64,000 nucleotides of DNA, from NCBI RefSeq assembly GCF_001651865.1, contig NZ_LPUX01000061.1, forward strand, positions 372,001 through 436,000, given 5' to 3'. The DNA comes from Sinorhizobium glycinis. Its GTDB lineage: Bacteria > Pseudomonadota > Alphaproteobacteria > Rhizobiales > Rhizobiaceae. The position numbers were made by a program, and so were the translations under genes. Within the stretch, counting starts at the first letter, position 1. Each line of letters starts with the position of its first letter. Positions 1 to 64,000 of the stretch are shown here, one piece after another. The notes below the pieces were generated by a model. That model had not been told where the DNA came from. It was given only the letters and a program-made list of their open reading frames with translations, and did no database searches.

Positions 1-214
1 GCCTCGATTGATGCGCCTGTTGCTGTCTGAGGTCGGCGCGGAGGATAGAAAAAAGTAACCCTTTGCAAACCGTATTCATATATTAGTGTTCGCTAACGGA
101 ATAGTCCCTGACTGGTTGGCTCGATCAACCGTCTCCGAGCGACGTGTCTATGAAAACCAATTGTAAATAAATGAAACCTACTCCGGAAGCATCGCTCACC
201 GGAGGGTTCATACT
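1..214. other. Left edge, non-coding leader of recombinase operon
   Basis: No complete gene is visible here. A reading frame open from the window edge closes with TAA at 57-59 and could be the tail of an upstream gene, but 18 codons are too few to identify it. The remaining ~150 bases are A+T-rich and lead into the recombinase operon. GGAGGG at 201-206 sits 8 bases before a TTG codon at 215 and is the only good ribosome-binding site in the stretch. If the module is GInt-like, the island end and attachment site could lie here or just outside the window. Confidence 0.4.
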
Positions 215-3200
215 TTGTGTGAAGATACTGTGCACGACGAGGGGGCGTTGGAAGCCAGTCACCTCTCCTCGGTGGAAAGTTTTGATGAGGCGAAGGCTGT
301 ACTCGCGACTGTTAGAATAGAGGTCAAAAAAACGGGCCCAGCCGACGATGGCCATCGCGTTCTGTCTCCGATGTACATCGGTGCCGCTGACGATACTTTG
401 GACGCGCCTGTTGATAGAAGCGCCCCATTGAGTGACATCCAAGCGGAGGTAGTTTCCCGTTTCCCGTCGCTTGTCCGCCATCAATTCTACGCACCAGGCA
501 CCAGCAGTGCGAGAATCGTTTCCTTCCTCAACGAGAGCTTGTTGAAAGGATCGGTGCCCCGTAAGCCGAAGTCCCGCGCCAAGATAAGCCGATTGAGGGT
601 AGCTAGTTCGGTTGGACTTCACCGTGCGACAGTATCAAAGCGCTCTAGTAGCGGCATCTTCTCAGATTACGAAGCGGTTCTTGAACCGGTACATCCAGCA
701 AGTTCGGCTCAAACTACAGAAAACTACGAGACTATTGGTCCGATTGAAAGTTTGACCGGTGCGGCTCACTATGTTGCGGTGAATTTTCCGTCGCTGCTGA
801 AACATCAATTCTATGCAGTGGGCTCAAGCTACCGAGCTGTAGCTGATGTGCTGAACGAACAAATAGTGAGCGGAACAGTTGAGCGGGTACGTGGTGGGAA
901 AATAAGCCGGGCACGCGTTGCAGAGAAACTCGGTTTCACAAAAAGCGCAATGACGCACTATCTGGCAATGTTCCATGACTACGAGGACGCTCTCGGCGGC
1001 CGGGAGTCAGAGGTAGAGGGAAAAATCCCAGCATTTCGTGCTTGGCTTCGTGAAAAGCTGAATTGCGGGCAGCTGGAAGTGCGGGATGGCAGAATAAACC
1101 GGCAGGTGGTGGGGGACCAGTTCGGAATACCAAAGCTTTCTTCCGCCGCTGGGCGCTATCCACGCCTTGGTGAGCTTTTAGCCGAGTTAGACGAAGAGGT
1201 TACTGCCACCGGATATAAGGGGCGGGGTGTAGATTCTAAATTGTTGGAGCTGCGGACTCTGCTAGCGCAGCATCCTCCGCTTCTTAATGACAAGCTGACG
1301 ATCAATCGAAAAGCGCTCTCAGCCGCCACTGGTATAACGATCAGTGTACTACGCCGCCCTCCGTATTCGGAGGAAATCAAAGCGGCCGAAGCATTGATTA
1401 GGGAGAATTGTGAGCGAGACCCGCTCGTGATCTTGGTGGGCGGACGGGTCCTGGAGTTTCATGACCTTCTTAGGAAGGGGTGGCCCAGAGAATATGTTCT
1501 CCGACTCAAAATCCGGTTTCTTAAGATATTCGGGAAAGGACGCAAAGATAGGGCATCAGGGCACCTATCAGCGCTGATGGAACTACTCGATTACATTGCG
1601 AGCAATCAGTCTCCTGCTTGCCAAACGATTTTCAACGGCCTTTCAAGCGGAACATCGGTCAAGCTGATCGAACGTGATTTTGACCGCGCTGTTATAGAAT
1701 ACGCTAGTCACCTCTCGGAGAGATATTTGGACCCGGCCTATTGTAGGACGCGGGTATCGATGACGAACGTCGCGATCCGTCACATGAGCGCCGATGGATT
1801 GCTGCCAAACCTTTCACTTCGGCTTAAAACAGTAGGGAGGCGCGGGTCGTCCCATATTCCAACCATCGTAGAGGCGAAGGAGGGCACATCGCTTGAACCC
1901 AGAAAAGCCAGTGTCGACGACTATCTGATTTTCGCAACCTCAATGCTCAAGCAAGCTTCTGAGCTAAGGCAAATCGAGTTGGAGCGAGGTGAACAAAGCG
2001 CGTTCAACGAAATTCTGAGAAAGGAGTTGGAGAATGAGCCGTACACAGCGATTGATAACCCCGCGACTCTCATTCTGCGGATTCTTAACCGCCGTTTGGA
2101 CCTGATCAAACGCGCCGCCGTCAGTGTTGTGGACAATGCGATCCAGGTTTGGAAACGAGGTCAGCAGCTACTTGAGATTGGGGTTGATCCTGGCGACGTT
2201 TTCGACACACTGCTAGCAATCCCTCCAAGAGGACCAGGTTACGTCCAACTACTGAATGAAGCCTTCCCAGACGGCGACCGAACGGATCAGGGCCTCGCGA
2301 ACCTGCTAAAGATCGTCGCGACGCGCTACAATTACGTCTATCCTGCGGATAAAGTCGACTGGCGACCGACAACAAATTTCTTCAGGAGACGCGCATATCA
2401 ATACGGAGGTTCGCGAACGCTCCAATCGTATCTGACGCCATCTCAGGAGGCTGTCTCCGCCGTACTAACGCTGTATCTGCTGGAATCAGGCAGTAATGTT
2501 TCCGTCGGTCGAACTCTCTTTTTTGAGTGTATTGAGGTCACGGAGGAACCTCATCATAGCAAAGTCACGGGTTTCAAGGCTCGGGCTCGGGGCAAGCCCA
2601 TCTTCGCTGTAATGCAGGACCGATGTGACGCGCTTCGCGCGATGAGGTGGGTCCAGGAAGCGGTTAGCAAAATTCCGAACCTCGATCGCGAAACGAAGCG
2701 CTTTTTATTTATCGCCAAAAGTCACGGTGAAGCATTCAAGCTGATCGAGGACTTTAGCTTTCGTGCCAACTTTAAATCGCTCATCGCCTCGATACCAGAA
2801 CTAGCCAACCTTAATCTCTCTCCAAGGATGTTGCGGCCGTCGATCTTGTTGAAGGCAGCCTTGGAATCGGATCGACGTGTCGGTCTTTCGCAGGCCATCG
2901 GGCAGCACGGCAGAACGGTCCACGAAGGCTACATTTACAGATACCCGACACGCTTCTTGCGAGACGCTGAGGTCCGGCATTTTCAGCACTCACTAGAAAC
3001 GGTCGTTATCAGAAATATAGCAGAGGCTCACTCGTTCTTGGGCGTCGACCATGACAGCTTGGGCGAGCGGATTGAAGGCTTGATGAAAACTGGCCTGGGC
3101 ACGTTCTGCAAAGACCGAAATGGCAGGCCCGGGAACGAGGGGAGTACATGCAAGTCCTTGGACTGTTGGGACGATTGTCCCCAATTGATTGTCATCGCAG

Positions 3201-3436
3201 AAAAGAACGAAATCGCCATTCTCCAAATTTGGCAACACTCCCTTCGGATCGTTGAGGGGGACTGGGTGCGTGACCAGCCAGAACGTTGGGAAATGCTCTG
3301 GCTCCCATGGCTGTGCTTCCTCGATGCCGTTGAAGTGAAAATGCGTCAGTCCTTTGGACCGGTTTGGCGCGATGCCACAGCTATCTCGCAAGCGTTGATT
3401 AACTCCCCAAATTTCGAGCCAAGGAGACCACTCTAA
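215..3436 (+). CDS. Large tyrosine-recombinase-like protein (GInt-like GinA)
   Basis: This 1073-residue protein is the first of a four-gene recombination operon. The TTG start is chosen because GGAGGG lies just upstream. The N-terminal third contains repeated units of FPSL..HQFYA followed by a helix-turn-helix-like KISR.RVA..LG stretch. Two copies are clear (about residues 85-155 and 190-260) and one or two more are degenerate (about 270-390), suggesting a multi-part DNA-binding arm. The C-terminal part ends in a recombinase-like signature: R871-x-x-R874 in the box II position, then QHGRTVHEGY with H898 and candidate nucleophile Y906. The usual box II histidine is replaced by arginine. Cysteines follow near the C-terminus (CKSLDCWDDC). 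It overlaps the next gene by one base (TAATG), so translation is probably coupled. Assignment to the GInt family rests on gene number, order and size from memory and was not searched. Confidence 0.72.
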   Translation: MCEDTVHDEGALEASHLSSVESFDEAKAVLATVRIEVKKTGPADDGHRVLSPMYIGAADDTLDAPVDRSAPLSDIQAEVVSRFPSLVRHQFYAPGTSSARIVSFLNESLLKGSVPRKPKSRAKISRLRVASSVGLHRATVSKRSSSGIFSDYEAVLEPVHPASSAQTTENYETIGPIESLTGAAHYVAVNFPSLLKHQFYAVGSSYRAVADVLNEQIVSGTVERVRGGKISRARVAEKLGFTKSAMTHYLAMFHDYEDALGGRESEVEGKIPAFRAWLREKLNCGQLEVRDGRINRQVVGDQFGIPKLSSAAGRYPRLGELLAELDEEVTATGYKGRGVDSKLLELRTLLAQHPPLLNDKLTINRKALSAATGITISVLRRPPYSEEIKAAEALIRENCERDPLVILVGGRVLEFHDLLRKGWPREYVLRLKIRFLKIFGKGRKDRASGHLSALMELLDYIASNQSPACQTIFNGLSSGTSVKLIERDFDRAVIEYASHLSERYLDPAYCRTRVSMTNVAIRHMSADGLLPNLSLRLKTVGRRGSSHIPTIVEAKEGTSLEPRKASVDDYLIFATSMLKQASELRQIELERGEQSAFNEILRKELENEPYTAIDNPATLILRILNRRLDLIKRAAVSVVDNAIQVWKRGQQLLEIGVDPGDVFDTLLAIPPRGPGYVQLLNEAFPDGDRTDQGLANLLKIVATRYNYVYPADKVDWRPTTNFFRRRAYQYGGSRTLQSYLTPSQEAVSAVLTLYLLESGSNVSVGRTLFFECIEVTEEPHHSKVTGFKARARGKPIFAVMQDRCDALRAMRWVQEAVSKIPNLDRETKRFLFIAKSHGEAFKLIEDFSFRANFKSLIASIPELANLNLSPRMLRPSILLKAALESDRRVGLSQAIGQHGRTVHEGYIYRYPTRFLRDAEVRHFQHSLETVVIRNIAEAHSFLGVDHDSLGERIEGLMKTGLGTFCKDRNGRPGNEGSTCKSLDCWDDCPQLIVIAEKNEIAILQIWQHSLRIVEGDWVRDQPERWEMLWLPWLCFLDAVEVKMRQSFGPVWRDATAISQALINSPNFEPRRPL

Positions 3437-5418
3437 TGCCCGTCGCGTTGAGCGCGCGTCCGCTTAAAAGGGGCCAAGGCATCGATCCAACATCACGCAG
3501 GCGTGACTGGTTGGATGGCTACGAGTTCTCGAAGTGGACCATCATCGATACAATCGGATCAGGCAAAGCAGAAACTGTGGACTTTGATGTTCGCATGGCT
3601 GATGGACGTTCGCTGCTACAGCACGATGATCTCTATCGAACCGCGAAGGAGTTCAGTTTCTGGATACGCGCGAGCACGTATTCGGACATCAGGGATGCGA
3701 TCAATCACAAGTGGTATTGCGAGTACATGCTACGGCTGTGCTACGGACTGACCGCAAGAGGTTTCGCGTCATTCGCCTCTCTTCGCTCCGTCGACATAGA
3801 CTTGATCTGCGAGGAAGCGGCCTTTGGAATCGACGGCCTGACCTCGGCGTCAAGACGCATGAAAGCTATGCTCGCTGAATTCAAATCGTGGGAGGAGGTG
3901 CCGGAAAACCTGATGAAAGGAAAGGCGTTTGACGTCATGGCAGTGGGGAACGTTCTTTATCTGCCGTTGAATTGGAATGTGCGTGAACTCAGGTCTGAAG
4001 CGTACGCCGCAACGCAGAGACTGAACGGAAATCAGTATTCTTCAGTCGCTGACCTCAAAGAAGAGCCCGTTAACGCTAACCAGATTGCCAAAGTAACAAG
4101 GATATTCGATGCGCTCTTCGCGCTGCGTCACGTTATGGAATGTACGTGCATTTCGTTCCGGCCTTTCCCGGAAGGGCCATCGAAGCGTGCGACGGAACTG
4201 GGTAAAGCGGCCACTCGAACGCCAATTCCGCCGCCAGAACTTGCTCTCCGTCTAATGGAGAACTCCACGCGCTATCTCATCGAGCATAGCGATCATGTAA
4301 TCGCAAGCTATCACGACATACTAGCCCTAATTCGGTCAGGGGTTCACGCACGCAAACGAGCGGAAGCTGTGCGGCGGTATATAAACGCGATTAGCGTAGC
4401 TTGCTACATCTTAATTGCCACGTTCACCGCGAGGAGAACCGAAGAGATCAAGATGCTTGAGCGTGATTGCGTCGCCGGGAACGACAGCGATGGCTGGTGG
4501 ATGAAGGTCTACATTGAGAAGACCGAACGCGAACGTACTTGGATACCCGTACCTAATCTTGTTGCGAAAGCGGTGAAGATTCTCAGGCAGTTGTCGGGCA
4601 GCGGCGAGGGCAATCCAGCTGGGCTGTTGTTCGACTATGTCGATCCCGTTCTCAAGCGCAATGTCACTCTGGCACCTGAAGAACATCTGAACGCTTTCGC
4701 AGATTCGGTAGGTGCTGTGGAGTATGTTCATCACGACACGGGGGAAACTCGAAGCTGGAGCTGGCTTACCCGTCAGTTCCGCCGGTTCTTTGCAGTCCTT
4801 TTCCACTATCGGTACAAAGGAAAGCTTTCCACGCTTGCCCATCAGTTGCGGCATTTCGATTCACAGATGACCAACGACTACGTCACCCTTGATCCCGATA
4901 ATTCGAAAATTTGGCTCCAGGAAGTCAGCAATTTCCAAGTTGATATTGCCCGCGATATCGTAACTGGCCGTACTACCTACACCGGCCCTATGGGCAAGCG
5001 ATTGAACAATCTGGTCAAGCGACTCCGATCGTTGAAAGTCGATGTTGTTTCTGAGGTTGCAGGAAGAGCGTTAGTCCGCCAGTTGCGAAAAGGTCAGCAC
5101 ATTCTGTCGCCCAAGAGCTGGGTCACCTGTACCTGCCCAAACAACAAACAAGGCTGCATCAAAGCTGCATGCCGAAAGGTTGCCGGTTACGACGAGAACG
5201 ATATCGGTCCGGACTTTTCAACCGCCGGTCCGTCCGTATGTCCTGAGTGTCCATTTGCGATGATCGGCCCAGAGAACCTTGCGTACATCGATGAGCAAAT
5301 CACGCTCGCGTCCGCTCAGGTGGACGCAGCAGGCGGTGAGGCCACCATATTTGGAGAGCTTCAGGCTGCCAACCTTATCACGATCACAGGTTTTCGAGAG
5401 AAAGCCACCGCCGCGTGA
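3436..5418 (+). CDS. Tyrosine-recombinase-like protein (GInt-like GinB)
   Basis: A 660-residue integrase-like protein, second in the recombination operon. The catalytic domain is visible from about residue 310. FTARRTEEI (R333/R334) matches the box I arginine, and AHQLRH (H469, R472) is a clear box II H-x-x-R. The tyrosine is less certain; Y482 and Y515 are the nearest candidates. The C-terminal 100 residues contain a cysteine-rich segment (CTCPNNKQGC, then CPECPF), probably a zinc ribbon, as in TnpB-type recombinases of Tn554-like elements. The start overlaps the stop of the first gene. Such recombinases normally act together in trios for integration and excision of large islands. Confidence 0.78.
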   Translation: MPVALSARPLKRGQGIDPTSRRRDWLDGYEFSKWTIIDTIGSGKAETVDFDVRMADGRSLLQHDDLYRTAKEFSFWIRASTYSDIRDAINHKWYCEYMLRLCYGLTARGFASFASLRSVDIDLICEEAAFGIDGLTSASRRMKAMLAEFKSWEEVPENLMKGKAFDVMAVGNVLYLPLNWNVRELRSEAYAATQRLNGNQYSSVADLKEEPVNANQIAKVTRIFDALFALRHVMECTCISFRPFPEGPSKRATELGKAATRTPIPPPELALRLMENSTRYLIEHSDHVIASYHDILALIRSGVHARKRAEAVRRYINAISVACYILIATFTARRTEEIKMLERDCVAGNDSDGWWMKVYIEKTERERTWIPVPNLVAKAVKILRQLSGSGEGNPAGLLFDYVDPVLKRNVTLAPEEHLNAFADSVGAVEYVHHDTGETRSWSWLTRQFRRFFAVLFHYRYKGKLSTLAHQLRHFDSQMTNDYVTLDPDNSKIWLQEVSNFQVDIARDIVTGRTTYTGPMGKRLNNLVKRLRSLKVDVVSEVAGRALVRQLRKGQHILSPKSWVTCTCPNNKQGCIKAACRKVAGYDENDIGPDFSTAGPSVCPECPFAMIGPENLAYIDEQITLASAQVDAAGGEATIFGELQAANLITITGFREKATAA

Positions 5419-5449
5419 AATCTTTCCGCGAAGCTGATTGGGGACTGTT

Positions 5450-5998
5450 ATGTCGAAAATGCCGGAATTCGAGGCGATGAAAGCGCTTTTTGCCCGGTGG
5501 AACGAGACCGGTGTGCCTAAGGGGATCACATACCCCAAGTCTCAGAGCGATGCCGTAGGGTGGTCCTGTAAAGAGTTTGGTATCAAGGGGATCGGCTCCC
5601 GTCGGGAATTCAGAACAACCCACGAGACTTATGGACCAATCGTCAAGGAGATTAAGGAGCTGATAGCTGGGCTGAAGCCCGAAACCGCAGTGTATAAGCC
5701 GAACCCGAAGGTTGAGGCAGCGACCAACCCCGCTCGGAAAAAACGCACATACAAGACGCAAAAAGCACGACGGCGCGCCGCCGAGGTTAAGCAAGCCGAA
5801 TACCAGGTGATTCTAGAAAGCGAACTAAAGAAGCACCAGGAGGATAGGGAGGAATTGTCTGCTGCCCGGCGGGACTTGATTGTTGAACAGCAGCTCTCGG
5901 AAAGGCTGCGGGGTGAAGTGGCGAAGCTTGAGGCTGAGGTCGCCCGATTGAAGCAGATGCTTGTGGGAAGAGGCAGTGTGCTTCAACTGGTGGATTGA
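5450..5998 (+). CDS. Small coiled-coil DNA-binding-like protein (GInt-like GinD)
   Basis: A 182-residue basic protein between the second and third recombinase genes. The start is the ATG at 5450, preceded by GGGGA. Residues 1-75 are a compact domain with a helix-turn-helix-like pattern (FGIKGIGSRREF). Residues 75-105 are Lys/Arg-rich, and the remainder is a heptad-rich helix, probably a coiled coil for dimerisation. GInt-type islands carry a small HTH protein beside their three recombinases, and this gene fits that role as an accessory or directionality protein. Here it precedes the third recombinase rather than following it. It ends 4 bases before the next start, so it is clearly in the same operon. 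Function is inferred from position, not from a recognised domain. Confidence 0.6.
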   Translation: MSKMPEFEAMKALFARWNETGVPKGITYPKSQSDAVGWSCKEFGIKGIGSRREFRTTHETYGPIVKEIKELIAGLKPETAVYKPNPKVEAATNPARKKRTYKTQKARRRAAEVKQAEYQVILESELKKHQEDREELSAARRDLIVEQQLSERLRGEVAKLEAEVARLKQMLVGRGSVLQLVD

Positions 5999-6002
5999 CG
6001 AT

Positions 6003-7715
6003 ATGGACACCGAATGGAGTCCGTTTGACATCGCGGTCGCAAAAGGGCCATCGACGTCAAACCAGTCGAAGAGTGATCTATTCTATGCTGCGCTGACCGC
6101 GATCCTGGAGGTCTGTGATCCGGCCGAGGTACCAGCATACAATGGGCGGTTCTCTCGCGAATGGTTTTCGGATCAGATTGGCTGCTCGACGTCTACACTC
6201 ACGACCAGTACTCGGCTGAGGAAAGCGCTGTCGCTTTGGGAGGCAAAACATCGCTTAAAGATGGTCAGCACAACGCCCAGACTGGAGGATGACGACACGA
6301 ACGTCGCTGACCTATCCACACATCGTTCAGCTGGCATTATTCTCAAAATACCGGTCACCATTGCTCGCGCGAAACGGCCGCAAACCAAAGACGTCCCGAC
6401 ACTTGTCTGGCTGGACGGAATGGACGATTGGGTCGCCGATTATGCTCGGTACCTTGTGTTCAAAGGCAGGAAGGCGGTTTCGAGCGTCGAGGAGACCGTG
6501 AAAAAGCTACGGCCATTCCGTCGCTTTCAGCGGAAATTCAAGGTTCCGTACGATCAGGTGAATGATGACTTCCTTGTTGCTTGGCAAGCAGAGATGGCCT
6601 CACACGCGAGGTCAACAGTCAAACGTCAGAACGAGTGCCTATCGGCCGTGCACGATTTTTTGAAGTGGGCACAGTCCGTGGGTTTCCTCAAGAACCACGT
6701 CCAAGTTGCCGCAAAGCAGGACTATCCGGGCCTAAGTCAGGACTACGTGTTTCCCATATCGAGCGAGGAGGTTCTGGTCGCTGGCAAGTATGGCAAGACA
6801 TACTCAAAATGGGTGTCCACGCTGACGGGTGGGGGTCAGGAAAGCACATATGGCAGGCGCAACACGCCCACCTCGGAGCAAGTGCTGCGACTAGGGGAGG
6901 TTGTGGAAGCCCATAAACGCAACAGCGTTCGTAACAAGCTAATGATGGACTGGGCACTTTTCACGGGAGCGCGAGTTAGCGAGTTGCTTCAGATTAAGGA
7001 GTCCCATCTTCCGCCATTCCATGACATTCAGTCTTTTTTTGATGATACGGGACAACTAAAGGTCTTCGAAATATGGGTCGAGCGAAAGAATCGCGGCATG
7101 GCACGCCTGCGTGTACCTGGCGATCTCGCGCTTCGAACGGCGGAGTACATAGCCGAGGACTCTGAGCGGCTCCAGATTATCGCCAATGAACTCTCCGGAG
7201 AAAGGCGTAACGATCGTTTCGTATTCTTATCTGAGCGCGGCGACGTACTCCATCCGGACAGCGTCACACGTATTTTCGGAAAGTTTTTCCGGCTTGCAGG
7301 AATCAAAAAGGGAAACATTCATCGCCTTCGGGCTAAGTACATCACTGAGGTAATCGAGTTTCAGCTCGACCGCCTAGCCGAACGTGGAATCGAATGTGAT
7401 CCTACATCTAGTTGGGCGAATACGGTCCTAATTACTGCCGCGCAATTGATGGGGCATTCCCACCCCATTTCGCTAATGCCGTACCTAAACGAGATTCTTC
7501 AGAAACGCATGACGACAGATGGCAAAATCGAACCTCGTTCGGTCGAAGTCCGTGAGCGATCGCTCAATAATCTAATTCAACAATTGGACAGGAGATTGAC
7601 GCATCATAGGGGCCTCGCCGAGGCAGCAAGGCTGATGCAGGAGAAGCGCTATGTAGAAGCCAGAGAAATCGTCGGGGATATCTTCGACCAGCTGAGCGAC
7701 CTTGCGAACGTATAG
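6003..7715 (+). CDS. Tyrosine recombinase/phage integrase family (GInt-like GinC)
   Basis: A 570-residue protein and the most canonical recombinase of the trio. The ATG at 6003 lies 4 bases past the preceding stop, and the in-frame upstream extension overlaps that gene and lacks a ribosome site. A core-binding SAM-like domain spans about residues 130-220 (KKLRPFRRFQRKF). All catalytic elements can be read: R324 in FTGARVSEL, H440 and R443 in HRLR, H485 in MGHSHP, and nucleophile Y494 in MPYL. It should carry out DNA strand cleavage and rejoining at the island attachment site together with its two partners. Cargo begins immediately downstream, so the four genes lie at one end of the element. 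Confidence 0.88.
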   Translation: MDTEWSPFDIAVAKGPSTSNQSKSDLFYAALTAILEVCDPAEVPAYNGRFSREWFSDQIGCSTSTLTTSTRLRKALSLWEAKHRLKMVSTTPRLEDDDTNVADLSTHRSAGIILKIPVTIARAKRPQTKDVPTLVWLDGMDDWVADYARYLVFKGRKAVSSVEETVKKLRPFRRFQRKFKVPYDQVNDDFLVAWQAEMASHARSTVKRQNECLSAVHDFLKWAQSVGFLKNHVQVAAKQDYPGLSQDYVFPISSEEVLVAGKYGKTYSKWVSTLTGGGQESTYGRRNTPTSEQVLRLGEVVEAHKRNSVRNKLMMDWALFTGARVSELLQIKESHLPPFHDIQSFFDDTGQLKVFEIWVERKNRGMARLRVPGDLALRTAEYIAEDSERLQIIANELSGERRNDRFVFLSERGDVLHPDSVTRIFGKFFRLAGIKKGNIHRLRAKYITEVIEFQLDRLAERGIECDPTSSWANTVLITAAQLMGHSHPISLMPYLNEILQKRMTTDGKIEPRSVEVRERSLNNLIQQLDRRLTHHRGLAEAARLMQEKRYVEAREIVGDIFDQLSDLANV

Positions 7716-7767
7716 CCCCACCAACATGGTGTCCGCGCTCGGAGCCGGATGCGTTTTCCGAGAGGGC

Positions 7768-8211
7768 GGTGCGGCGCTTTGTGGCAGCTCAACGCCTTCC
7801 GATGGGTCCATCACTCCTCTAATAAAGCCCTCGATGAAATGTGAGGCGAGGGAATATGAGAAAATTGGTCGCCGGCAAGCTGCACGGAATCTACGTAACC
7901 GAAGCCAACCTCAACTATCATGGCTCGATCACACTGGATCCTGACCATTGTGAGGAAGCTGGCATACTGCCGATGGAGTTCGTCGAGATCTGGAACAAGA
8001 ACTCCCGGTGCCAGAATTTCGACCTACGTCATCCTTGGTGAGCGTGGTTCGAGGTGCTGCATTCTCAATGGCGCTGCGGCGCGTACCTGCCAGCCAGGTG
8101 ACCAGGTCATCATCTGCAACTCGGTCTATCTGGATGAGAATCGGATTACGTCGCTGAAGCCAAAGATTCTGACGTTCGATGAGAACAATCACATTCGGGA
8201 TCGCATGAGCT
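7768..8211. repeat. Direct repeat copy 1 (panD region)
   Basis: About 440 bases that match 26582-27022 in the same orientation with scattered substitutions. The match starts at a shared GGTGCGGCGCTTTGTGGCA stretch about 90 bases before the panD start. It runs through most of panD and stops abruptly after TGAGCT, 23 bases before the end of the convergent ATPase gene. The two copies bracket the ~18.4 kb defence-like cargo. Confidence 0.85.
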
Positions 8212-8276
8212 TCCCAAAGAACGGGGGGCCAATTTATGGCTTCGATTTCTGCGATCGGCTGAGCCCCGCCGCATGA
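7856..8276 (+). pseudogene. panD: panD, aspartate 1-decarboxylase, frameshifted and 3'-truncated
   Basis: PanD makes beta-alanine for pantothenate from aspartate through a self-generated pyruvoyl group. The start [17 protein letters not shown] and the self-cleavage site YHGS (Gly-Ser) are intact. Around base 8005 one extra base relative to the copy at 26.7 kb shifts the frame, and the original frame stops at 8041. The rest of the family sequence ([18 protein letters not shown], then NSVYLDEN) continues in the next frame. Homology ends at 8211 and the final 20 codons are unrelated. GAGGCGAGGG precedes the ATG. The gene is therefore broken twice and should be inactive. The same gene recurs at 26.7 kb with a different lesion. 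Confidence 0.88.
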
Positions 8277-10297
8277 AGCGTTGCTACGTTTCGAGCCCAA
8301 GCGTCATTCACCAGATCTTGCCATTGGATGACCTCAATGGTCGAGCCCTTGAACTCATTGTCCAGGCTTCGAATGCGACCTTCGCCGTTTGCCGTGGTTG
8401 ACCAGCCATCCAACTGATCTTTCAGGTCGCCCCTGATGTCCGCCACGACGTAGCAATGGAAGATGCAGTCTTTGGCGATGCGGACGTTTTGGCGATTGAA
8501 CGTCTCAATCTCCCCGTTCTTCAGCTGACGCAGATATTTCGTGATCTGCAGCTCCAGAAGGTCCTCGACCTTCTTGTACTGCGTCCGGCCAGGTCGTTTG
8601 AATTCAACGATCATAGCCTTGCGCAGCGGCTCCGACGCGTCGAATTCCTCGTTATCATCAGACGGATCTACTACGCCAAGTCCATGGGCAAGGTTCCAGA
8701 CCAGAAGGTCAGGTCGAATGTCAGTCCCTCCGCTCTTCAAGGTCTCAGCCAATCGCTGGTCAGAGGAGAAGGAGCGCGTGAAAGCCAGCCGCTCGTCCAC
8801 AATCCAGAGGTCGTGGGCGCTTGCTTCTACCTTGCTGGGATCGCTGCCGTTAAGACGCATCGGGACGATCAGCGAGTGTAGAGTGCTTTCCAGATGGAAA
8901 TCCTCCTCCTTGTCCCCGCGATCCCTTATCCTTCTTATGAGCCTCTCCAGCAACTCCAACACCAGTTTTCGGCGCACGACATGCTGTGCCAGGGCCAACC
9001 GCTCCGAATTCTGGACCTCCTGCGCAGCCTTGATGACGGTCTCTGCAAACTTCTCGGAAACACTCTGCCCCTCTTCGAGGAGCTTGATAACCTTTTCGAT
9101 ATCGTTCTGCCGGGCCTCGTCCCGGCGGATTTGATACTTGACCAAGCCGGTGGCGAATTCCTCAGCACTGCGGGCACCGAAAGGCACGCGATCCAACTGC
9201 GTATCCTCGTCCGCGAAATCGTAGATGGGATATCGCTGAACGAAGTCGCGATAGTCCTCGCGCCGAGCGTCGGAATACTCCGCAATCTGTTCAGTCAGGA
9301 AGTTTTCCTTGATGAATTCAGTGCAGAACCGGATCAGCTCCTTCACCTTGGAATCGGCCAAATTGAAGGCCGTCCGACCCTCATTAACATGCCGGTTCAG
9401 GTATTCGCCCGTGATGCACCCGTGGAAGACTAGGTCCGTGTGACCATCACGCCGAACCCGGTGGATACCCAAGAGCTTGTCAATCTTGCGGGGTTCAACA
9501 TTCCGCCCATCGGCAAGGAGGTGAAGTTGATGCATCCCGTCCAGACCCGTGCTGGCTTCGGGCTTGCAGGTGAAGCCGATGATATTTAGGACGCCAAATT
9601 CCTTGTGCTCGTCGGTGCTTGCCTCGAACGCTTTTCCGACCACCAGATCGGACACCGCTTCCGGGTACCGGGTGTCCTCGCCGTCGATATCGAGACGAAC
9701 CTTCGGCCCTCTCGCCATTAGGAAATCGGCTATGAAATGAGCGCTGAAATATCGTTTGAACAGTTCCGCGCTCGCAGGAAATTGCTTGCGATAGTTCTCC
9801 TCGCGGAGACCCTTGAAGGCGACGACTGTGCCGGTGTTCCTTACACGAGATAGATACAGCCGTTGATCGTCCTCGCGAAGCTGTTCGTCGTTGCTCAAGA
9901 GGAAGGCAAATCCACGGTCGTGGAATGCGTCGGCATCGAGATATTTGCTTTCGATCCGGACATCACTGAACGAATCGAGCCAGAATAGTCTTCCGACGCC
10001 TTTGCCACCCCGTTCTTTCTTGAAGTCAGTATCCAGCTGACAGAAGGCATCATAGCGTTTCCCATCCAGACCAATTCCATTGTCGATGACTTCGACATCG
10101 ATTTTGTCGGGGTTGCTCAGGCCCTTGACGTAAATATCGACAATGCCGTCGTGCTTGGGGTGCAAATTCTGACTATCTTCTATCGCGAATATGGCGTTGC
10201 TCACCGCCTCGAAGAGTGGCTGCATAGCTTGGGCAGTATTCGAAGGCTTTGGGAGCTTATCGACGCGATTGATCACGTTAGGTGCAAGTGTCGGCAT
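8234..10297 (-). CDS. GHKL (MORC-like) ATPase with C-terminal nuclease-like domain
   Basis: A 687-residue protein with an Hsp90/MutL/histidine-kinase-type ATP-binding fold at the N-terminus: N-box E30..N34, IDNGIGL (D72, G74, G76) and the GGKGVG lid at 97-102. A helical middle section follows. The C-terminal ~130 residues contain MIVEFKRPGR (E565, K567) after DLLVWNLA, the pattern of a PD-(D/E)XK nuclease core. Related ATPase-nuclease fusions (paraMORC types) occur in restriction and phage-defence neighbourhoods. The ATG at 10297 is preferred over one 21 bases upstream because GGGGGG precedes it. It stands alone on the minus strand, convergent with the panD remnant. A defence role is inferred from architecture and neighbours; no named system is claimed. 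Confidence 0.75.
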   Translation of the reverse strand: MPTLAPNVINRVDKLPKPSNTAQAMQPLFEAVSNAIFAIEDSQNLHPKHDGIVDIYVKGLSNPDKIDVEVIDNGIGLDGKRYDAFCQLDTDFKKERGGKGVGRLFWLDSFSDVRIESKYLDADAFHDRGFAFLLSNDEQLREDDQRLYLSRVRNTGTVVAFKGLREENYRKQFPASAELFKRYFSAHFIADFLMARGPKVRLDIDGEDTRYPEAVSDLVVGKAFEASTDEHKEFGVLNIIGFTCKPEASTGLDGMHQLHLLADGRNVEPRKIDKLLGIHRVRRDGHTDLVFHGCITGEYLNRHVNEGRTAFNLADSKVKELIRFCTEFIKENFLTEQIAEYSDARREDYRDFVQRYPIYDFADEDTQLDRVPFGARSAEEFATGLVKYQIRRDEARQNDIEKVIKLLEEGQSVSEKFAETVIKAAQEVQNSERLALAQHVVRRKLVLELLERLIRRIRDRGDKEEDFHLESTLHSLIVPMRLNGSDPSKVEASAHDLWIVDERLAFTRSFSSDQRLAETLKSGGTDIRPDLLVWNLAHGLGVVDPSDDNEEFDASEPLRKAMIVEFKRPGRTQYKKVEDLLELQITKYLRQLKNGEIETFNRQNVRIAKDCIFHCYVVADIRGDLKDQLDGWSTTANGEGRIRSLDNEFKGSTIEVIQWQDLVNDAWARNVATLHAAGLSRSQKSKP

Positions 10298-10780
10298 GTA
10301 TCCCCCCAAAGTTCTCAATTAGCGATAGCCCAACGTCTTGCGGTCTTCAACGGCAGGGATGGAGGCAAAACACTGCGAGGTTTAACGAACTTTAAGACAG
10401 GATTGCCAGTTAACCCGGTGTGCGCCACGGCGACTTCAATGAGAGCGCCTTCGACAAAGGGGTCGCCGCATTCGGGGTAAGCCAGAGAGCATCAAGCTTT
10501 ATAAAGGTTAGGAAGAGCAGTCGTTTTTGTCGGCTCAGCCGCCGCGAACTGACTTCGAGAACCTGACAGCGCGTGCGGCTTGGACGGACACTTTAATGTG
10601 AGTGAACCACCGAAACTGGTTTGGTCGCGGACTCATCCCTGGGGCGTTCCATTTATTTCAGGAAGCTCACGGGAGAACAACTTCCCCCTTTGTCCATCAA
10701 GCAGGTGAGCGAGGTTGGGGCTCGAACACGCGAACGAGATAACGGGAAGGAAGCGCAAGTGAATCGAGCTGCTTATTGAC
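10298..10780. other. Gene-free stretch
   Basis: About 480 bases between two minus-strand defence-like genes. Only short frames without convincing ribosome sites occur. The left part should hold the promoter of the ATPase gene and the right part the 3' end of the Fic gene. No strong hairpin-plus-T-run terminator was seen. Confidence 0.5.
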
Positions 10781-11977
10781 TCACCTAGCGGAAAGGACCG
10801 CCTTTCTAATGAGAGAGACCAGGTCATCGAAGTTGCTATCATCCGCAGCTCTAAGCGCTTGGTAGTAAGGAACGCCCTTATCGATCAACACGTCCTCTTG
10901 GAGGTTCAAAAGCTCTCGGCATTGAAGCGCTAGAAGTTGTCGAGCTACACGTCCGTTCCCATCTAAGAACGGATGGATGAAGATCAGTTCCCGAAAGAAT
11001 TTAGCGATAGCTAGTAACTTTTCATCATCAGGACGAGTTTTGACCTGATCGTATTCCCTATTCCAGCTTTCAGTAAGCTTCAAAAGAAGCGATGGAATTT
11101 GGTCCCATGACGGGGGTTCGAAACGGGCAGCTAGCTTTCCAACTGGATCTACAAGCCAAACCTGGGATGCTCGATATCGTCCGGCTATAGGAAGTTCGCC
11201 CAGAAGTATACGGTGCACTAGGCAGATGAGAGCGGGTGATAGGGATGAGGAAATACTTTCGTTGGTCTCGGCGCTAACTGCAATGATACCGTCGGCGATC
11301 GAGCGAACATCTGTTGCCTCCCCATTCATCACAGCTGCAACCGCATAAAGCGATTCCGCCACGATCTTGGCTTGCTGCGAGCCGAGACGACCAATCCTTT
11401 GGGTAAGATCTCTGATTGCTTTTGTGTTCGCATCGATGGCAATAGCGACTCGGTCACTGTCGGCAGAAAAATAAGCTAGCTGCTCGTTCTCGCTCATCGG
11501 AATGCCAAGATACTGCACTCGTATTCCGTAGCCTTGTGGCGAGTCGAGGACGATTCGAATTCGCTCACGATGATAGATCAAGCAAACCTTGTCATTTGTG
11601 AACGCTATTTCCTCAAGCTCTTTGCGGTTTTTCGGTGTCAAGTGTTGGTTCGTGACGAAGATAAAGCCCCGTCGCTTGTGCGCTAAAGATGCCTTAAGAT
11701 CGCTGGTGAATTTTCTTTTCGTTTTCGAGAAGGATACATCGCCTTTTGGGAAGTACACGGCAGTAACGAACTCGATTTGATTTTTATAGCAAAGGATGTC
11801 TTTTCCTCCGTCACCTCCACCGAACGGTGATTGTGGATCAAGTCCTTCAAACTTTTCGAGATGTAAAATAGCTGCAGCAAGCTGTTCGGCTGTTGTTTTC
11901 TGAATCGTTGAAGCAGATAACGCTAAGTCGGTAGTGAGTTTAAGAGAGGACATACTGTTTGCCTGTTCGAAAGGCAT
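10781..11977 (-). CDS. Fic/DOC protein with N-terminal restriction-nuclease-like domain
   Basis: A 398-residue fusion. The C-terminal part has the full Fic signature HPFLDGNGR (335-343), which transfers AMP or a related group from a nucleotide onto target proteins. The N-terminal ~150 residues resemble a PD-(D/E)XK or Mrr-type sensor/nuclease fold: a GGGDGGKD turn (D56, D60), a strand ending in YFPK (K78), then FIFVTNQ. The catalytic Glu/Gln of the usual E-x-K is not obvious, so this domain may bind DNA or another ligand rather than cut. No clear S/TxxxE(G/N) inhibitory helix was found. The start at 11977 is provisional; an ATG at 11953 is equally possible, since neither has a good ribosome site. 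It lies among other putative defence genes. Confidence 0.78.
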   Translation of the reverse strand: MPFEQANSMSSLKLTTDLALSASTIQKTTAEQLAAAILHLEKFEGLDPQSPFGGGDGGKDILCYKNQIEFVTAVYFPKGDVSFSKTKRKFTSDLKASLAHKRRGFIFVTNQHLTPKNRKELEEIAFTNDKVCLIYHRERIRIVLDSPQGYGIRVQYLGIPMSENEQLAYFSADSDRVAIAIDANTKAIRDLTQRIGRLGSQQAKIVAESLYAVAAVMNGEATDVRSIADGIIAVSAETNESISSSLSPALICLVHRILLGELPIAGRYRASQVWLVDPVGKLAARFEPPSWDQIPSLLLKLTESWNREYDQVKTRPDDEKLLAIAKFFRELIFIHPFLDGNGRVARQLLALQCRELLNLQEDVLIDKGVPYYQALRAADDSNFDDLVSLIRKAVLSAR

Positions 11978-12140
11978 TCCCTATCTCACCAGCCCCTAAC
12001 AATTATTTAGCAACGTTTTTTTGGGGCGGCTGGCGATTGACAAGCGGCTGAACTGTGCATTTCCGTCAGATCAGGTGCTGCGGACCGATACGGGCCCATC
12101 CATCATTGCTAATACACAGCCTCTAAGGAGGAGATTGCCT

Positions 12141-12380
12141 ATGCTTGCCGCCCAATCGTTGCCGGAAGAAATCATTGATCCGATTGAAGAAGCACTGTCA
12201 TTTCACGAGGGCAATGCACGTGTCACGATCGCCACGCTCCTTGCGGATTGCGGCCATCTCAGACAGCAGCTCCGGACAGCGAAAGCTTGCATAAGCCGTG
12301 GCTTTACTCGCGGGTGGAGGCGGGGGATAGAAAAACAAGATTCAATCGTTGCACTTGGAGATCGTTCATCGGCGGCTTGA
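12141..12380 (+). CDS. Small conserved rhizobial protein, unknown function
   Basis: A 79-residue protein. A strong AAGGAGGAG ribosome site 8 bases before the ATG supports it as a real gene. The sequence IEEALSFHEGNARVTIATLL, followed later by ISRGFTRGW, matches a family of short acidic-then-basic proteins often seen in Rhizobiales, sometimes labelled dehydrogenase without basis. After RGW the C-terminus looks unlike the family, so the tail may have been altered by a frame change. It is alone on the plus strand between two minus-strand defence genes. Function unknown. Confidence 0.55.
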   Translation: MLAAQSLPEEIIDPIEEALSFHEGNARVTIATLLADCGHLRQQLRTAKACISRGFTRGWRRGIEKQDSIVALGDRSSAA

Positions 12381-12555
12381 TCGCCTCTGGAATGGTCAAC
12401 GCACGAGGACTCTGGCTTTGTATTTTCGACAGCATTGATGCCTTTCACGTCGGCCCGCGCCTCTCCGGAGTGTTGAATCTGTTGGGTGGCTATGGGATCG
12501 CGATGACTGCTTCGACTTCCACCATGGCATTCTTGAGCGGGGTCAACGCCTCAAG

Positions 12556-13239
12556 TCAGCCGTAGGGCGAGGACAAAACCTGCTCGCTAAGCCTCTTTAA
12601 TAGCTGGACGCCGACAAAGTTCTTGGTTTGCGCGAAGTGATGCCGCCAAACATTTTCACTGGCCGGTGGACCGAGAGGATCGCGAAGCCCCTCGAATTCG
12701 AGGAAAGATTGTAAGGCGCCTATGGTCTCCTCCGAGAAGCTTCCGTGCCTGGTCGCGATCAGCAGTTCTGTTCCGTTAAAACCCGAAAACGCTGCGAGTT
12801 TACCCGGGGCGAATACTGGACGACCTCTCATTGCTGATTTTGCGATGAGGATCGTCCGAACCGACCACGCTATCCGCTTTGCGGCCAAACCCTCGGATAG
12901 AGAATGGTGGTGGTGGACAAGGAACCACCCCATATCCGCTCCGTGTGCAATCTCAGCTTGATAGCTCGCCTTTGGTTTGAATAGACCGCGAAGAAGCCCC
13001 AAGACGTCGTTGGGATCTAGGACGCTCTTCGCTTCCAAGACGATGTGGTAGACAAAGAGGTCTCCGAGAACCGCTTTTTCTTTAAGCGTCGACAAAGGAT
13101 AGTAGGTCATCGAATGGTGGCCATCTGTTACATGGTAACCACGCGCTTCGTTGGTCACCATCAACAAATCTTTGTCGGACTTTTCACCTTGATCGCCTCT
13201 GGCCCAACTGCCGTACAGAAAAATCGCTTCGATACTCAT
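12556..13239 (-). CDS. MNT-type nucleotidyltransferase-domain protein
   Basis: A 227-residue protein opening with the minimal nucleotidyltransferase signature FLYGSWARGDQGEKSDKDLL (Gly-Ser then D-x-D-like SDKDL). The remainder is mainly helical. The domain (residues ~5-85) resembles the NTase half of MNT-HEPN toxin-antitoxin pairs, and the helical C-terminus could be a degenerate HEPN partner fused to it, but the R-x4-6-H motif is not clear. It lies 28 bases downstream of the WYL regulator on the same strand, so the two are probably co-transcribed, divergent from the cyclase operon. It could modify RNA or protein, or be an antitoxin; the sequence does not decide. Confidence 0.72.
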   Translation of the reverse strand: MSIEAIFLYGSWARGDQGEKSDKDLLMVTNEARGYHVTDGHHSMTYYPLSTLKEKAVLGDLFVYHIVLEAKSVLDPNDVLGLLRGLFKPKASYQAEIAHGADMGWFLVHHHHSLSEGLAAKRIAWSVRTILIAKSAMRGRPVFAPGKLAAFSGFNGTELLIATRHGSFSEETIGALQSFLEFEGLRDPLGPPASENVWRHHFAQTKNFVGVQLLKRLSEQVLSSPYG

Positions 13240-13267
13240 TTAGGAGGCACAACTCCGAGGCGACGGG

Positions 13268-14191
13268 TCATTTTCCCAAAGCCCGTTTGATAGCTTGCTT
13301 CGACAACTGACGGAATGATTTTCGAGCTTGATCGACATCCGGTCGGTTTAGGAGAACAATTTGTTGTTTGGCGGCTGGCAGCACACCCACGTCCACGTCC
13401 AGGTTGTGCTCCGACATCAGATAGAATGCCATCGAGAGGCGAACTGGTAGGAGCAACTTGTTATCAGTCATTCCATATTCGGCCGCGACGCCCTCCTGTT
13501 GGATCGGCGGCAATTCGGGGTTGGGGCCGATCTCCAGATCGACGGTATGGACCCATTCATAATCAAAATCGCTGTCCGCTGGGATTCCTCCCACCTTGCG
13601 GACTGTTCCTATGCGGTTGAGATTGTAATCTCGGAAGTCCTCATGATCGGCAGAATAGGCTCGGGCATACCAACGACTCGAATTATAAAAGAGCGCGTGC
13701 GGCGCTATGGTTCGAGTTGCGTCGGCGGTTTCGGTCAAAGAACGGTAACCGATCTCGACTTGGGTGTGATTGCGAATAGCATCCAGGATTTCAAGCAGGA
13801 CGCGGGAACCCGTAGGACGCCTTTTTAACGTGGTCACATCAACCGGAGGCAACTGGTCGAACCACGTCTCTTCACGCTGCATCCACCCGCTATCAATCGC
13901 GACAAGCTGAAGGAGGAAGCGTTCGGAACTGCGTTCGATCAGTGCCGGATGATATGTGTCGGTCCTGACGTATGTCTTTTGCCCTCTATCGTAGACCATA
14001 TTTCGAGGGGCAAGCCGCTCATAATGGGCGAGGTCTGACGAAGCCTGCTGAACAGAGATGTCAAAAGTGTCCCGGATATCGCCGCGATTCACGCGGCCGT
14101 TCCAAAAAAGGCGGAAGTCGATAAACTCCAAACGCTTTCGAAGCGGCCACTTCTGAGGCGCGTCATCCGAGTTTTCCACAGCCATTCTCAC
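13268..14191 (-). CDS. WYL-domain transcriptional regulator (CapW/BrxR-like)
   Basis: A 307-residue protein with an N-terminal winged helix (DIRDTFDISVQQASSDLAHY, residues ~35-60) and a central WYL domain (SSRWYARAYSADHEDFRDYNL, ~170-195). A C-terminal extension follows, as in CapW/BrxR proteins that repress CBASS and BREX loci until infection. It is transcribed divergently from the cyclase operon, the usual place for such a repressor, and is followed by the nucleotidyltransferase gene. The start is GTG at 14191; ATG at 14185 is an alternative. An inverted repeat in the intergenic region (14219-14243) is a candidate operator. Control of the cyclase operon is inferred from position. Confidence 0.85.
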   Translation of the reverse strand: MRMAVENSDDAPQKWPLRKRLEFIDFRLFWNGRVNRGDIRDTFDISVQQASSDLAHYERLAPRNMVYDRGQKTYVRTDTYHPALIERSSERFLLQLVAIDSGWMQREETWFDQLPPVDVTTLKRRPTGSRVLLEILDAIRNHTQVEIGYRSLTETADATRTIAPHALFYNSSRWYARAYSADHEDFRDYNLNRIGTVRKVGGIPADSDFDYEWVHTVDLEIGPNPELPPIQQEGVAAEYGMTDNKLLLPVRLSMAFYLMSEHNLDVDVGVLPAAKQQIVLLNRPDVDQARKSFRQLSKQAIKRALGK

Positions 14192-14218
14192 AATTTTTTG
14201 TCTAATTTGAATTTTATG

Positions 14219-14243
14219 CGTCGTATTTCTTGACGTATCGACG
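14219..14243. promoter_or_regulatory. Candidate operator between WYL gene and cyclase operon
   Basis: CGTCGTA at 14219-14225 and TATCGACG at 14236-14243 form an imperfect inverted repeat just upstream of the WYL regulator. TTGACG within it, followed after about 20 bases by TATAAG, could be promoter elements for the rightward operon, although the spacing is longer than usual. It is offered as a candidate only. Confidence 0.35.
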
Positions 14244-14430
14244 CGTAATACCCACTATAAGGCGCAGCATACAGCTGGGTCAATGTGTCGACGTCGCTGA
14301 GCCGTTAGGTCGAGCGACGAAGCACGGCATTATCCGACGCCCATATCGACACCAAAAGTATTTTAGTGGACTGCTTCGCCAAGGGCGGTGCAGGCAAGAT
14401 CGTGTTGTCGCTGAACGACGGGGGACTGAC

Positions 14431-15999
14431 ATGGCATGGAACCGCATTCGCTCGACTGATCGCATCCGCAAAGCACTCCAATCCGTGCCTGTAGCTGGAG
14501 TAGGCGTCGAGGACTACGAGGTGCGCGCGAAACAGTTCCGTGATCCTCTTCTGCGCATCCCCCAAAATGCGGCCGTTTTGGTCCATGGTGCTCATGTTTA
14601 TATACAGCTGACCGAGTACAACGGTGTTCTGCAGGACGCCAAGCGGGAAACAGTGGCTCGCAACCGTCGTGCGCTGCAGTTTCTGCACATCCACTATGCA
14701 GCTTGCGACCGCATTATCCGTGATTTCGAGGCGCAGCGCGTCGATTTCCACGGATCGCGTCTTCATGCGGTCGTCGTCACACCCACCGGGCCGGAGAATG
14801 AAGCCCTTCGTGTTGTGAAGGCTGTGGAGATGGCGCAGGCCATCGCTCGAATGGTGGAGGTCACGGGGCAGCGTGTCCATCAGGGGGAATTCAAGACCGA
14901 CACCCGTATTGGCATCGACACCGGAAGAGCGATTGCCGTAAATTCGGGTCGCGGTTCTGAGCCTGAGCCGCTGTTCTTAGGTGATCCGGCAAACTACGCG
15001 GCGAAGCTGGCAGCCGGTAGCGAGCCTGGCATTTACCTGAGCGACCGTGCACGTGCTCTTCTCGGTCTTCACGCGTTGGGCACACTCGATCTTCAGAAGA
15101 ACAGGGTGTTTGATGTCCGCAATGCGAAGTTCGGCCTCAGCCCCAACGCGCCCATCACGGTTTCGGATGCCCGCATCCAGACGCTATCCAACGAAGTTAA
15201 GAATACCGCCGAAGCGTATTTCCGTGACGCCGACTTCGTCTTCCACCAGCATACGCCACCGCTCTGGACGATCGATTACTCGGTTCTCGTTCCGTCAAAC
15301 ACCATTCATATGCCTCTTGTCTCGGTTTTCGCGGACATCGATGGTTTCACGGATTATGTTCGTCACTGCATGGCGACTGGGCAGGTTCGTCAGCTCGTCT
15401 CGAACCTGCACGCCATTCGCTATGAGTCTGCCGCCACATTGAAGCACGACTTTAAAGGGAAGAAGGTCCGCTTTATCGGCGATTGTCTTCACGGCATCGT
15501 GGCGGAAGGGACCGCGCACGAGACGGACGACCCGCGTTCGGTCTTGAGCAGCCTTCACCTTGCTGCTGGTCTGCGGTCCAGCTTCGAGCTCTGCAAAGAA
15601 CTGCTTCCAGGCATTCATCAACTCGGCTTGGCCATTGGTGTGGAACTCGGACCTACGCCTGTCACCCGCCTCGGGCTACGTGGCGATATGTCTGTCAGGT
15701 GCGTAACGAGCAAGGCGGTATCAGATTCTGAAGACCTCCAGTCGGATTGTGGTGGTCGCGAAACGATGGTCGGCCAGAAGGCATTGGCCCTGCTGCCCAG
15801 CGCTCTCCGGAACCAGTTCTCCCCCAAGGGGAAGATCGCCGACCTCGATGTCGAAGAGCTTGAGAGGCTGTTGAGCGCAGGCGGCAACACGACTCACAAG
15901 GCAGTGCCTGCTGCCACAGCTTCCTCCACCGCTTGGGCCGCGAGCGCTACCATAAGCGCTGCTGCAGTTCGCAACAGCGGAGGCAACCGCCATGCGTGA
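14431..15999 (+). CDS. Class III nucleotide cyclase, Pycsar-type (PycC-like)
   Basis: A 522-residue cyclase. The ATG at 14431 is chosen because GGGGGA precedes it, and the upstream in-frame extension has no protein-like character. Two class III cyclase-like modules are visible. The C-terminal one (about 290-480) has FADIDGFTDY (metal ligand D302) and RFIGDCLHGIV (D351), so it should be active. The N-terminal one (about 35-270; DFHGSRLHAVVV, IGIDTGRAIAV) lacks recognisable metal aspartates and may be a pseudo-domain completing the dimer. The gene heads an operon with a cNMP-binding TIR-like effector, the arrangement of Pycsar, in which the cyclase makes cCMP or cUMP on infection. The tail after residue ~480 is Ala/Ser/Thr-rich and ends GGNRHA. 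The last 8 bases overlap the next gene. Confidence 0.85.
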   Translation: MAWNRIRSTDRIRKALQSVPVAGVGVEDYEVRAKQFRDPLLRIPQNAAVLVHGAHVYIQLTEYNGVLQDAKRETVARNRRALQFLHIHYAACDRIIRDFEAQRVDFHGSRLHAVVVTPTGPENEALRVVKAVEMAQAIARMVEVTGQRVHQGEFKTDTRIGIDTGRAIAVNSGRGSEPEPLFLGDPANYAAKLAAGSEPGIYLSDRARALLGLHALGTLDLQKNRVFDVRNAKFGLSPNAPITVSDARIQTLSNEVKNTAEAYFRDADFVFHQHTPPLWTIDYSVLVPSNTIHMPLVSVFADIDGFTDYVRHCMATGQVRQLVSNLHAIRYESAATLKHDFKGKKVRFIGDCLHGIVAEGTAHETDDPRSVLSSLHLAAGLRSSFELCKELLPGIHQLGLAIGVELGPTPVTRLGLRGDMSVRCVTSKAVSDSEDLQSDCGGRETMVGQKALALLPSALRNQFSPKGKIADLDVEELERLLSAGGNTTHKAVPAATASSTAWAASATISAAAVRNSGGNRHA

Positions 16000-17833
16000 C
16001 AAAGCGGCGGAGTTCATGAACAGCTACGATCAAAGCGTTTTGGCCAACATTGAGACTCGGCTGGCGATTAGATGTGGGAGTGTGCCTAGTCGTCTTTGCG
16101 ACGACGACCTGAAAGGCTACATCGACCGGCCGTTTGTTGCGGGGTGGCGTGTACCGGTCGTCTTCAAGGACAATGTGACCAGGCGCATCGACGTGCTTCT
16201 GTCGCCATGGTTCCCGAGCGTTGCGGCCAGGACCGCGCTGGTTGACCATCCCGGTCGGTTGACTTGGCCACATGTGGAGAGTGATGGCGTCCTTTGTCTG
16301 CTGTCGAACTCGCATGACATGGACGTCACAGATCCTGTGAACATCATCGACAATTTGATGGCTCGTTCTTGCGACTTGATTGATCAACTGCTCGACGGGG
16401 CGATTATTGAGCGCGACTTCAAAGAAGAATTTCTGACCTACTGGAACTACGACCTCAACGATCCCCGCCGAGTTCACAGCCTCCTGGATCCAAAAGGGCC
16501 AACCAGAGAGATTTATGTATGGCACGGAACTTCCATGACCGTCGTCGGAGAAAGCGAAGATCAGCTTCGTGCCTGGTTGAAGCATCGCTTCGATGGCATC
16601 AGTGAGCGGCAGCTCAACTTCGAAAGGGCCTGCTTTCTGTGGCTCGATAGTCCGCCCCTCCCGTCTGAGTATCCGCAAAACGGAAACGGGTTGCGGGAAT
16701 TGGCGACGAAAGCCGGTTCTTCAGGTCTGACCACGCTTCACAGGTCTGGCAACGGTGATCATTCGTCGTTGACGGTAATTATCGGTGCTGAAGGTCGCGC
16801 CGGGCCGGGGCTGGTCGCCGTTCGGGTCGTCGGCTCGACGGCAAAAGTCGACAAGCGGACGCGCGAGAGAGGCTTCCGTAGGGGCAATGTGCCCGACGAG
16901 ATAGCATTTGATCGCCTCCTGGCAACGGCCATCATCTATAGAAGAAAAGTCCTCCGCGCGGATGCGCCGTGGGTTCATGGTCGGGGCAGAGACCACCGGT
17001 CCGTTCAGCTCTCTGCTGCATCGGCCGTGGTGTTCGGATGCGGCTCAGTTGGCAGTACTGTGGCGGTAATGCTTCTGAAGGCTGGCGTCGGCGATGTCTC
17101 CGTCGTTGATACCGATGATCTTGAATGGGCGAATGTCTCTCGTCACGAGTTGGGTGGCGCTGCAGTCGGTCTGAAGAAGTCGGTCGAGCTGGCACGGCGG
17201 CTTCAGCGGGATTTTCCACATGCGACTGTCAGAGGGCACATCCACACAGTCGAAAGCGCAATCGACGACAAGGCAGAATGGCTCACCCACGCCGACCTAA
17301 TCGTGTCGGCGACGGGCAGTGGCCAAGCGGACAAGGCCCTGAACGGATGGCATAAGGCGACGGGCCGCAAAGTTCCGATCGTGTATGGGTGGGCAGAACC
17401 CTTTGGGGTGGCCGGGCATGCCGTCGCCATCGGCTCTTCGGGCGGCTGCCTTAGCTCCGTTGTGAACAATGTCGGCCTATCGACCTTCGAACTGACGAAG
17501 TTCGATGAGACTGCGGCCGTCGAGGAGCCTGCATGCGGAATGCACTACGCTCCATACGGCGCAATCGAACTTGCGTTCACTAATAGTCTCATCGCGGAAC
17601 TCGCGGTCGATTGTTTGCTCGGGCGTGCCGCTAACTCGACGCATCGAATGTGGGCAGGGCGGCACGAGATGCTGGAAGAAAACCACGGCGAGTGGACAAT
17701 CGAAGCCCAGCAATTGTTGCGCGGGCAAACCCAAGGCGGCGCGCTTCTCACCCGCGATTGGCCTGCGTGCAAATGCTGCTCGCCACAGCTGGCCAGCACC
17801 CCAACGCCGTCGTTCCCAGGGGGAAAGTCATGA
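15992..17833 (+). CDS. E2-E1 fusion, Cap2-like ubiquitin-transfer protein
   Basis: A 613-residue protein with the domain order of CBASS Cap2. An E2-like domain (about 20-140) has WPHVESDGVLCLL with candidate catalytic C102. A linker follows, then an E1/ThiF adenylation domain (about 340-560) with VVFGCGSVGS (G349, G351, G354), acidic D373 in VVDTDD, and EEPACGMHY with candidate thioester C515. A short Cys cluster (CKCC, 593-596) is near the end. In CBASS, Cap2 ligates the cyclase C-terminus to target molecules and so primes it. Here the gene overlaps a class III cyclase upstream by 8 bases and a TIR effector downstream by 4 (ATGA), so all three are translationally linked. No JAB/Cap3 protease is present. 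Finding it in a Pycsar-like operon is unexpected. Confidence 0.87.
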   Translation: MRDKAAEFMNSYDQSVLANIETRLAIRCGSVPSRLCDDDLKGYIDRPFVAGWRVPVVFKDNVTRRIDVLLSPWFPSVAARTALVDHPGRLTWPHVESDGVLCLLSNSHDMDVTDPVNIIDNLMARSCDLIDQLLDGAIIERDFKEEFLTYWNYDLNDPRRVHSLLDPKGPTREIYVWHGTSMTVVGESEDQLRAWLKHRFDGISERQLNFERACFLWLDSPPLPSEYPQNGNGLRELATKAGSSGLTTLHRSGNGDHSSLTVIIGAEGRAGPGLVAVRVVGSTAKVDKRTRERGFRRGNVPDEIAFDRLLATAIIYRRKVLRADAPWVHGRGRDHRSVQLSAASAVVFGCGSVGSTVAVMLLKAGVGDVSVVDTDDLEWANVSRHELGGAAVGLKKSVELARRLQRDFPHATVRGHIHTVESAIDDKAEWLTHADLIVSATGSGQADKALNGWHKATGRKVPIVYGWAEPFGVAGHAVAIGSSGGCLSSVVNNVGLSTFELTKFDETAAVEEPACGMHYAPYGAIELAFTNSLIAELAVDCLLGRAANSTHRMWAGRHEMLEENHGEWTIEAQQLLRGQTQGGALLTRDWPACKCCSPQLASTPTPSFPGGKS

Positions 17834-18762
17834 ATCCGACGAGAATTATTCAGCCGGATGTCTTCGGTCGATTTGGGGGTGATCGAGGAAGGGACAAGGC
17901 GATCGACGCCCTGAAGGGCCAGCGCATTGTCCTTGGCAATGGAGCTGCTGCCGAGGAGCTATTCGTCCGGGGCGAACTGATGAATTTTATGCCCGGTGAG
18001 GTTCTCATCAAGGAGGACGATTGGTCGGATTCACTTTTCCTCCTCTTGGCGGGCGCAGTGAATATTTCCATGAAAGGTAATGACATCAACAATCGCGTCG
18101 CCGGGCAGCACGTAGGTGAAATGGCGATGATTGATCCAAGCAGGCCGCGTTCGGCCCAGGTTACAGCGACTGCACCGACCGTGGCCTTGATGATCAACGA
18201 AGAAGACTTTGCCGCCGTCGCCACCAACCACCCTGATCTGTGGCGTCAGATTGCAAAGGAACTGGCGGAAAGGCTGCGCGAGCGCTCGAAAAAGCTCCGC
18301 CAAGCGAACACGGTCCCCCATGTTTTTATCGCCTGCGCTTCCGAATCCGTTTCAGTGGCGAAAGCTATAAAACGAAAGCTCGCTGCCGACGGCGCGGAGG
18401 TGACCATTTGGACCGAGGGGGTCTTCAAACCCAACGACCACACGATGGAAAGCCTCGAAGTCCAGTTGGAATTGATGGACTTCGCCGTCGCGATCTTCAG
18501 CCCTGACGACAAAGTAAGAAGTAGAGGCAAGGAGAGATCCGCGCCGAGGGACAATACGGTCTTTGAACTCGGCCTGTTTGCTGGGAAGATTGGCCGATCG
18601 CGGTCCTTCTTTGCGGTGCCAAAGGGACAATACGTGAAAATCCCTTCAGATTTGGCTGGAATCACCTCCGTTCGATATGTTGTGGATCAGGGCACCGATT
18701 TTGACGTGGATGAGGCCTGCTCGCAGATAACCGAGAGGATCAAAGAAGAAGGGTGCCGGTAG
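17830..18762 (+). CDS. Cyclic-nucleotide-binding TIR-like effector (PycTIR-like)
   Basis: A 310-residue protein. Residues ~40-150 are a CRP-type cyclic-nucleotide-binding domain (FMPGEVLIKEDDWSDSLFLL, then VGEMAMIDPSRPRSAQV). Residues ~165-300 are a TIR-like domain of the CAP12/Pycsar effector type: VFIACASES at the start and RDNTVFELGLFAGKIGR (240-256), where E246 is the expected catalytic Glu for NAD+ cleavage. In Pycsar, binding of cCMP or cUMP to the first domain activates NAD+ depletion and stops phage growth. The start overlaps the stop of the E2-E1 gene (ATGA). The in-frame upstream extension lies inside that gene and is rejected. It is the last gene of the three-gene operon. Confidence 0.88.
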   Translation: MNPTRIIQPDVFGRFGGDRGRDKAIDALKGQRIVLGNGAAAEELFVRGELMNFMPGEVLIKEDDWSDSLFLLLAGAVNISMKGNDINNRVAGQHVGEMAMIDPSRPRSAQVTATAPTVALMINEEDFAAVATNHPDLWRQIAKELAERLRERSKKLRQANTVPHVFIACASESVSVAKAIKRKLAADGAEVTIWTEGVFKPNDHTMESLEVQLELMDFAVAIFSPDDKVRSRGKERSAPRDNTVFELGLFAGKIGRSRSFFAVPKGQYVKIPSDLAGITSVRYVVDQGTDFDVDEACSQITERIKEEGCR

Positions 18763-18902
18763 GTGGGGTTGATCCCCACATAAAACATCAACACATATTT
18801 TCCCTGCAGCGCCTGCATTTACTTCTGGCCGCATGTGCACCATGTTAGAACGATCCTGCTCGCAAGTGAGCTTCGTGAGCCTTGAGGCAGATAGCGGATA
18901 AA

Positions 18903-19361
18903 ATGAGGATATACCTCGTAGGTCCCTTGACCGGTCAATCACCTGAGCGGATCACCGATTGGCGATCATTAGCCAAATCTTCCATTGCTGAAGCCGAGTT
19001 CATCGACCCCGCGAGCTGGGCAATCGATACACAGGAAGCCTACATCGCTAAGGAAAGACCTACGCGTGCCATTCGACGGCGCAACCACGGGCGATTGGTC
19101 GTTGACCGCAACAAGCTACTGATCAAGAGCGCCGATGTCGTTTTCGCGAATTTGCTTGGTGCTGGAGAGAAGGCTTCCGTCGGTTCGGTAGGGGAGCTTT
19201 TCATGGCATACAGCTTTGGCAAGCCCATCGTTATAGTTCGCGAAGCCATTGGAAATGTGCACGATCATGCAATGGTGAATGCTATCGCAAGTCGCATTTG
19301 TAGCAGCCTTGAAGAGGGGCTTGCTGTCATTCAGGAATTCGCTGTTACTCGTGTCGCTTAG
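18903..19361 (+). CDS. Nucleoside 2-deoxyribosyltransferase-like protein
   Basis: A 152-residue protein of the deoxyribosyltransferase/nucleotidase-like fold: MRIYLVGPLTG at the N-terminus, DRNKLLIKSADVVFANLLG (~75-95), then SVGSVGELFMAYSFGKPI with candidate catalytic E98. Family members cleave or exchange the N-glycosidic bond of deoxynucleosides, and related domains act as effectors in some retron defence systems. It starts 140 bases after the cyclase operon, so it may be a fourth member or a separate unit. It ends convergently with a 4-base overlap on the radical SAM gene. The ATG at 18903 fits the family N-terminus; the in-frame start 21 bases upstream adds only MRQIADK. Confidence 0.78.
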   Translation: MRIYLVGPLTGQSPERITDWRSLAKSSIAEAEFIDPASWAIDTQEAYIAKERPTRAIRRRNHGRLVVDRNKLLIKSADVVFANLLGAGEKASVGSVGELFMAYSFGKPIVIVREAIGNVHDHAMVNAIASRICSSLEEGLAVIQEFAVTRVA

Positions 19362-20599
19362 CGCAGTGCGGCGGCGAGTTGTTTTGCGTCATAAACTGTG
19401 AAGCCAAGCTCGTCCTTTTCATCTGTAGAACTGATTCCGTGAAAGAACGCGGGAGAGTAAGGGCTTTTCCCGCCATTCCACCGCCGCTGGAGCATAACAA
19501 GCCAGTCCGAGGAACCTTCAACGAAAGCTTTGGGAACTCGTGATCGGTAATCCATGTAGTTGCCGACCGAGAATGTCGGTATCCATCGTTCGGCAAGACT
19601 CTGGAAGCGAACGGCCTTGTCAGGCGATGCGGTCGCTTGCCTTATAGCGCCAACAAAGTTTGCATCGAATTGCTTTCCGTCGAGAACCAAGTCGGAGCTT
19701 CCACAGCAACCGTTTCCATCGCTCCATGGGATGAACTCCGTATCGCCAGCTCCGAATTTAATTCCCAACCGATGGCAGTGTTTTCTGGCTCGAACAACGA
19801 ATGGCTCCTTGGCCGCAGGCTTTAATGACCAATCCGGCCCCACTTTCTTTAGGCCTAGCTCCGACATCCATTCTATTAGGTTTCCGCCCGAGCTGGTTTT
19901 CATCCCCGCCATCGCGTGACGTATTTCCTCGGACGGAAGCTTTAAGTACTCGAACGAAACTTGATGCACACCGGCGTTGGCCGCCTGGCTGGCCATATCC
20001 AATGCGACCTCCTCAAAGGAGGGGATTACGGGCTGGATCCTAAGAGCAACTTTGATCCCAGTGCTTCTTAAAATGCTGATTTTCTCCAGGACGCGAGGGA
20101 AACTATCTGCTCGTCGGTCAATTTTTGGTCTCAGATGCTCGCTCACCCCAGAGGCGGACAACCGGAAAACGAGGTTCATCTTGGTCAATTGATCAAGGTA
20201 CTCGTCCTGTAAGAAGATATCACCTTTGGTGCTGATCAATGTTGGGTAGTTCTCCTCTGCAAGGACTTTGAGGATTTGCAATGTGACACCATTCTCGCGC
20301 TCAAGTGGTGTGAACGGGTCCTGCAGACCGCCCAGTTGAATTGGTATCCGCCTAAGCAAGAACTCATCCAAGGCGGATTGTATGACACCTTCTCGAATTC
20401 GATGAAATCGCTTCTGTAGACTCGCGGCATTTGCCGCGTGAACACCATTGAGTGATGCTCGTCGGGCCCGGCTTCGTGAGAAGCAATACACACAAGAAAA
20501 TTGACACGTATCGTAGGAGTCGATGCGGATCGGGGCCGAGCAAAAGTAGAGCTGACTGGTAACAGAGATCGAGTGTTTATAGGTAAGCAGGTCGGACAT
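19358..20599 (-). CDS. Radical SAM protein, spore-photolyase-like group
   Basis: A 413-residue radical SAM enzyme. C32-x3-C36-x2-C39 (CQFSCVYCF) binds the 4Fe-4S cluster that cleaves S-adenosylmethionine. GGLQDPFTPLE (~105) and later STKGD and LRIQPVIPSF mark the TIM-barrel strands seen in the SplB/Rv2578c-type group. The substrate cannot be read from the sequence. It is not an obvious viperin, whose cluster motif and length differ. Its ATG directly follows the TGA of the membrane-protein gene, so the two are translationally coupled. It is convergent with the deoxyribosyltransferase-like gene. Because it lies within putative defence genes, a role in nucleotide or DNA modification is possible but unproven. 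Confidence 0.78.
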   Translation of the reverse strand: MSDLLTYKHSISVTSQLYFCSAPIRIDSYDTCQFSCVYCFSRSRARRASLNGVHAANAASLQKRFHRIREGVIQSALDEFLLRRIPIQLGGLQDPFTPLERENGVTLQILKVLAEENYPTLISTKGDIFLQDEYLDQLTKMNLVFRLSASGVSEHLRPKIDRRADSFPRVLEKISILRSTGIKVALRIQPVIPSFEEVALDMASQAANAGVHQVSFEYLKLPSEEIRHAMAGMKTSSGGNLIEWMSELGLKKVGPDWSLKPAAKEPFVVRARKHCHRLGIKFGAGDTEFIPWSDGNGCCGSSDLVLDGKQFDANFVGAIRQATASPDKAVRFQSLAERWIPTFSVGNYMDYRSRVPKAFVEGSSDWLVMLQRRWNGGKSPYSPAFFHGISSTDEKDELGFTVYDAKQLAAALR

Positions 20600-21427
20600 T
20601 CAGACACCAAGCAGCACAAAGATGGCTTTCGCGATACGGGCTTGAAGTGAAAGAGGCGCTTCTGCAGATCTGACAAACGGTTGAGCCATATTTATCACGA
20701 GAGCTACTATAAAAAGACCGGCTGTGATGACATACAGCAGCCAAATGAGAAACCTCGATTTCGGCCTGCTCGATAGCAAGCGCGAGGAGATTATCCAAAA
20801 TAACTCCCGCTCCTTTGCAGTTGCTTTTGGATCGTCTTCTTGGATTGTCATAATGTGTGGCTGGCCGCCGACCCAAAACGGCACGTAAAGGTCTCGATTG
20901 ATGTTCACCGGCTTGGTGATCGTTATGTTCCCTACGGCAGGAGATTTTACTATCGGAGCAGCGCAGTAGACCAAGGGCTCTCTGATCGATGCTGTCGGAA
21001 AGCTAATTCCTTTATCAATCGTCTCCTTGAGCACTCTCTCCATTTCAGAGTGACCGCTAAAATTGTGATATAACTCCCAGAGTATCCATCGCGGTGAGTG
21101 GCCTTTTTTCTGGTAGGCATCAAAATTCTCGTAGCTCTTGATAAACTCCGGGCACATAACCCACGTGAGCGCGAAAGCAACGAGAGAAGTTACGCTTCCA
21201 GACCAGAGAAACCAAAACCCTGGGGAAGATAGCGGTGCGACTAACGAAATGTTTGCGATCAGAGGAGCCGTCGCCAGAACGATTGCTACTGGCTTGAATG
21301 CCGGTAGACGCCCGGTAGAGAGGACATTCTGCCAATGAAAAAAGGGCCTGCCACAGAATCTGGTGATCACTTGCCACAGGTTACGCGCGCCACTTACTCG
21401 GGCAATCTCGCAGAAAAGTCTCTTCAC
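20600..21427 (-). CDS. Integral membrane protein, unknown, paired with radical SAM gene
   Basis: A 275-residue protein starting with GTG (GGGGAA just upstream). Two hydrophobic segments occur near residues 47-65 and 70-95, and two more near 222-242 and 258-275, leaving a ~120-residue central soluble domain (CPEFIKSYENF to FWVGGQPHIM). I do not recognise the family. It is the first gene of a two-gene unit with the radical SAM protein, joined stop to start without a gap. The layout suggests a membrane-anchored partner or effector, but no enzymatic motif is visible. Confidence 0.6.
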   Translation of the reverse strand: MKRLFCEIARVSGARNLWQVITRFCGRPFFHWQNVLSTGRLPAFKPVAIVLATAPLIANISLVAPLSSPGFWFLWSGSVTSLVAFALTWVMCPEFIKSYENFDAYQKKGHSPRWILWELYHNFSGHSEMERVLKETIDKGISFPTASIREPLVYCAAPIVKSPAVGNITITKPVNINRDLYVPFWVGGQPHIMTIQEDDPKATAKERELFWIISSRLLSSRPKSRFLIWLLYVITAGLFIVALVINMAQPFVRSAEAPLSLQARIAKAIFVLLGV

Positions 21428-21641
21428 GCTTGTTGTTCCCCGGTATCGCTCACCCGCGCCCGATTCGGCCCACGGTTATGTTTGTATCTGTGATTGGTTT
21501 TTCGCAAAAAACGAAGGCGATTTTCAACCTGCAGGTCTGACAGTTCGCGACATTATTTGTGATGCCAAAAAAACTACGCTGACATCAGGCACCTCTTTCG
21601 TGGCGAAAGGAGGCCACCTTTTTTGCGTCGGAGGGTGCTGA

Positions 21642-22100
21642 ATGAAAAGAGAAGCCCCAGCACGTACCGGGGCAATACTGATGTCTAGGCTACGACCGGG
21701 TGGCTTGCCGATCGGCCTGCTCCGCCAGATGGATAACGTGATGAACGAGGAAGGCCTCGGCCCGTTCGGAGTCGCGCCGATCAGTGGAGACCGAGAGATA
21801 TATCGGATAGATGAGGCGAGGACGCTTCTACCCCGTGCCCCAACTCTTGCAATTGGTATCAATCTTAAAGCAATTTTAGAACCGGGAGCGTTCGAGCCTT
21901 GGATCGCAGAAGCCGGGATTGTGACGGCGGAGGGCTTTGCGCTGTTCGATTTTGCCCAAGTGAAAATAGAAAACGCTTTACCGGGGCGAATCTCGGCTTT
22001 TGGGTTGCGTCCCGCCTCTTCCGTCTCTCGACGGTGGGGGAAAACCCGAGGCGGACCGAACCAATCGCTTGCGCAAATGTACTTGTTCGCACAAGTCTAA
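21642..22100 (+). CDS. Hypothetical protein, possibly with altered C-terminus
   Basis: A 152-residue frame with a good GGAGGG ribosome site before the ATG. The first ~110 residues look protein-like and mixed alpha/beta (GGLPIGLLRQMDNVMNEEG, then APTLAIGINLKAIL). The last ~35 residues are Ser/Arg-rich and less natural, so the end may have been changed by a frameshift. The family is not recognised. It lies between the membrane-protein gene and a nuclease-like gene. Confidence 0.45.
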   Translation: MKREAPARTGAILMSRLRPGGLPIGLLRQMDNVMNEEGLGPFGVAPISGDREIYRIDEARTLLPRAPTLAIGINLKAILEPGAFEPWIAEAGIVTAEGFALFDFAQVKIENALPGRISAFGLRPASSVSRRWGKTRGGPNQSLAQMYLFAQV

Positions 22101-22174
22101 GAGGAGGTTCCCATTGACGCACGTCGCCGCGTCCTTGGATGCAATCGTTTTATCGACAATAAGCGCGGTGGCAC

Positions 22175-23428
22175 GTGGACAAAAGTTTTGACGGGGCGCA
22201 ACGCCGAGAGTTAAGCAACTTCGTTGCTGACTTCCGCCATACGATCCCTCGACTCGACGCAATGAGGGAAGGAATCGAACTTTATGGCGCGACGAGATTT
22301 TCTGCTTTCGATCTCTTCGCTCCCAACGAGAATACGCTCAGCCGAGTGATCATCGAACTGTTTGACCCCCTCGGATCACATGGACAGGGCGTGTTGTTTC
22401 TCAATGCGCTCCTGCGGGCGATCGGATTTCCTCGACTGCGGCAGAATGATCCCGTGAGGGTAAGGCGTGAGGCGATGACCCGCGCTCGCCGTCGCATCGA
22501 CATGGTGATCGAGACACCGCAATACATAATCGGGATCGAAAACAAACCTTGGGCAGTCCAGCAGGTGAACCAACTCGCTGACTATCGGGATGAGTTAAAA
22601 GCCGATCCACGAGGTCGCACCCCAATACTCGTCTTTCTGTCGGATCAAAAAGAGCGCAGCGCCCATGGCGATGTCGTCCGTGTCCCCTATTACTCATCCC
22701 ATGGCGAGATATCGCTTCGCGAACTGCTCGCGTCTGTCAAAGATCAGATAAAGGCTCTTAAGCCGAAAGCGTTTGTGCAGGACTTCATACAATACATCGA
22801 TGCAGAGTTCGGGAGTGGTTACGTGGACGACGAAGCGTATAGGCCATACGTGGATGCCGTTAATGCGGAGTTTGACGATCCTTCGAAACGAAAAGCAATA
22901 GCCACCATACTCTTGGCGCAGAACTCATTACATACCCGCGTTTTGTCTGACGTCGGAGACTACGTCCTAGCCCAAGTCCGAGCGAAAGTTCGAGACGATT
23001 TCGAAACGTATTCAGAGTATAAGCTGGGCGATTCCGTATGCGAAAAGTACTACCCTTGGGGGCTGAGGCGAACAACGTGGCCAGCAAATTGCCTGGTTGC
23101 ACTAGAAGCACAGGCAGATGGCTACGACCACGTAATGTTTGGAGTGAGAGCGCCCGACATTAAACGCCTGCCAGAGAAAGAGCGCGACGGGGCGAGTCCC
23201 GCACGCAAGAAGCTGGAGGATATGGCGCGCTCCATCCCAGGCGGAAAGAAGACGGCCTATTGGCCCTGGATGCAGGAGGTTCCTGAGCCCTATTGGGGCC
23301 CAGAATTTGCAGCTCGTCTCATTATTGAGTCCGCGACAGGAGAGATTGAGGCCCACCCTGAAGTCCAGGAGTTGGGGCGGCAATTTGTGGAGATGGCCGC
23401 TACCGTCGACCGGCTACTTAGTGAATAA
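22175..23428 (+). CDS. PD-(D/E)XK nuclease superfamily protein
   Basis: A 417-residue protein with the pattern of the PDDEXK_4 family: NENTLSRVIIELFDP near residue 52, RRIDMVIET (Asp at about 108) and IIGIENKPW (E and K of the E-x-K at about 118-120), followed by QQVNQLADYRDEL. These are the metal-binding residues of a restriction-endonuclease fold. The C-terminal half is an uncharacterised helical domain. Such proteins are often found alone in defence islands. The start is taken as GTG at 22175; an ATG at 22262 would shorten it by 29 residues. Target and partner are unknown. Confidence 0.75.
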   Translation: MDKSFDGAQRRELSNFVADFRHTIPRLDAMREGIELYGATRFSAFDLFAPNENTLSRVIIELFDPLGSHGQGVLFLNALLRAIGFPRLRQNDPVRVRREAMTRARRRIDMVIETPQYIIGIENKPWAVQQVNQLADYRDELKADPRGRTPILVFLSDQKERSAHGDVVRVPYYSSHGEISLRELLASVKDQIKALKPKAFVQDFIQYIDAEFGSGYVDDEAYRPYVDAVNAEFDDPSKRKAIATILLAQNSLHTRVLSDVGDYVLAQVRAKVRDDFETYSEYKLGDSVCEKYYPWGLRRTTWPANCLVALEAQADGYDHVMFGVRAPDIKRLPEKERDGASPARKKLEDMARSIPGGKKTAYWPWMQEVPEPYWGPEFAARLIIESATGEIEAHPEVQELGRQFVEMAATVDRLLSE

Positions 23429-23697
23429 GCATTGACTGGTCCGAGGCGGGTCACCGATCGTTCCACTAGTTGCTTACTAGCGGTGCAGATCATGAAGAAA
23501 CAACTCATCCCTATGACTCGCCCTGAAGAGAGCTATATGAGCACGACAACGTCATTATGTTCGAACGGCAGAAGCCAAAGACCGAAAGCAAGATAGTCGG
23601 CAAACTGCGGCGAAAAAGATCTTTTGCTGGCGCTGATGTTGGTGGTGGGCTTACCACCAGCTCGTCGCACCGCCAAGCCGACCGCATTTCATACGGC

Positions 23698-24695
23698 CTA
23701 ACGTGGAAGGCTGATGATGAAGTCCCACACGCGTTTATCAAGGAAATTTTCCGCCCCGTGCTCTTGAGAGCTGAGGCCGAGCATTTCGATCAGATCGCGA
23801 TTAGACAGAAGGATGAGCAGCTTTCCTGACTCTCGCATCGCGCCTTGAGCTGCTCTTATTGCGGCTGGACTAGGGCCCAATCTCGAAATGAGCACACCTA
23901 CGGTGCGGAGCGCCGTCGAAAACAGGTAGCGCTCTGTGGAGTAGATTTGATCTGCGCCGATTTGTTCTTCGTAGTTTTTGCATTCGAACAAGATTGCCCG
24001 GGTTCGAAAGTCGTGCCGTAGCCCATCCCAAAAAGGACTTCCGGACGAAATTCTGCAGATGAAATCATATCGATTTCCGCCATCCGTAGTCTCCGCCTGT
24101 TTTTCGAACCCATATAAATGAGGATCAAACAGTTTAACAAAGACAGACATGCACAGCGTTTCGTACTCGCTGGGTGTTAAGGCGTTCTTGTTAACCGAGT
24201 GTTGCTTGAGCTTGCCAATGAGCGCTTCAGTTTCCTCATCGGTGTCGTGTTCGATTGTCCGTGCTTGCTCTGTTTCCAGTAGCTCGCGCAATCTATGAGA
24301 AATGGCTGGAAATGGAGCTGCCTTGCGAAGCAGCTGGTCTAGGTCCCAGATGTCGATCGTATAGGCGCTTCTAGCCCAGACCAGTGCTTCGGGGCTGACA
24401 TGGGTGCCAACTATGATGATTGGATTGGCGAGGGCGGCTTCGGTCGCAAGTAGCGAGTGAGCCGCTCAGCTGCCACGCGAATCCTGCTCATTGCGTTATC
24501 GGCGGAAGGCAACAACACTTCGACGGGAACCGGTGGCCCCCCTAGATTGACGACGAAGTCAAGCCGCATCTGCCCCAAGCGCACCTGCGCCCTGACTTGG
24601 TATCCCAAATTTGCGAAAAGGTCCCCTACGGCCGCTTCGAACTCACGCGCTCGGTGCTTAATTAGTTCGTTTGTTTGCAAGCTTGTTTCCATCAT
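23698..24695 (-). pseudogene. Two-domain restriction-nuclease-like gene with frameshift
   Basis: Two adjacent minus-strand frames read as one broken gene. The upstream part (MMETSLQTNELIKHRAREFE, ATG at 24695) carries a first nuclease-like domain with RLDFVVNL and VPVEVLL. It stops at 24411-24413 after RYLRPKPPSP. The next frame continues naturally as ALANPIIIVGTHVSPEALVW and runs to 23698 with a second domain: DGGNRYDFICRI and ILFECKNYEEQ (E-x-K type). A one-base change near 24420-24445 explains both. A downstream TTG at 24291 could restart translation of the second domain alone. Its function was probably DNA cleavage or binding in defence, now likely lost unless the frameshift is programmed or a sequencing error. 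Confidence 0.68.
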
Positions 24696-24881
24696 CGGTG
24701 GTTGTCCATAGTTCCAGCTCTTTGCTAATGCAGCGTTACCAAACAATGCTGTTGCTTTCGACGGTACAGTTGTTCGGGAGGGGCCGTGACGATTTATGAA
24801 GTTGTCTCCTTCGGTCCTCGTCTTGAGATTGTTGAACTTCGATGTGATACTCCCGCATGCTCTGGTTGAGGGGATACAGCC

Positions 24882-25721
24882 ATGCGCATCGCTTTTACAT
24901 CGCTGATGGCCATCGCCATCATGCCGGTCAGTGCCTTCGCGTGGGGGCAGGAGGGGCACTCGATCGTTGCCGAGATCGCGCAACGTCGCCTGACCGCTTC
25001 AGCGGCAGAAATGGTTTCGACACTGCTGGGCTCCGGTGTCTCTTTGGGTTCGATCTCCACGTGGGCTGATGACGTTCGCGGAGAAAGGCCGAAAACCTAC
25101 AACTGGCATTTCGTGCCGATGCCGATCGGACAATCCGATTACGATCCTCAACGTGATTGCAAACTCGATCCTGAAAAGGGCGACTGCGTCATCGCCGAGA
25201 TCGCGCGTGCTCAGAAGGAAATGTACTGTGCATCAGAGGATCTTGCCCGCACAGAGGCGCTAAAATTCCTTGTTCATTTCGTCGGCGACTTGCATCAACC
25301 GTCCCATACCGTCCTCGAAGACCTGGGCATGAACCGTCATGCCGTAACCACGCGGATCGGTGGTGAGACCTGCGGAAATGCCTGTGAGTTTCACCGGCTT
25401 AAGTCGGAAGACGAGAACCTACACACAGTTTGGGACAGCACTCTGATAAAAAGGCAGGTCTACTCTTGGGGCGCTTATGTAGACCGGCTTGAAGCAAGCT
25501 GGCTCAAGACGGCTGATGTCACCGCCGAGCAAGCGGGAAATCCAGCATCATGGGCGGTCGAAACTCACAAGATCGCTCAGACGGTGTTCGCAGAGACGCC
25601 AGCGAACCACTTCCTCGACGATCCATACTTCGACAAGCAGATCCCGGTGATCGATAAGCAGCTCGGACGGGCAGGTCTGCGTCTCGCACGGCTGCTGAAT
25701 GAGCCTGTCTCATGTCCTTAG
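24882..25721 (+). CDS. Secreted S1/P1-type nuclease
   Basis: A 279-residue zinc-dependent nuclease. A signal peptide covers residues 1-20 with cleavage before W21 in AFAWGQEGH; the mature N-terminal tryptophan is itself a zinc ligand in this family. Other family ligands are visible: STWADDVR, YNWHFV, FLVHFVGDLHQPSH and NLHTVWDS. The enzyme degrades single-stranded RNA and DNA in the periplasm or outside the cell. It is followed 34 bases later by a second secreted nuclease gene. The pair may recover nucleotides or destroy foreign DNA. Confidence 0.92.
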   Translation: MRIAFTSLMAIAIMPVSAFAWGQEGHSIVAEIAQRRLTASAAEMVSTLLGSGVSLGSISTWADDVRGERPKTYNWHFVPMPIGQSDYDPQRDCKLDPEKGDCVIAEIARAQKEMYCASEDLARTEALKFLVHFVGDLHQPSHTVLEDLGMNRHAVTTRIGGETCGNACEFHRLKSEDENLHTVWDSTLIKRQVYSWGAYVDRLEASWLKTADVTAEQAGNPASWAVETHKIAQTVFAETPANHFLDDPYFDKQIPVIDKQLGRAGLRLARLLNEPVSCP

Positions 25722-25755
25722 ATCTGGCCGGAAACCGTTTCAGGAGATGAGCGTA

Positions 25756-26553
25756 ATGCTTCTGCGCATCGTAGCTCTCTTTGTACTTGTGTTTGCAAGT
25801 CCCGTCCGGGCGTACGCTCAGGAAGCTGAAGACCCGAATTTCGATTACCTCGAACCTGATATCGGTTTGCTTTCGACTTGGAGCCGTATTCAAGAGAGTC
25901 TGTTTAGAAGAGCGGCTCATCCGGGGTCATACAACGAGGCGAAGAGGCTGCTGTATAACCAACTCGACGACAGCGCGTCGCTCTATTGCGGCTGCACATT
26001 GGACCTTCGAGCCAGGACGTTTGACGCCACTGATTGCGGCTACGTGCCTCGCAACGACAATGACCGTGCCAAGAGGGTTGAGGTCGAACACGTCGTTCCG
26101 GCGTTCTGGCTCGACAAGTTTCATACTGGGCCAACCTGTTGGATAAAGGCTGATGCTTGTGGTTCTGCTCGTGAATGCTGCCTTGCGAACGACGCCAGGT
26201 TTCGAGACGCTCACAACGATTTGGTGAACCTGTATCCGGCTATCGGCGAATTGAATGGCGATCGAAGCAACTTGCCATACGGTCAAATCGACGGTGAGGC
26301 GCGTGTCTATGGCCAATGCGACTTCGAAATCGATGCAAATTTAGACCTCGCAGAACCGAGAGACGACGTTCGTGGGGATATTGCGAGGGTCTATTTTTAC
26401 ATGTCCGCGGCGTACGGGCTGACTTTTCCTGCCGACCTGAAAGCCATGCTTGATGAGTGGAACGCTTCAGATCCGGTCAGTCCTAGCGAGGTGACACGCA
26501 ATGATAATATCCGCGCCGTCCAAGGCCATGCGAACGACCTTGTTTCGAAATAG
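25756..26553 (+). CDS. Secreted endonuclease I (EndA/NucM-like)
   Basis: A 265-residue protein with a signal peptide (about 1-21). EVEHVVPAFWL carries the catalytic histidine region, and RDAHNDLVNLYPAIGELNGDRSN is the beta-beta-alpha-metal core of the endonuclease I family. Several cysteines (CGCTL, CWIKADACGSARECC) suggest disulfides, which fits a periplasmic or secreted location. ATG at 25756 is chosen because CAGGAG lies 9 bases upstream and the signal peptide begins there; ATG at 25747 is also possible. It is probably co-transcribed with the S1/P1 nuclease. It cuts double-stranded DNA non-specifically. Confidence 0.9.
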   Translation: MLLRIVALFVLVFASPVRAYAQEAEDPNFDYLEPDIGLLSTWSRIQESLFRRAAHPGSYNEAKRLLYNQLDDSASLYCGCTLDLRARTFDATDCGYVPRNDNDRAKRVEVEHVVPAFWLDKFHTGPTCWIKADACGSARECCLANDARFRDAHNDLVNLYPAIGELNGDRSNLPYGQIDGEARVYGQCDFEIDANLDLAEPRDDVRGDIARVYFYMSAAYGLTFPADLKAMLDEWNASDPVSPSEVTRNDNIRAVQGHANDLVSK

Positions 26554-26581
26554 ATGACTTGGCGATCGGATCCCAAATGCC

Positions 26582-27022
26582 GGTGCGGCGCTTTGTGGCA
26601 CCTCAACGCCTTCCGACAGATCCATGACTCCGCTAATAAAGCTCTCGATGAAATTGAGGGGTGGGATTATGAGAAAACTGGTCGCTGGCAAGCTGCATGA
26701 ATCTTTGTAACCGAGGCAAACCTTAACTATCATGGGTCGATCCCATTGGACCCAGACCACTGCGAGGAAGCTGGGATACTGCCCATGGAGTTTGTCGAGA
26801 TATGGAATAAGAATTCGGGGGCCAGAATTTCGACCTACGTCATACTTGGTGAGCGTGGTTCGCGGTGCTGTATTCTCAATGGCGCTGCAGCGCGTACCTG
26901 CCAGCCAGGTGACCAGGTCATCATCTGCAACTCGGTCTATCTCGACGAAAATCAGATCACCTCGTTGAAACCAAAAGTACTCACGTTCGACGAAGACAAC
27001 CACATCCGCGATCGACTGAGCT
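26582..27022. repeat. Direct repeat copy 2 (panD region)
   Basis: Counterpart of 7768-8211 in the same orientation, including about 90 bases upstream of panD. The copies differ by scattered substitutions and single-base indels, so the duplication is not recent. Beyond 27022 this copy retains the rest of panD, which copy 1 has lost. Recombination between the copies would delete ~18.8 kb. Confidence 0.85.
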
Positions 27023-27120
27023 ACTCGGTCGGCGTCAATGCTGAAGGACGCTACACGTTCGACATCTTGGAAGAGTCCGACAATGCTTTGCCTGTGCCCC
27101 TGCTTGTATCGGGAACCTGA
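26669..27120 (+). pseudogene. panD: panD, aspartate 1-decarboxylase, frameshifted
   Basis: Second panD copy. The start [10 protein letters not shown] is intact, but one G is missing relative to copy 1 just after the tenth codon, giving an early stop near 26708. The remainder reads on in another frame from 26746 as [21 protein letters not shown] to the natural end, and the Gly-Ser processing site is still encoded (atgggtcg). It is longer than copy 1 at the 3' end. Because each copy carries a different indel, neither encodes a complete enzyme, yet between them every segment survives intact. An internal start could give a fragment lacking the processing site. Confidence 0.88.
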
Positions 27121-27713
27121 GCGGTTGGCGCATCAGTGACAGTTAGAAACGGGTTCAGCATCGTCAATCACGCACTGATCCGGAAGGTGCGGTCAAAACA
27201 CCGCTTACCGAGGACATGCTGCGCAATGTGGAGAATGCACGCGACGCCCTGGCCGTGATCGTGCAAAAGCTCAAAACCATGACCAGAGGTCTAAACGGAA
27301 GCCTTAAGACTTCCGAAATCCCCGCCAACTGCAAGTCTGTACCTTGGAATCGACTGAGCTCGGGCGACTACTGCCGATGGCGCCAATGCGGGCTTGTCGG
27401 GCGCTTGGGGACACCACGTCGAAAACGTCGTGAGTGGGGCCGGAAGCCGACCGTCCGCTGCTAGGAGGTGCAACACGAAAACCGGACACATGGCCGCCCG
27501 ATGCCAAGGTCTTAAATTGGCGACAAGACGATCTTTTGCTCCGCGGCTCTCGACGGCGGTAGCGGGTGGGACTTTGCCCTTCACCTCATCTGCCGGAACG
27601 GCGTGATTGCGGACTTTCAAGACGTTCGGATGGGCGGCTGGTACGGACGAGATCGACCCGTTGCGGGCTTCGCCAGCATTTAATCAGAACGGCCGGATTC
27701 GAGTCGGAAGCTG
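27121..27713. other. Gene-free stretch with remnants
   Basis: About 590 bases between panD copy 2 and the inverted-repeat arm. Short overlapping frames occur on both strands (for example one at 27216-27464 starting MLRNVENARDALAV), but none has a recognised family or sustained protein-like composition. It is probably decayed sequence at the island border. The left inverted repeat begins at 27654. Confidence 0.5.
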
Positions 27714-28156
27714 CTATTGGCGCGACCAGCGCATGTGCCGAATTCGTTTATTAGCTTTGGCGGCTTGCATGACTTTTTCTCGAATGAGCCGATCGCGGTC
27801 GACGATATGCCACGCCAGCGTTTCCTCAAACGTTGAGAGCAACTGACGCGCCGTCGCAGTGTCACTGCCATTCCCCTCCAATTTGGAGACGATCTCGCGC
27901 TGAAGAGCTACATGGCGCTCGCCGTCTTCAACGTGCCTTTCCGCCGCTGCCAGGTGTTCCTCAATGAGGGCGAGGTGATCCATGCCCCCAATGTAGCACA
28001 AGCGCTCGCACTTTACGTTTCAGAACGCCGCAGACTGAAACTCGCGCGGAAAATCGTGACCTTGCAGTGATTGGAGTGTACAAACCGGGAGACAATCGAA
28101 TGTCGGCCTTTGCGCGAGGTCCTGTGTCAGATAGCACCTTGTCCTCCGACCCGCGG
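27654..28156. repeat. Inverted repeat, left arm (~500 bp)
   Basis: Matches 35768-36276 in reverse orientation. The arm includes the small MDHLALIEEH gene, the intergenic region, and the first ~19 codons of a divergent membrane-protein gene. In the part I aligned (the small gene) only scattered bases differ. The arms enclose the 7.6 kb signalling/stress segment. Confidence 0.8.
27714..27983 (-). CDS. Small helical conserved protein, unknown
   Basis: An 89-residue charged, wholly helical protein (MDHLALIEEHLAAAERHV, then QREIVSKLEGNGSDTATAR, and AWHIVDRDRLIREKV). Short proteins of this type recur in rhizobial genomes without assigned function. The ATG at 27983 begins the conserved region. It is divergent from the truncated membrane-protein remnant at 28100, the same arrangement as the intact pair at 35.2-36.2 kb. 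The C-terminus (KANKRIRHMRW) is complete here, unlike in the other copy. Confidence 0.6.
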   Translation of the reverse strand: MDHLALIEEHLAAAERHVEDGERHVALQREIVSKLEGNGSDTATARQLLSTFEETLAWHIVDRDRLIREKVMQAAKANKRIRHMRWSRQ

Positions 28157-28234
28157 CAGCAGTGCGCAGCCGAGGTCTGCCTCAAAAAGGCCTCGTATCA
28201 AATCGATGCTGGCAAATTCTCCGGCCCGCCTTGA
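28100..28234 (+). pseudogene. Remnant of membrane-protein gene (paralogue at 35.2 kb)
   Basis: The frame MSAFARGPVSDSTLSSD matches the first ~17 codons of the 192-residue membrane protein at 35244-35822 (MSTIARDPVSERTFSSD). Similarity then stops and the frame closes after 44 codons. It marks the inner breakpoint of the inverted duplication. Confidence 0.7.
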
Positions 28235-28396
28235 GCGTATAGGCAGCGTTGCCGGGAGAGCCTCATCGAACACCTGTTTGCTGCCGCTTCACCTCCGTCG
28301 AAGAATCTCACGTCCCGCTGATGACGTGATTACCCGAGATGATGGCAAAAAGTACTCGCAACCGCGGAAGAGCGGAACTCTCACTACCCTTCGCAT

Positions 28397-29413
28397 CTAC
28401 TCCTTATCGTCGTCGACTTGGTCGGCGGGCACATCGGCTTTAGCGAGAATGGCGCCGCGCAAGGTTTCAGCGTGCGCTCGGATCTCGTCGGCCCGCCGCT
28501 TGTTTGCCCTAGCGGCCGCGTCCAAGCCGCTGCGCCAGGCGTCATCCGCCATCTTCTCGCAGAGCTTGACCCTTTCCTCGATGATCCGTAGGGCCACCCG
28601 CATTGCCTCGTCCACCGCGCCCTCCGTCTCCGTAGCGAGAGTCTCGGATGTGTAGGCGTGGCCAACTTGGCAGCGGAAACGGAGCGGCGGTCGGTTCCTG
28701 ATCTCGGAAAGAACACCGCCGCAGGCCGGACATGAGAGGGGTACGGTGTCTGCGATCGCGTCGATCGCCCCAGGCGTGACTGGGCGACCGAGCGCTATGT
28801 CCACCTCCAGCTTGATATCAGGCGGTATCGGAACAGTCGGACCCGGCGCTTCGCCGGTGAGTTTGAGGAGCAGCGAGGCGAGGTCCGTGAGCGGAGCCCG
28901 ATAGTCGACGTCGCTGGCCTCGAGTGCCCCCATCGGCATGTCGGGTGCAACCGCATCCAACGGATTTTGGACAACGGTCACGCCGCCGCATCGCTTCAGG
29001 TCGGCAAGGCCAGCCGCTCCGTCGTTCAACATGCCGGTCAGGACGACTCCAACCGCCTTTGGCCCGTAGCTCAGGCCGACGGATCGAAAGAGCGGATCGA
29101 GAGCCGGTCGAGAGAGGTTTTCCCGTGGCCCGCGGCCGAGCCGAATCTTATTGTCGAGGACGAGAAGATGATGGTCGGCCGGTGCAACATAAACGCAACC
29201 GCGCCGGACATGCTCGCCATCAACCGCCGTTTTGACGGCAATCTCCACATGATAGTTGAAAATATCAGCGAGCAGATCATTCCCGTGCGCGCCGACATGA
29301 ATGACGACGAATACAGTGGCGGCGAAGTCGGAAGGAAGCTCGCGAAGCAGATGTTGCAAGGCGTCGATTGCTCCCATCGACCCCCCAATGGCGATTACAT
29401 CGCGGCGGCCCAT
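28397..29413 (-). CDS. CheB-type methylesterase without receiver domain
   Basis: A 338-residue protein. Residues 1-190 are a CheB methylesterase domain with the Ser-His-Asp set in GGSMGAIDAL, VVIHVGAHG and LTGMLNDGAAG. There is no N-terminal phosphoacceptor domain, so it is not a standard chemotaxis CheB. The C-terminal part has a zinc-ribbon-like CPACGG..CQVGH motif (~238-265) and a helical tail. Such stand-alone versions accompany CheB-CheR-kinase fusions in stress-sensing loci, as here, with the fusion divergent at 29.7 kb. ATG at 29413 has GGAG at a proper distance; ATG at 29425 is the alternative. The methylated target is unknown. Confidence 0.82.
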   Translation of the reverse strand: MGRRDVIAIGGSMGAIDALQHLLRELPSDFAATVFVVIHVGAHGNDLLADIFNYHVEIAVKTAVDGEHVRRGCVYVAPADHHLLVLDNKIRLGRGPRENLSRPALDPLFRSVGLSYGPKAVGVVLTGMLNDGAAGLADLKRCGGVTVVQNPLDAVAPDMPMGALEASDVDYRAPLTDLASLLLKLTGEAPGPTVPIPPDIKLEVDIALGRPVTPGAIDAIADTVPLSCPACGGVLSEIRNRPPLRFRCQVGHAYTSETLATETEGAVDEAMRVALRIIEERVKLCEKMADDAWRSGLDAAARANKRRADEIRAHAETLRGAILAKADVPADQVDDDKE

Positions 29414-29657
29414 GGCATACTCCATTCTCGTACAACGCTCCGGGAGCGCATAGGTTCGATGCGCTGCCGCAGGGAAGATTTTCCCAATACTCTATTGGTG
29501 ACCGCCCGCTCGCGGTTATAAGAAGTTGACGTCGGAACACGCCGTTCGGTGTAGAATAAACGCTGATCCGGCTCTGAGATTACGGAAAACTCCGCAAACG
29601 AGGCCATGATCGAGCACGCATCGTGGCCCCTCGGGCGGATTGCCGGGGAGGTGAAGA

Positions 29658-32600
29658 ATGGGGCAGGAAGCGGATCCGCCGATCGTTGGCATCGGAGCTT
29701 CGGCAGGAGGTGTCCAGGCACTTCAGACCTTTTTTGACCATATGCCAACCGATACGAATGCGGCCTTCGTGGTCATTGTCCATCTCGATCCCGACGCCAG
29801 GAGCGAGCTTGCCAATATTCTGGCGTCACGCACGCAGATGCCGGTAACACAGGTCGAAGGTCAGGCCCGCCTCAAGAGAAACCACGTCTATGTCATCGCG
29901 CCGAACCGGCGGCTGAAGATTGCGGACGGCACCATCTCGGCACTCCCGTTTGAGGAGGCGCGGGCGCACCGGGCACCGATTGATTTGTTCTTTCGATCGC
30001 TGGCCGAGGAGCATGGGCCCGGTTTCGCCGTCATTCTGACCGGGGCGGGGGCGGATGGTGCGATCGGCGTCAAGGCCATAAAGGAGGCGGGCGGCATCGT
30101 GCTCGTCCAGGATCCGAATGAGGCGGAATATGCCTCGATGCCCCGCAATGCCATTGCCACCGAGGTTGCGGACTTCGTGCTGCCGGTCCAGGAGCTCCCG
30201 GAACGGCTGGCTGAGCTTCTGGTCCACCGGACGCCGCTGCCCACTGTTGAGGGGCGGCCGAGCGATGAAGATGTGCTCGCGCGGATTCTCGCGCATGTGC
30301 GCGTCAGAACCGGGCACGATTTTTCGCAATACAAGCGGGCGACCATTCTGCGCCGCATCGGTCGGCGGGCGCAGGTGACACGGAAGGAGTCGATCGCGGA
30401 CTATTACGCCTATCTGCGCGAAAACGTGGAGGAGGCACAGGCTCTTTTCAGCGAGTTCCTGATCTCCGTGACGACGTTCTTTCGCGATCCGACCGCCTTC
30501 AAGTCTCTCGCGGACAATGTCATTCCGCAACTGTTCGACGGAAAGGAAACCGGTGACAGCATCAGGGTTTGGATTCCCGGCTGCGCCACCGGAGAAGAGA
30601 CCTACACGATCGGCATCCTTCTCCTTGAGGAAGCCGCTCGTCGCGACCTTGCGCCGGAAATCCAGGTGTTCGGCTCCGACCTTGATGCCGGAGCGCTCGC
30701 GATTGCGCGCGAGGGCCGCTTTCCGGCGACGATCGAAGGGGATCTCTCGGAGGAGAGATTGCGCCGGTTCTTCCAGCGCGAGGGCGAACACTATCGGGTG
30801 CGCCGGGAACTGCGCGATGTGGTCCTGTTCGCTAGCCATAGCCTGCTGAGAGATCCGCCCTTCTCCCACCTGGACATGATTTCCTGTCGCAATCTCCTGA
30901 TCTATCTCGACCGGCAGCTTCAGCAACAGGTATGCAGCACGTTTCACTACGCGCTCAGTCCGGGCGGGTTCCTTTTTCTTGGATCGTCGGAAAGCGCCGA
31001 CCATCCGGCCGGACTCTTTCGCACGGTCGACCGTGAGGCGCGGATTTACCGCTCAATTGCGGGCGCTGGAGAGCGGCGTCCGACGCTGCCCGTGCTGCTC
31101 GGCCCGCACCAGACGGCGGAAAGAGCTCCGGTCGCCGCCCGCTCGCCGTCACCCTCCAGTAGCTTCAGCGATGCCGTCTTGCACCGCCAGATGCTCGAAA
31201 AGATCGCCCCGCCGAGCATGCTGGTAGACGAGAGCCACCGGGCGATTCATCTTTCCGAAAACGCCGGCCGTTTCCTGCAGCCGTCGGGCGGTCCGGTCAG
31301 CACGGATGCGACGGATCTTGTGCGCGAGGAGTTTCGCTTCGACCTCAGGGCGGCGCTGCATCGCGCCTTCGAACGAAACGAAGCCACCTTGAGCATGCCG
31401 ATCCTCGCCCAGGTCGACGGGCACCCGCATCGCCTTTACCTGCAAGTGAAACCAGTTGTTCAGGGGAGCGACCCCACGCGGCACGCCCTCGTGCTCTTCA
31501 TCGAAGGTGAGGCGGTCGACAAGAGCGAAAACGCCGTTTCCGACATAATGGACGGGCATGCGGCTACCAATCAGACGATCCGTCAACTGCAGGAGGAACT
31601 GCAACTTGCGCATAACCGGCTGCGGGTGACGCGGGAAGAATCCGAGGCGGCCAATGAGGAACTGCGCGCCGCAAACGAAGAACTCCAGTCGATGAACGAG
31701 GAGTACCGTTCGACTGCGGAGGAACTTGAGACGAGCAAGGAGGAGCTTCAGTCGATCAACGAAGAGCTGCAGACGGTCAACAACGAGTTGAAGCTGAAGC
31801 TGGAAAGCGTCTCCCGTGCCCACAGCGATTTGCAGAACCTCATGGCGGCGACCGATGTCGCGACGCTTTTCCTCAATCCATCGCTCCGCATCAAGCGTTT
31901 CACCCCGCGTTTGATGGAGATTTTCAACGTCACCGCCAATGACGAGGGGCGGCCGATCACCGACTTCACCCATCAGCTCGAATATGACACGCTGGCCGAT
32001 GACGCGCGCGCGGTGCTGGACCACCTCTCGTCCGTAGAACACGAGGTCAAGGGCCGCAACGGTCGCTGGTATCTGGTGCGGATGCGGCCCTACCGCACGA
32101 TAGACGACAAGATCGACGGCGTCGTAGCGACCTTCGTCGACATCACCGAACGGCGTCAGGCCGAAGAGACCGCCCGGCAGAGTAAGCAGCGTCTCGAGCA
32201 GGAAGCGCGACTGGTGGAGTTGTCGCGGTCACCGATATTCGTCTGGGATTTCGACGACGGCATCAAGCAATGGAACCGAGGCAGTGAGGAGCTCTACGGC
32301 TACTCGCGCGAAGAGGCCATCGGGAAACCAAAGGAAGAGCTGCTCAAGACAGAGGTGCCCGGCTCCTCCTTCGAGAACCTGCGGCAGGCCCTTTCGGAGA
32401 GCGGCCGCTGGAGCGGCGAACTGCACCACACGACAAAGGACGGGCAAGTCTTGACCGTGGAGAGCCACATCGAGCTCCTGCGGATGGGAGAGCGGCGCCT
32501 CGTTCTCGAAAGCACCCGCGACGTCACCGACCGCAAGCGATGGGAACGGCGACGGCAGCTTCTGCTGAACGAGCTGAGCCATCGCATCAAGAATACGCTG

Positions 32601-33152
32601 GCCGTCGTCCAATCACTCGCGCGCCAGACGATGCGCACCTCGGATTCGCAGGAGGACTTCGTCGAGCGTTTCGAAGGGCGCCTGACAGCCCTCGCAAGCG
32701 CGCACAAGCTGCTCGTCGAATCGGAATGGAGCGGCGCGGAGCTTGGCGCACTGGCGCGCAGCCAGCTTGAGGCTTATGCGAGCGGTGATCGGCACAGACT
32801 GCAGCTTGAGGGCGAGCCCGTGACGCTTCCGGCGGATACAGCGACGCCCTTCGGCCTCGTTCTCCACGAGCTTGCCACCAATGCCGCGAAATACGGAGCC
32901 TTCGCCACAGAAAACGGCCAGGTGAGGCTCAGTTGGAAGCGCGGGAACGATAATCGCCAACTGACCGTTACGTGGAAGGAAAGCGGTGGTCCGCCGGTCG
33001 AGCCGCCAAGCGAGCAGGGCTTTGGCGGCGTGTTGATCGAAAAGAGTTTGCCCGGAGCCACGGTTCGTCGTGATTTCCAGCCTAGTGGCGTCGTCTGCAC
33101 GATCGTCATCGAGCTTCCGGAGATCGCGGAAAATGGTGCGGACCGCTGCTGA
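29658..33152 (+). CDS. CheB-CheR-PAS-HWE histidine kinase fusion
   Basis: An 1164-residue signalling protein with a GGGAGG ribosome site. Domains in order: CheB methylesterase (~8-190; GIGASAGGVQ, IVHLDP, LTGAGADGAIG); CheR methyltransferase (~210-470; PGCATGEETYTIG for SAM binding, FFRDP, SCRNLLIYLD); a long coiled coil (~640-725); two PAS domains (~735-850 and ~855-970); and an HWE-type kinase (~975-1155) with phospho-accepting His in LNELSHRIKNTL and the N-box HELATNAAKYGAF. Proteins of this layout link methylation chemistry to a phosphorelay, often in general stress responses. The 3' end overlaps a truncated receiver gene, its probable former partner. Confidence 0.9.
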   Translation: MGQEADPPIVGIGASAGGVQALQTFFDHMPTDTNAAFVVIVHLDPDARSELANILASRTQMPVTQVEGQARLKRNHVYVIAPNRRLKIADGTISALPFEEARAHRAPIDLFFRSLAEEHGPGFAVILTGAGADGAIGVKAIKEAGGIVLVQDPNEAEYASMPRNAIATEVADFVLPVQELPERLAELLVHRTPLPTVEGRPSDEDVLARILAHVRVRTGHDFSQYKRATILRRIGRRAQVTRKESIADYYAYLRENVEEAQALFSEFLISVTTFFRDPTAFKSLADNVIPQLFDGKETGDSIRVWIPGCATGEETYTIGILLLEEAARRDLAPEIQVFGSDLDAGALAIAREGRFPATIEGDLSEERLRRFFQREGEHYRVRRELRDVVLFASHSLLRDPPFSHLDMISCRNLLIYLDRQLQQQVCSTFHYALSPGGFLFLGSSESADHPAGLFRTVDREARIYRSIAGAGERRPTLPVLLGPHQTAERAPVAARSPSPSSSFSDAVLHRQMLEKIAPPSMLVDESHRAIHLSENAGRFLQPSGGPVSTDATDLVREEFRFDLRAALHRAFERNEATLSMPILAQVDGHPHRLYLQVKPVVQGSDPTRHALVLFIEGEAVDKSENAVSDIMDGHAATNQTIRQLQEELQLAHNRLRVTREESEAANEELRAANEELQSMNEEYRSTAEELETSKEELQSINEELQTVNNELKLKLESVSRAHSDLQNLMAATDVATLFLNPSLRIKRFTPRLMEIFNVTANDEGRPITDFTHQLEYDTLADDARAVLDHLSSVEHEVKGRNGRWYLVRMRPYRTIDDKIDGVVATFVDITERRQAEETARQSKQRLEQEARLVELSRSPIFVWDFDDGIKQWNRGSEELYGYSREEAIGKPKEELLKTEVPGSSFENLRQALSESGRWSGELHHTTKDGQVLTVESHIELLRMGERRLVLESTRDVTDRKRWERRRQLLLNELSHRIKNTLAVVQSLARQTMRTSDSQEDFVERFEGRLTALASAHKLLVESEWSGAELGALARSQLEAYASGDRHRLQLEGEPVTLPADTATPFGLVLHELATNAAKYGAFATENGQVRLSWKRGNDNRQLTVTWKESGGPPVEPPSEQGFGGVLIEKSLPGATVRRDFQPSGVVCTIVIELPEIAENGADRC

Positions 33153-33351
33153 CGAGAACCAACCTCTTTGTGGCGCGAGAATTCTGATCGCTGAAGACGA
33201 GATCTTGATCGCACTCGACATGGAGGCGACGTTTCGAGCCGCCGGTGCCGGTCCGTGTACGACACTCGCTGCGGCTTTGGACGCAGTCAGGAACGAAGTA
33301 CTTTCGTTCGCCGTGCTCGACATCCGCCTTGGTCAGGCCACGACCCAATAA
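33133..33351 (+). pseudogene. Truncated response-regulator receiver domain
   Basis: A 72-residue frame overlapping the kinase gene by 20 bases. It has the first half of a CheY-like receiver: ARILIAEDEILIALDME (acidic pocket) and FAVLDIRLG with the phosphoacceptor Asp. It stops right after that strand, missing the Thr/Ser and Lys strands needed for function. Position and overlap suggest the cognate single-domain regulator of the HWE kinase, lost through deletion or frameshift. Confidence 0.75.
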
Positions 33352-33670
33352 TGTTGGCCAGTAGGCATCGTGGCACAACAGAGACCGTTGCAGCCCTGAA
33401 GTCCAGTGACCTGTCTATGGGAATCGTGCGGTGCCCGCAGAATGAGCGGACACCGCCTGGTGCACCGTAGGGAGGAGGACAACCGCATGCGCTCGGATAG
33501 GAGCCGTCATCTTAACCGGTGGCTCGAGAAATTGTTCCGACTCACGCCTGGTCGCTCGCTTCGCAACGGTCCAAACCACATCAGCGCGATAGCCGCTTCG
33601 AGCGGCAACGCCATGACGATTATGAAGACAACGGCTTGCATGTCGTTCTCCGGAGCACTGGAAGGCTCCG
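33352..33670. other. Gene-poor stretch after truncated receiver
   Basis: About 320 bases. A frame from 33487 (MRSDRSRHLNRW) has a strong GGGAGGAGG ribosome site, but its 3' half overlaps the DUF892 gene on the other strand and the sequence matches no family known to me. It could be a small real protein or a remnant. Confidence 0.35.
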
Positions 33671-34177
33671 CTAGCGTTTGGCGGTCTTGCCCTGCTGATC
33701 ACGTTCGAGAAACTTGCGGGTGATCTCGGCGGCGTGTTCGTCAAGCCACTGCGCCATGGCCACCTCCTGCTGCAGGATCGTCTCGCAGACGCGTTTCGTC
33801 TCCTGATCGCCGGCGTAGTCGGCGGCCACGATGAGGATCTTGTAGCTGGCGATCTCCATCTGCTCGAAGGTAAAGCTGGCGAGCGAGCCCTTGACGACTT
33901 CGTCATTGACGAACAATCCGCTCAAGCCCTGCCCGAAGGCGACTATCTTGCCGGTGATGTCCTTGATCCCGGAAGCGCCGCCGCCGGTGCGCTCAAGGCA
34001 ACGGTCGAGCATGGCGACCTGATCGCGGGTTTCCTGAAGGTGTTTGTCGATTTGCGCCTTGAGCTCCGGATAATTCTTCAATCTTCCGGACTGGCTGGTG
34101 AGCATCGTGATCGCTTGTTCTTCCATGGCATGTGCATCCCTGAGCCAGGCATGCAGATGATCGGTTGGTGTTCCCAT
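33671..34177 (-). CDS. DUF892 ferritin-like protein (YciF type)
   Basis: A 168-residue four-helix protein of the YciF/YciE (DUF892) family, which is ferritin-like and often induced by stress. Family features are LHAWLRDAHAMEEQ with metal-type Glu residues near the start, LDRCLERTGG, and FTFEQMEIASYKIL later. ATG at 34177 follows GAGGAA; the longer upstream frame has no family similarity. It lies with other small stress-associated genes (DUF2934, DUF982) that may share general stress control. Role in iron or oxidant handling is inferred from the fold. Confidence 0.87.
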   Translation of the reverse strand: MGTPTDHLHAWLRDAHAMEEQAITMLTSQSGRLKNYPELKAQIDKHLQETRDQVAMLDRCLERTGGGASGIKDITGKIVAFGQGLSGLFVNDEVVKGSLASFTFEQMEIASYKILIVAADYAGDQETKRVCETILQQEVAMAQWLDEHAAEITRKFLERDQQGKTAKR

Positions 34178-34350
34178 TGTCGCTTCCTCTCGCCCTTGTT
34201 CTTGCAAAGGTCGAACCAAAAGCATCCACAAAGGTTCCGGGTTCGTCGGAGCGTGATGTCCACCTGTGGGCAGGAGGAACATCTTCGTCTTTGCTTGGTT
34301 TGCACGGACCTGCTTTTCGCACCGTCATTTTAAGAGCCGGAGGAGCAAGC

Positions 34351-34521
34351 ATGGCTGACAGCAACAAGCGGAGCGAAGACCCGGCCGAGGGCTCTCGGGA
34401 AACGATTGAACGAGAACTGACAAGGCGCGAGCAAGACAGCAAGCCGTCCGATTCGGCAAAGCCAGTAGACACTCCGGCCTCGAAAGATGAGCACCCTCCG
34501 GACGAGAAGCAACGGACGTGA
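34351..34521 (+). CDS. Small hydrophilic protein, unknown
   Basis: A 56-residue, highly charged, probably disordered protein (MADSNKRSEDPAEGSRETIE) preceded by a strong GGAGGAG site. It has no predicted fold or motif. It lies 41 bases before the DUF2934 gene on the same strand, so the two are probably co-expressed. Composition resembles small stress-induced hydrophilic proteins, but no family is assigned. Confidence 0.5.
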   Translation: MADSNKRSEDPAEGSRETIERELTRREQDSKPSDSAKPVDTPASKDEHPPDEKQRT

Positions 34522-34562
34522 CGATCGCAGCAACCGCCGCGCGAGTAACAAGGAGGAAAACG

Positions 34563-34763
34563 ATGGGAACCGACAACAAAATGGACGAGCATGTTCGTAG
34601 GCGCGCCTATGAGATTTGGGAGCGCGAAGGCCGGCTTGACGGAGACCATGAACGCCACTGGCACCAGGCTAGCAAAGAACTTGAAAACCAGGGCGACGTC
34701 GGCGCCGCTCCTCAGGAACGGTCGGGCAACGGAGCTGTCAGGAGTAGGAAGAGCCGCCAGTAA
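34563..34763 (+). CDS. DUF2934 protein
   Basis: A 66-residue protein with the DUF2934 pattern: VRRRAYEIWEREGRLDG then ERHWHQASKEL. AAGGAGGAAA precedes the ATG. The family is common in rhizobia and stress-associated loci, and its function is not known. Neighbours are other short stress-type proteins. Confidence 0.85.
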   Translation: MGTDNKMDEHVRRRAYEIWEREGRLDGDHERHWHQASKELENQGDVGAAPQERSGNGAVRSRKSRQ

Positions 34764-34878
34764 ACTCAGGCGGGGGTTGCGGGCCTGAATGGTGACCACG
34801 GGCAAAGAATCATCGTAGTTTGGGGAACGAACAGGATGGGTTGGCGGTTCTAAGTACGACCTTTGAGGAGGTCCGAAA

Positions 34879-35172
34879 ATGAGAGAAGTGCCTTGGCGTG
34901 GACCCCTGTGGGTGACGCTGCAAAACGGCATGAGACGCCAGTTCTGCGGGCTCTATGACGCCCTTGATTTCCTCGAGAATGAATGGCCCAGCCATGGACC
35001 GCTGCACGCACGTGCCGTCCGAGCCTGTCGTGCAGCATTGCATCACCCAGAATATGCGAGTTCGGCAAGGAACTGCTTCATGGCGGCATGCGTCGAGGCG
35101 TCATTTGCATGCAGCGAAGCTGGACATCTGCGCACTCGCGCTGAAGCGAAGATGGTGAGCCGGTACCGGTGA
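34879..35172 (+). CDS. DUF982 protein
   Basis: A 97-residue protein matching DUF982, a family largely limited to Rhizobiales: PLWVTLQNGMRRQFCGLYDA, then WPSHGPLHARAVRACRAAL and AARNCFMAACVEASF-like spacing (ARNCFMAACVEA). GAGGAGG precedes the ATG. The function of the family is unknown. Its presence supports the taxonomic placement. Confidence 0.85.
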   Translation: MREVPWRGPLWVTLQNGMRRQFCGLYDALDFLENEWPSHGPLHARAVRACRAALHHPEYASSARNCFMAACVEASFACSEAGHLRTRAEAKMVSRYR

Positions 35173-35243
35173 CCGGCCTGAGTTAGAGCTGCTCCTTTAG
35201 AAATCAGAGCCGCCACGCTGTTGGTCGGCGCCGGTCACGAATT

Positions 35244-35822
35244 TCATTCGGCGCCATGATTCGGATGTTGCGATCTCCGTGACACCATGGCTCCCGCCGC
35301 CAGACCGAGCGCCAGTGCGGCGTAGGTCATTCCGATCGATCTCTTCGAGAGAACCCTCTCCCATCCGGGTGTCAGCCGCTTCGGAACCAGGTGGTAATCG
35401 ACCACATACGCAACGGCGGCGGTCAGCGCCGCCTTCCGCAGTGTGGCGGTCGGTTCCCTGGAGCGGCCGGCCACCAGCCATGCTTCGAAGGGCAGAGCCC
35501 AGAAGATCGCGGACAGATGATGCGTGCAATAGCCGAGCAATGTGTGCTTCGCGTCCGCGACCCTGACGTTGCCGGCATCCTCGCCATGAAGCCAATGGCT
35601 CGTGGCATTGGTTGGCTGGAAAATGCTCCGTCCCTCCAATCCGCCCAGCAGCGCCAATGCCGCCGTCGTGAAAAGGCTTGCGATCGTACCGGTGGTGACG
35701 GCCGACATGAACAGGCTGCTGCTCTGGCTTTGCAGCGACCGCCGTTCAAGGCCTGCCGCACGGATCCGCCGGTCGGAGGAGAAGGTTCTTTCCGAAACAG
35801 GATCGCGTGCAATGGTCGACAT
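35244..35822 (-). CDS. Conserved membrane protein, unknown
   Basis: A 192-residue protein with a polar N-terminus of ~35 residues, then about four hydrophobic segments (~38-60, ~98-118, ~128-145, ~165-182). His/Trp-containing loops (TSHWLHGEDAG, CTHHLSAIFW, VDYHLVPKRLTPGW) are conserved-looking. It is not assigned to a family. It is divergent from the small helical protein gene at 35946. The first codons and the intergenic region are duplicated in inverted form near 28.1 kb, where only the start of this gene remains. Confidence 0.6.
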   Translation of the reverse strand: MSTIARDPVSERTFSSDRRIRAAGLERRSLQSQSSSLFMSAVTTGTIASLFTTAALALLGGLEGRSIFQPTNATSHWLHGEDAGNVRVADAKHTLLGYCTHHLSAIFWALPFEAWLVAGRSREPTATLRKAALTAAVAYVVDYHLVPKRLTPGWERVLSKRSIGMTYAALALGLAAGAMVSRRSQHPNHGAE

Positions 35823-36276
35823 TCGATTGTCTCCCGGTTTGTACCCCCAATCGCTGCGCCGTCGCTATGTTCCGCGCGCGCTTCGGTCAGCTTCGGGGGG
35901 CGTTACTGAAACGTGAAGCGGGCCCGCTTGTGCTATATTGCGGTCATGGATCACCTTGCCCTCATTGAGGAACACCTGGCAGCGGCAGAAAGGCACGTCG
36001 CGGATGGTGAGCGTCATGTAGCGCATCAGCGCGAGATTGTCGCCAAATTGGAGGGGAATGGCAGTGACACTGCGACGGCGCGTCAGTTGCTTTCAACGTT
36101 TGAGGAAGCGCTTGCGTGGCATATCGCCGATCGCGATCGGCTCATCCGAGAAAAATTGGATGCCATCCGATAAAACTGCGAAACGAATCCGGCAAATGCG
36201 CGGTTGCGTCAACAGCCGCTTCCGACTGGGGATCCGGCCGTTCTGATTAAATGCCGGCGAAGTCCGCAACGGGTCG
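35768..36276. repeat. Inverted repeat, right arm (~500 bp)
   Basis: Reverse-complement counterpart of 27654-28156. It holds the 5' end of the membrane-protein gene, the divergent promoter region, the small helical gene, and about 100 bases beyond, ending at the shared CGACCCGTTGCGG segment. It is the more complete copy of the membrane-protein gene but has a frameshifted small gene. Confidence 0.8.
35946..36173 (+). CDS. Small helical conserved protein, C-terminally shortened paralogue
   Basis: A 75-residue close paralogue of the protein at 27714-27983 over residues 1-70 (MDHLALIEEHLAAAERHV). A one-base difference after LIREK changes the frame, so it ends EKLDAIR. The lost tail (KRIRQMR) can still be read in the next frame. 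Function unknown. It is divergent from the membrane-protein gene. Confidence 0.55.
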   Translation: MDHLALIEEHLAAAERHVADGERHVAHQREIVAKLEGNGSDTATARQLLSTFEEALAWHIADRDRLIREKLDAIR

Positions 36277-36596
36277 AAACGCGTCGATCCGCAGCTTCCG
36301 AGGTAAGGTCTGGAAGTGGTGCAAACCTGCAGCTCGGCGGCATGTATGCATGCCCGCTTCTGGGATACCACCATGCTCTGCTCAGTGTCCGACTTGGGGG
36401 TGCGAAGAGACGTGGGCCTATAGCAGCATTCGGGCCCTTTGCTGCCGTTCGAGGTCGATCCGAAAACGTGCGGTATGTGCTAGAATGCAACCGAAGGGCG
36501 GAACGCGATAGACGCACTGCGAGGGGCGGTGTGATCGAACCGGAATTCGCGCGACCGAGTGCCAACGTTGTGCCCTTGGAAGGGGAGACGAGGACG
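36174..36596. other. Gene-free stretch before molybdoenzyme gene
   Basis: About 420 bases. The first ~100 belong to the inverted-repeat arm. An open frame continues upstream of the sulfite-oxidase-like gene to 36204 but lacks family similarity before 36597. The promoter of the molybdoenzyme gene should lie here. Nothing else was recognised. Confidence 0.45.
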
Positions 36597-37700
36597 ATGC
36601 CAGAGCAACCCGGTCTAATAGTTCGACAGAAATCCCCACAGAACATCGAGTTTCCGTTTGCGTCGCTCTCCGATTGGCTGATCCCAACCGAGCTGTTCTT
36701 CGTGCGAAACCATTTCGCGTCGCCGGACCTCGATGCGCGAGACTGGAGATTGCGCGTTGGCGGGGCGGTGGAGCGGCCAATCGAACTTGACCTCGACAGC
36801 ATCAAGGCGATGCGGAGCACGACTTTCACCGCCGTCGTCGAGTGCGCAGGAAACGGGCGCGTCTACTATGTGCCGCCGAAGGAGGGGTTGCAGTGGCAGA
36901 ACGGAGCCGTCGGCAATGCCGCGTGGACAGGTGTTCTTCTGCGCGAGATTTTGGAAATGGCGGGCGTTAAGCGAACCGCACGTGAGGTTCTGCTCGTAGG
37001 CGCAGACAGCGGCGTCGTCGACACGAACAAGAAAACGGCTTCTCCCGGCCCCATCGCTTTTGCGCGCAGTTTACCGCTTGAGAAGGCAATGGCTCACAGC
37101 ACGATCCTTGCCTATTCGATGAACGAGGAGGCGTTGACGCGCGATCACGGCTACCCGCTACGCGCGGTCGTGGGTGGCTGGTTCGGCATGGCTTGGGTCA
37201 AGTGGATCACGCATATCACGGTTGTGGAGCAACCGTTCCTTGGCTACTGGCAGGCGCGCGACTATTTCCGTTGGGAGCGCAGCCTCGGGGAACCCAGGCT
37301 GGTCCCGCTTGCGGAGATGGAGGTCAAAGCGCAGATCGCGCGTCCCGTGCAGGGGGCGCATCTCATCGCCGGCCAACCGTATCGGATTTTCGGAGCCGCC
37401 TGGAGCGGAGAGGCTGCTATTCGGCAGGTGCAGGTCTGCACCGGAGATGGCAGGGGCTGGCGCGAGGGAAGGCTCCTCGAAACAGAACGTCCCTTTGCAT
37501 GGCGCTTGTGGGAGTACGTGTGGACCCCTGAAGAAGTCGGGCGATATATACTGCGATGTCGCGCGATCGATGGGGCGGGGTGCGTGCAGCCCGAGCTCCC
37601 GCGTTCCGACTGCGAGAGCTACGCGGCCAATTGGATCGTTCCGGTGGAGGTTACGGTCGTTCCCGAGCCACAGACATACGAGGAGGAATTCGTGATCTAA
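36597..37700 (+). CDS. Sulfite oxidase-family molybdoenzyme
   Basis: A 367-residue protein of the sulfite oxidase family. AVVECAGNGR carries the molybdenum-ligating C83. DSGVVDTNKK, PLRAVVGGWFGMAWVKW and VEQPFLGYWQARDYFRW are typical of the Mo-cofactor domain. A C-terminal Ig-like dimerisation domain follows (~260-355, from VKAQIARPV). No Tat or Sec signal is visible at the chosen ATG (36597, after GGGGAGACGAGG), so it is probably cytoplasmic, or the export signal is absent. No cytochrome partner is adjacent. It would oxidise sulfite or a similar oxyanion or organic sulfoxide; the true substrate is not shown. Confidence 0.86.
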   Translation: MPEQPGLIVRQKSPQNIEFPFASLSDWLIPTELFFVRNHFASPDLDARDWRLRVGGAVERPIELDLDSIKAMRSTTFTAVVECAGNGRVYYVPPKEGLQWQNGAVGNAAWTGVLLREILEMAGVKRTAREVLLVGADSGVVDTNKKTASPGPIAFARSLPLEKAMAHSTILAYSMNEEALTRDHGYPLRAVVGGWFGMAWVKWITHITVVEQPFLGYWQARDYFRWERSLGEPRLVPLAEMEVKAQIARPVQGAHLIAGQPYRIFGAAWSGEAAIRQVQVCTGDGRGWREGRLLETERPFAWRLWEYVWTPEEVGRYILRCRAIDGAGCVQPELPRSDCESYAANWIVPVEVTVVPEPQTYEEEFVI

Positions 37701-38006
37701 TCACCCGCACGGGGCGGAATGGCGACTTGGCGCAACTGCGACCCGCGTTGTCACTGCGTCATGTCCGCTTTGCGGCGACAGCGACCGGTGGCTCGATGAC
37801 CATTATGGGGCGCGCAGCGGTCGTTCGTGAACCGCGGCTGGAAAGTCGTTTTCGGGTCCAGAATTCGCCTTCATCAGTGTCGTGGGTGGGTGGACCGAAG
37901 TTCAGACGCCCCGCGGCGCGGTCTGGTTCGGGGTGGAGAGGAGCCGTCGCAGCATCTTGGGGAATGCTCTCTCCTGTTAGCAGTTGCCTAGTCCCTCGTC
38001 GTGGTA
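37701..38006. other. Gene-free stretch
   Basis: About 300 bases between the molybdoenzyme gene and the HxlR regulator. Frames crossing it have no family match. The right end leads into the 17-bp motif at 38007 and the regulator's promoter. Confidence 0.45.
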
Positions 38007-38023
38007 CTTTCATTGTTAGACTT
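38007..38023 (+). promoter_or_regulatory. Candidate regulon operator, upstream of HxlR gene
   Basis: CTTTCATTGTTAGACTT, 15 of 17 bases identical to the motif at 43696 and 48107. It lies ~50 bases before the regulator start, a position suited to autoregulation. Confidence 0.6.
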
Positions 38024-38073
38024 TTTGACCTAAGTTATAGCGGGAATGGATGACGGCTTTCTGATGATGCGAA

Positions 38074-39054
38074 ATGTTGAATAAAGACACGCTGGCCTCT
38101 GAGCCCTCCAAGGGATTGTCGAAGCCGATACCGCTACAGCGGCAGTCATCGGTCCGCCGTACGATGGAGATCGTCCTCGATACGTGGAACTTCCTCATTC
38201 TTCGGGAAGCGTATTTCGGGGTTCGTCGGTTCGACAAGTTCCAGCAGAGACTGGGCATTCCCCGGCAAACCTTGTCGTCGCGCTTGTCCGCACTTGTCGC
38301 AAACGAGATCATGAGCGTGGGACGGCGGCCCAACGAGCCGGGGCAACAGTATTTCCTGACCGAACGAGGAAAGGATCTCTTTCCGACCATGCTGTCGTTG
38401 ATGGAGTTCGGCGACAAATGGTTGACGGGCGGCAAGGAACCGCCCCTGCAACTGATCCACAAGAGCTGCGGCTGCGCATGCCACCCGGTGACTGTATGCA
38501 GCGAGTGCCTGGAGCCGTTCACGGCGCGAGAGGTTGCGCCCCGCGATGGGCCGGGGGCGGGCTACGCTCCCGTCGATACGCGCCCGACGTCGCGCCGGAG
38601 TTCCGATCCCACGCTTCTGGAGCGGGTGCGGCCATGCTCCGTTGCACGGACGCTCGGCATCATCGGCGACAGATGGAGCTTCCTGATCCTGCGGGAAGGC
38701 TGGTTTGGTGTCCGCCGCTTCGAGGAGATGCGGGAGAACCTTGGCATCGCCACGAACATCCTTGCCGATCGTCTCGCGCGCCTCGTGCAGGCGGAGGTGT
38801 TTCGCAAGGTTCCGTATGGTTCAAGCGAACGGTTCGAGTATCGCTTCACCGAAATGGGGCTCGATCTCTACAAGCCGATGCTGGTGATGATGGCCTGGGG
38901 AGACCGCTGGCTTGCGGAGGGCAAACCTCCGATGCGCCTGCGACACAAGACCTGCGGGCAGGACTTTTCGGCGATCGTCGTTTGCTCCGAATGCAGGAAG
39001 CAGATTACGGTGAAGGATACGGATTACATTCTGCGTTACCCGTTCAATCTGTGA
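38074..39054 (+). CDS. Tandem HxlR-type transcriptional regulator
   Basis: A 326-residue protein made of two HxlR winged-helix domains in one chain. Domain 1 spans ~25-125 (TWNFLILREAYFGVRRFDKF, then GQQYFLTERGKDLFP). Domain 2 spans ~175-275 (DRWSFLILREGWFGVRRFEEM, then FEYRFTEMGLDLY). Each is followed by a cysteine-containing segment (CGCACHPVTVCSEC; CGQDFSAIVVCSECRK) that may be a small metal or redox site. HxlR proteins normally dimerise; the fusion would act as a built-in dimer. It overlaps the hydroxylase large-subunit gene by 11 bases tail to tail. A motif repeated five times across the neighbouring operons is its most likely binding site. Confidence 0.87.
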   Translation: MLNKDTLASEPSKGLSKPIPLQRQSSVRRTMEIVLDTWNFLILREAYFGVRRFDKFQQRLGIPRQTLSSRLSALVANEIMSVGRRPNEPGQQYFLTERGKDLFPTMLSLMEFGDKWLTGGKEPPLQLIHKSCGCACHPVTVCSECLEPFTAREVAPRDGPGAGYAPVDTRPTSRRSSDPTLLERVRPCSVARTLGIIGDRWSFLILREGWFGVRRFEEMRENLGIATNILADRLARLVQAEVFRKVPYGSSERFEYRFTEMGLDLYKPMLVMMAWGDRWLAEGKPPMRLRHKTCGQDFSAIVVCSECRKQITVKDTDYILRYPFNL

Positions 39055-41437
39055 CGGCAGCGGCCGGATCGCGGCGCGCCTGCAGCATCCGGAATATCCG
39101 CTCCGGTGTGACGGGAAGCGTTTCCACCGAGACACTGAGGTGGGAAAGCGCGTCGGATACGGCGTTTGCGATCGTCGCCGGCGCGCCGATCGTGCCGCCT
39201 TCGCCCATGCCGCGGAACCCGCCTACATTGTTGGGCAAATCCGCCTCGATATGCACGATGCCGATATCGGGCACATTGGTCGCCACCGGAACGAGGTAGT
39301 CCGCAAGGCTTGCCGCGACGGTCTGGCCCTGGTCGTCGTGCACGATCTCCTCCAGAAGAGCCGCGCCGATGCCCTGCGCCACCGCGCCCTGCACCTGGCC
39401 ATCGACGATCATCGGATTGATGATCTTGCCGCAATCCTCAGCCACCACGTAACGCAGGACCTTGACGCCGTAGGTCTCCGGATCGACTTCGACCATGGCG
39501 AGATGGGTGGATGAACAGGCGGTGCCGAGATAGGGATCATAGGTCTCCGATGCGGCAAGATCCTCGCGCTGATCGCGCGGAATGCGCCCCATCTGCGAAT
39601 AGACGGCCGATGCGATCTCCTTGAGCGTCATCGTGCAGTTCGAGTTTCGGCTGGTGACGATGCCGTCATGCATGTCGAGGTCGTCGATGCTCTGCTCCAT
39701 CAGATAGGCGGCTGCGCGCAACACCTTGCCCTTGACGACGCGTGCGGCAAGGGTTGCCGCGCCACCGCCGAGAACGGCCGAGCGGCTGGCATAGGTGCCG
39801 CTGGACATCGGCACCAGCGCGCTGTCGCCATGCTTGACCTCGATATCCTCGAGCTTGCAGCCGAGTTCGTCGACAATCACCTGGGCAAGCGTGGTCTCAA
39901 GACCCTGTCCGTGCGAGGCGATGCCGAAGGCGGCGGTGATCGCACCCGTCGCATCGATCTCGATTTTCGCGGTTTCCGTGCCGGTGTTAATGGGCATGCC
40001 GGGAGCGACGGAGATGCGCGAGCCGATGCCGGTCAGTTCCGCATAGCTTGCAAGGCCGATACCGACCCAGCGTCCATCTCGGCGTGCCTCATCCCTTTCG
40101 AGCAGGAGGTTGGGATAATTGACATGCGCGCAGGCGCCTGCCAGGCACTCCTGAAACGCCGACTTGTCCCAGATGATGCCGGAGGCGGTCCGATAGGGGA
40201 ACTCGTCGGCGTTGACGAGGTTCTTGCGGCGAAACGCGACCGGGTCCATGCCCAGCTTGCGGGCCGCCATTTCGATCAAGCGTTCCATCGCGAATGTCGA
40301 GGATGGCCGGCCGACGCCGCGATAGGGTCCGGTAGGCGGCTTGGGAGTGAGAACACCTCGGATACGGCCCCGGTAATGCTCCATCCTGTAAGGGCCTGGC
40401 AGGAAACTCACCACCTGCACGGTTTCGAGGGCAGCGGTCCAGGGATAGATCGAATAGGCGCCGACATCGCCGATGACGTCGGCCCTGAGCCCGATGAGCA
40501 TCCCGTCCTCCGTGACGGCGAGCTCGGCTTCTATCAGCTCATCGAACGCCTGGCTGGTCGCGGACAGGTCTTCCAGGCGATCGCTGACAAACTTCACCGG
40601 GCGCTTGAGCTTGCGAGCAAGGGCGCAGACAAGGATCTCCTCTCCGTACAATGATCCCTTCCCGCCAAAACTGCCGCCGACGTCCGGCGCGACGACCCGC
40701 AGGCGCGTGCCGGGCAAGTCGAGGCATCCGGACAGGACATCCCGGATGACGCCGGGGATATTCGACGAGGTGTAAAGCGTCAGCGCCTGCTTTCGCGCAT
40801 CCCATTCGGCAAGGTAGGATCGGTTTTCCATCGCGACGGCCGTCTTGCGCGTCATCCGGAACCGGCCCTTGACGGTCACCGCGGCGCTCTCGAATGCGGC
40901 ATCGACATCGCCGCGCTTGAATTCCCGCCGGATGATCGTGTTCGTGCCGGCTTCCTCGTGGAGCAGCGGGGCGTCGTCCTTGACCGCGTCGACCTGCCGG
41001 ATCGCGAATGGTAAGGGTTCGTAGTCGATGGTGATATGCTCCAGCGCGTCCTCGGCAGCGTAGCGGCTTTCCGCGACGACGGCGACGACGGGTTCGCCGA
41101 CATAGCGCACCTTGTGGCGCGCCAGTGGCCAGATGGGCGTGGCGTAATAGTCGGGCATGCGGGAGGTGGGGATCGCCGGCCTGACCTCGTTTTCCAGATC
41201 TGTTGCGTCGTAGATGGCGATGACCCCGGGAACGGAGAATGCCTCGCCGACATCGATGTTGAGGATGCGGGCATGCGGCTGGTCGGAGCGGAGCAGCGCG
41301 ACATGCATCATTCCGGCCGGCGCCATGTCGTCCACATATTGGCCTACGCCTGCAAGCAGCCGCGGGTCTTCGGTGCGCTTTACTCGTTTGCCGACAAGCT
41401 TGGGGCGGAGTTCGACGGAATGGTCGTGCAGGCTCAT
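39044..41437 (-). CDS. Molybdenum hydroxylase large subunit (CoxL/XdhB-like)
   Basis: A 797-residue molybdopterin-binding subunit of the xanthine dehydrogenase/CO dehydrogenase family. Visible: GKRVKRTEDPRLLAGVGQYVDD at the N-terminal end, VGGSFGGKG (~260), and the active-site loop GPYRGVGRP. True CO dehydrogenase has an AYxCSFR loop there, so this is a form II-type hydroxylase acting on a ring or other organic substrate. GEGGTIGAPATI near the end carries the catalytic Glu. The start overlaps the stop of the metallo-hydrolase gene (ATGA), and GGGAG precedes it; the longer frame is rejected. With the FAD and 2Fe-2S subunits it forms one enzyme that inserts oxygen from water. Confidence 0.9.
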   Translation of the reverse strand: MSLHDHSVELRPKLVGKRVKRTEDPRLLAGVGQYVDDMAPAGMMHVALLRSDQPHARILNIDVGEAFSVPGVIAIYDATDLENEVRPAIPTSRMPDYYATPIWPLARHKVRYVGEPVVAVVAESRYAAEDALEHITIDYEPLPFAIRQVDAVKDDAPLLHEEAGTNTIIRREFKRGDVDAAFESAAVTVKGRFRMTRKTAVAMENRSYLAEWDARKQALTLYTSSNIPGVIRDVLSGCLDLPGTRLRVVAPDVGGSFGGKGSLYGEEILVCALARKLKRPVKFVSDRLEDLSATSQAFDELIEAELAVTEDGMLIGLRADVIGDVGAYSIYPWTAALETVQVVSFLPGPYRMEHYRGRIRGVLTPKPPTGPYRGVGRPSSTFAMERLIEMAARKLGMDPVAFRRKNLVNADEFPYRTASGIIWDKSAFQECLAGACAHVNYPNLLLERDEARRDGRWVGIGLASYAELTGIGSRISVAPGMPINTGTETAKIEIDATGAITAAFGIASHGQGLETTLAQVIVDELGCKLEDIEVKHGDSALVPMSSGTYASRSAVLGGGAATLAARVVKGKVLRAAAYLMEQSIDDLDMHDGIVTSRNSNCTMTLKEIASAVYSQMGRIPRDQREDLAASETYDPYLGTACSSTHLAMVEVDPETYGVKVLRYVVAEDCGKIINPMIVDGQVQGAVAQGIGAALLEEIVHDDQGQTVAASLADYLVPVATNVPDIGIVHIEADLPNNVGGFRGMGEGGTIGAPATIANAVSDALSHLSVSVETLPVTPERIFRMLQARRDPAAAVTD

Positions 41438-42195
41438 TCGTAAAACTCCCGGCCCTTCCGCAGGGCCTGCCACTGCGCCTCGTCATGTCCGGAGACGATG
41501 GTCGCGCCCTTGTCGCGGAAGACCTTCAAGCGCGCGAGCGCCGCCGCGGCGAGCTCCATGTTCCAGGTGTTCCGCGGCGCGACACCGGCATCGATATTGG
41601 CCTGAAGGGGCGCGGCATCGGAGGCGAGGACGAAGGTGCCGCTGTCCCGCAGCGATACGTGCGCGACAGTCATGCCGGGCGTATGGCCGGGCATGGGAAG
41701 GAGGACGATGTGCCCGTCACCGAAGACGTCGTGCTCCGCGCTGAAGGTCTGAAAGCCTTGCGGCTGGTCCCATTCTGGTTTCAGATAGCCCTGGTTTTCG
41801 GCAGCGTCGGTTTTCGCCGCCGCGACTTCCGCCTCATGGCACAGGATCGTCGCGCGGCCAAAATACTGGTTGCACCCGCAATGGTCGGGATGCAGGTGCG
41901 AGCAGATCACGACGTCGATGTCGCCAGCCTCAAGGCCGAGCGCTGCCAGTTGCCGGACAACCGTCTGCTCCGGATCAAATATCGGCGTCATCACCTTGGC
42001 CAACCCGCCCCAGCGGGCTTGCGGATCGGTGGCGGCCTCAGGGTTGCAGCCGGTGTCGAACAGCACGTTGCCTTGGCGGTGCCGTATCAGGGTAGCGTGG
42101 ACAGGCAGTTCGATCGTCTCCTCCTTCGCCACACCGGGAACGAAGACGGATCGGCGCATGCGAACCCGGCCGCCGGCAAGGAAATGCATCTTCAT
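41434..42195 (-). CDS. Metallo-beta-lactamase-fold hydrolase, AHL-lactonase-like
   Basis: A 253-residue hydrolase with the two-zinc motif SHLHPDHCG, plus MPGHTPGMT and GHDEAQ ligands. It resembles the AiiA/AttM lactonase group. Insertion between the 2Fe-2S and large-subunit genes of the hydroxylase, with 4-base overlaps on both sides, indicates a role in the same catabolic pathway. It probably opens a lactone or cyclic intermediate and need not have a quorum-quenching role. The ATG at 42195 follows AGAGGA; the longer frame lies inside the neighbouring gene. Confidence 0.82.
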   Translation of the reverse strand: MKMHFLAGGRVRMRRSVFVPGVAKEETIELPVHATLIRHRQGNVLFDTGCNPEAATDPQARWGGLAKVMTPIFDPEQTVVRQLAALGLEAGDIDVVICSHLHPDHCGCNQYFGRATILCHEAEVAAAKTDAAENQGYLKPEWDQPQGFQTFSAEHDVFGDGHIVLLPMPGHTPGMTVAHVSLRDSGTFVLASDAAPLQANIDAGVAPRNTWNMELAAAALARLKVFRDKGATIVSGHDEAQWQALRKGREFYE

Positions 42196-42677
42196 GTCAG
42201 AGGTCCTCTTTCCCTCGCCAGTTCCCGGACGGCGTTGACGATGTGTTCGTAGCCTGTGCAGCGACAGATATTGCCGGACAGCGCCTCGCGGATCTGCTCG
42301 TCGCTTTCGAGGGGGTGGTGGCGCAGCATGTCGGTGATCGCCATGATGAAGCCGGGCGTGCAGAAGCCGCATTGCAGGGCGTGGTGCTGGCGGAACGCTT
42401 CCTGAATCCGGCCGAGCTGATCGACGCTCCCCTGTCCCTCGACCGTCTCGATCTCCACGCCTTCGGCCTGGACGGCGAGCGTCAGACAGGACCTTGCGCT
42501 CCGGCCGTCGAGAAGGACGGTGCATGCACCGCAGACACCGTGCTCGCAGCCGACATGCGTTCCCGTGAGGCCAAGCTCGTGGCGCAGGAAATCGCTGAGC
42601 AGCATGCGCGGTTCGATGGTCGCGGTGTGGGCCACGCCGTTCACGCTGACGCTGAGGGTGATCTTCTTTTCAGGCAT
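42192..42677 (-). CDS. Molybdenum hydroxylase 2Fe-2S subunit (CoxS-like)
   Basis: A 161-residue iron-sulfur subunit with both clusters visible: the plant-type set in GCEHGVCGACTVL and C..SC, and the helical set in CGFCTPG and NICRCTGYEHIV. It carries electrons from the molybdenum site to FAD. The start at 42677 (MPEKKITLSVSVNG) overlaps the end of the FAD-subunit gene by 8 bases. The length is standard for the family. Confidence 0.93.
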   Translation of the reverse strand: MPEKKITLSVSVNGVAHTATIEPRMLLSDFLRHELGLTGTHVGCEHGVCGACTVLLDGRSARSCLTLAVQAEGVEIETVEGQGSVDQLGRIQEAFRQHHALQCGFCTPGFIMAITDMLRHHPLESDEQIREALSGNICRCTGYEHIVNAVRELARERGPLT

Positions 42678-43557
42678 CTGGGCCGTCCTTGCGAAAGGTT
42701 GCCCGCTTCCAGGCATCGCGCAGTGCACGCCGCGCAAGTACGCCGGCAAGGTGTCTGCGATAGTCGGCGGACGCGTGGATATCCGTGTTGGGTTGGAGGA
42801 GCCCCTTCAGCGCCTCCGACACGTCCTGCAACAGCCTCTCCGAGATCGCCTGGCCCTCGACGAGCGTTTCGATGTCCGGCAGGCGCAACGGCGTCTCGCC
42901 GACGCCCATCATGCCGAAACGGACGTCGCATGCGACGCCGTCGACGATGCGCATCGTGGTCGCTACGCAGGCGAGGGCAAAATCGCCGTGCCGCCTGGAG
43001 AATTCCTCGAAGCCCCAGCCCGTCTCGGGCGGCAGCGTGTCGATGTCGATCCAGGTGACGAACTCGTCCGGTTCGAGCGACGTCATCAGCGAGCCGACGA
43101 AGAATTCCGAGGCGGCGATCTGCCGCTCTCCCCGGATCGAGAGGGCGGCAATCGTCCCGTCGAGGAGAAGCGTCATCATCGGCATTTCCGCTGCCGGGTC
43201 CGCATGACAGACGCTGCCGCAGAAGGTACCGCGATTGCGCACCGTCAGATGCGCCACGTGATGCATGGCGTCGTGCAGGATCGGGATGTGCCGGTGCACG
43301 AGCGCATCCGTCGCGGTCATGCGGTGCCGCACCGTGGCCCCGATGCGCAGCCGTTCACCGTGCTTTTCGATGCGATCGAGGCCGGCAATGCGGTTGATGT
43401 CGATCAGGATCGTGGGCTTCACCAGACGGAAGTTGATCATCGGCATAAGGCTCTGGCCGCCCGCGATTATCTTGCCGTCGCCGTTCGCAGCGGCGAGGGC
43501 CTCGGCAGCCTCGGCTGCCGATGTCGCGGCGAGGTATTCGAAGGGGGCCGGTTTCAT
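42670..43557 (-). CDS. Molybdenum hydroxylase FAD subunit (CoxM-like)
   Basis: A 295-residue FAD-binding subunit. AGGQSLMPMINFRLVKP near residue 35 and NRGTFCGSVCHADPAAEMP near 105 are the two flavin-binding signatures; CSV.HADP replaces the usual GGSIAHADP form only slightly. It is the first gene of the hydroxylase operon. The start at 43557 (MKPAPFEYLAAT) matches where family members begin; in-frame ATGs at 43593 and 43689 are possible but add unrelated residues. The 17-bp motif lies about 140 bases upstream. Confidence 0.9.
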   Translation of the reverse strand: MKPAPFEYLAATSAAEAAEALAAANGDGKIIAGGQSLMPMINFRLVKPTILIDINRIAGLDRIEKHGERLRIGATVRHRMTATDALVHRHIPILHDAMHHVAHLTVRNRGTFCGSVCHADPAAEMPMMTLLLDGTIAALSIRGERQIAASEFFVGSLMTSLEPDEFVTWIDIDTLPPETGWGFEEFSRRHGDFALACVATTMRIVDGVACDVRFGMMGVGETPLRLPDIETLVEGQAISERLLQDVSEALKGLLQPNTDIHASADYRRHLAGVLARRALRDAWKRATFRKDGPDA

Positions 43558-43695
43558 TTCGCCGCCGTCGATAGGAAAGGCACTCTCCGGCATCGTACGG
43601 CCGTGCGCGCCAGAGTGTTCCGATATATCGCGGAAAGCCTTGTCATCGCGGCTCCTCCCAGCCTCGCCAATCCCATGGCGCATTTTCAAAATTAA

Positions 43696-43712
43696 CTTGC
43701 ATTATTAGACTT
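43696..43712 (+). promoter_or_regulatory. Candidate regulon operator, hydroxylase/CoxG control region
   Basis: CTTGCATTATTAGACTT lies in the divergent region between the hydroxylase operon and coxG. An exact inverted-orientation copy is at 48107-48123. Flanking sequence is A+T-rich, as for a promoter. Confidence 0.68.
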
Positions 43713-43785
43713 AAAATAGGATTGTCAAGCAATACCAGAGCCCCGGGAAAGGGGAGATTTTCGATTGGGACGAGGAGGATATTCC

Positions 43786-44592
43786 ATGGACATGACTGGC
43801 CAGCAGCACATTCCCGCGAGCAAAGAGGAGGTGTGGAGCGCCCTGAACGATGCCGACGTTCTGAAAGTCTGTATCCCCGGATGCCAGGAGCTAACGAAGT
43901 CTTCCGAGACCGAAATGTCGGCTGTTGCCGTCATGAAGGTGGGTCCGGTGAAGGCCCGGTTCCAGGGTGCCGTGACGCTATCGGACCTCGATCCGCCGAA
44001 CGGCTATCGGATCACTGGCGAAGGGCAGGGCGGCGTCGCCGGATTCGCAAAGGGAGTGGCGGTCGTTCGTCTGGAAGCGGTCGAGGATGGAACCGTCCTG
44101 CATTATACCGTCGATGCCCAGATCGGCGGCAAGCTGTCACAGCTTGGCGGGCGGCTTATCGATGCAACCGCAAAACAAATGTCGTGGCAGTTTTTCAAGC
44201 GGTTTGCCGAAGAGATCCACGCCCGCCAAGGTGCCAGACAGTCATTGGCGACATCAACCGCCAGTGATGCCCTCGCGCAACCCGGCCTAGTAAGGCAGTC
44301 GGTCGCCGTCGCGTCGTCCAGCGAGAATGCCTCCGCCTTGCCGCGTGCGCGCGCCGTGCAAGTTTCCGCGTCGCCCACCGGCACTTCGCTCAGCCTGCCG
44401 GTTCTCGCGGCTGTCGTCTTCGCCGCCGTCGTGGTGGCGACGTGGGCGCTCCATGGGGGCTTGCTGCCGAGCCTTGCGCCGCCGGCGGACGGTCCGGCGC
44501 GCATTTCGCCGGATTTGGCGAGCATCGTTCAGCTCATCATGGCCGCAGCCATCGGCTACCTGTTCGGGTCTCGTGCAAGGCGCGCCGGCTGA
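43786..44592 (+). CDS. CoxG-like SRPBCC-domain membrane-anchored protein
   Basis: A 268-residue protein. Residues 1-145 are a CoxG/SRPBCC domain (QQHIPASKEEVWSALNDADV and later KLSQLGGRLIDATAK). An Ala/Ser-rich linker follows, then two short hydrophobic stretches near the C-terminus (~205-225 and ~245-262), so it is probably anchored to the membrane. CoxG recruits CO dehydrogenase-type hydroxylases to the membrane or delivers reducing equivalents to the respiratory chain, and here it sits divergent from such an enzyme. GAGGAGG precedes the ATG at 43786. Confidence 0.88.
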   Translation: MDMTGQQHIPASKEEVWSALNDADVLKVCIPGCQELTKSSETEMSAVAVMKVGPVKARFQGAVTLSDLDPPNGYRITGEGQGGVAGFAKGVAVVRLEAVEDGTVLHYTVDAQIGGKLSQLGGRLIDATAKQMSWQFFKRFAEEIHARQGARQSLATSTASDALAQPGLVRQSVAVASSSENASALPRARAVQVSASPTGTSLSLPVLAAVVFAAVVVATWALHGGLLPSLAPPADGPARISPDLASIVQLIMAAAIGYLFGSRARRAG

Positions 44593-44600
44593 AGTCAAAA

Positions 44601-44625
44601 ACCGGGGCCGAAAACCGGCCCCGGT
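44601..44625 (-). terminator. Rho-independent terminator of liv operon
   Basis: ACCGGGGCC and GGCCCCGGT pair perfectly (9 bp) around a 7-base loop. On the minus strand the hairpin is followed by TTTTTG, which suits termination of the operon ending with livM. On the plus strand it also lies just past coxG but lacks a T run. Confidence 0.75.
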
Positions 44626-44633
44626 AAAGGTCA

Positions 44634-44650
44634 CTTGCATAAGAAGACTT
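44634..44650 (+). promoter_or_regulatory. Weaker copy of regulon motif between coxG and livM
   Basis: CTTGCATAAGAAGACTT, 14 of 17 matches to the motif at 43696. Its location between two convergent gene ends is unusual for an operator, so it may be a chance or auxiliary site. Confidence 0.35.
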
Positions 44651-44653
44651 AAG

Positions 44654-45637
44654 TCAAGATCTTGAACGCTCGAGCAGCGCCTTCAGTTCACCGAACAAAC
44701 CCCGCCTGAACATCATCACGCATACGACGAAGAACAGGCCGATGATGAATGTGATCGGCAGGCCGCTGGTCGACAGAAAATGCTCCAGCCCGACGACGAT
44801 GCTGGCGCCGGCGATCGGGCCGATCAGCGTGCCCATTCCGCCGAGAAGGGTCATGAGAATGACTTCGCCAGACATGTGCCAGGTAACGTCCACAAGCGAG
44901 GCGAGCTGGAACGCGATCGCCTTCAGCGCGCCGGCGAAGCCTGAAAGCGCGGCGGAGAGGGTGAAGGCGATCAGCTTGTAGCGTTCCGGCTTGAGGCCCA
45001 GCGAGGTGACGCGGGTTTCATTCTCGCGAATGGCCGAGAGGATATGGCCGAAGGGCGAGTTGACGGTCCTCCAGATGATCACAAGGCCAAGAATCGTTCC
45101 GCCGAGGACGGTGTAATACATGGCGGTGATGTCGCGGAGATCGATGATCCCGAGAAGATAGCCCCGCGGCACGGCCTGAATGCCGTCCTCCCCGCCGGTG
45201 AAGGGCATCTGCACCGCCATAAAATAGACCATCTGCGCGAGGGCGAGCGTAATCATGGCGAAGTAGATGCCATGGCGGCGGATGGCCAGCGTGCCGAAGG
45301 CAAGGCCGAGAAGCGCCGCAAAGGCCGTTCCCGCAAGCACGGCGAGTTCAAAGGGAAGCTGCCAGACCTTGGCGGCGTGGGCGGTGATGTAGGCCGCGCC
45401 GCCAAAAAAGGCCGCGTGACCGAACGACAGGAGCCCTGCATATCCCAGAACGAGGTTGAACGCCGCCGCGAAGAGCGCGAAACAGAGGATCTTGATGAGG
45501 AACAGCGGATAGATCGCCAGCGGCGCGCATATCATCAGCATGGCCACAAGGGCGAGAAGAAGGCCTCCGGTCGTCCGGAGCCGGCGCGTGCGCGGGGCCT
45601 CAAGGGAAGAAACCATGGTTGTACTGTTCATGATCAA
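44654..45637 (-). CDS. livM: Branched-chain amino acid-type ABC permease (LivM-like)
   Basis: A 327-residue permease with about nine to ten hydrophobic segments. ALFAAAFNLVLGYAGLLSFG and the cytoplasmic RVTSLGLKPERYKLIAFTLS coupling region are typical of LivM. It is the last gene of livG-livF-livH-livM, overlapping livH by 4 bases. With the catabolic genes around it, the importer probably takes up the pathway substrate (an aromatic or carboxylate) rather than leucine. A strong terminator follows at 44601-44625. Confidence 0.92.
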   Translation of the reverse strand: MIMNSTTMVSSLEAPRTRRLRTTGGLLLALVAMLMICAPLAIYPLFLIKILCFALFAAAFNLVLGYAGLLSFGHAAFFGGAAYITAHAAKVWQLPFELAVLAGTAFAALLGLAFGTLAIRRHGIYFAMITLALAQMVYFMAVQMPFTGGEDGIQAVPRGYLLGIIDLRDITAMYYTVLGGTILGLVIIWRTVNSPFGHILSAIRENETRVTSLGLKPERYKLIAFTLSAALSGFAGALKAIAFQLASLVDVTWHMSGEVILMTLLGGMGTLIGPIAGASIVVGLEHFLSTSGLPITFIIGLFFVVCVMMFRRGLFGELKALLERSRS

Positions 45638-46521
45638 GCCTCGCGGGAGAACAGGCCGGATGGCCGGATGAGAATGACAAGGACCATCACCACGAAAACC
45701 GCTATGGAGGATGCCGCAGGATAGAATGTCTTCGTCAGCCCCTCGATGATGCCCAGCGCCAGGGCGGTGACGATTGCGCCGCCGATCGATCCCATGCCGC
45801 CGATGACGACCACCGCGAAGACTACGATGATGACGCTGGACCCCATGCCGGGGCTGACCTGATAGAGCGGCGCGGCCAGTGCGCCTGCAAAGCCGGCAAG
45901 GCCCACGCAGAAGGCGTAGGTCGCAGTCAGCATGAACGGGACATTGATTCCGAATGCCTGGACCAGGCCCGGATTTTCCGTCGCAGCCCGCAGGTAGGCG
46001 CCGAGCTTGGTCCGCTCAATCGCCAGCCACGTGGCGATGCAGACTGCGAGAGAGGCGACTATCACCCAGGCGCGATACATCGGCAGGAACATGAAGCCGA
46101 GATTGATGCCGCCCGTCAGAGACGGGGGTATCGGATAAGGCTTGCCGGCGGCGCCGTAGACATGCCGGAAGAGCCCTTCGAGCATCAAGGCAATGCCGAA
46201 TGTGAGAAGCAGGCTGTAGAGGTGGTCGACCCTGTAGAGGCGCTTGAGAAATAACCGCTCCACGACGGCGCCCAGCGCCCCGACCATCAGGGGTGCGGCG
46301 ATGAGTGTTTCCCAATAGCCGATACCGAGGGCCGACAGCAGCAGCCAGGCGGCGAAGCCGCCGAGCATGTAGAAGGCGCCATGAGCGAAGTTGATCACGT
46401 TCAGCATGCCGAAGATAATGGCGAGGCCGAGGCTTAGGAGAGCGTAGAAGGAGCCGTTGATCAAGCCGAGCAGCAGTTGCCCGAGTAAAACGACAATTGG
46501 AACCCCGAAGATATCAGTCAT
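45634..46521 (-). CDS. livH: Branched-chain amino acid-type ABC permease (LivH-like)
   Basis: A 295-residue permease with the LivH pattern LLLGLINGSFYALLSLGLAI near the start, NFAHGAFYMLG, and GMGSIGGAIVTALALG near the end. It pairs with LivM to form the membrane channel of the importer. It begins 35 bases downstream of livF and overlaps livM by ATGA. Confidence 0.93.
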   Translation of the reverse strand: MTDIFGVPIVVLLGQLLLGLINGSFYALLSLGLAIIFGMLNVINFAHGAFYMLGGFAAWLLLSALGIGYWETLIAAPLMVGALGAVVERLFLKRLYRVDHLYSLLLTFGIALMLEGLFRHVYGAAGKPYPIPPSLTGGINLGFMFLPMYRAWVIVASLAVCIATWLAIERTKLGAYLRAATENPGLVQAFGINVPFMLTATYAFCVGLAGFAGALAAPLYQVSPGMGSSVIIVVFAVVVIGGMGSIGGAIVTALALGIIEGLTKTFYPAASSIAVFVVMVLVILIRPSGLFSREA

Positions 46522-46556
46522 CGGTTTCTACCTATTTGAAGGGAGCGCGTCATGGA

Positions 46557-47264
46557 TCAGACTCCGAGATATCTGTTCAGCCGGTCCATGTTGGCGTCGA
46601 GTGCGTTGTTGGAGATTTCGTCGACGACCTTTCCTTGGTCGAGCACGTAGTGGCGATCCGCGATGGATGCCGCAAAACGAAGGTTCTGCTCGACCAGGAT
46701 GATCGTCATGCCGCGGTCCTTGAGAATGCGCAGCGCCGCGCCGATCTCTTCGATGATCACGGGGGCGATGCCTTCGGTCGGCTCATCGAGCAGGATGAAA
46801 TCGGCGCCCGTCCGAAGAATCCGGCCGATGGCCAGCATCTGCTGTTCGCCGCCGGACAGGCGGGTTCCCGATGTGCTGTCCCGCCCTTTCAGGTTCGGAA
46901 AGAGGCCGTATATTTCGTCGACGGCCATGCCGCCCGCCTGCCATGCCGGCGGAAACAGGAGATTTTCCAGCACAGTGAGTGAGGAGAAGATGCCGCGTTC
47001 TTCCGGCACATAGCCGATGCCGAGGCGCGCAACCTTATGCGGCGCGACCTTCAGGAGGTCGGCGCCCTTATAGCTGCAGGCGCCGCGTCTCTTTCCAACG
47101 ACGCCGATGAGGCTGCGCAACGTCGTCGTCTTGCCGGCGCCGTTGCGGCCAATGAGCGTCACGACTTCGCCCTTTCGCACATCGAAATCGATGCCATGCA
47201 GCACATGGCTTTCGCCATACCAGGCCTCCAGGCCTTTAACGTCGAGGAGGGGAGCCTCAGCCAT
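46557..47264 (-). CDS. livF: ABC transporter ATP-binding protein (LivF-like)
   Basis: A 235-residue ATPase with Walker A GRNGAGKTT, signature LSGGEQQM, Walker B FILLDEP and a LivF-type C-terminus. ATG at 47264 overlaps livG by 8 bases. It drives transport together with LivG. Confidence 0.93.
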   Translation of the reverse strand: MAEAPLLDVKGLEAWYGESHVLHGIDFDVRKGEVVTLIGRNGAGKTTTLRSLIGVVGKRRGACSYKGADLLKVAPHKVARLGIGYVPEERGIFSSLTVLENLLFPPAWQAGGMAVDEIYGLFPNLKGRDSTSGTRLSGGEQQMLAIGRILRTGADFILLDEPTEGIAPVIIEEIGAALRILKDRGMTIILVEQNLRFAASIADRHYVLDQGKVVDEISNNALDANMDRLNRYLGV

Positions 47265-48015
47265 GGCTGCCTCCCATATACGCCTTGCGGACTTCGCTAT
47301 CGGCGGAAACGTCGGCATAGCTTCCTTCCGCGATGACCTCTCCGCGGCGCAGCACGGTGATCCGGTCCGACAGGTCGGAGACGACGCCGAGATTGTGCTC
47401 GACCATCAGTACCGTTCGCCCCTTTCCGACGCTGCGGATCAGGGCGGCCGTCCGGCCGATATCCTCCGTGCCCATTCCCGCCATCGGCTCATCGAGAAGC
47501 AGGACTTCGGGGTCGAGCGCCAATGTGGTGGCCAGTTCAAGGGCGCGCTTTCGCCCGTAGGACAGCTCGGCGGCTTTCGTCTGCGCCCGGTCGGTAAGGC
47601 CGACGCTGTCGAGCAGCCTGGTCGCTTCCTCGTTGAAGCGGCGGAGCGTCGCGTTCGATTTCCAGAATGCGAATGTTTCTTTCGCGCGGGCCTGCAGAGC
47701 GACCCGGACATTCTCATGCGCGCTGAGATGCGGGAACACAGATGAAATCTGAAACGACCGCACGAGGCCCAGGCGCGCGATGTCGGCGGGCGCCATTTGC
47801 GTTATGTCGCGATCCTTGAACAGGATCTGCCCGCTGCTCGGCGACAGGAATTTGGTCAAGAGATTGAACAGAGTGCTCTTGCCGGCGCCGTTCGGCCCGA
47901 TCAGGGCGTGGATCGTGCCGGCACGAATCTTCAGGTCGACATTCTTGACGGCAATGAAGCCGCTGAACGAGCGCGTCAATGCACGCGCTTCGATGATGGG
48001 TGCGCTATCCGGCAC
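47257..48015 (-). CDS. livG: ABC transporter ATP-binding protein (LivG-like)
   Basis: A 252-residue ATPase: Walker A GPNGAGKST, LSYGRKRALELA in the signature position, Walker B VLLLDEPMAGM. GTG at 48015 is chosen because GAGGAGG lies just before it; the longer ATG frame has no family similarity. It is the first gene of the operon. The upstream divergent region shared with the binding-protein gene holds two copies of the 17-bp motif. Confidence 0.92.
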   Translation of the reverse strand: MPDSAPIIEARALTRSFSGFIAVKNVDLKIRAGTIHALIGPNGAGKSTLFNLLTKFLSPSSGQILFKDRDITQMAPADIARLGLVRSFQISSVFPHLSAHENVRVALQARAKETFAFWKSNATLRRFNEEATRLLDSVGLTDRAQTKAAELSYGRKRALELATTLALDPEVLLLDEPMAGMGTEDIGRTAALIRSVGKGRTVLMVEHNLGVVSDLSDRITVLRRGEVIAEGSYADVSADSEVRKAYMGGSHG

Positions 48016-48106
48016 GGTTCCTCCTCTGCCGACTTGGTTTTCCCAGGGGGCCGCATCAACCGGCCCGCCTCCCATTGTGATGTCGGCACGGTCAGAAAAA
48101 CACATA

Positions 48107-48123
48107 AAGTCTAATAATGCAAG
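48107..48123 (-). promoter_or_regulatory. Candidate regulon operator, livG side
   Basis: Reverse complement reads CTTGCATTATTAGACTT, identical over 17 bases to 43696-43712. It is 92 bases upstream of the livG start. Confidence 0.68.
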
Positions 48124-48204
48124 CTTGCGCTTTCTCGCAAAACCTGCTTACCTAGCCCCATAAGGCCTACTGTAGCGCCACAAATGAAGCGGCCTGCTTC
48201 ATAT

Positions 48205-48221
48205 AAGTATGATAACGCAAG
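48205..48221 (-). promoter_or_regulatory. Candidate regulon operator, binding-protein side
   Basis: Reverse complement reads CTTGCGTTATCATACTT, 14 of 17 matches. It is 55 bases upstream of the binding-protein start. A short palindrome (ATGAAGC..GCTTCAT, 48184-48202) lies beside it. Confidence 0.5.
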
Positions 48222-48275
48222 TGTATTATCTGGTGTCTGGGAGGAGCTCAGGTGCCAAATTCGGGAGGAAGAGCG

Positions 48276-49484
48276 ATGAAAAATAAGCTTATGCTGTTGT
48301 CCTGCGTCGCGGCCGTCGGTGCCATGACCATGTCTGCCGGGGCGCAGGATGCCGCACCTGTTCGCATCGGCGTGCTGACCGATGTCAGTGGTCAGTTCTC
48401 GCATGAGGCGGGCGAGGGGGCGATCACCGCCGTGAAGATGGCGGTCGAGGATTTCGGTGGCAAGGTTCTCGACCGGCCGCTCGAAGTCGTCGTGGCCGAC
48501 CACCAAAACAAGCCGGAGGTGGCGGTGTCCACGGCGCGCGAGTGGTATGAATCGCAAGGCGTGACGATGATCAACAACCTGATCAATTCCGGCATTGCGC
48601 TGGCTGTCACCCAGGTCGCCAAGGACGAGGACAGGATCGCGATCGTCAACGGCTCCGGCTCGTCCCGCCTGACGAACGACGGCTGCACGCCGAACAGCAT
48701 CCACTACTCCTACGACACCTACGCGCTTGCGAACGGAACCGCCAACCAGCTGATCTTGCAGGGCATGAAGAACTGGTTCTTCCTGACAGCCGATTACGCA
48801 TTCGGCCATGCGCTGGAGGCTGATGCGACAGAGATCGTCAAGGACAATGGCGGCGAGGTCTCCGGCTCCGTGCGCTATCCGATCGAGACTTCCGACCACA
48901 GCGCGTTCATGCTGCAGGCGCAGGCTTCGCCGGCGCAGGTCGTTGCCATGGCGGGATCCGGCACGTCCTTCATCAATGCAGTGAAGTCCGCAGCCGAGTT
49001 CGGTCTTGCCGCATCCGGCAAAACGGTTGCGGGCTTGCTCGTCTGGGATACCGACGTTCATTCGCTCGGCCTCGAGACCGCGCAGGGCATGATCCTGACG
49101 AACGCCTTCTACTGGGATCGCGATGATGCGACGCGGGCGTTCTCTAAGCGCTTCGAAGAGCGCGTCGGCCGCCCGCCGCATATGGGCGATGCGGGGGATT
49201 ACTCTTCGACCATGCACTATCTGAAGGCCGTTGAGGCGGCCGGCACGACCGATGCCCAGAAAGTCATGGCAAAGATGCGCGAAACACCGATCAACGACTT
49301 CTTCGCCAAGAACGGCAAGATCCGTGAGGATGGCCGGATGGTGCACGACATGTACGTCTATCAGGTCAAGACGCCGGCCGAATCCACGGGTGAGTGGGAC
49401 ATTCTGAAGCTCGTCACCACCATATCAGGCGACAACGCTTTCCGTCCGCTTTCGGAAAGCCAGTGCCCGCTCGTGAAGAACTGA
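48276..49484 (+). CDS. ABC transporter substrate-binding protein (LivK/PBP type I)
   Basis: A 402-residue periplasmic binding protein with a signal peptide (~1-23, cleavage near SAGA-QD). VRIGVLTDVSGQFSHEAGEG and GRPPHMGDAGDYSSTMHYLK are typical of the branched-chain/aromatic PBP group. It is divergent from the liv permease/ATPase operon and shares its control region. The ATG at 48276 follows GGGAGGAAG. The ligand cannot be read; aromatic acids and amides are common ligands for relatives in catabolic loci. Confidence 0.9.
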   Translation: MKNKLMLLSCVAAVGAMTMSAGAQDAAPVRIGVLTDVSGQFSHEAGEGAITAVKMAVEDFGGKVLDRPLEVVVADHQNKPEVAVSTAREWYESQGVTMINNLINSGIALAVTQVAKDEDRIAIVNGSGSSRLTNDGCTPNSIHYSYDTYALANGTANQLILQGMKNWFFLTADYAFGHALEADATEIVKDNGGEVSGSVRYPIETSDHSAFMLQAQASPAQVVAMAGSGTSFINAVKSAAEFGLAASGKTVAGLLVWDTDVHSLGLETAQGMILTNAFYWDRDDATRAFSKRFEERVGRPPHMGDAGDYSSTMHYLKAVEAAGTTDAQKVMAKMRETPINDFFAKNGKIREDGRMVHDMYVYQVKTPAESTGEWDILKLVTTISGDNAFRPLSESQCPLVKN

Positions 49485-49490
49485 CTCAAC

Positions 49491-49516
49491 GGCGCCCGGC
49501 GACGGAGCCGGGCGCC
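49491..49516 (+). terminator. Hairpin after binding-protein gene
   Basis: GGCGCCCGGC and GCCGGGCGCC form a perfect 10-bp stem with a 6-base loop, 7 bases after the stop codon. Only TCTTC follows, so it is a weak or attenuating terminator that could lower expression of the downstream enzyme genes. Confidence 0.65.
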
Positions 49517-49578
49517 TCTTCGTGCAAGGGACTGGACTGCGCATATCACCATCTGAACGGTAGTCCGAGGGCAGGCGA

Positions 49579-50346
49579 ATGAGCGATATTCTCGTTGAAA
49601 ACACGGATGGGGTTGCGGTGGTCACATTGAGCCGCCCCGGGCACAGGAATGCCGTTACCTATGCGATGTGGCGGCAGCTCGCGGAGCTGTTCCGCGCCTT
49701 CGACCGGGACCCGTCGGTTCGGTCGATCATCCTGACGGGGGCCGGCGATGACTTTTCGGCTGGCGCCGACATCAGCGAGTTTGACGTGGTTCGCGGCGGG
49801 CTCGAGGACAGCAAATCCTATGAGTTGGCGGTCGATGCCGCAGGGGATGCGATCTACCAGGTGTCCAAGCCGACGATCGCCGCCCTGCGGGGATATTGCC
49901 TCGGCGGCGCGGCGCATCTGGCCATGTCATGCGATTTCCGCGTTGCTGAGAACAATGCGGTCTTCGGAATTCCTGCCGCCCGATTGTCGATCGTCTATGG
50001 CGTCTCCGCGACCCGCAAACTTTACGCGCTCGTGGGTGTGACGCAAGCGAAGCGCATCCTCTTCTCGGCCAGTCGCTTCGATGCTGGGCAGGCTCTCGAA
50101 ATCGGCTTCATCGATCAGGTTGCGGAGAATGCTCTTGCTGCCGCGCATTACCGGGCCGCGGAGCTGGCTGAAAACGCACCCCTCACGATTGCGGGCGCGA
50201 AGTTCATTCTCAACGGCTGCGCACGCGGGGCGCTGGATCACGCCGCGGCTGGCAGGCTGATCGACGAGGCCAGCGCGAGCGAGGACTACATCGAAGGCCG
50301 GCAGGCTTTCAAAGACAGGCGTCCGCCCCGGTTTCTGGGGAAGTGA
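49579..50346 (+). CDS. Crotonase-fold protein lacking both usual glutamates
   Basis: A 255-residue enoyl-CoA hydratase/isomerase-family protein. The oxyanion-hole loops are present (FSAGADISEF ~59-68; YCLGGAAHLAMSCDF ~106-120). The two acidic residues used by hydratases are replaced: the ELA-type Glu is H113, and the PE-type Glu region reads PAARLSIVYG (no Glu). Its chemistry is therefore probably not simple hydration; crotonase relatives without these residues carry out isomerisation, C-C cleavage or dehalogenation. It is the first of five enzyme genes running to 54.4 kb. Confidence 0.83.
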   Translation: MSDILVENTDGVAVVTLSRPGHRNAVTYAMWRQLAELFRAFDRDPSVRSIILTGAGDDFSAGADISEFDVVRGGLEDSKSYELAVDAAGDAIYQVSKPTIAALRGYCLGGAAHLAMSCDFRVAENNAVFGIPAARLSIVYGVSATRKLYALVGVTQAKRILFSASRFDAGQALEIGFIDQVAENALAAAHYRAAELAENAPLTIAGAKFILNGCARGALDHAAAGRLIDEASASEDYIEGRQAFKDRRPPRFLGK

Positions 50347-50425
50347 CCCGACTTCGGCCCCATGGAAGGGGCCGCAATAGATCGCGCTGCGCTGCAGCCG
50401 TCAGACCTATCAAGGAGATCGTGAA

Positions 50426-51181
50426 ATGCAGACCAATCTGAATGGCAAGGTGGCGCTGGTGACCGGCGGCGGAAGAGATGTCGGCGGAGATATCGCCCGG
50501 TCTCTCGCGGCGGAAGGCGCCATCGTTGCAGTGAATTACAGCCGTTCGCAGGCCGAGGCGGATTCGGTGGTTGCCTCGATCGAAGCAGCGGGCGGAAAGG
50601 CCAAGGCCTACAAGGCCGATATCGGTGAAAACGATCAGGTCAAGGCGATGATCGCCGCCGTCAAAGCGGATTTTGGAACCATTGATGTGCTGGTCAATAA
50701 CGCCGGATATGTCAAATATCAGCGGTTCGTCGACTCGACCCCTGAAGAATGGAAGAAGCAGATCGACGTATGCCTCTACGGCGCGATCAATTGCTGCCAC
50801 GCCGTTGCGCCGCTGATGATCGAGCAGAACTTCGGCCGCATCATCAACCTTGTTGGTGACAGCTCCCGTATTGGCGAAGCCAATCTCGCACTGGCCGCGG
50901 CCGCGCGTGGCGGCACGATCGCGCTCGGCAAATCGCTGGCCCGTGAATTCGGCCGAAATAACATCACGGTCAACTCGGTATCGCTCGGCCTGATCGAGAC
51001 GTCCCATTCCGATCCAGAGTTTCTCGAGAAGAACCGTGAGAAGATCGTGAAGGCCTATCCTTTGCGCCGCATCGGCAGGCCCGATGACGTGGCGCCGATG
51101 GTGACCTTCCTGGCGTCCGAGGCATCGTCCTGGGTGACAGGCCAGGTCATCAGTGTCAACGGCGGTTTCTGCATGGTCTAA
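50426..51181 (+). CDS. SDR-family protein without catalytic Tyr-Lys
   Basis: A 251-residue short-chain dehydrogenase-fold protein. Cofactor motif TGGGRDVGG (13-21) and NNAG (91-94) are intact, and Ser remains in VGDSS (~146). Where the family has Y-x3-K the protein reads ALAAAARGG: the Tyr is Ala (~157) and the Lys is Arg (161). It may bind NAD(P) without normal reductase activity, act as a regulatory subunit, or use different residues. It has a good AAGGAG site and lies between the crotonase-like and CoA-ligase genes. Confidence 0.83.
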
Positions 51182-51202
51182 CCGGAGGAGCGGGAGGATA
51201 AC

Positions 51203-52729
51203 ATGATACACTTCGAGCTTATCGCGCCGGTTGGAGCAATCCTTCGACGGAATGCGCGCCTGTATCCCGGGAAAATGGCCTTCGAGGACAGGAGGCGGTC
51301 AGTTTCCTATGACGCCCTGGACCGGGAGACAGAGGACCTCGCGTCCCGCCTCGTTGCGCTGGGTCTCAGGAAAGGCCAGGCCGTCGCGATCTTTCTGCCG
51401 AACTCAGTAAATTGGGTCGTCGCTTGCCTTGCCGTCGTGCGGGCGGGCGGAACCGCCGTTCCGGTGAGCATCGAGGCGACCGAGGCCGAAATCGCCTACC
51501 GAATCAGCGATGCGGAATGCGTTTTCCTGATCATGCCGCCGGAAAAGCAGCCTGTCGTGGACACGTTGCTGCAGCGCTCCGAGAAACCGCCCGTCGTGAT
51601 TGCCGTGAACGAGGAGATCGGCTTTGACGCGTCGGGGCAGACGGCTGCATTCGAGGATGATCAGGATATCGATCGCCCGGCATTCATCGTCTACACATCC
51701 GGCACGACAGGCCAGCCCAAGGGCGTCCTGCTATCGATGCGCTCCATGCTCTGGGTGACGGCGGCGTGCTGGGCGCCGATCGCGGGGTTGAACGAGAATG
51801 ACATCGTTCTCAACACCCTACCTCTCTACCACTCCTATGCTCTGAATATCGCGGTTCTCTCCATCATCGCGACGGGCGCGAGCGAATACATCATGGAGAA
51901 GTTCTCGACCTCTCAGGCGACGGAACTTCTTCGGACAGGTCGCTTCACCTTCATGCCCGGGGTTCCGACGGTCTTCCACTATTTCCTGTCGGCCTGCCAG
52001 GCCAGCGGAGAAAGGCTGCTTTCGTCCGTCCGCCTTTGCGTCTCCGCTGGGGCGATCATGCCGGGAACGCTGAACAGCGACTTTGAAGCGTTTTTCGACG
52101 TTCCGCTTCTGGATGGTTACGGTATCACCGAAACATCGACGATGGTGACCATGAACTGGCCTGGGAAATGGCGTGTTCCTGGTTCCTGTGGGCTACCGGT
52201 TCCGGGCCTCACGGTCCGCCTGGTGGATCCGAAAACGGGTCTCGACGTGCCGGTGGGCGTCGAGGGCGAATTGATCTGCAAAGGCCCGAACCTGATGCAG
52301 GGCTACCATAACAAGCCGCTGGAGACCGAAAAAGCCGTCGTCGACGGATGGTATCATACCGGCGATCTAGCGAAGTCCGACCTCAACGGCTTCCTCACGA
52401 TCACCGGCCGCCTCAAGGAACTGATCATCCGCGGCGGGCAGAATATCGCACCAGCGGAGGTCGAGGAGGCGATCCTCCTGTTGCACGACACAGTCATGGA
52501 CTGCGCGGTGGTCGGGATGCCTCACAGCATGCTGGGAGAGGTCCCCGTCGCCTGCATCGTCGTCAAGGAAGGGCAGGCCTTCGACCAGGAGGATCTGATG
52601 CGGCACTGCAAGGCGCGTCTCTCTGCCTACAAAGTTCCTGACCGCGTCTATGTCGTGGCTGAGATCCCGCGCACGGGATCGGGAAAAATCCTGCGGGTCA
52701 AACTTCGCGAAAGCCTCCCTGCGGCGTGA
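51203..52729 (+). CDS. Acyl/aryl-CoA synthetase (AMP-forming)
   Basis: A 508-residue ANL-family ligase: P-loop VYTSGTTGQPKGV (~163-175), YGITETST, WYHTGDLA, GRLKELIIRGGQNIAPAEVEE as GRLKELIIRGGQ then NIAP, and the acyl-adenylate lysine in PRTGSGKILR near the end. It activates a carboxylic acid with ATP and CoA for the following beta-oxidation-like steps. The ATG is preceded by GGGAGGA. It is in the same operon as the crotonase- and SDR-like genes. Confidence 0.92.
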   Translation: MIHFELIAPVGAILRRNARLYPGKMAFEDRRRSVSYDALDRETEDLASRLVALGLRKGQAVAIFLPNSVNWVVACLAVVRAGGTAVPVSIEATEAEIAYRISDAECVFLIMPPEKQPVVDTLLQRSEKPPVVIAVNEEIGFDASGQTAAFEDDQDIDRPAFIVYTSGTTGQPKGVLLSMRSMLWVTAACWAPIAGLNENDIVLNTLPLYHSYALNIAVLSIIATGASEYIMEKFSTSQATELLRTGRFTFMPGVPTVFHYFLSACQASGERLLSSVRLCVSAGAIMPGTLNSDFEAFFDVPLLDGYGITETSTMVTMNWPGKWRVPGSCGLPVPGLTVRLVDPKTGLDVPVGVEGELICKGPNLMQGYHNKPLETEKAVVDGWYHTGDLAKSDLNGFLTITGRLKELIIRGGQNIAPAEVEEAILLLHDTVMDCAVVGMPHSMLGEVPVACIVVKEGQAFDQEDLMRHCKARLSAYKVPDRVYVVAEIPRTGSGKILRVKLRESLPAA

Positions 52730-52754
52730 CGCGGGAAAGGCACAGGAGAAAATC

Positions 52755-53915
52755 ATGAATCCCTTTGTGTTCAGTACGACAGGCCACCTCGTCTTCCGTC
52801 CCGGCGCGGCGGCGCAGATTGGCGGACTCCTCGATCCCAGGTTTGGCGAGCGCATCCTGTTCGTCACCGATGGCGGTCTTAGAAAGCTTGGCCTGTGCGA
52901 CCCCGCGCTCGCCTCCCTCTCGGGATCGGGTATTGCGGTCACCGTATTCGACGCGGTCGAGGCCGACCCGTCGCTGACGATGGTAGAGGCCGCGATCGAG
53001 GTGGCGAAAACCGCGGGTGTGACAGGCGTGATCGGCTTCGGCGGCGGTTCCTCGCTGGATGTAGCGAAGGTCGTGGCGCTTCTCTGCGGTTCGGGCGAAG
53101 ATATGGATGGCGCATGGGGCGTCGGCAACGCCAAGGGACCTCGGCTGCCGTTGGCGCTCGTGCCCACGACGGCGGGAACGGGTTCGGAGGTGACGCCGGT
53201 CTCGATCATTACGGTGGGTGGTGATGAGAAACGCGGCATTTCATCGCCGATCATCCTGCCTGACGTTGCGATCCTCGATGCGGACCTGACGCTCGGCCTT
53301 CCGCCGTCGACCACTGCCGCCACCGGCATCGACGCGATGGTGCATGCCATCGAAGCTTATGCTTCCAGAAGCGCGAACAACAATCCGCTCTCCAGGATGC
53401 TGGCCCGGCAAGCGCTCCAGTTGCTGGGCGAGAATATCGAGAAGGCTGTGTTTGAAGGGGAGGATCGGGCGGCGCGGGGCGCGATGCTCCTCGGGTCCAT
53501 GCTGGCGGGCCAGGCCTTCGCCAATTCGCCGGTCGCCGCCGTGCATGCGCTCGCCTATCCGATCGGCGGGACCTTCCATATTCCGCACGGGCTTTCCAAC
53601 GCGCTCGTGCTTCCGCATGTCTTGCGCTTCAATGCGCCGGTGGCCGCCTCCGTCTACGCCGAAATCGCCGCTGATGCCTTTCCGGATCTCGCGTGCGAAC
53701 AGGACGCCGGGCAGCGTTGCGCGGCCTTTATCGAGCGTCTAGCCGAACTGTCGACGAGGCTCGGGCTGCAGCCTCGGTTGCGGGACGTGGGCATCGGCGA
53801 AGAGCACCTCGCCGGAATGGCGGGGGACGCGATGAAGCAGACCAGGCTCCTCGTGAACAATCCCCGAGATGTGAACGAGGCGGACGCCCTCTCTATCTAC
53901 AAGGCGGCTTGGTGA
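52755..53915 (+). CDS. Iron-containing alcohol dehydrogenase
   Basis: A 386-residue member of the iron-dependent ADH family. The NAD-binding GFGGGSSLD (~96-104) and metal ligands in TGIDAMVHAIEAY and AVHALAYPIGG..HIPHG are all visible. Relatives oxidise alcohols, 4-hydroxybutyrate or lactaldehyde, or reduce maleylacetate. AGGAGA precedes the ATG at 52755. Its TGA shares the A with the ATG of the thioesterase gene, so the two are coupled. Confidence 0.9.
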   Translation: MNPFVFSTTGHLVFRPGAAAQIGGLLDPRFGERILFVTDGGLRKLGLCDPALASLSGSGIAVTVFDAVEADPSLTMVEAAIEVAKTAGVTGVIGFGGGSSLDVAKVVALLCGSGEDMDGAWGVGNAKGPRLPLALVPTTAGTGSEVTPVSIITVGGDEKRGISSPIILPDVAILDADLTLGLPPSTTAATGIDAMVHAIEAYASRSANNNPLSRMLARQALQLLGENIEKAVFEGEDRAARGAMLLGSMLAGQAFANSPVAAVHALAYPIGGTFHIPHGLSNALVLPHVLRFNAPVAASVYAEIAADAFPDLACEQDAGQRCAAFIERLAELSTRLGLQPRLRDVGIGEEHLAGMAGDAMKQTRLLVNNPRDVNEADALSIYKAAW

Positions 53916-54358
53916 TGATGGAACGCGAGGGACCCGGCAAGCGCTCTTACTACGAGGTGTTTCGGACGATTGGAACGCGCTGGTCGGACAATGACACATA
54001 CGGGCATATGAACAATGTCATCCATTACAGCCTGTTTGATACGGCGGTGAATGGCTTCCTCATCGAAAGCGGCGTGCTGGACATCAAGGGTGGAGCGGAG
54101 ATCTTCCTCGTTGTCGAAACAGGGTGCCGCTACTACGCGGAAATGACCTTCCCGGACGTGGTCACGGCTGGAATCCGCGTTGCGAAACTCGGAAATTCGT
54201 CCGTCCGGTATGAAATCGGGCTCTTTCGCAACGACGACGAGACCGCCGCGGCCGAGGGCTTTTTCATCCATGTGAATATCGATCGCCTGTCGAGGCGCGC
54301 GGTGCCTTTCGGGCATGCCGTAAGGCGTCTGCTCGAGCCGCTGTTGGTTACGAGCTAG
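53915..54358 (+). CDS. Hotdog-fold acyl-CoA thioesterase
   Basis: A 147-residue 4HBT-type thioesterase with the signature [16 protein letters not shown] (catalytic Asp in D-x-D-x-x-GH). It hydrolyses an acyl- or aryl-CoA to release the acid at the end of the pathway. ATG at 53915 overlaps the previous stop; ATG at 53918 is the alternative. The long in-frame upstream part lies within the dehydrogenase gene. Confidence 0.87.
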
Positions 54359-54369
54359 GAGGATTCCTG

Positions 54370-54510
54370 ATGACGATGCCGAGCGAGGGTCTCATTTCAA
54401 CGGAAGTCGCGCCGTTCGGAGGTATGAAAGAAAGTGGCAACGGCCGCGAAGGGGCGAAGTACGGCGTGGATGATTACCTGGAAATCAAATACATCTGCAT
54501 GGGGATTTGA
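54370..54510 (+). pseudogene. C-terminal remnant of gabD (succinate-semialdehyde dehydrogenase)
   Basis: A 46-codon frame whose sequence from [17 protein letters not shown] through [15 protein letters not shown] matches the C-terminal end of GabD-type aldehyde dehydrogenases. All other domains are absent. It is preceded by AGGAGG and could be translated, but it has no catalytic residues. It indicates that a gabD gene once adjoined the thioesterase or adk gene and was removed by deletion. Confidence 0.8.
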
Positions 54511-54512
54511 GG

Positions 54513-55097
54513 ATGGTGAACCTCGTTCTTCTAGGGCCTCCCGGTGCGGGTAAAGGTACGCAGGCCGAGCGACTCGTGCGGGATTATGATCTCCTGCACA
54601 TCTCCACTGGTGATCTCCTGCGCGATGCGATCAAAGCCCAGAGCCCGCTTGGCCGGACAGCGAAAATGGCGGTCGATGAGGGAAGACTTGTTCCAGACGA
54701 AGTAGTTGTCGGCCTGGTGGAGGAGCGGCTAACCGATAAGGAGCCTGGCCAAGGGTTCATTCTGGACGGATTTCCCCGAACAATTGCACAGGCAGGTGCA
54801 CTAGAACAGCTGCTCGAGAGCATGCAGGTTCCGCTCGATCACGTTATCCTGTTCGATATTCCTATACGCCTTCTCGAAGAGCGAATTGCCAAAAGAGCCG
54901 AACAGACGCGCTCCGCAGGCGCGCAGCCACGTACGGATGACAGCCCAGAGGTCCTGAAGAAACGAATTGAAGAGTTTGCGCGTGCGACGGCGGCATTGTC
55001 ACCATTCTACGAGCAAAACGGACTTCTTCGTCGCGTCGATGCATCGGAAGACATCGAACGCGTTGCGACTCAGATCCGCGACTTTTTGCAGCCGTAG
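54513..55097 (+). CDS. adk: Adenylate kinase
   Basis: A 194-residue short-form adenylate kinase: P-loop GPPGAGKGTQ (7-16), STGDLLR, LDGFPRT. It has the short lid typical of alphaproteobacterial enzymes (RAEQTRSAGAQPRTDD). It interconverts AMP, ADP and ATP. The housekeeping adk of alphaproteobacteria lies in the ribosomal-protein operon, so this is probably an additional copy, perhaps linked to AMP produced by the CoA ligase. It starts 2 bases after the gabD remnant. Confidence 0.92.
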   Translation: MVNLVLLGPPGAGKGTQAERLVRDYDLLHISTGDLLRDAIKAQSPLGRTAKMAVDEGRLVPDEVVVGLVEERLTDKEPGQGFILDGFPRTIAQAGALEQLLESMQVPLDHVILFDIPIRLLEERIAKRAEQTRSAGAQPRTDDSPEVLKKRIEEFARATAALSPFYEQNGLLRRVDASEDIERVATQIRDFLQP

Positions 55098-55243
55098 TCA
55101 AGGCCCAATCATGGTCAATTCAGAACGCTAAGCCGATTGAGATGGAAATCATGCGATAAATCCAGACCCTACAGGTAATGCGCCGCCTTCCCAAAAGGAA
55201 ATGTCCTCAACGCGCCGATAAGCCGCCCTCAACGCCCGAGTAT

Positions 55244-55885
55244 CTAAATGAACTTGGTGAGTTCTTCGCGCTGAGCCGGACTCAACGGTCTCAGTTCCCG
55301 GCCATGAAGCATCAGGAACAGTTTCGCGGTTTCCTCCAGTTCCTCAGTCGCGTACTGCGCCTCCTCAAGCGACCTCCCAGCCACGACGGGTCCGTGGTTC
55401 GCCATGAGGACGGCGTTGCTTGTCGCGGCGGCCTCCTGTACCGCCGTGGCCAGCTTCTCGTCTCCGGGACGGAAGTAGGGCACTAATGGCAGGGTGCCGA
55501 CCCGCATCACGTAATAGGCGGTCAGGGGAGGCAGCACATCCTTTTCATCGACGTCTTTCAGTATACTGACCGCCACCGAGTATGTTGAGTGGAGGTGGAC
55601 AACGGCCTTGCCGTGCGGCCGCGCGCAATACATGCAGCGGTGAAGGAAGGCCTCTTTGGTGGGCTTGTCTCCGCCGAGGTGAACGCCCTCCGCGGAGAAG
55701 AGCGAAAGTCGTTCAGGCACGAGGCTTCCGAGCGAAGCATTCGTGGGCGTCATCAACATCCGTCCATCCGACATCTTCACGCTTATGTTGCCAGTCGAAC
55801 CGAATGTCAGGCCGCGGTCGAAAATCGATTTTCCGGCCCGCACGATATCGTCGCGGGTCCTGGTTTCCTCGGACAGTGCAGCCAT
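55244..55885 (-). CDS. otnC: 3-oxo-tetronate 4-phosphate decarboxylase (OtnC-like)
   Basis: A 213-residue class II aldolase-family protein. Zinc and substrate residues are seen in GSTGNISVK, VVHLHSTYSV and LMANHGPVV. Directly after otnK (stop and start share a base) the expected reaction is decarboxylation of 3-oxo-tetronate 4-phosphate to dihydroxyacetone phosphate. ATG at 55885 is chosen; the longer frame runs inside otnK. It is the last gene of the minus-strand operon. Confidence 0.88.
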   Translation of the reverse strand: MAALSEETRTRDDIVRAGKSIFDRGLTFGSTGNISVKMSDGRMLMTPTNASLGSLVPERLSLFSAEGVHLGGDKPTKEAFLHRCMYCARPHGKAVVHLHSTYSVAVSILKDVDEKDVLPPLTAYYVMRVGTLPLVPYFRPGDEKLATAVQEAAATSNAVLMANHGPVVAGRSLEEAQYATEELEETAKLFLMLHGRELRPLSPAQREELTKFI

Positions 55886-57159
55886 CAGAGTTTGTCCCAG
55901 GCTTGGACGAAGAAGTCGGGCGCCCCAAAGTTCCCCGACTTCAGCGCAAGCGAAATTCGGCCTGCCGCCGTCGGTGAGCTGACCCACGGAACTCCGGGTG
56001 CGATCTCGTTTCCAATATCCAGTTGTTTGATCCCAAGAGATTTCACGACGGCACCCGACGTTTCGCCACCCGCTACGATCAACTCGGAGACGCCCCTATC
56101 GATGAGTTGCTTGGCGATCTTGGACAGTGCACCTTCGACCATGGTCCCTGCCTCAGCCACCCCGAATTTCACCTGGTTCGCCTTCACCTGGTCGGGCGCA
56201 GCCGTGGCGTAGAATAGGACGGGCTTTTGCCCAAGTCGGCCCTTGGCCCAATCGAGCGCTTCCTTGACGACGTCTTGGCCTGTGGCGAGTTGCTCGACGT
56301 CAATGCGAAAGCCCTCATGGTCCTGCAGCATCTTTTCCACCTGGCCATTGGTCGCGGTAGAGCAGCTTCCGGAGATCACGGCGCGGGAGCCTCCCGGGAG
56401 GGTTGAGGGTTCCGGCTCCCGCGCCGCCGCCGCACCACCTTCGAACATCGTCCTCGCAAGTCCATATGCGAGACCGGAAGCGCCTGTGAGGAGGGGCGCG
56501 TCGTCGAACGCGGCGGCGATAACCTCAAGGTCGGCGTCTTCCATGGCGTCGAGGACCGCAACCCCGTATCCGCTCGCGCGCGCCTTCGACACCCAGGCAC
56601 GCACCGCGTCGACGCCTTGCTTGACCGTCTCGTGATAACACCCAGCGACTTTCTGCGAGGTCTGCGGCGCGAGAACCCGCACCAGGTTCGAATCCGTCAT
56701 CGGAGTGAGCGGATGGTTCTTCATGCCGGATTCGCTGAGCGGGATGTCGCCGACGAAGAGATTGCTCTTGTAAATAGTGCGGGCGTTCGCCGGGAACGCC
56801 GGGCAAGCGGTCGTGAAGTCGCCCCCCAGCTCAGCGAGCATCGCGTCCAATACCGGACCGATGTTGCCCCGCTCGGTGGAGTCGAATGTGGAGCAGTATT
56901 TGAAGTAGAACTTCGCCGCTCCCCGATGTTGAAGCCAGCGCAAGGCCGCGAGGGATTGCGCGACGGCGTCGGAAGGATCGATGGTCCTCGTCTTGAGAGC
57001 CACCACGATCGCGTCAGCATCGATTTCAAGTCCCTCATCGGGAACGTCGATGAGCACCGTGGTCTTCATTCCGCTTTTGGCGAAAATGCCCGCGACGTCG
57101 GTCGCTCCGGTAAAGTCGTCCGCCACGCAGCCGATCAGCAGCTTACGATTCTTCGCCAT
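55885..57159 (-). CDS. otnK: 3-oxo-tetronate kinase (OtnK-like, DUF1537)
   Basis: A 424-residue kinase of the four-carbon acid sugar kinase family: IGCVADDFTGATDVAG at the N-terminus, NARTIYKSNLFVGD, and VAGGETSGAVV in the C-terminal nucleotide-binding domain. It phosphorylates a 3-oxo-tetronate made by an upstream dehydrogenase. It is located between the aldehyde dehydrogenase and otnC. Confidence 0.92.
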   Translation of the reverse strand: MAKNRKLLIGCVADDFTGATDVAGIFAKSGMKTTVLIDVPDEGLEIDADAIVVALKTRTIDPSDAVAQSLAALRWLQHRGAAKFYFKYCSTFDSTERGNIGPVLDAMLAELGGDFTTACPAFPANARTIYKSNLFVGDIPLSESGMKNHPLTPMTDSNLVRVLAPQTSQKVAGCYHETVKQGVDAVRAWVSKARASGYGVAVLDAMEDADLEVIAAAFDDAPLLTGASGLAYGLARTMFEGGAAAAREPEPSTLPGGSRAVISGSCSTATNGQVEKMLQDHEGFRIDVEQLATGQDVVKEALDWAKGRLGQKPVLFYATAAPDQVKANQVKFGVAEAGTMVEGALSKIAKQLIDRGVSELIVAGGETSGAVVKSLGIKQLDIGNEIAPGVPWVSSPTAAGRISLALKSGNFGAPDFFVQAWDKL

Positions 57160-57163
57160 CCCA

Positions 57164-58648
57164 TCACCTCATGATGAACGGGTTGGCGACACTCTCGGCT
57201 GTGGAGACCATGACGCTCTTGGTCTGCAGGTAGTTCTGAATGGACGCCATGCCGTTCTCCCGGCCGATGCCCGAGTGTTTGTAGCCACCGAGCGGTGACA
57301 TGTAGCTGATGGTCCGGTAGGTGTTGACCCAAACCGTGCCCGCCTGGACGGCAGCCGAGACCCGCAGCATGCGACGCATGTCCTGAGTCCAAAAGCCCGC
57401 GGCCAAACCGTAATTCGTGTCGTTCGCGATCTGAATCGCCTCTTCCTCGGTATCGAACGGAATGACGGCGAGGACAGGACCGAAGACTTCCTCCTGCGCG
57501 ATGCGCATAGAATTCCGGACGCCGGCGAAAATCGTGGGCTCCACGAACCAGCCATTGCCGAGCTCGGGATTGGACGGGCGTGCGCCGCCGAGGAGGCACT
57601 CCGCGCCTTCGCCCTTGGCGATGTCGATGTAGCTCAGGATTTTCTCGAGTTGGGGGGGCGTCGTAACCGGACCGACCTGCGTCGAGGTCGAGAGCGGATC
57701 TCCCATCCGGGCCGTCTTAGCGAGCGCTATGACTTTCTCCAGAACTTGATCATGGATTTTGCTTTCGACGAGGAGGCGCGAGCCCGCGATGCAGGTCTGG
57801 CCGGTGGCGGCGAAGATGCCCGAAATGACGCCGTTGACGGCATTGTCTATCTCGGCGTCCGCGAAGACGATGTGCGGGCTCTTTCCGCCCAACTCGAGCG
57901 TGACCTTCTTGAAGTTCCGGGCGGCCAACTCTCCGATCTTGCGCCCCGTGCCTTCGCTTCCGGTGAACGCGATCTTCGCGACGTGTTTATGGGTCGTCAG
58001 CGTCTCGCCCACGTCGGCCCCGAAGCCCGTGACGACATTGAAGACGCCCGGGGGGAATCCGGCCTGCTCAACGAGCTTGGCAAATTCCAGCGTCGAGGCC
58101 GACGTGAACTCCGAGGGCTTTGCGACGAAGGTGTTTCCCGCCGCGAGAGCGGGAGCCAACTTGTAGGAGAGAAGCAAGAGAGGGGAGTTCCAGGGCGTGA
58201 TGCCGACACAGACGCCCAGCGGCTCGTTGCGGGTGTAGTTGAAGGTCTCGGGCTTGTCGATAGGGATGACCGCGCCCTCGATCTTGTCCGCCAAGCCGCC
58301 GAAGTAATAGTACCACTGCGGGATATACTTGAGCTGGAACAGCATCTCGTTGATGAGTTTGCCGTTGTCCGTCACCTCGATGCGGGCGAGGCGCTCGGCG
58401 TTCTCCGCGATCAAGTCGCCCAGGCGGCGGAGGAGGTGGCCACGGTCGCTCGCGGTGAGCTTGGGCCAAGGCCCGCCGGTGAAAGCCTTATGCGCCGCCT
58501 CGACCGCCCGTTCAGCGTCTTCCTTTGTTCCCTTTGGTATGGCTGCCCAGACGTCCCCAGTATAGGGATTGCGGGTCTCGAACGTCTCGCCGAGCGCCGC
58601 GTCGACCCACTGGCCGTCGATCAACATCTTGTAGGTTTGCATTTCCAT
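57164..58648 (-). CDS. NAD(P)-dependent aldehyde dehydrogenase
   Basis: A 494-residue ALDH. TPWNSPLLL, FTGSEGTGRKIG, LELGGKSPHIVF (general base Glu) and GQTCIAGSRLL (nucleophilic Cys) are all present, and the length is full. In a sugar-acid operon it would oxidise an aldose-derived or C4 aldehyde to its acid. It ends 4 bases before otnK. Confidence 0.93.
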   Translation of the reverse strand: MEMQTYKMLIDGQWVDAALGETFETRNPYTGDVWAAIPKGTKEDAERAVEAAHKAFTGGPWPKLTASDRGHLLRRLGDLIAENAERLARIEVTDNGKLINEMLFQLKYIPQWYYYFGGLADKIEGAVIPIDKPETFNYTRNEPLGVCVGITPWNSPLLLLSYKLAPALAAGNTFVAKPSEFTSASTLEFAKLVEQAGFPPGVFNVVTGFGADVGETLTTHKHVAKIAFTGSEGTGRKIGELAARNFKKVTLELGGKSPHIVFADAEIDNAVNGVISGIFAATGQTCIAGSRLLVESKIHDQVLEKVIALAKTARMGDPLSTSTQVGPVTTPPQLEKILSYIDIAKGEGAECLLGGARPSNPELGNGWFVEPTIFAGVRNSMRIAQEEVFGPVLAVIPFDTEEEAIQIANDTNYGLAAGFWTQDMRRMLRVSAAVQAGTVWVNTYRTISYMSPLGGYKHSGIGRENGMASIQNYLQTKSVMVSTAESVANPFIMR

Positions 58649-58654
58649 TTCCCT

Positions 58655-59365
58655 TTAGCAGCCAAGCCGGAGCGCCAGGTCTTCGAGGTCGTTGGCGACG
58701 TAGTCCCAATCTTGCTCCGCCTCGAGGTCCGTGATCTGACCCGGACCGTATTCGTTGGGGCGCGCGATGAAGGCGGTTCTGAGGCCAAGCGCGCGCGCGG
58801 CCGCGAGGTCGTAATTGTGGGCGGCGCACATCATCACCGCGGACGGTTCGAGGTAGAGCAGTTTGCAAACCCCTAGATAGGTTTCGGGGTCGGGCTTGTA
58901 GTGTTGGAAAAGCTCGCACGAGAACACGTTGTCCCACGGGAGGTCCGCATGCTTGGCCATGTTCACCAGGATCGCGACGTTCGCGTTCGACAGCGGGCCG
59001 ATGATGAACTTCGCCTTGAGGCGGTGAAGCCCACGAGAAGCGTCCGGCCAGCCGTTCAGACGGTGCCAGACCTTGTTGATGTGCATCATCCGCGCCTCGT
59101 CGAGAAGCGGCAGGCCCATCTCCTCGAATACAGACTTCAACGCGTCGAAGTGCAGCTCGTCGAGGTTCGTCCAAGGCAGCTCTCCCGAGCGGACCCGGGA
59201 TTTCTGCGGATTATAGCGGTCGCGCCAGCGGTCGACCACATCGGCCCAGTCGACGTTCAGACCTTGCTCCACGCCCCAGGACGTGAGGTCCGAAATGATA
59301 GAGCCACGCCAGTCAACGACCGTGCCGAACGTGTCGAAGACGATCGCTTTGATACTGTCCGCCAT
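58655..59365 (-). CDS. Haloacid dehalogenase type II-like hydrolase
   Basis: A 236-residue HAD protein. AIVFDTFGTVVDWRGS holds nucleophile D11; GPLSNANVAILV, KPDPETY and CAAHNYDL follow the L-2-haloacid dehalogenase subgroup, in which the motif reads SNAN and H-NYD. In this operon it may act as a phosphatase or on another C-O bond; dehalogenation is not shown. ATG at 59365 shares its A with the preceding stop. Confidence 0.85.
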   Translation of the reverse strand: MADSIKAIVFDTFGTVVDWRGSIISDLTSWGVEQGLNVDWADVVDRWRDRYNPQKSRVRSGELPWTNLDELHFDALKSVFEEMGLPLLDEARMMHINKVWHRLNGWPDASRGLHRLKAKFIIGPLSNANVAILVNMAKHADLPWDNVFSCELFQHYKPDPETYLGVCKLLYLEPSAVMMCAAHNYDLAAARALGLRTAFIARPNEYGPGQITDLEAEQDWDYVANDLEDLALRLGC

Positions 59366-59691
59366 CAATGGCCCCCGCTCGCTGCCGCGATGCGCTCAAA
59401 GGTCTGAACCTTCTTCTCAAGCACCCATGGTTGGCTGGCTTCGTTGAAGCTAAGAAAGTGCGCCGACTTGAGATGGAAGTCGAAATCCGCCCGGCTCCCG
59501 TAAACCTCGTACAGATGGATGCGTTCGGGCTGTTCGGAGTCCTGGCAGACGTCGAACACTGAGCAGCCAGGCTCGTCGCGCAGGGATGTCGCGGCATTCT
59601 CCACCATCGCCTCGCGGAATTGGTTCAGGAAATCGCCGCGGACGAGGAATTCCACCACGACGACATAGCCATCGGTCTGCGGTCGGGTCAT
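59365..59691 (-). CDS. ABM-domain protein (antibiotic biosynthesis monooxygenase family)
   Basis: A 108-residue ferredoxin-like-fold protein (YVVVVEFLVRGDFLNQF, then EPGCSVFDVCQD and IHLYEVYGSRADFDFHLKS). The family includes small cofactor-free monooxygenases and LsrG-like isomerases. Position in a sugar-acid operon favours an isomerase-like or mutarotase-like step. The start overlaps the previous gene's stop by 4 bases (ATGA). Confidence 0.85.
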   Translation of the reverse strand: MTRPQTDGYVVVVEFLVRGDFLNQFREAMVENAATSLRDEPGCSVFDVCQDSEQPERIHLYEVYGSRADFDFHLKSAHFLSFNEASQPWVLEKKVQTFERIAAASGGH

Positions 59692-60803
59692 GCGACCTCC
59701 TTTCGGGCCGCGGAGAGCGAGGAGATAACCGAGCGGGTCATCTCGGCGCAGTTCGCGTTGCCGCCGTACTCCATGGGGATTGCCAGCTTGGTCGAGAGCG
59801 TGTGCTCCACCGCGCCTTCCATGAGGCGAGCAGCGTCCGCGAGTGTCGGTTGGCCGAACTTCGCCGCCAGCCAATCGAGCATCATCGCAGCCGAAAGGAA
59901 CATGGCGCTGGGATTCGCGCAGCCCTTGCCTGCAATGTCCGGTGCCGTGCCATGCGCGGGCTGGAACAGCCCGTGTTTGTCACCGATGTCGGCCGAAGGA
60001 GCCATGCCCATGCCGCCGATCAGTCCCGCGGCGAGATCGGAGAGGATGTCGCCGAACATGTTCTCGGTTACGAGTACATCGAAGGTCCAGGGCTTCTTGA
60101 CCATGTTGAGGGCCAGAGCGTCGACATAGGCATGATCCTTTGTGAGATCTGAATGGCGGTCGGCCACTTCGTCGAACACCTTGCGGAAGAAAGCCATCGA
60201 CTGGAAGACGTTCGCCTTGTCAACGCAGGTGACGTTGCCCGGCTTGCCGCGGCGCTTGCGCTGCCGCGCGATGTCGAAGGCGAACTCGGTCACGCGCTCC
60301 GTTCCCGACCGCGTGATCTGCATGGTGTCGTAGGCTTCTTCGTCGTTCCGGATTTCCCCCCGCCCGCGGGCGTAGAACAACCCTTCGGTCTGCTCGCGCA
60401 CCAATACGAAGTCGATCTGCTCGGCCCGGGGATCGGTCAGGACCCGAGGCAATCCCGGAAACCAGCGGATTGGCCGAACGCCGGCGAAGAGACCAAGCTC
60501 CATGCGCAGGTCGAGCTGCGGAATGATTTCCGTACCGTCGGGGAAGCGGATGTCGGGCCAGCCCATCGCCCCGAACAGAATCGCGTCTGACTTACGGCAG
60601 GCCTCGAGCGTCGAGGCAGGAAGGGCGTCGCCGCTTTCGGCATAGTACTGCGCACCCGCGTTGTGGGTTTCGAACGCGAGGGCGGGAGCGCCAGCCATTG
60701 TAGTGGCGGCGTTCACGAGCTCCAGGCATGCGGGCATGACTTCCCTGCCGATGCCGTCGCCTGGAAGCACGGCGATCGTTAGCGTGTCATTCTTCATAGT
60801 CAT
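59688..60803 (-). CDS. Tartrate/3-isopropylmalate dehydrogenase-family enzyme
   Basis: A 371-residue NAD-dependent beta-decarboxylating/hydroxyacid dehydrogenase. AVLPGDGIGREVMP at the start, LVREQTEGLFYARG, and NMFGDILSDLAAGLIGGMG (metal Asp residues) are diagnostic. The best fit is the tartrate dehydrogenase (TtuC-like) branch; next to otnK and otnC it could supply the 3-oxo acid from a tetronate. ATG at 60803 is chosen; a TTG at 60815 directly after the gntR stop is possible. Confidence 0.88.
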   Translation of the reverse strand: MTMKNDTLTIAVLPGDGIGREVMPACLELVNAATTMAGAPALAFETHNAGAQYYAESGDALPASTLEACRKSDAILFGAMGWPDIRFPDGTEIIPQLDLRMELGLFAGVRPIRWFPGLPRVLTDPRAEQIDFVLVREQTEGLFYARGRGEIRNDEEAYDTMQITRSGTERVTEFAFDIARQRKRRGKPGNVTCVDKANVFQSMAFFRKVFDEVADRHSDLTKDHAYVDALALNMVKKPWTFDVLVTENMFGDILSDLAAGLIGGMGMAPSADIGDKHGLFQPAHGTAPDIAGKGCANPSAMFLSAAMMLDWLAAKFGQPTLADAARLMEGAVEHTLSTKLAIPMEYGGNANCAEMTRSVISSLSAARKEVA

Positions 60804-60815
60804 TTTTCGATCCAA

Positions 60816-61526
60816 TCAGAGATGGTTGAGGCCGAGGCGCTCGAGGAGGTCCAAGAGCTCGCGGCCGGCGCGCCGCCTGTGCTCGCGATGAATGGTGCCC
60901 GCCTTCTCGACGTCGCCAGCTCGTATGGCGTTGACGAGCTCCGCGTGGTCGCGCGTGGAGTTCACGGGTTTCGGCCGCATCTTGAGGGTCAGCATCCGGA
61001 CGCGATGGGCGCGGTCGATGAAGTTGAGCACCACCGACTTGAGCATCTTGTTGCCGCTCAGTTCGAGTAGTTGCTCGTGGAACCGGGCGTCCGCTTGCGC
61101 CCACCTGTCGAGATCGTCGCGTTCGAGCGCCTTGTCCATGTCGGCCGTCGCGCGCTCCAAGCCCTTGAGCTGTTCCTCGGTCAGGTGGCGCGCCGCGGCC
61201 AGCTCGGCGGCGGTGCTTTCGAGGGATGTCAGGATGTCGTAGATTTCCTTCATGTCCGACGGCGAGATGGGCAGGACACGCATGCCGTGCCGGGGGACGA
61301 CGGAGACCAGGCCGTCCTGCTGGAGGCGCATCAATGCCTCCCGGACCGGGGTGCGGCTCATTCCCAACATGGACGCCACCTCCTGCTCGGTCGCCTGGTA
61401 CCCCGGCGGCCATTTGTTATCCAGGATCAGCTGACGGATTTTCAGATGAGCCGTAGCAGTCATCGTCTTGGCAGCGACCTCGTCCTTGATCTCTGCGCTC
61501 ACTTCGATCGCCTTCTCAGCGGCCAT
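60816..61526 (-). CDS. GntR-family regulator (FCD group)
   Basis: A 236-residue repressor. The winged helix (residues ~20-85) has LKIRQLILDNKWPPG and SMLGMSRTPVREALMRLQQDG. The FCD ligand domain (~90-225) has metal-type residues in DARFHEQLLELSGN and HAELVNAI. It lies inside the operon, so it is likely to regulate it in response to a sugar acid. ATG at 61526 follows GAGGTGG. Confidence 0.9.
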   Translation of the reverse strand: MAAEKAIEVSAEIKDEVAAKTMTATAHLKIRQLILDNKWPPGYQATEQEVASMLGMSRTPVREALMRLQQDGLVSVVPRHGMRVLPISPSDMKEIYDILTSLESTAAELAAARHLTEEQLKGLERATADMDKALERDDLDRWAQADARFHEQLLELSGNKMLKSVVLNFIDRAHRVRMLTLKMRPKPVNSTRDHAELVNAIRAGDVEKAGTIHREHRRRAGRELLDLLERLGLNHL

Positions 61527-61536
61527 TTCGTCCACC

Positions 61537-62406
61537 TCAGTACCGCATCGAGCTGACGTACCGACGCCAGCCGTGCTCCGGTTTATAACCCAGCACAGAT
61601 TTCGCCTTTTCAATAGAGAGCAACGTCTCGTTCGGGCCGATCTCCCGCTTGAACGGCACGCCGGGATAGAAGCGTTCGACCAGGTTTTTGTTGGGAGTGG
61701 TCATCACGCCGTCTTCGTTGGCGATGATGAACACCTCGGCCCCCTTGGCGTCCCATTCCAACGATTTGCGGATCGCCTGTGCGCCGTCGCGCGAGTCGAT
61801 GTAGGTCCACAGGTTGAAGCGGCGGCTGCCGGGATCGTTCTCGAAATCAGGGAAGGCCGCATACTCGCTTTCGTCCATCACGTTCGAGAAGCGCAGGCAG
61901 ACGATCTTAAGGTCCTTGTCCCAACGGCAGTATTGCTTCGCCATCTCCTCACCGAGGTGTTTCGAGAGCGAGTATGAGGTCTCGGGGCGGGACTCGTATT
62001 CCTCGTCGGCGGGGAAATAATCCGGCTTGATGGTGTATGGGATCCCAAGCAGGGTCTCGCTAGAGGCCCAGACCACGTTCTTGATGCCGAGAAGTCTGCA
62101 CGACTCGAAGACGTTATAGGTCGACATTGTGTTGATCCGGAAGACGTCGGCCGGTGGCACCCGGCCAGGCATCGGAATCGCCGCGAGATGCACCACGGCT
62201 TCGGTCTTGCGGTTGTGATCCCAATCGTAGCCAGTGATCGCTTCAAGCGTCGCCTTCATATCCTCGAAATCGACTTTCACGAACGGGCAGAGGGCGTCCG
62301 TAGGCTCGACAGTATCGGCATTGATGACGTCATGTCCGTTTTCGAGAAGGTCCTTTATCGTAGCGCGACCCAACTTGCCGCTTCCACCAGTGACCAGAAC
62401 TCTCAT
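61537..62406 (-). CDS. NAD-dependent epimerase/dehydratase-family protein
   Basis: A 289-residue extended SDR with RVLVTGGSGKLGRATI (glycine motif), HLAAIPMPG, and SYSLSKHLGEE (catalytic Y-x3-K). It resembles uronate dehydrogenase or sugar-nucleotide epimerase relatives. In a catabolic operon with a sugar importer the former type is more likely. ATG at 62406 gives AAGGAG a proper spacing; ATG at 62412 is too close. Confidence 0.87.
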   Translation of the reverse strand: MRVLVTGGSGKLGRATIKDLLENGHDVINADTVEPTDALCPFVKVDFEDMKATLEAITGYDWDHNRKTEAVVHLAAIPMPGRVPPADVFRINTMSTYNVFESCRLLGIKNVVWASSETLLGIPYTIKPDYFPADEEYESRPETSYSLSKHLGEEMAKQYCRWDKDLKIVCLRFSNVMDESEYAAFPDFENDPGSRRFNLWTYIDSRDGAQAIRKSLEWDAKGAEVFIIANEDGVMTTPNKNLVERFYPGVPFKREIGPNETLLSIEKAKSVLGYKPEHGWRRYVSSMRY

Positions 62407-62436
62407 GTGCATTCTCCTTGCCAATTGCTTTAAATC

Positions 62437-63417
62437 TCAGCGTCCGCGCCCGATGGCGACGGCGAGTATGATGAGCATCCCGCGGGCTATCAGCTGCTGG
62501 CTGTATTCCAGGCCGCCGAGGATGAGTCCGTTGTTAATGATGCCGATGAGGAGCGCGCCCACGATTGAGCCGACGACCGTCCCCCGTCCTCCGAAGAGGC
62601 TGGTGCCGCCCAGCACGACGGCCGCGATCACCGAGAGCTCATCGCCTTCGCCGAGCTGGAAGCGGCCGGACTGCAGTCGGCCAGCGTAGAGCATCCCCGC
62701 GATGGCCGCAGCCACGCCCGTGATCATCAGCACCTGGAACTTCACGCGCCTCACATTGACGCCGCTGTAAAGTGCGGCGACGGGATTGCCGCCCGCGGCC
62801 ATGACCTTGCGGCCGAAGGGGGTCTTGCGGATCGCGAGATGCGCGACGGTGCCGAGAACGATGACCCAGATCACGAGGACCGGGATGGGTCCGATGTTCC
62901 CGGAGCCAAAAGCGTAGGTGAAGGTGTCGTCGATCACGGGGACGGGGGAGGTGCCGCTCACCCACATGCCGACACCTCTGGCGATGCCCATCATTCCGAG
63001 CGTGACCAGGAACGAGGGTATGTTTAGGTAGGCCGTCAGCGCTCCGTTGAAGGCTCCAACGACAAGTCCGAGGCAGAGTCCCGCGACGATGCCGAACACA
63101 AGGCCATATTGCATCAGGACCATGCCCGCGACCACCGAGGTGAGGCCCGCGATCGCGCCGACCGAAAGATCGATTTCGCCCGCCGAGAGCACGAAGGACA
63201 TGGCCATAGCCATGATGGCGATGATCGCCGTCTGGCGCAGGACATTCAGCAGGTTGTTCGGAGACAGGAACCCGCGATCATGGAGCAGGATGGCGAAGAC
63301 AATGAAAATCGCCACGAAGCCAATATAGACGACGTAGTCGCGCCAGTTGCCGTACCAAGGCTTCGATGAAGTGGCCATGAGCGGCTCCGCTTTCACGATG
63401 GTTGTTTCAATGGACAT
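62437..63417 (-). CDS. Ribose-type sugar ABC permease (RbsC-like)
   Basis: A 326-residue permease of the RbsC/AraH group with about nine or ten hydrophobic segments. LSAGEIDLSVGAIAGLTSV near residue 80 and LGGTSLFGGRGTVVGSIVGA near 275 are family landmarks. It overlaps the ATPase gene by 11 bases. No periplasmic binding protein is visible in the window; it may lie beyond the right edge. Confidence 0.92.
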   Translation of the reverse strand: MSIETTIVKAEPLMATSSKPWYGNWRDYVVYIGFVAIFIVFAILLHDRGFLSPNNLLNVLRQTAIIAIMAMAMSFVLSAGEIDLSVGAIAGLTSVVAGMVLMQYGLVFGIVAGLCLGLVVGAFNGALTAYLNIPSFLVTLGMMGIARGVGMWVSGTSPVPVIDDTFTYAFGSGNIGPIPVLVIWVIVLGTVAHLAIRKTPFGRKVMAAGGNPVAALYSGVNVRRVKFQVLMITGVAAAIAGMLYAGRLQSGRFQLGEGDELSVIAAVVLGGTSLFGGRGTVVGSIVGALLIGIINNGLILGGLEYSQQLIARGMLIILAVAIGRGR

Positions 63418-64000
63418 TTTGGCTAGCCTTCTGGATGGCGACCTGAAGGCCGAGTTCCACGCGGATCATGCTCGACTGCGATTCGTCGCCCTCCGTGGTT
63501 GCCCAGGCGTCGATCTCCGATCGGCTGATCTCCCGCGCGAGGCGACCGTTGCTGAGCACCAGTATCCGGTCGCTGGTCGCCAACAGCTCGGCGGGCTCCG
63601 ACGAGATCACGATCACGGATTTTCCGCCGCTCGCGATGCTCCTGATCAACTCGACGATCTCCGCTTTGGAGCCGATGTCGACGCCCGCAGTCGGCTCGTC
63701 GAGGATGACGACGGATGGGTCGGTCGCAAGCCACTTGGCGATGACGATCTTCTGTTGGTTTCCGCCCGAAAGGTTACGGACCTTGTTATCGGCGTCCGGG
63801 GTCTTGATGCGCAAGCGCGAGATCAATTCCGAGGAGAGATCATGCTCCCTCCGCCGATCGAGGAACGGGCCGCTGGCGAGTTGGGCCAATTGCGGAAGGC
63901 TGAGGTTGTGTCCGACGGTATGTTCGATGACAAGACCCTGGTCATGACGGCTTTCCGGCACGAGCACGATACCGGCTTCGATGGCTTCGGCGGGCGACCG
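63407..64000 (-). CDS. Sugar ABC transporter ATPase, C-terminal part (RbsA-like)
   Basis: The frame is open to the window edge, so the N-terminal ATPase domain is missing from view. The visible ~197 residues are the C-terminal half of a double-ATPase: VPESRHDQG, signature LSGGNQQKIVIAKWL, and Walker B SVVILDEPTAGVD. It energises the RbsC-like permease. The sugar is unknown, but the downstream genes point to a four- or five-carbon sugar or its acid. Confidence 0.9.
   Translation of the reverse strand, partial: RSPAEAIEAGIVLVPESRHDQGLVIEHTVGHNLSLPQLAQLASGPFLDRRREHDLSSELISRLRIKTPDADNKVRNLSGGNQQKIVIAKWLATDPSVVILDEPTAGVDIGSKAEIVELIRSIASGGKSVIVISSEPAELLATSDRILVLSNGRLAREISRSEIDAWATTEGDESQSSMIRVELGLQVAIQKASQNVH

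Follow-up and report, generated by a model that had tools for sequence, protein, structure and literature searches.

A putative asymmetric operator shared by catabolic operons around a tandem HxlR gene in Sinorhizobium glycinis

Does a 17-bp word repeated among separate catabolic operons of Sinorhizobium glycinis mark a single regulon, and what kind of protein would read it? An earlier note on this locus had claimed five sites for the word, four of them upstream of genes, and had proposed the tandem HxlR protein encoded beside them as the common regulator. A match search of the window, i.e., the whole 64,000-nucleotide stretch analyzed, recovered these five sites and no others, each where the note had placed it:

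38007..38023, + strand, two mismatches: putative operator 1, CTTTCATTGTTAGACTT, about 50 bp 5' of the tandem HxlR gene, which may be autoregulated
43696..43712, + strand, no mismatch: putative operator 2, CTTGCATTATTAGACTT, in the divergent gap that separates the Mo-hydroxylase operon from coxG; a TTGACA -35 box (TGTCAA on the + strand) starts at motif position 28
44634..44650, + strand, three mismatches: putative operator 3, CTTGCATAAGAAGACTT, between coxG and livM, with no gene start
48107..48123, - strand, no mismatch: putative operator 4, the exact motif, in the livG / binding-protein gap
48205..48221, - strand, three mismatches: putative operator 5, CTTGCGTTATCATACTT, overlapping a TATGAT -10-like hexamer on the + strand

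Motif sites and genes of the cluster

The sites lie among the following genes, some of whose starts were adjusted to those of an annotated relative:

38074..39054, + strand: tandem HxlR regulator, 326 aa (two stretches matching Pfam PF01638)
39044..41473, - strand: Mo-hydroxylase large (molybdopterin) subunit, candidate regulon member from its co-occurrence with the regulator
41434..42195, - strand: metallo-beta-lactamase-fold, AHL-lactonase-like hydrolase, candidate regulon member (from profile and relatives)
42192..42677, - strand: Mo-hydroxylase [2Fe-2S] subunit
42670..43557, - strand: Mo-hydroxylase FAD subunit (start from the annotated relative)
43786..44592, + strand: CoxG-family protein (start from the annotated relative)
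44654..48105, - strand: livM, livH, livF and livG, a branched-chain-type ABC importer (named via a relative; livG start codon provisional)
48252..49484, + strand: periplasmic substrate-binding protein
49579..54358, + strand: operon for an enoyl-CoA hydratase, SDR, AMP-binding CoA ligase, Fe-ADH and 4HBT thioesterase

Four of the five sites are indeed upstream of genes, two of them (48107 and 48205) sharing the divergent livG / binding-protein gap 98 bp apart. The exception is 44634, which is upstream of no gene because it is located between the 3' ends of coxG and livM. Thirteen NCBIfam models matched the Mo-hydroxylase large subunit and none attained its cut-off; the aerobic CO dehydrogenase / 4-hydroxybenzoyl-CoA reductase models scored 597.9, 496.2 and 410.2 bits against cut-offs of 950, 991.15 and 994.55.

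Shuffled windows contained a mean of 0.01 matches, and none of 100 shuffles reached five. With up to three mismatches allowed, the whole genome (6.04 Mb) yielded six matches, i.e., the five window sites, which fall within 10.2 kb, and one more at G000:C53:1167481 (CTTGCATGATTAGGCAT); the reversed-pattern control gave a single match in the same scan. The motif clusters nowhere else in the genome, with a single match lying outside this region.

Association of the motif with the tandem regulator

We compared 79 loci encoding this tandem HxlR protein at 36–97% identity. At up to two mismatches, the motif was present in 45/58 distant loci and in 19/21 close ones, whereas permuted consensuses gave means of 0.31 and 0.07 matches, respectively (maxima of 2 and 3 in 100 permutations). 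The consensus with W at position 8 retrieved 140 sites in 65 of the 79 loci at this threshold; these loci are related by descent, such that the counts overstate independence. No match with up to two mismatches was found in 14 of the 79 loci, some of which are short contigs; a three-mismatch form was present in seven. Most sites (109/140) lay no more than 450 bp from the start of a cluster gene identified by BLAST, a count that includes CoxG rows obtained with a wrong-frame query (four sites on the motif strand). The sites usually adjoin the same genes in shuffled order, and, in Alpha- as well as Betaproteobacteria, the motif stands ahead of the same operons arranged in different orders; CoxG matches are disregarded in this gene-order comparison. 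Four of 21 plasmid matches were examined afterwards (L263–L266); all four contained sites, which in L264 and L265 fell in annotated gaps, as expected. Judged from these sequences, this protein and this word occur together in many distantly related bacteria.

Chance repetition, or the recent copying of a single promoter segment, could account for two copies that are identical across 17 bp. However, their flanks differ, and the motif is conserved across deep divergence and shuffled gene orders. The permutation control already makes this explanation very unlikely, and we regard it as close to negligible.

In a family sample of 297 genomes (E-values up to 1e-40 for the regulator and 1e-180 for the Mo-hydroxylase), both proteins were encoded in the same seven genomes. 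Perfect matches to CTTGCATWANTAGACTW occurred solely in regulator-bearing genomes (five matches in three of the seven). With one mismatch allowed, the motif was found in 5/7 genomes with the regulator versus 8/290 without, and all nine matches in those five genomes were within ~9 kb of a regulator gene copy. The eight regulator-less genomes appear to reflect chance, since the reversed pattern occurred at the same threshold in 39/297 genomes, none of them among the seven. Two regulator-bearing genomes, G174 and G196, had no site with up to one mismatch.

Taken together, the clustering in the genome, the gene association, the conservation in rearranged orders and the HxlR-like half-sites make a single regulon controlled by the tandem HxlR protein, as the earlier note had suggested, the best reading of the separate operons, and one that these comparisons support well. 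The asymmetry of the site, its frequent overlap with a promoter and the conservation of the fifth site go beyond that note. The motif might instead belong to a regulator encoded elsewhere or be an element of promoters that a special sigma factor recognizes, and its centre does overlap the -10 region in many sites. This is very improbable: the 44634 site keeps its half-sites without a gene start and with a varying centre, perfect matches in the family sample are confined to genomes with the tandem gene, and the motif halves resemble HxlR half-sites.

Shape of the putative operator and its position relative to promoters

The tandem protein scored 118.3 bits against PF01638 (cut-off 20.8) in two stretches, placing it in the HxlR family. 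Each of its two domains is followed by an HKxCG..C..C tail, and the halves are 42% identical by half-to-half BLASTP. Its structure was predicted as a confident chain (pLDDT 85.1, pTM 0.83) with the solved HxlR/DUF24 fold; Foldseek matched it to 2f2e (TMt 0.81) and to YodB, HypR and the HxlR-DNA complex 7bzg (E 0.003–0.02). The typical HxlR form has one domain, a homodimer and a symmetric site, whereas this protein has two domains per chain and a putative site that is asymmetric.

What is new here is the shape of that site, which combines the HxlR register with two unlike halves. It is a 15-bp pseudo-palindrome, CTTGCAT-W-AnTAGAC, with the halves CTTGCAT and GTCTAnT. Upstream of single-domain HxlR relatives, we found a 15-bp palindrome, GTT-N9-AAC, at 47/126 loci (1.74 expected; none in the coding control) and did not find it at the other 79. 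The tandem halves fit this register, although the single-domain half-sites are anchored on GTT and the tandem left half begins with C rather than G. The set was derived from 146 loci, of which 133 were kept after dropping those with no BLAST match or the same first 100 residues; removal of seven rows with two detected copies left 126, and an earlier count of 48/131 had included halves of tandem proteins.

Among single-domain loci, position 4 of the half-site was G in 22 of 27 with N in the recognition helix versus 0 of 20 with other helices (Fisher 9e-9), and in 15/19 versus 0/16 when distinct helices alone were counted. L159, a 367-aa frame that is probably also tandem, was left in the class without N and has no G. 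The palindrome pattern had been picked on 34 of the 126 loci; in the 92 fetched later, it was present in 32 (1.2 expected) and the association persisted (17/22 versus 0/10; Fisher 5e-5). The second domain of the tandem protein, like these relatives whose half-sites have G at the fourth position, carries N in the recognition helix. With its two unlike halves, the tandem protein probably acts as a single-chain pseudo-dimer.

Thirteen further loci encode other tandem HxlR proteins. Nine of them together held 12 matches with up to three mismatches, variant forms of the site, compared with a permuted mean of 1.26 matches and maxima of 7 matches and 5 loci in 500 permutations; some of the 12 are inside long reading frames or distant from the tandem gene (L245:841, L247:6481, L251:6339). 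The same threshold gave no match at 107 single-domain loci. Separately, in L065, L067 and L071, the left half is changed and the C-terminal helix reads NILANRL, a covariation within one clade that is suggestive of which domain reads which half. A palindrome with its centre between positions 9 and 10 of the motif (TTGCAT-TAnT-AGACTA) was considered first and dropped because single-domain operators centre at position 8. AGTCT-N7-AGACT in L111 was set aside, GTTGCTTCAAGCAAC also being present there, and a long inverted repeat in L122 was not used.

At 65 distant sites, TGTCAA (up to one mismatch) started at position 28 (13/65) or 32 (20/65) past the AGACT end; past the opposite end, no position had more than two. 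A -35 box at this threshold lay at 27–33 in 40/65 and was absent from 26–34 in 25/65; in this window, 43696 alone has one in that range. The location of the operator just downstream of -35 at many distant sites suggests repression. Activation, with the tandem protein aiding RNA polymerase, would agree with the 25 distant sites that lack a recognizable -35 box and with passages (PMC7835342) that describe a positive response of Bacillus subtilis HxlR to formaldehyde and enhanced transcription activity. Yet where the box is present (40/65), the motif lies downstream of it and covers the -10 region, a position from which a bound protein typically blocks polymerase, and we consider activation decidedly unlikely.

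The tandem HxlR protein probably uses the motif as its operator, acting as a single-chain pseudo-dimer on asymmetric halves to repress the catabolic operons. The two diverged winged-helix domains of one chain would form a built-in pseudo-dimer, the C-terminal domain (helix [TSP]NIL) reading CTTGCAT and the N-terminal domain (helix PRxTL) reading GTCTAnT. Bound at promoters, the protein would cover the -10 region downstream of the TTGACA -35 box and thereby repress the importer, Mo-hydroxylase and CoA-pathway operons. In Rhizobiaceae, where relatives also have equivalents of operator 1 5' of the HxlR gene, it may repress its own gene as well. Its release would require an inducer, presumably a CoA intermediate or the substrate that is imported.

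The 44634 site is conserved without a promoter in 20/20 Rhizobiaceae sequences examined, with both half-sites kept in relatives and the centre varying. This conservation, like the paired livG / binding-protein sites, is consistent with domains pairing between chains (N with C', C with N'), such that a dimer would hold two operators and loop the DNA, with 44634 as an auxiliary anchor. Such looping is rather unlikely, given that some loci have a single site with up to two mismatches (e.g., L035), although the loci extend no more than 10 kb to each side.

Repression by the pseudo-dimer would have wider consequences. One repeated word becomes a testable reading code, i.e., which recognition helix reads which half-site, in a large and little-studied regulator family, and gene fusion may release a dimeric repressor from the need for symmetric sites. 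The same reading outlines a catabolic regulon that is widely shared and partly plasmid-borne, whose substrate could be found through its inducer. More tentatively, tandem HxlR proteins might be a natural class of single-chain, two-headed repressors in several lineages and gene settings. Their operators would have lost symmetry, each half following a simple helix-to-half-site code, and would thus have a fixed direction relative to the promoter; a conserved site without a promoter, such as 44634 between convergent operons of the regulon, would act as a loop anchor or roadblock.

Comparison with known HxlR systems

Searches of open-access PubMed Central yielded no recognizable paper about naturally occurring tandem HxlR proteins or the operators they use. 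YodB and HypR, of the MarR/DUF24 group, are single-domain redox sensors; they match the tandem fold at weaker E-values, and the HypR structure is titled as a redox regulator. The nearest solved structures by both sequence and fold are PA1607 (2f2e) and PA1374 (4gcv) of Pseudomonas aeruginosa, whose sequence match covers the C-terminal domain; each has a single HxlR stretch, the chains being 146 and 168 residues long, whereas the tandem protein has two.

B. subtilis HxlR (7bzd, 7bzg) shares the HxlR/DUF24 winged-helix fold, but is a single-domain, 123-residue chain that binds DNA as a dimer on a symmetric site with an even-numbered centre. Its crystal DNA, CAGTATCCTCGAGGATACTG, is given in passages of PMC7835342 as an inverted repeat with GTATCC halves, near the GTTTCC halves of some single-domain relatives studied here. 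The same passages describe an engineered sensor, HxlR-cpYFP-HxlR, that joins two HxlR subunits in a single chain (PMC7835342). That construct, as presented there, is artificial, whereas the tandem HxlR protein arose naturally, as a fusion of two diverged copies, and has a putative site that is asymmetric.

The motif and its putative regulator

A search of the window recovered, exactly as the earlier note had listed them, five sites of a 17-bp motif. They lie around the gene of its putative reader as follows:

38007, forward strand: motif site
38074-39054: HxlR gene, encoding 326 residues with two HxlR domains
43696, forward strand: motif site
44634-44650, forward strand: operator-like motif site between the 3' ends of coxG and livM, with no gene start
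48107, reverse strand: motif site
48205, reverse strand: motif site

Dinucleotide shuffles of the window gave 0.01 matches on average. With up to three mismatches, six matches were found in the whole assembly (6,036,221 bases), five of them inside the window, and the reversed pattern matched once in the same search; equal frequency in unrelated regions, which the earlier note had named as counting against its regulon, is therefore not what is seen.

The neighbours of the HxlR gene encode a three-subunit Mo-hydroxylase and a lactonase-like metallo-hydrolase; CoxG and a branched-chain-type ABC importer with its binding protein; and an enoyl-CoA hydratase (ECH), an SDR, a CoA ligase, an iron alcohol dehydrogenase (ADH) and a 4HBT thioesterase. 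Some of these names were taken from the annotated record of a relative. Because each HxlR domain of the tandem protein is followed by the same type of tail (HKxCG plus CxxC) and the two halves are 42% identical across 144 columns, the gene is, to judge from its sequence, a whole HxlR protein duplicated and then fused. An AlphaFold2 model built with 45 sequences reached a mean pLDDT of 85.1 and a pTM of 0.83, and the best PDB matches were PA1607 and PA1374 (E < 0.001), followed by YodB, HypR and HxlR. In the annotation of a plasmid copy, L263, the regulator starts 90 bases further in (L263:18001-18090 versus window 38074-38163); this later start removes a stretch, ER.CSV.RT, that alignment A1 shows to be conserved, which makes 38074 the more plausible start.

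Just upstream of the regulon, a frame at 36204-37700 resembles sulfite-dehydrogenase-like molybdoenzymes, below model cut-offs; between this frame and the HxlR gene, the only motif site is 38007. G+C content steps near 28 kb from about 0.54 (1-28000) to about 0.61 (28000-64000), a pattern suggestive of a junction between DNA of two origins.

Conservation and distribution of the motif

We examined 79 loci encoding a tandem protein (36-97% identical), by their titles mostly from Alpha- and Betaproteobacteria, with one labelled Gammaproteobacteria. With up to two mismatches, the consensus CTTGCATTANTAGACTW matched 59 times in 21 close loci and 66 times in 58 distant loci, compared to means of 0.07 and 0.31, respectively, for 100 permuted consensuses. 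Allowing W at position 8 gave 140 sites in 65 of the 79 loci, and 109 of these lie less than 450 bp from the start of a BLAST-found cluster gene; 13 of the remaining 31 lie downstream of coxG, as 44634 does. The other 14 loci, some of which are short contigs, had no such match, though seven carry a three-mismatch form. Gene order varies widely among the loci, but in many of them the sites nonetheless precede the same operons, i.e., those of the Mo-hydroxylase, ADH, binding protein/liv and ECH.

Among 297 genomes of the family, the tandem protein (E up to 1e-40) was called in seven, and the Mo-hydroxylase large subunit (E up to 1e-180, up to three candidates scored per genome) in the same seven. 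Five of the seven contain the motif with at most one mismatch, compared to 8 of the 290 others; G174 and G196 have the tandem protein and no motif at this threshold. In the five genomes, none of the nine matches is more than about 9 kb away from a tandem gene. Perfect matches (five, in three genomes) occurred only among the seven; the reversed pattern was found in 39 of the 297 genomes and in none of the seven. One contig, G251:C4, carries two tandem genes (L256 and L257; 71 and 61% identical to that of the window), and a motif lies no more than 5 kb from either gene.

The tandem gene also occurs on 21 plasmid records from rhizobia, agrobacteria, Bradyrhizobium and Aminobacter, 18 of which are typed as conjugative. 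Four were examined for sites: L263 has five; L266, where the region is without annotation, has four; B. elkanii L264 has two in the gap between binding-protein and HxlR genes and one before the ECH operon; and in Aminobacter L265 one site precedes the HxlR gene and another two lie between livG and the binding-protein gene.

Tandem HxlR genes of greater divergence (stretches 31-48% identical) were searched at 13 loci and yielded 12 matches in nine loci at up to three mismatches (500 permuted consensuses: mean 1.26, maximum 7 matches or 5 loci), compared to none in 107 single-domain loci. The asymmetric site therefore seems to accompany the fused form of the protein, less certainly than in the 79 loci. 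Matches adjoin the HxlR gene in L243, L244, L246 and L252; those at L245:841, L247:6481 and L251:6339 lie in long frames away from it.

Promoter geometry and the fifth site

At 65 distinct sites of the distant loci, the -35 sequence TTGACA was sought in the form of its reverse complement, TGTCAA, allowing one mismatch. Beyond the AGACT end of the motif, the box starts at motif position 28 in 13 sites, at 32 in 20, and at 27, 30, 31 or 33 in seven more; 25 sites have no such box, and beyond the opposite end no position is shared by more than two sites. Among the window sites, only 43696 has the box. By these spacings, the motif lies across the -10 region of a predicted promoter directed from the AGACT towards the TTGCA side. 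Binding there would repress by blocking polymerase; activation by the bound regulator is a conceivable alternative.

The site at 44634 was compared across 20 sequences, i.e., the window and 19 close Rhizobiaceae loci with livM (L038 and L048, with no livM match, were excluded). Of about 165 positions beside the livM 3' end, the best-matching one in each sequence had at most one mismatch in the 12 half-site bases in all 20 sequences and none in 18, some loci being near-identical. In L004, where coxG and livM are farther apart, coxG is followed by a second such site. As the half-sites stay while the centre varies, and the flanks vary between less related loci, at a promoterless site, this argues that the half-sites are selected independently of any promoter. 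The site may serve as a loop anchor or a roadblock.

Half-sites, domains and known HxlR systems

Single-domain HxlR relatives were gathered from the source genome and other genomes (146 loci given, 133 kept, and 126 after removal of seven with two copies in one frame). A palindrome GTT-N9-AAC (at least five of seven pairs, within 230 bp upstream of the gene), e.g., GTTTCATCATGAAAC and GTTGCTTCAAGCAAC, occurs in 47 of the 126, compared to 1.74 predicted by shuffles and none in equally long coding stretches. The pattern was derived from an earlier subset; in 92 loci fetched afterwards it was present in 32, with 1.2 expected. The tandem motif shares this register (CTTGCAT, one central base, GTCTAnT), with halves that differ and make it asymmetric. 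A long inverted repeat of another type, TGCATGATGATAGTCAC-N7-GTGACTATCATCATGCA, precedes the single-domain gene at L122:1434-1477.

Among loci whose helix stretch has N as its fifth residue (mostly NIL or NVL), 22 of 27 have half-sites with G at position 4 (GTTG), compared to 0 of 20 others; counted per distinct helix sequence the values were 15/19 and 0/16, and in the later-fetched loci alone 17/22 and 0/10. In the tandem protein, the C-terminal domain helix is [TSP]N(I/V)L in the aligned rows except L075, and the N-terminal one is mostly PRxTL. On this correspondence between helix and half-site sequences, we assign CTTGCAT to the C-terminal domain and GTCTAnT to the N-terminal one. The left half and the C-terminal helix are both altered in L065, L067 and L071, where the right half is unchanged, in weak agreement with this assignment.

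Neither natural tandem HxlR proteins nor asymmetric HxlR sites were found described in the open-access literature searched. The rhizobial repressor SydR differs in being of the MarR type, with a symmetric site unlike the tandem-HxlR motif (PMC11633110). HxlR proteins are known to bind DNA as dimers, and two HxlR copies have been joined in an engineered single chain (PMC7835342).
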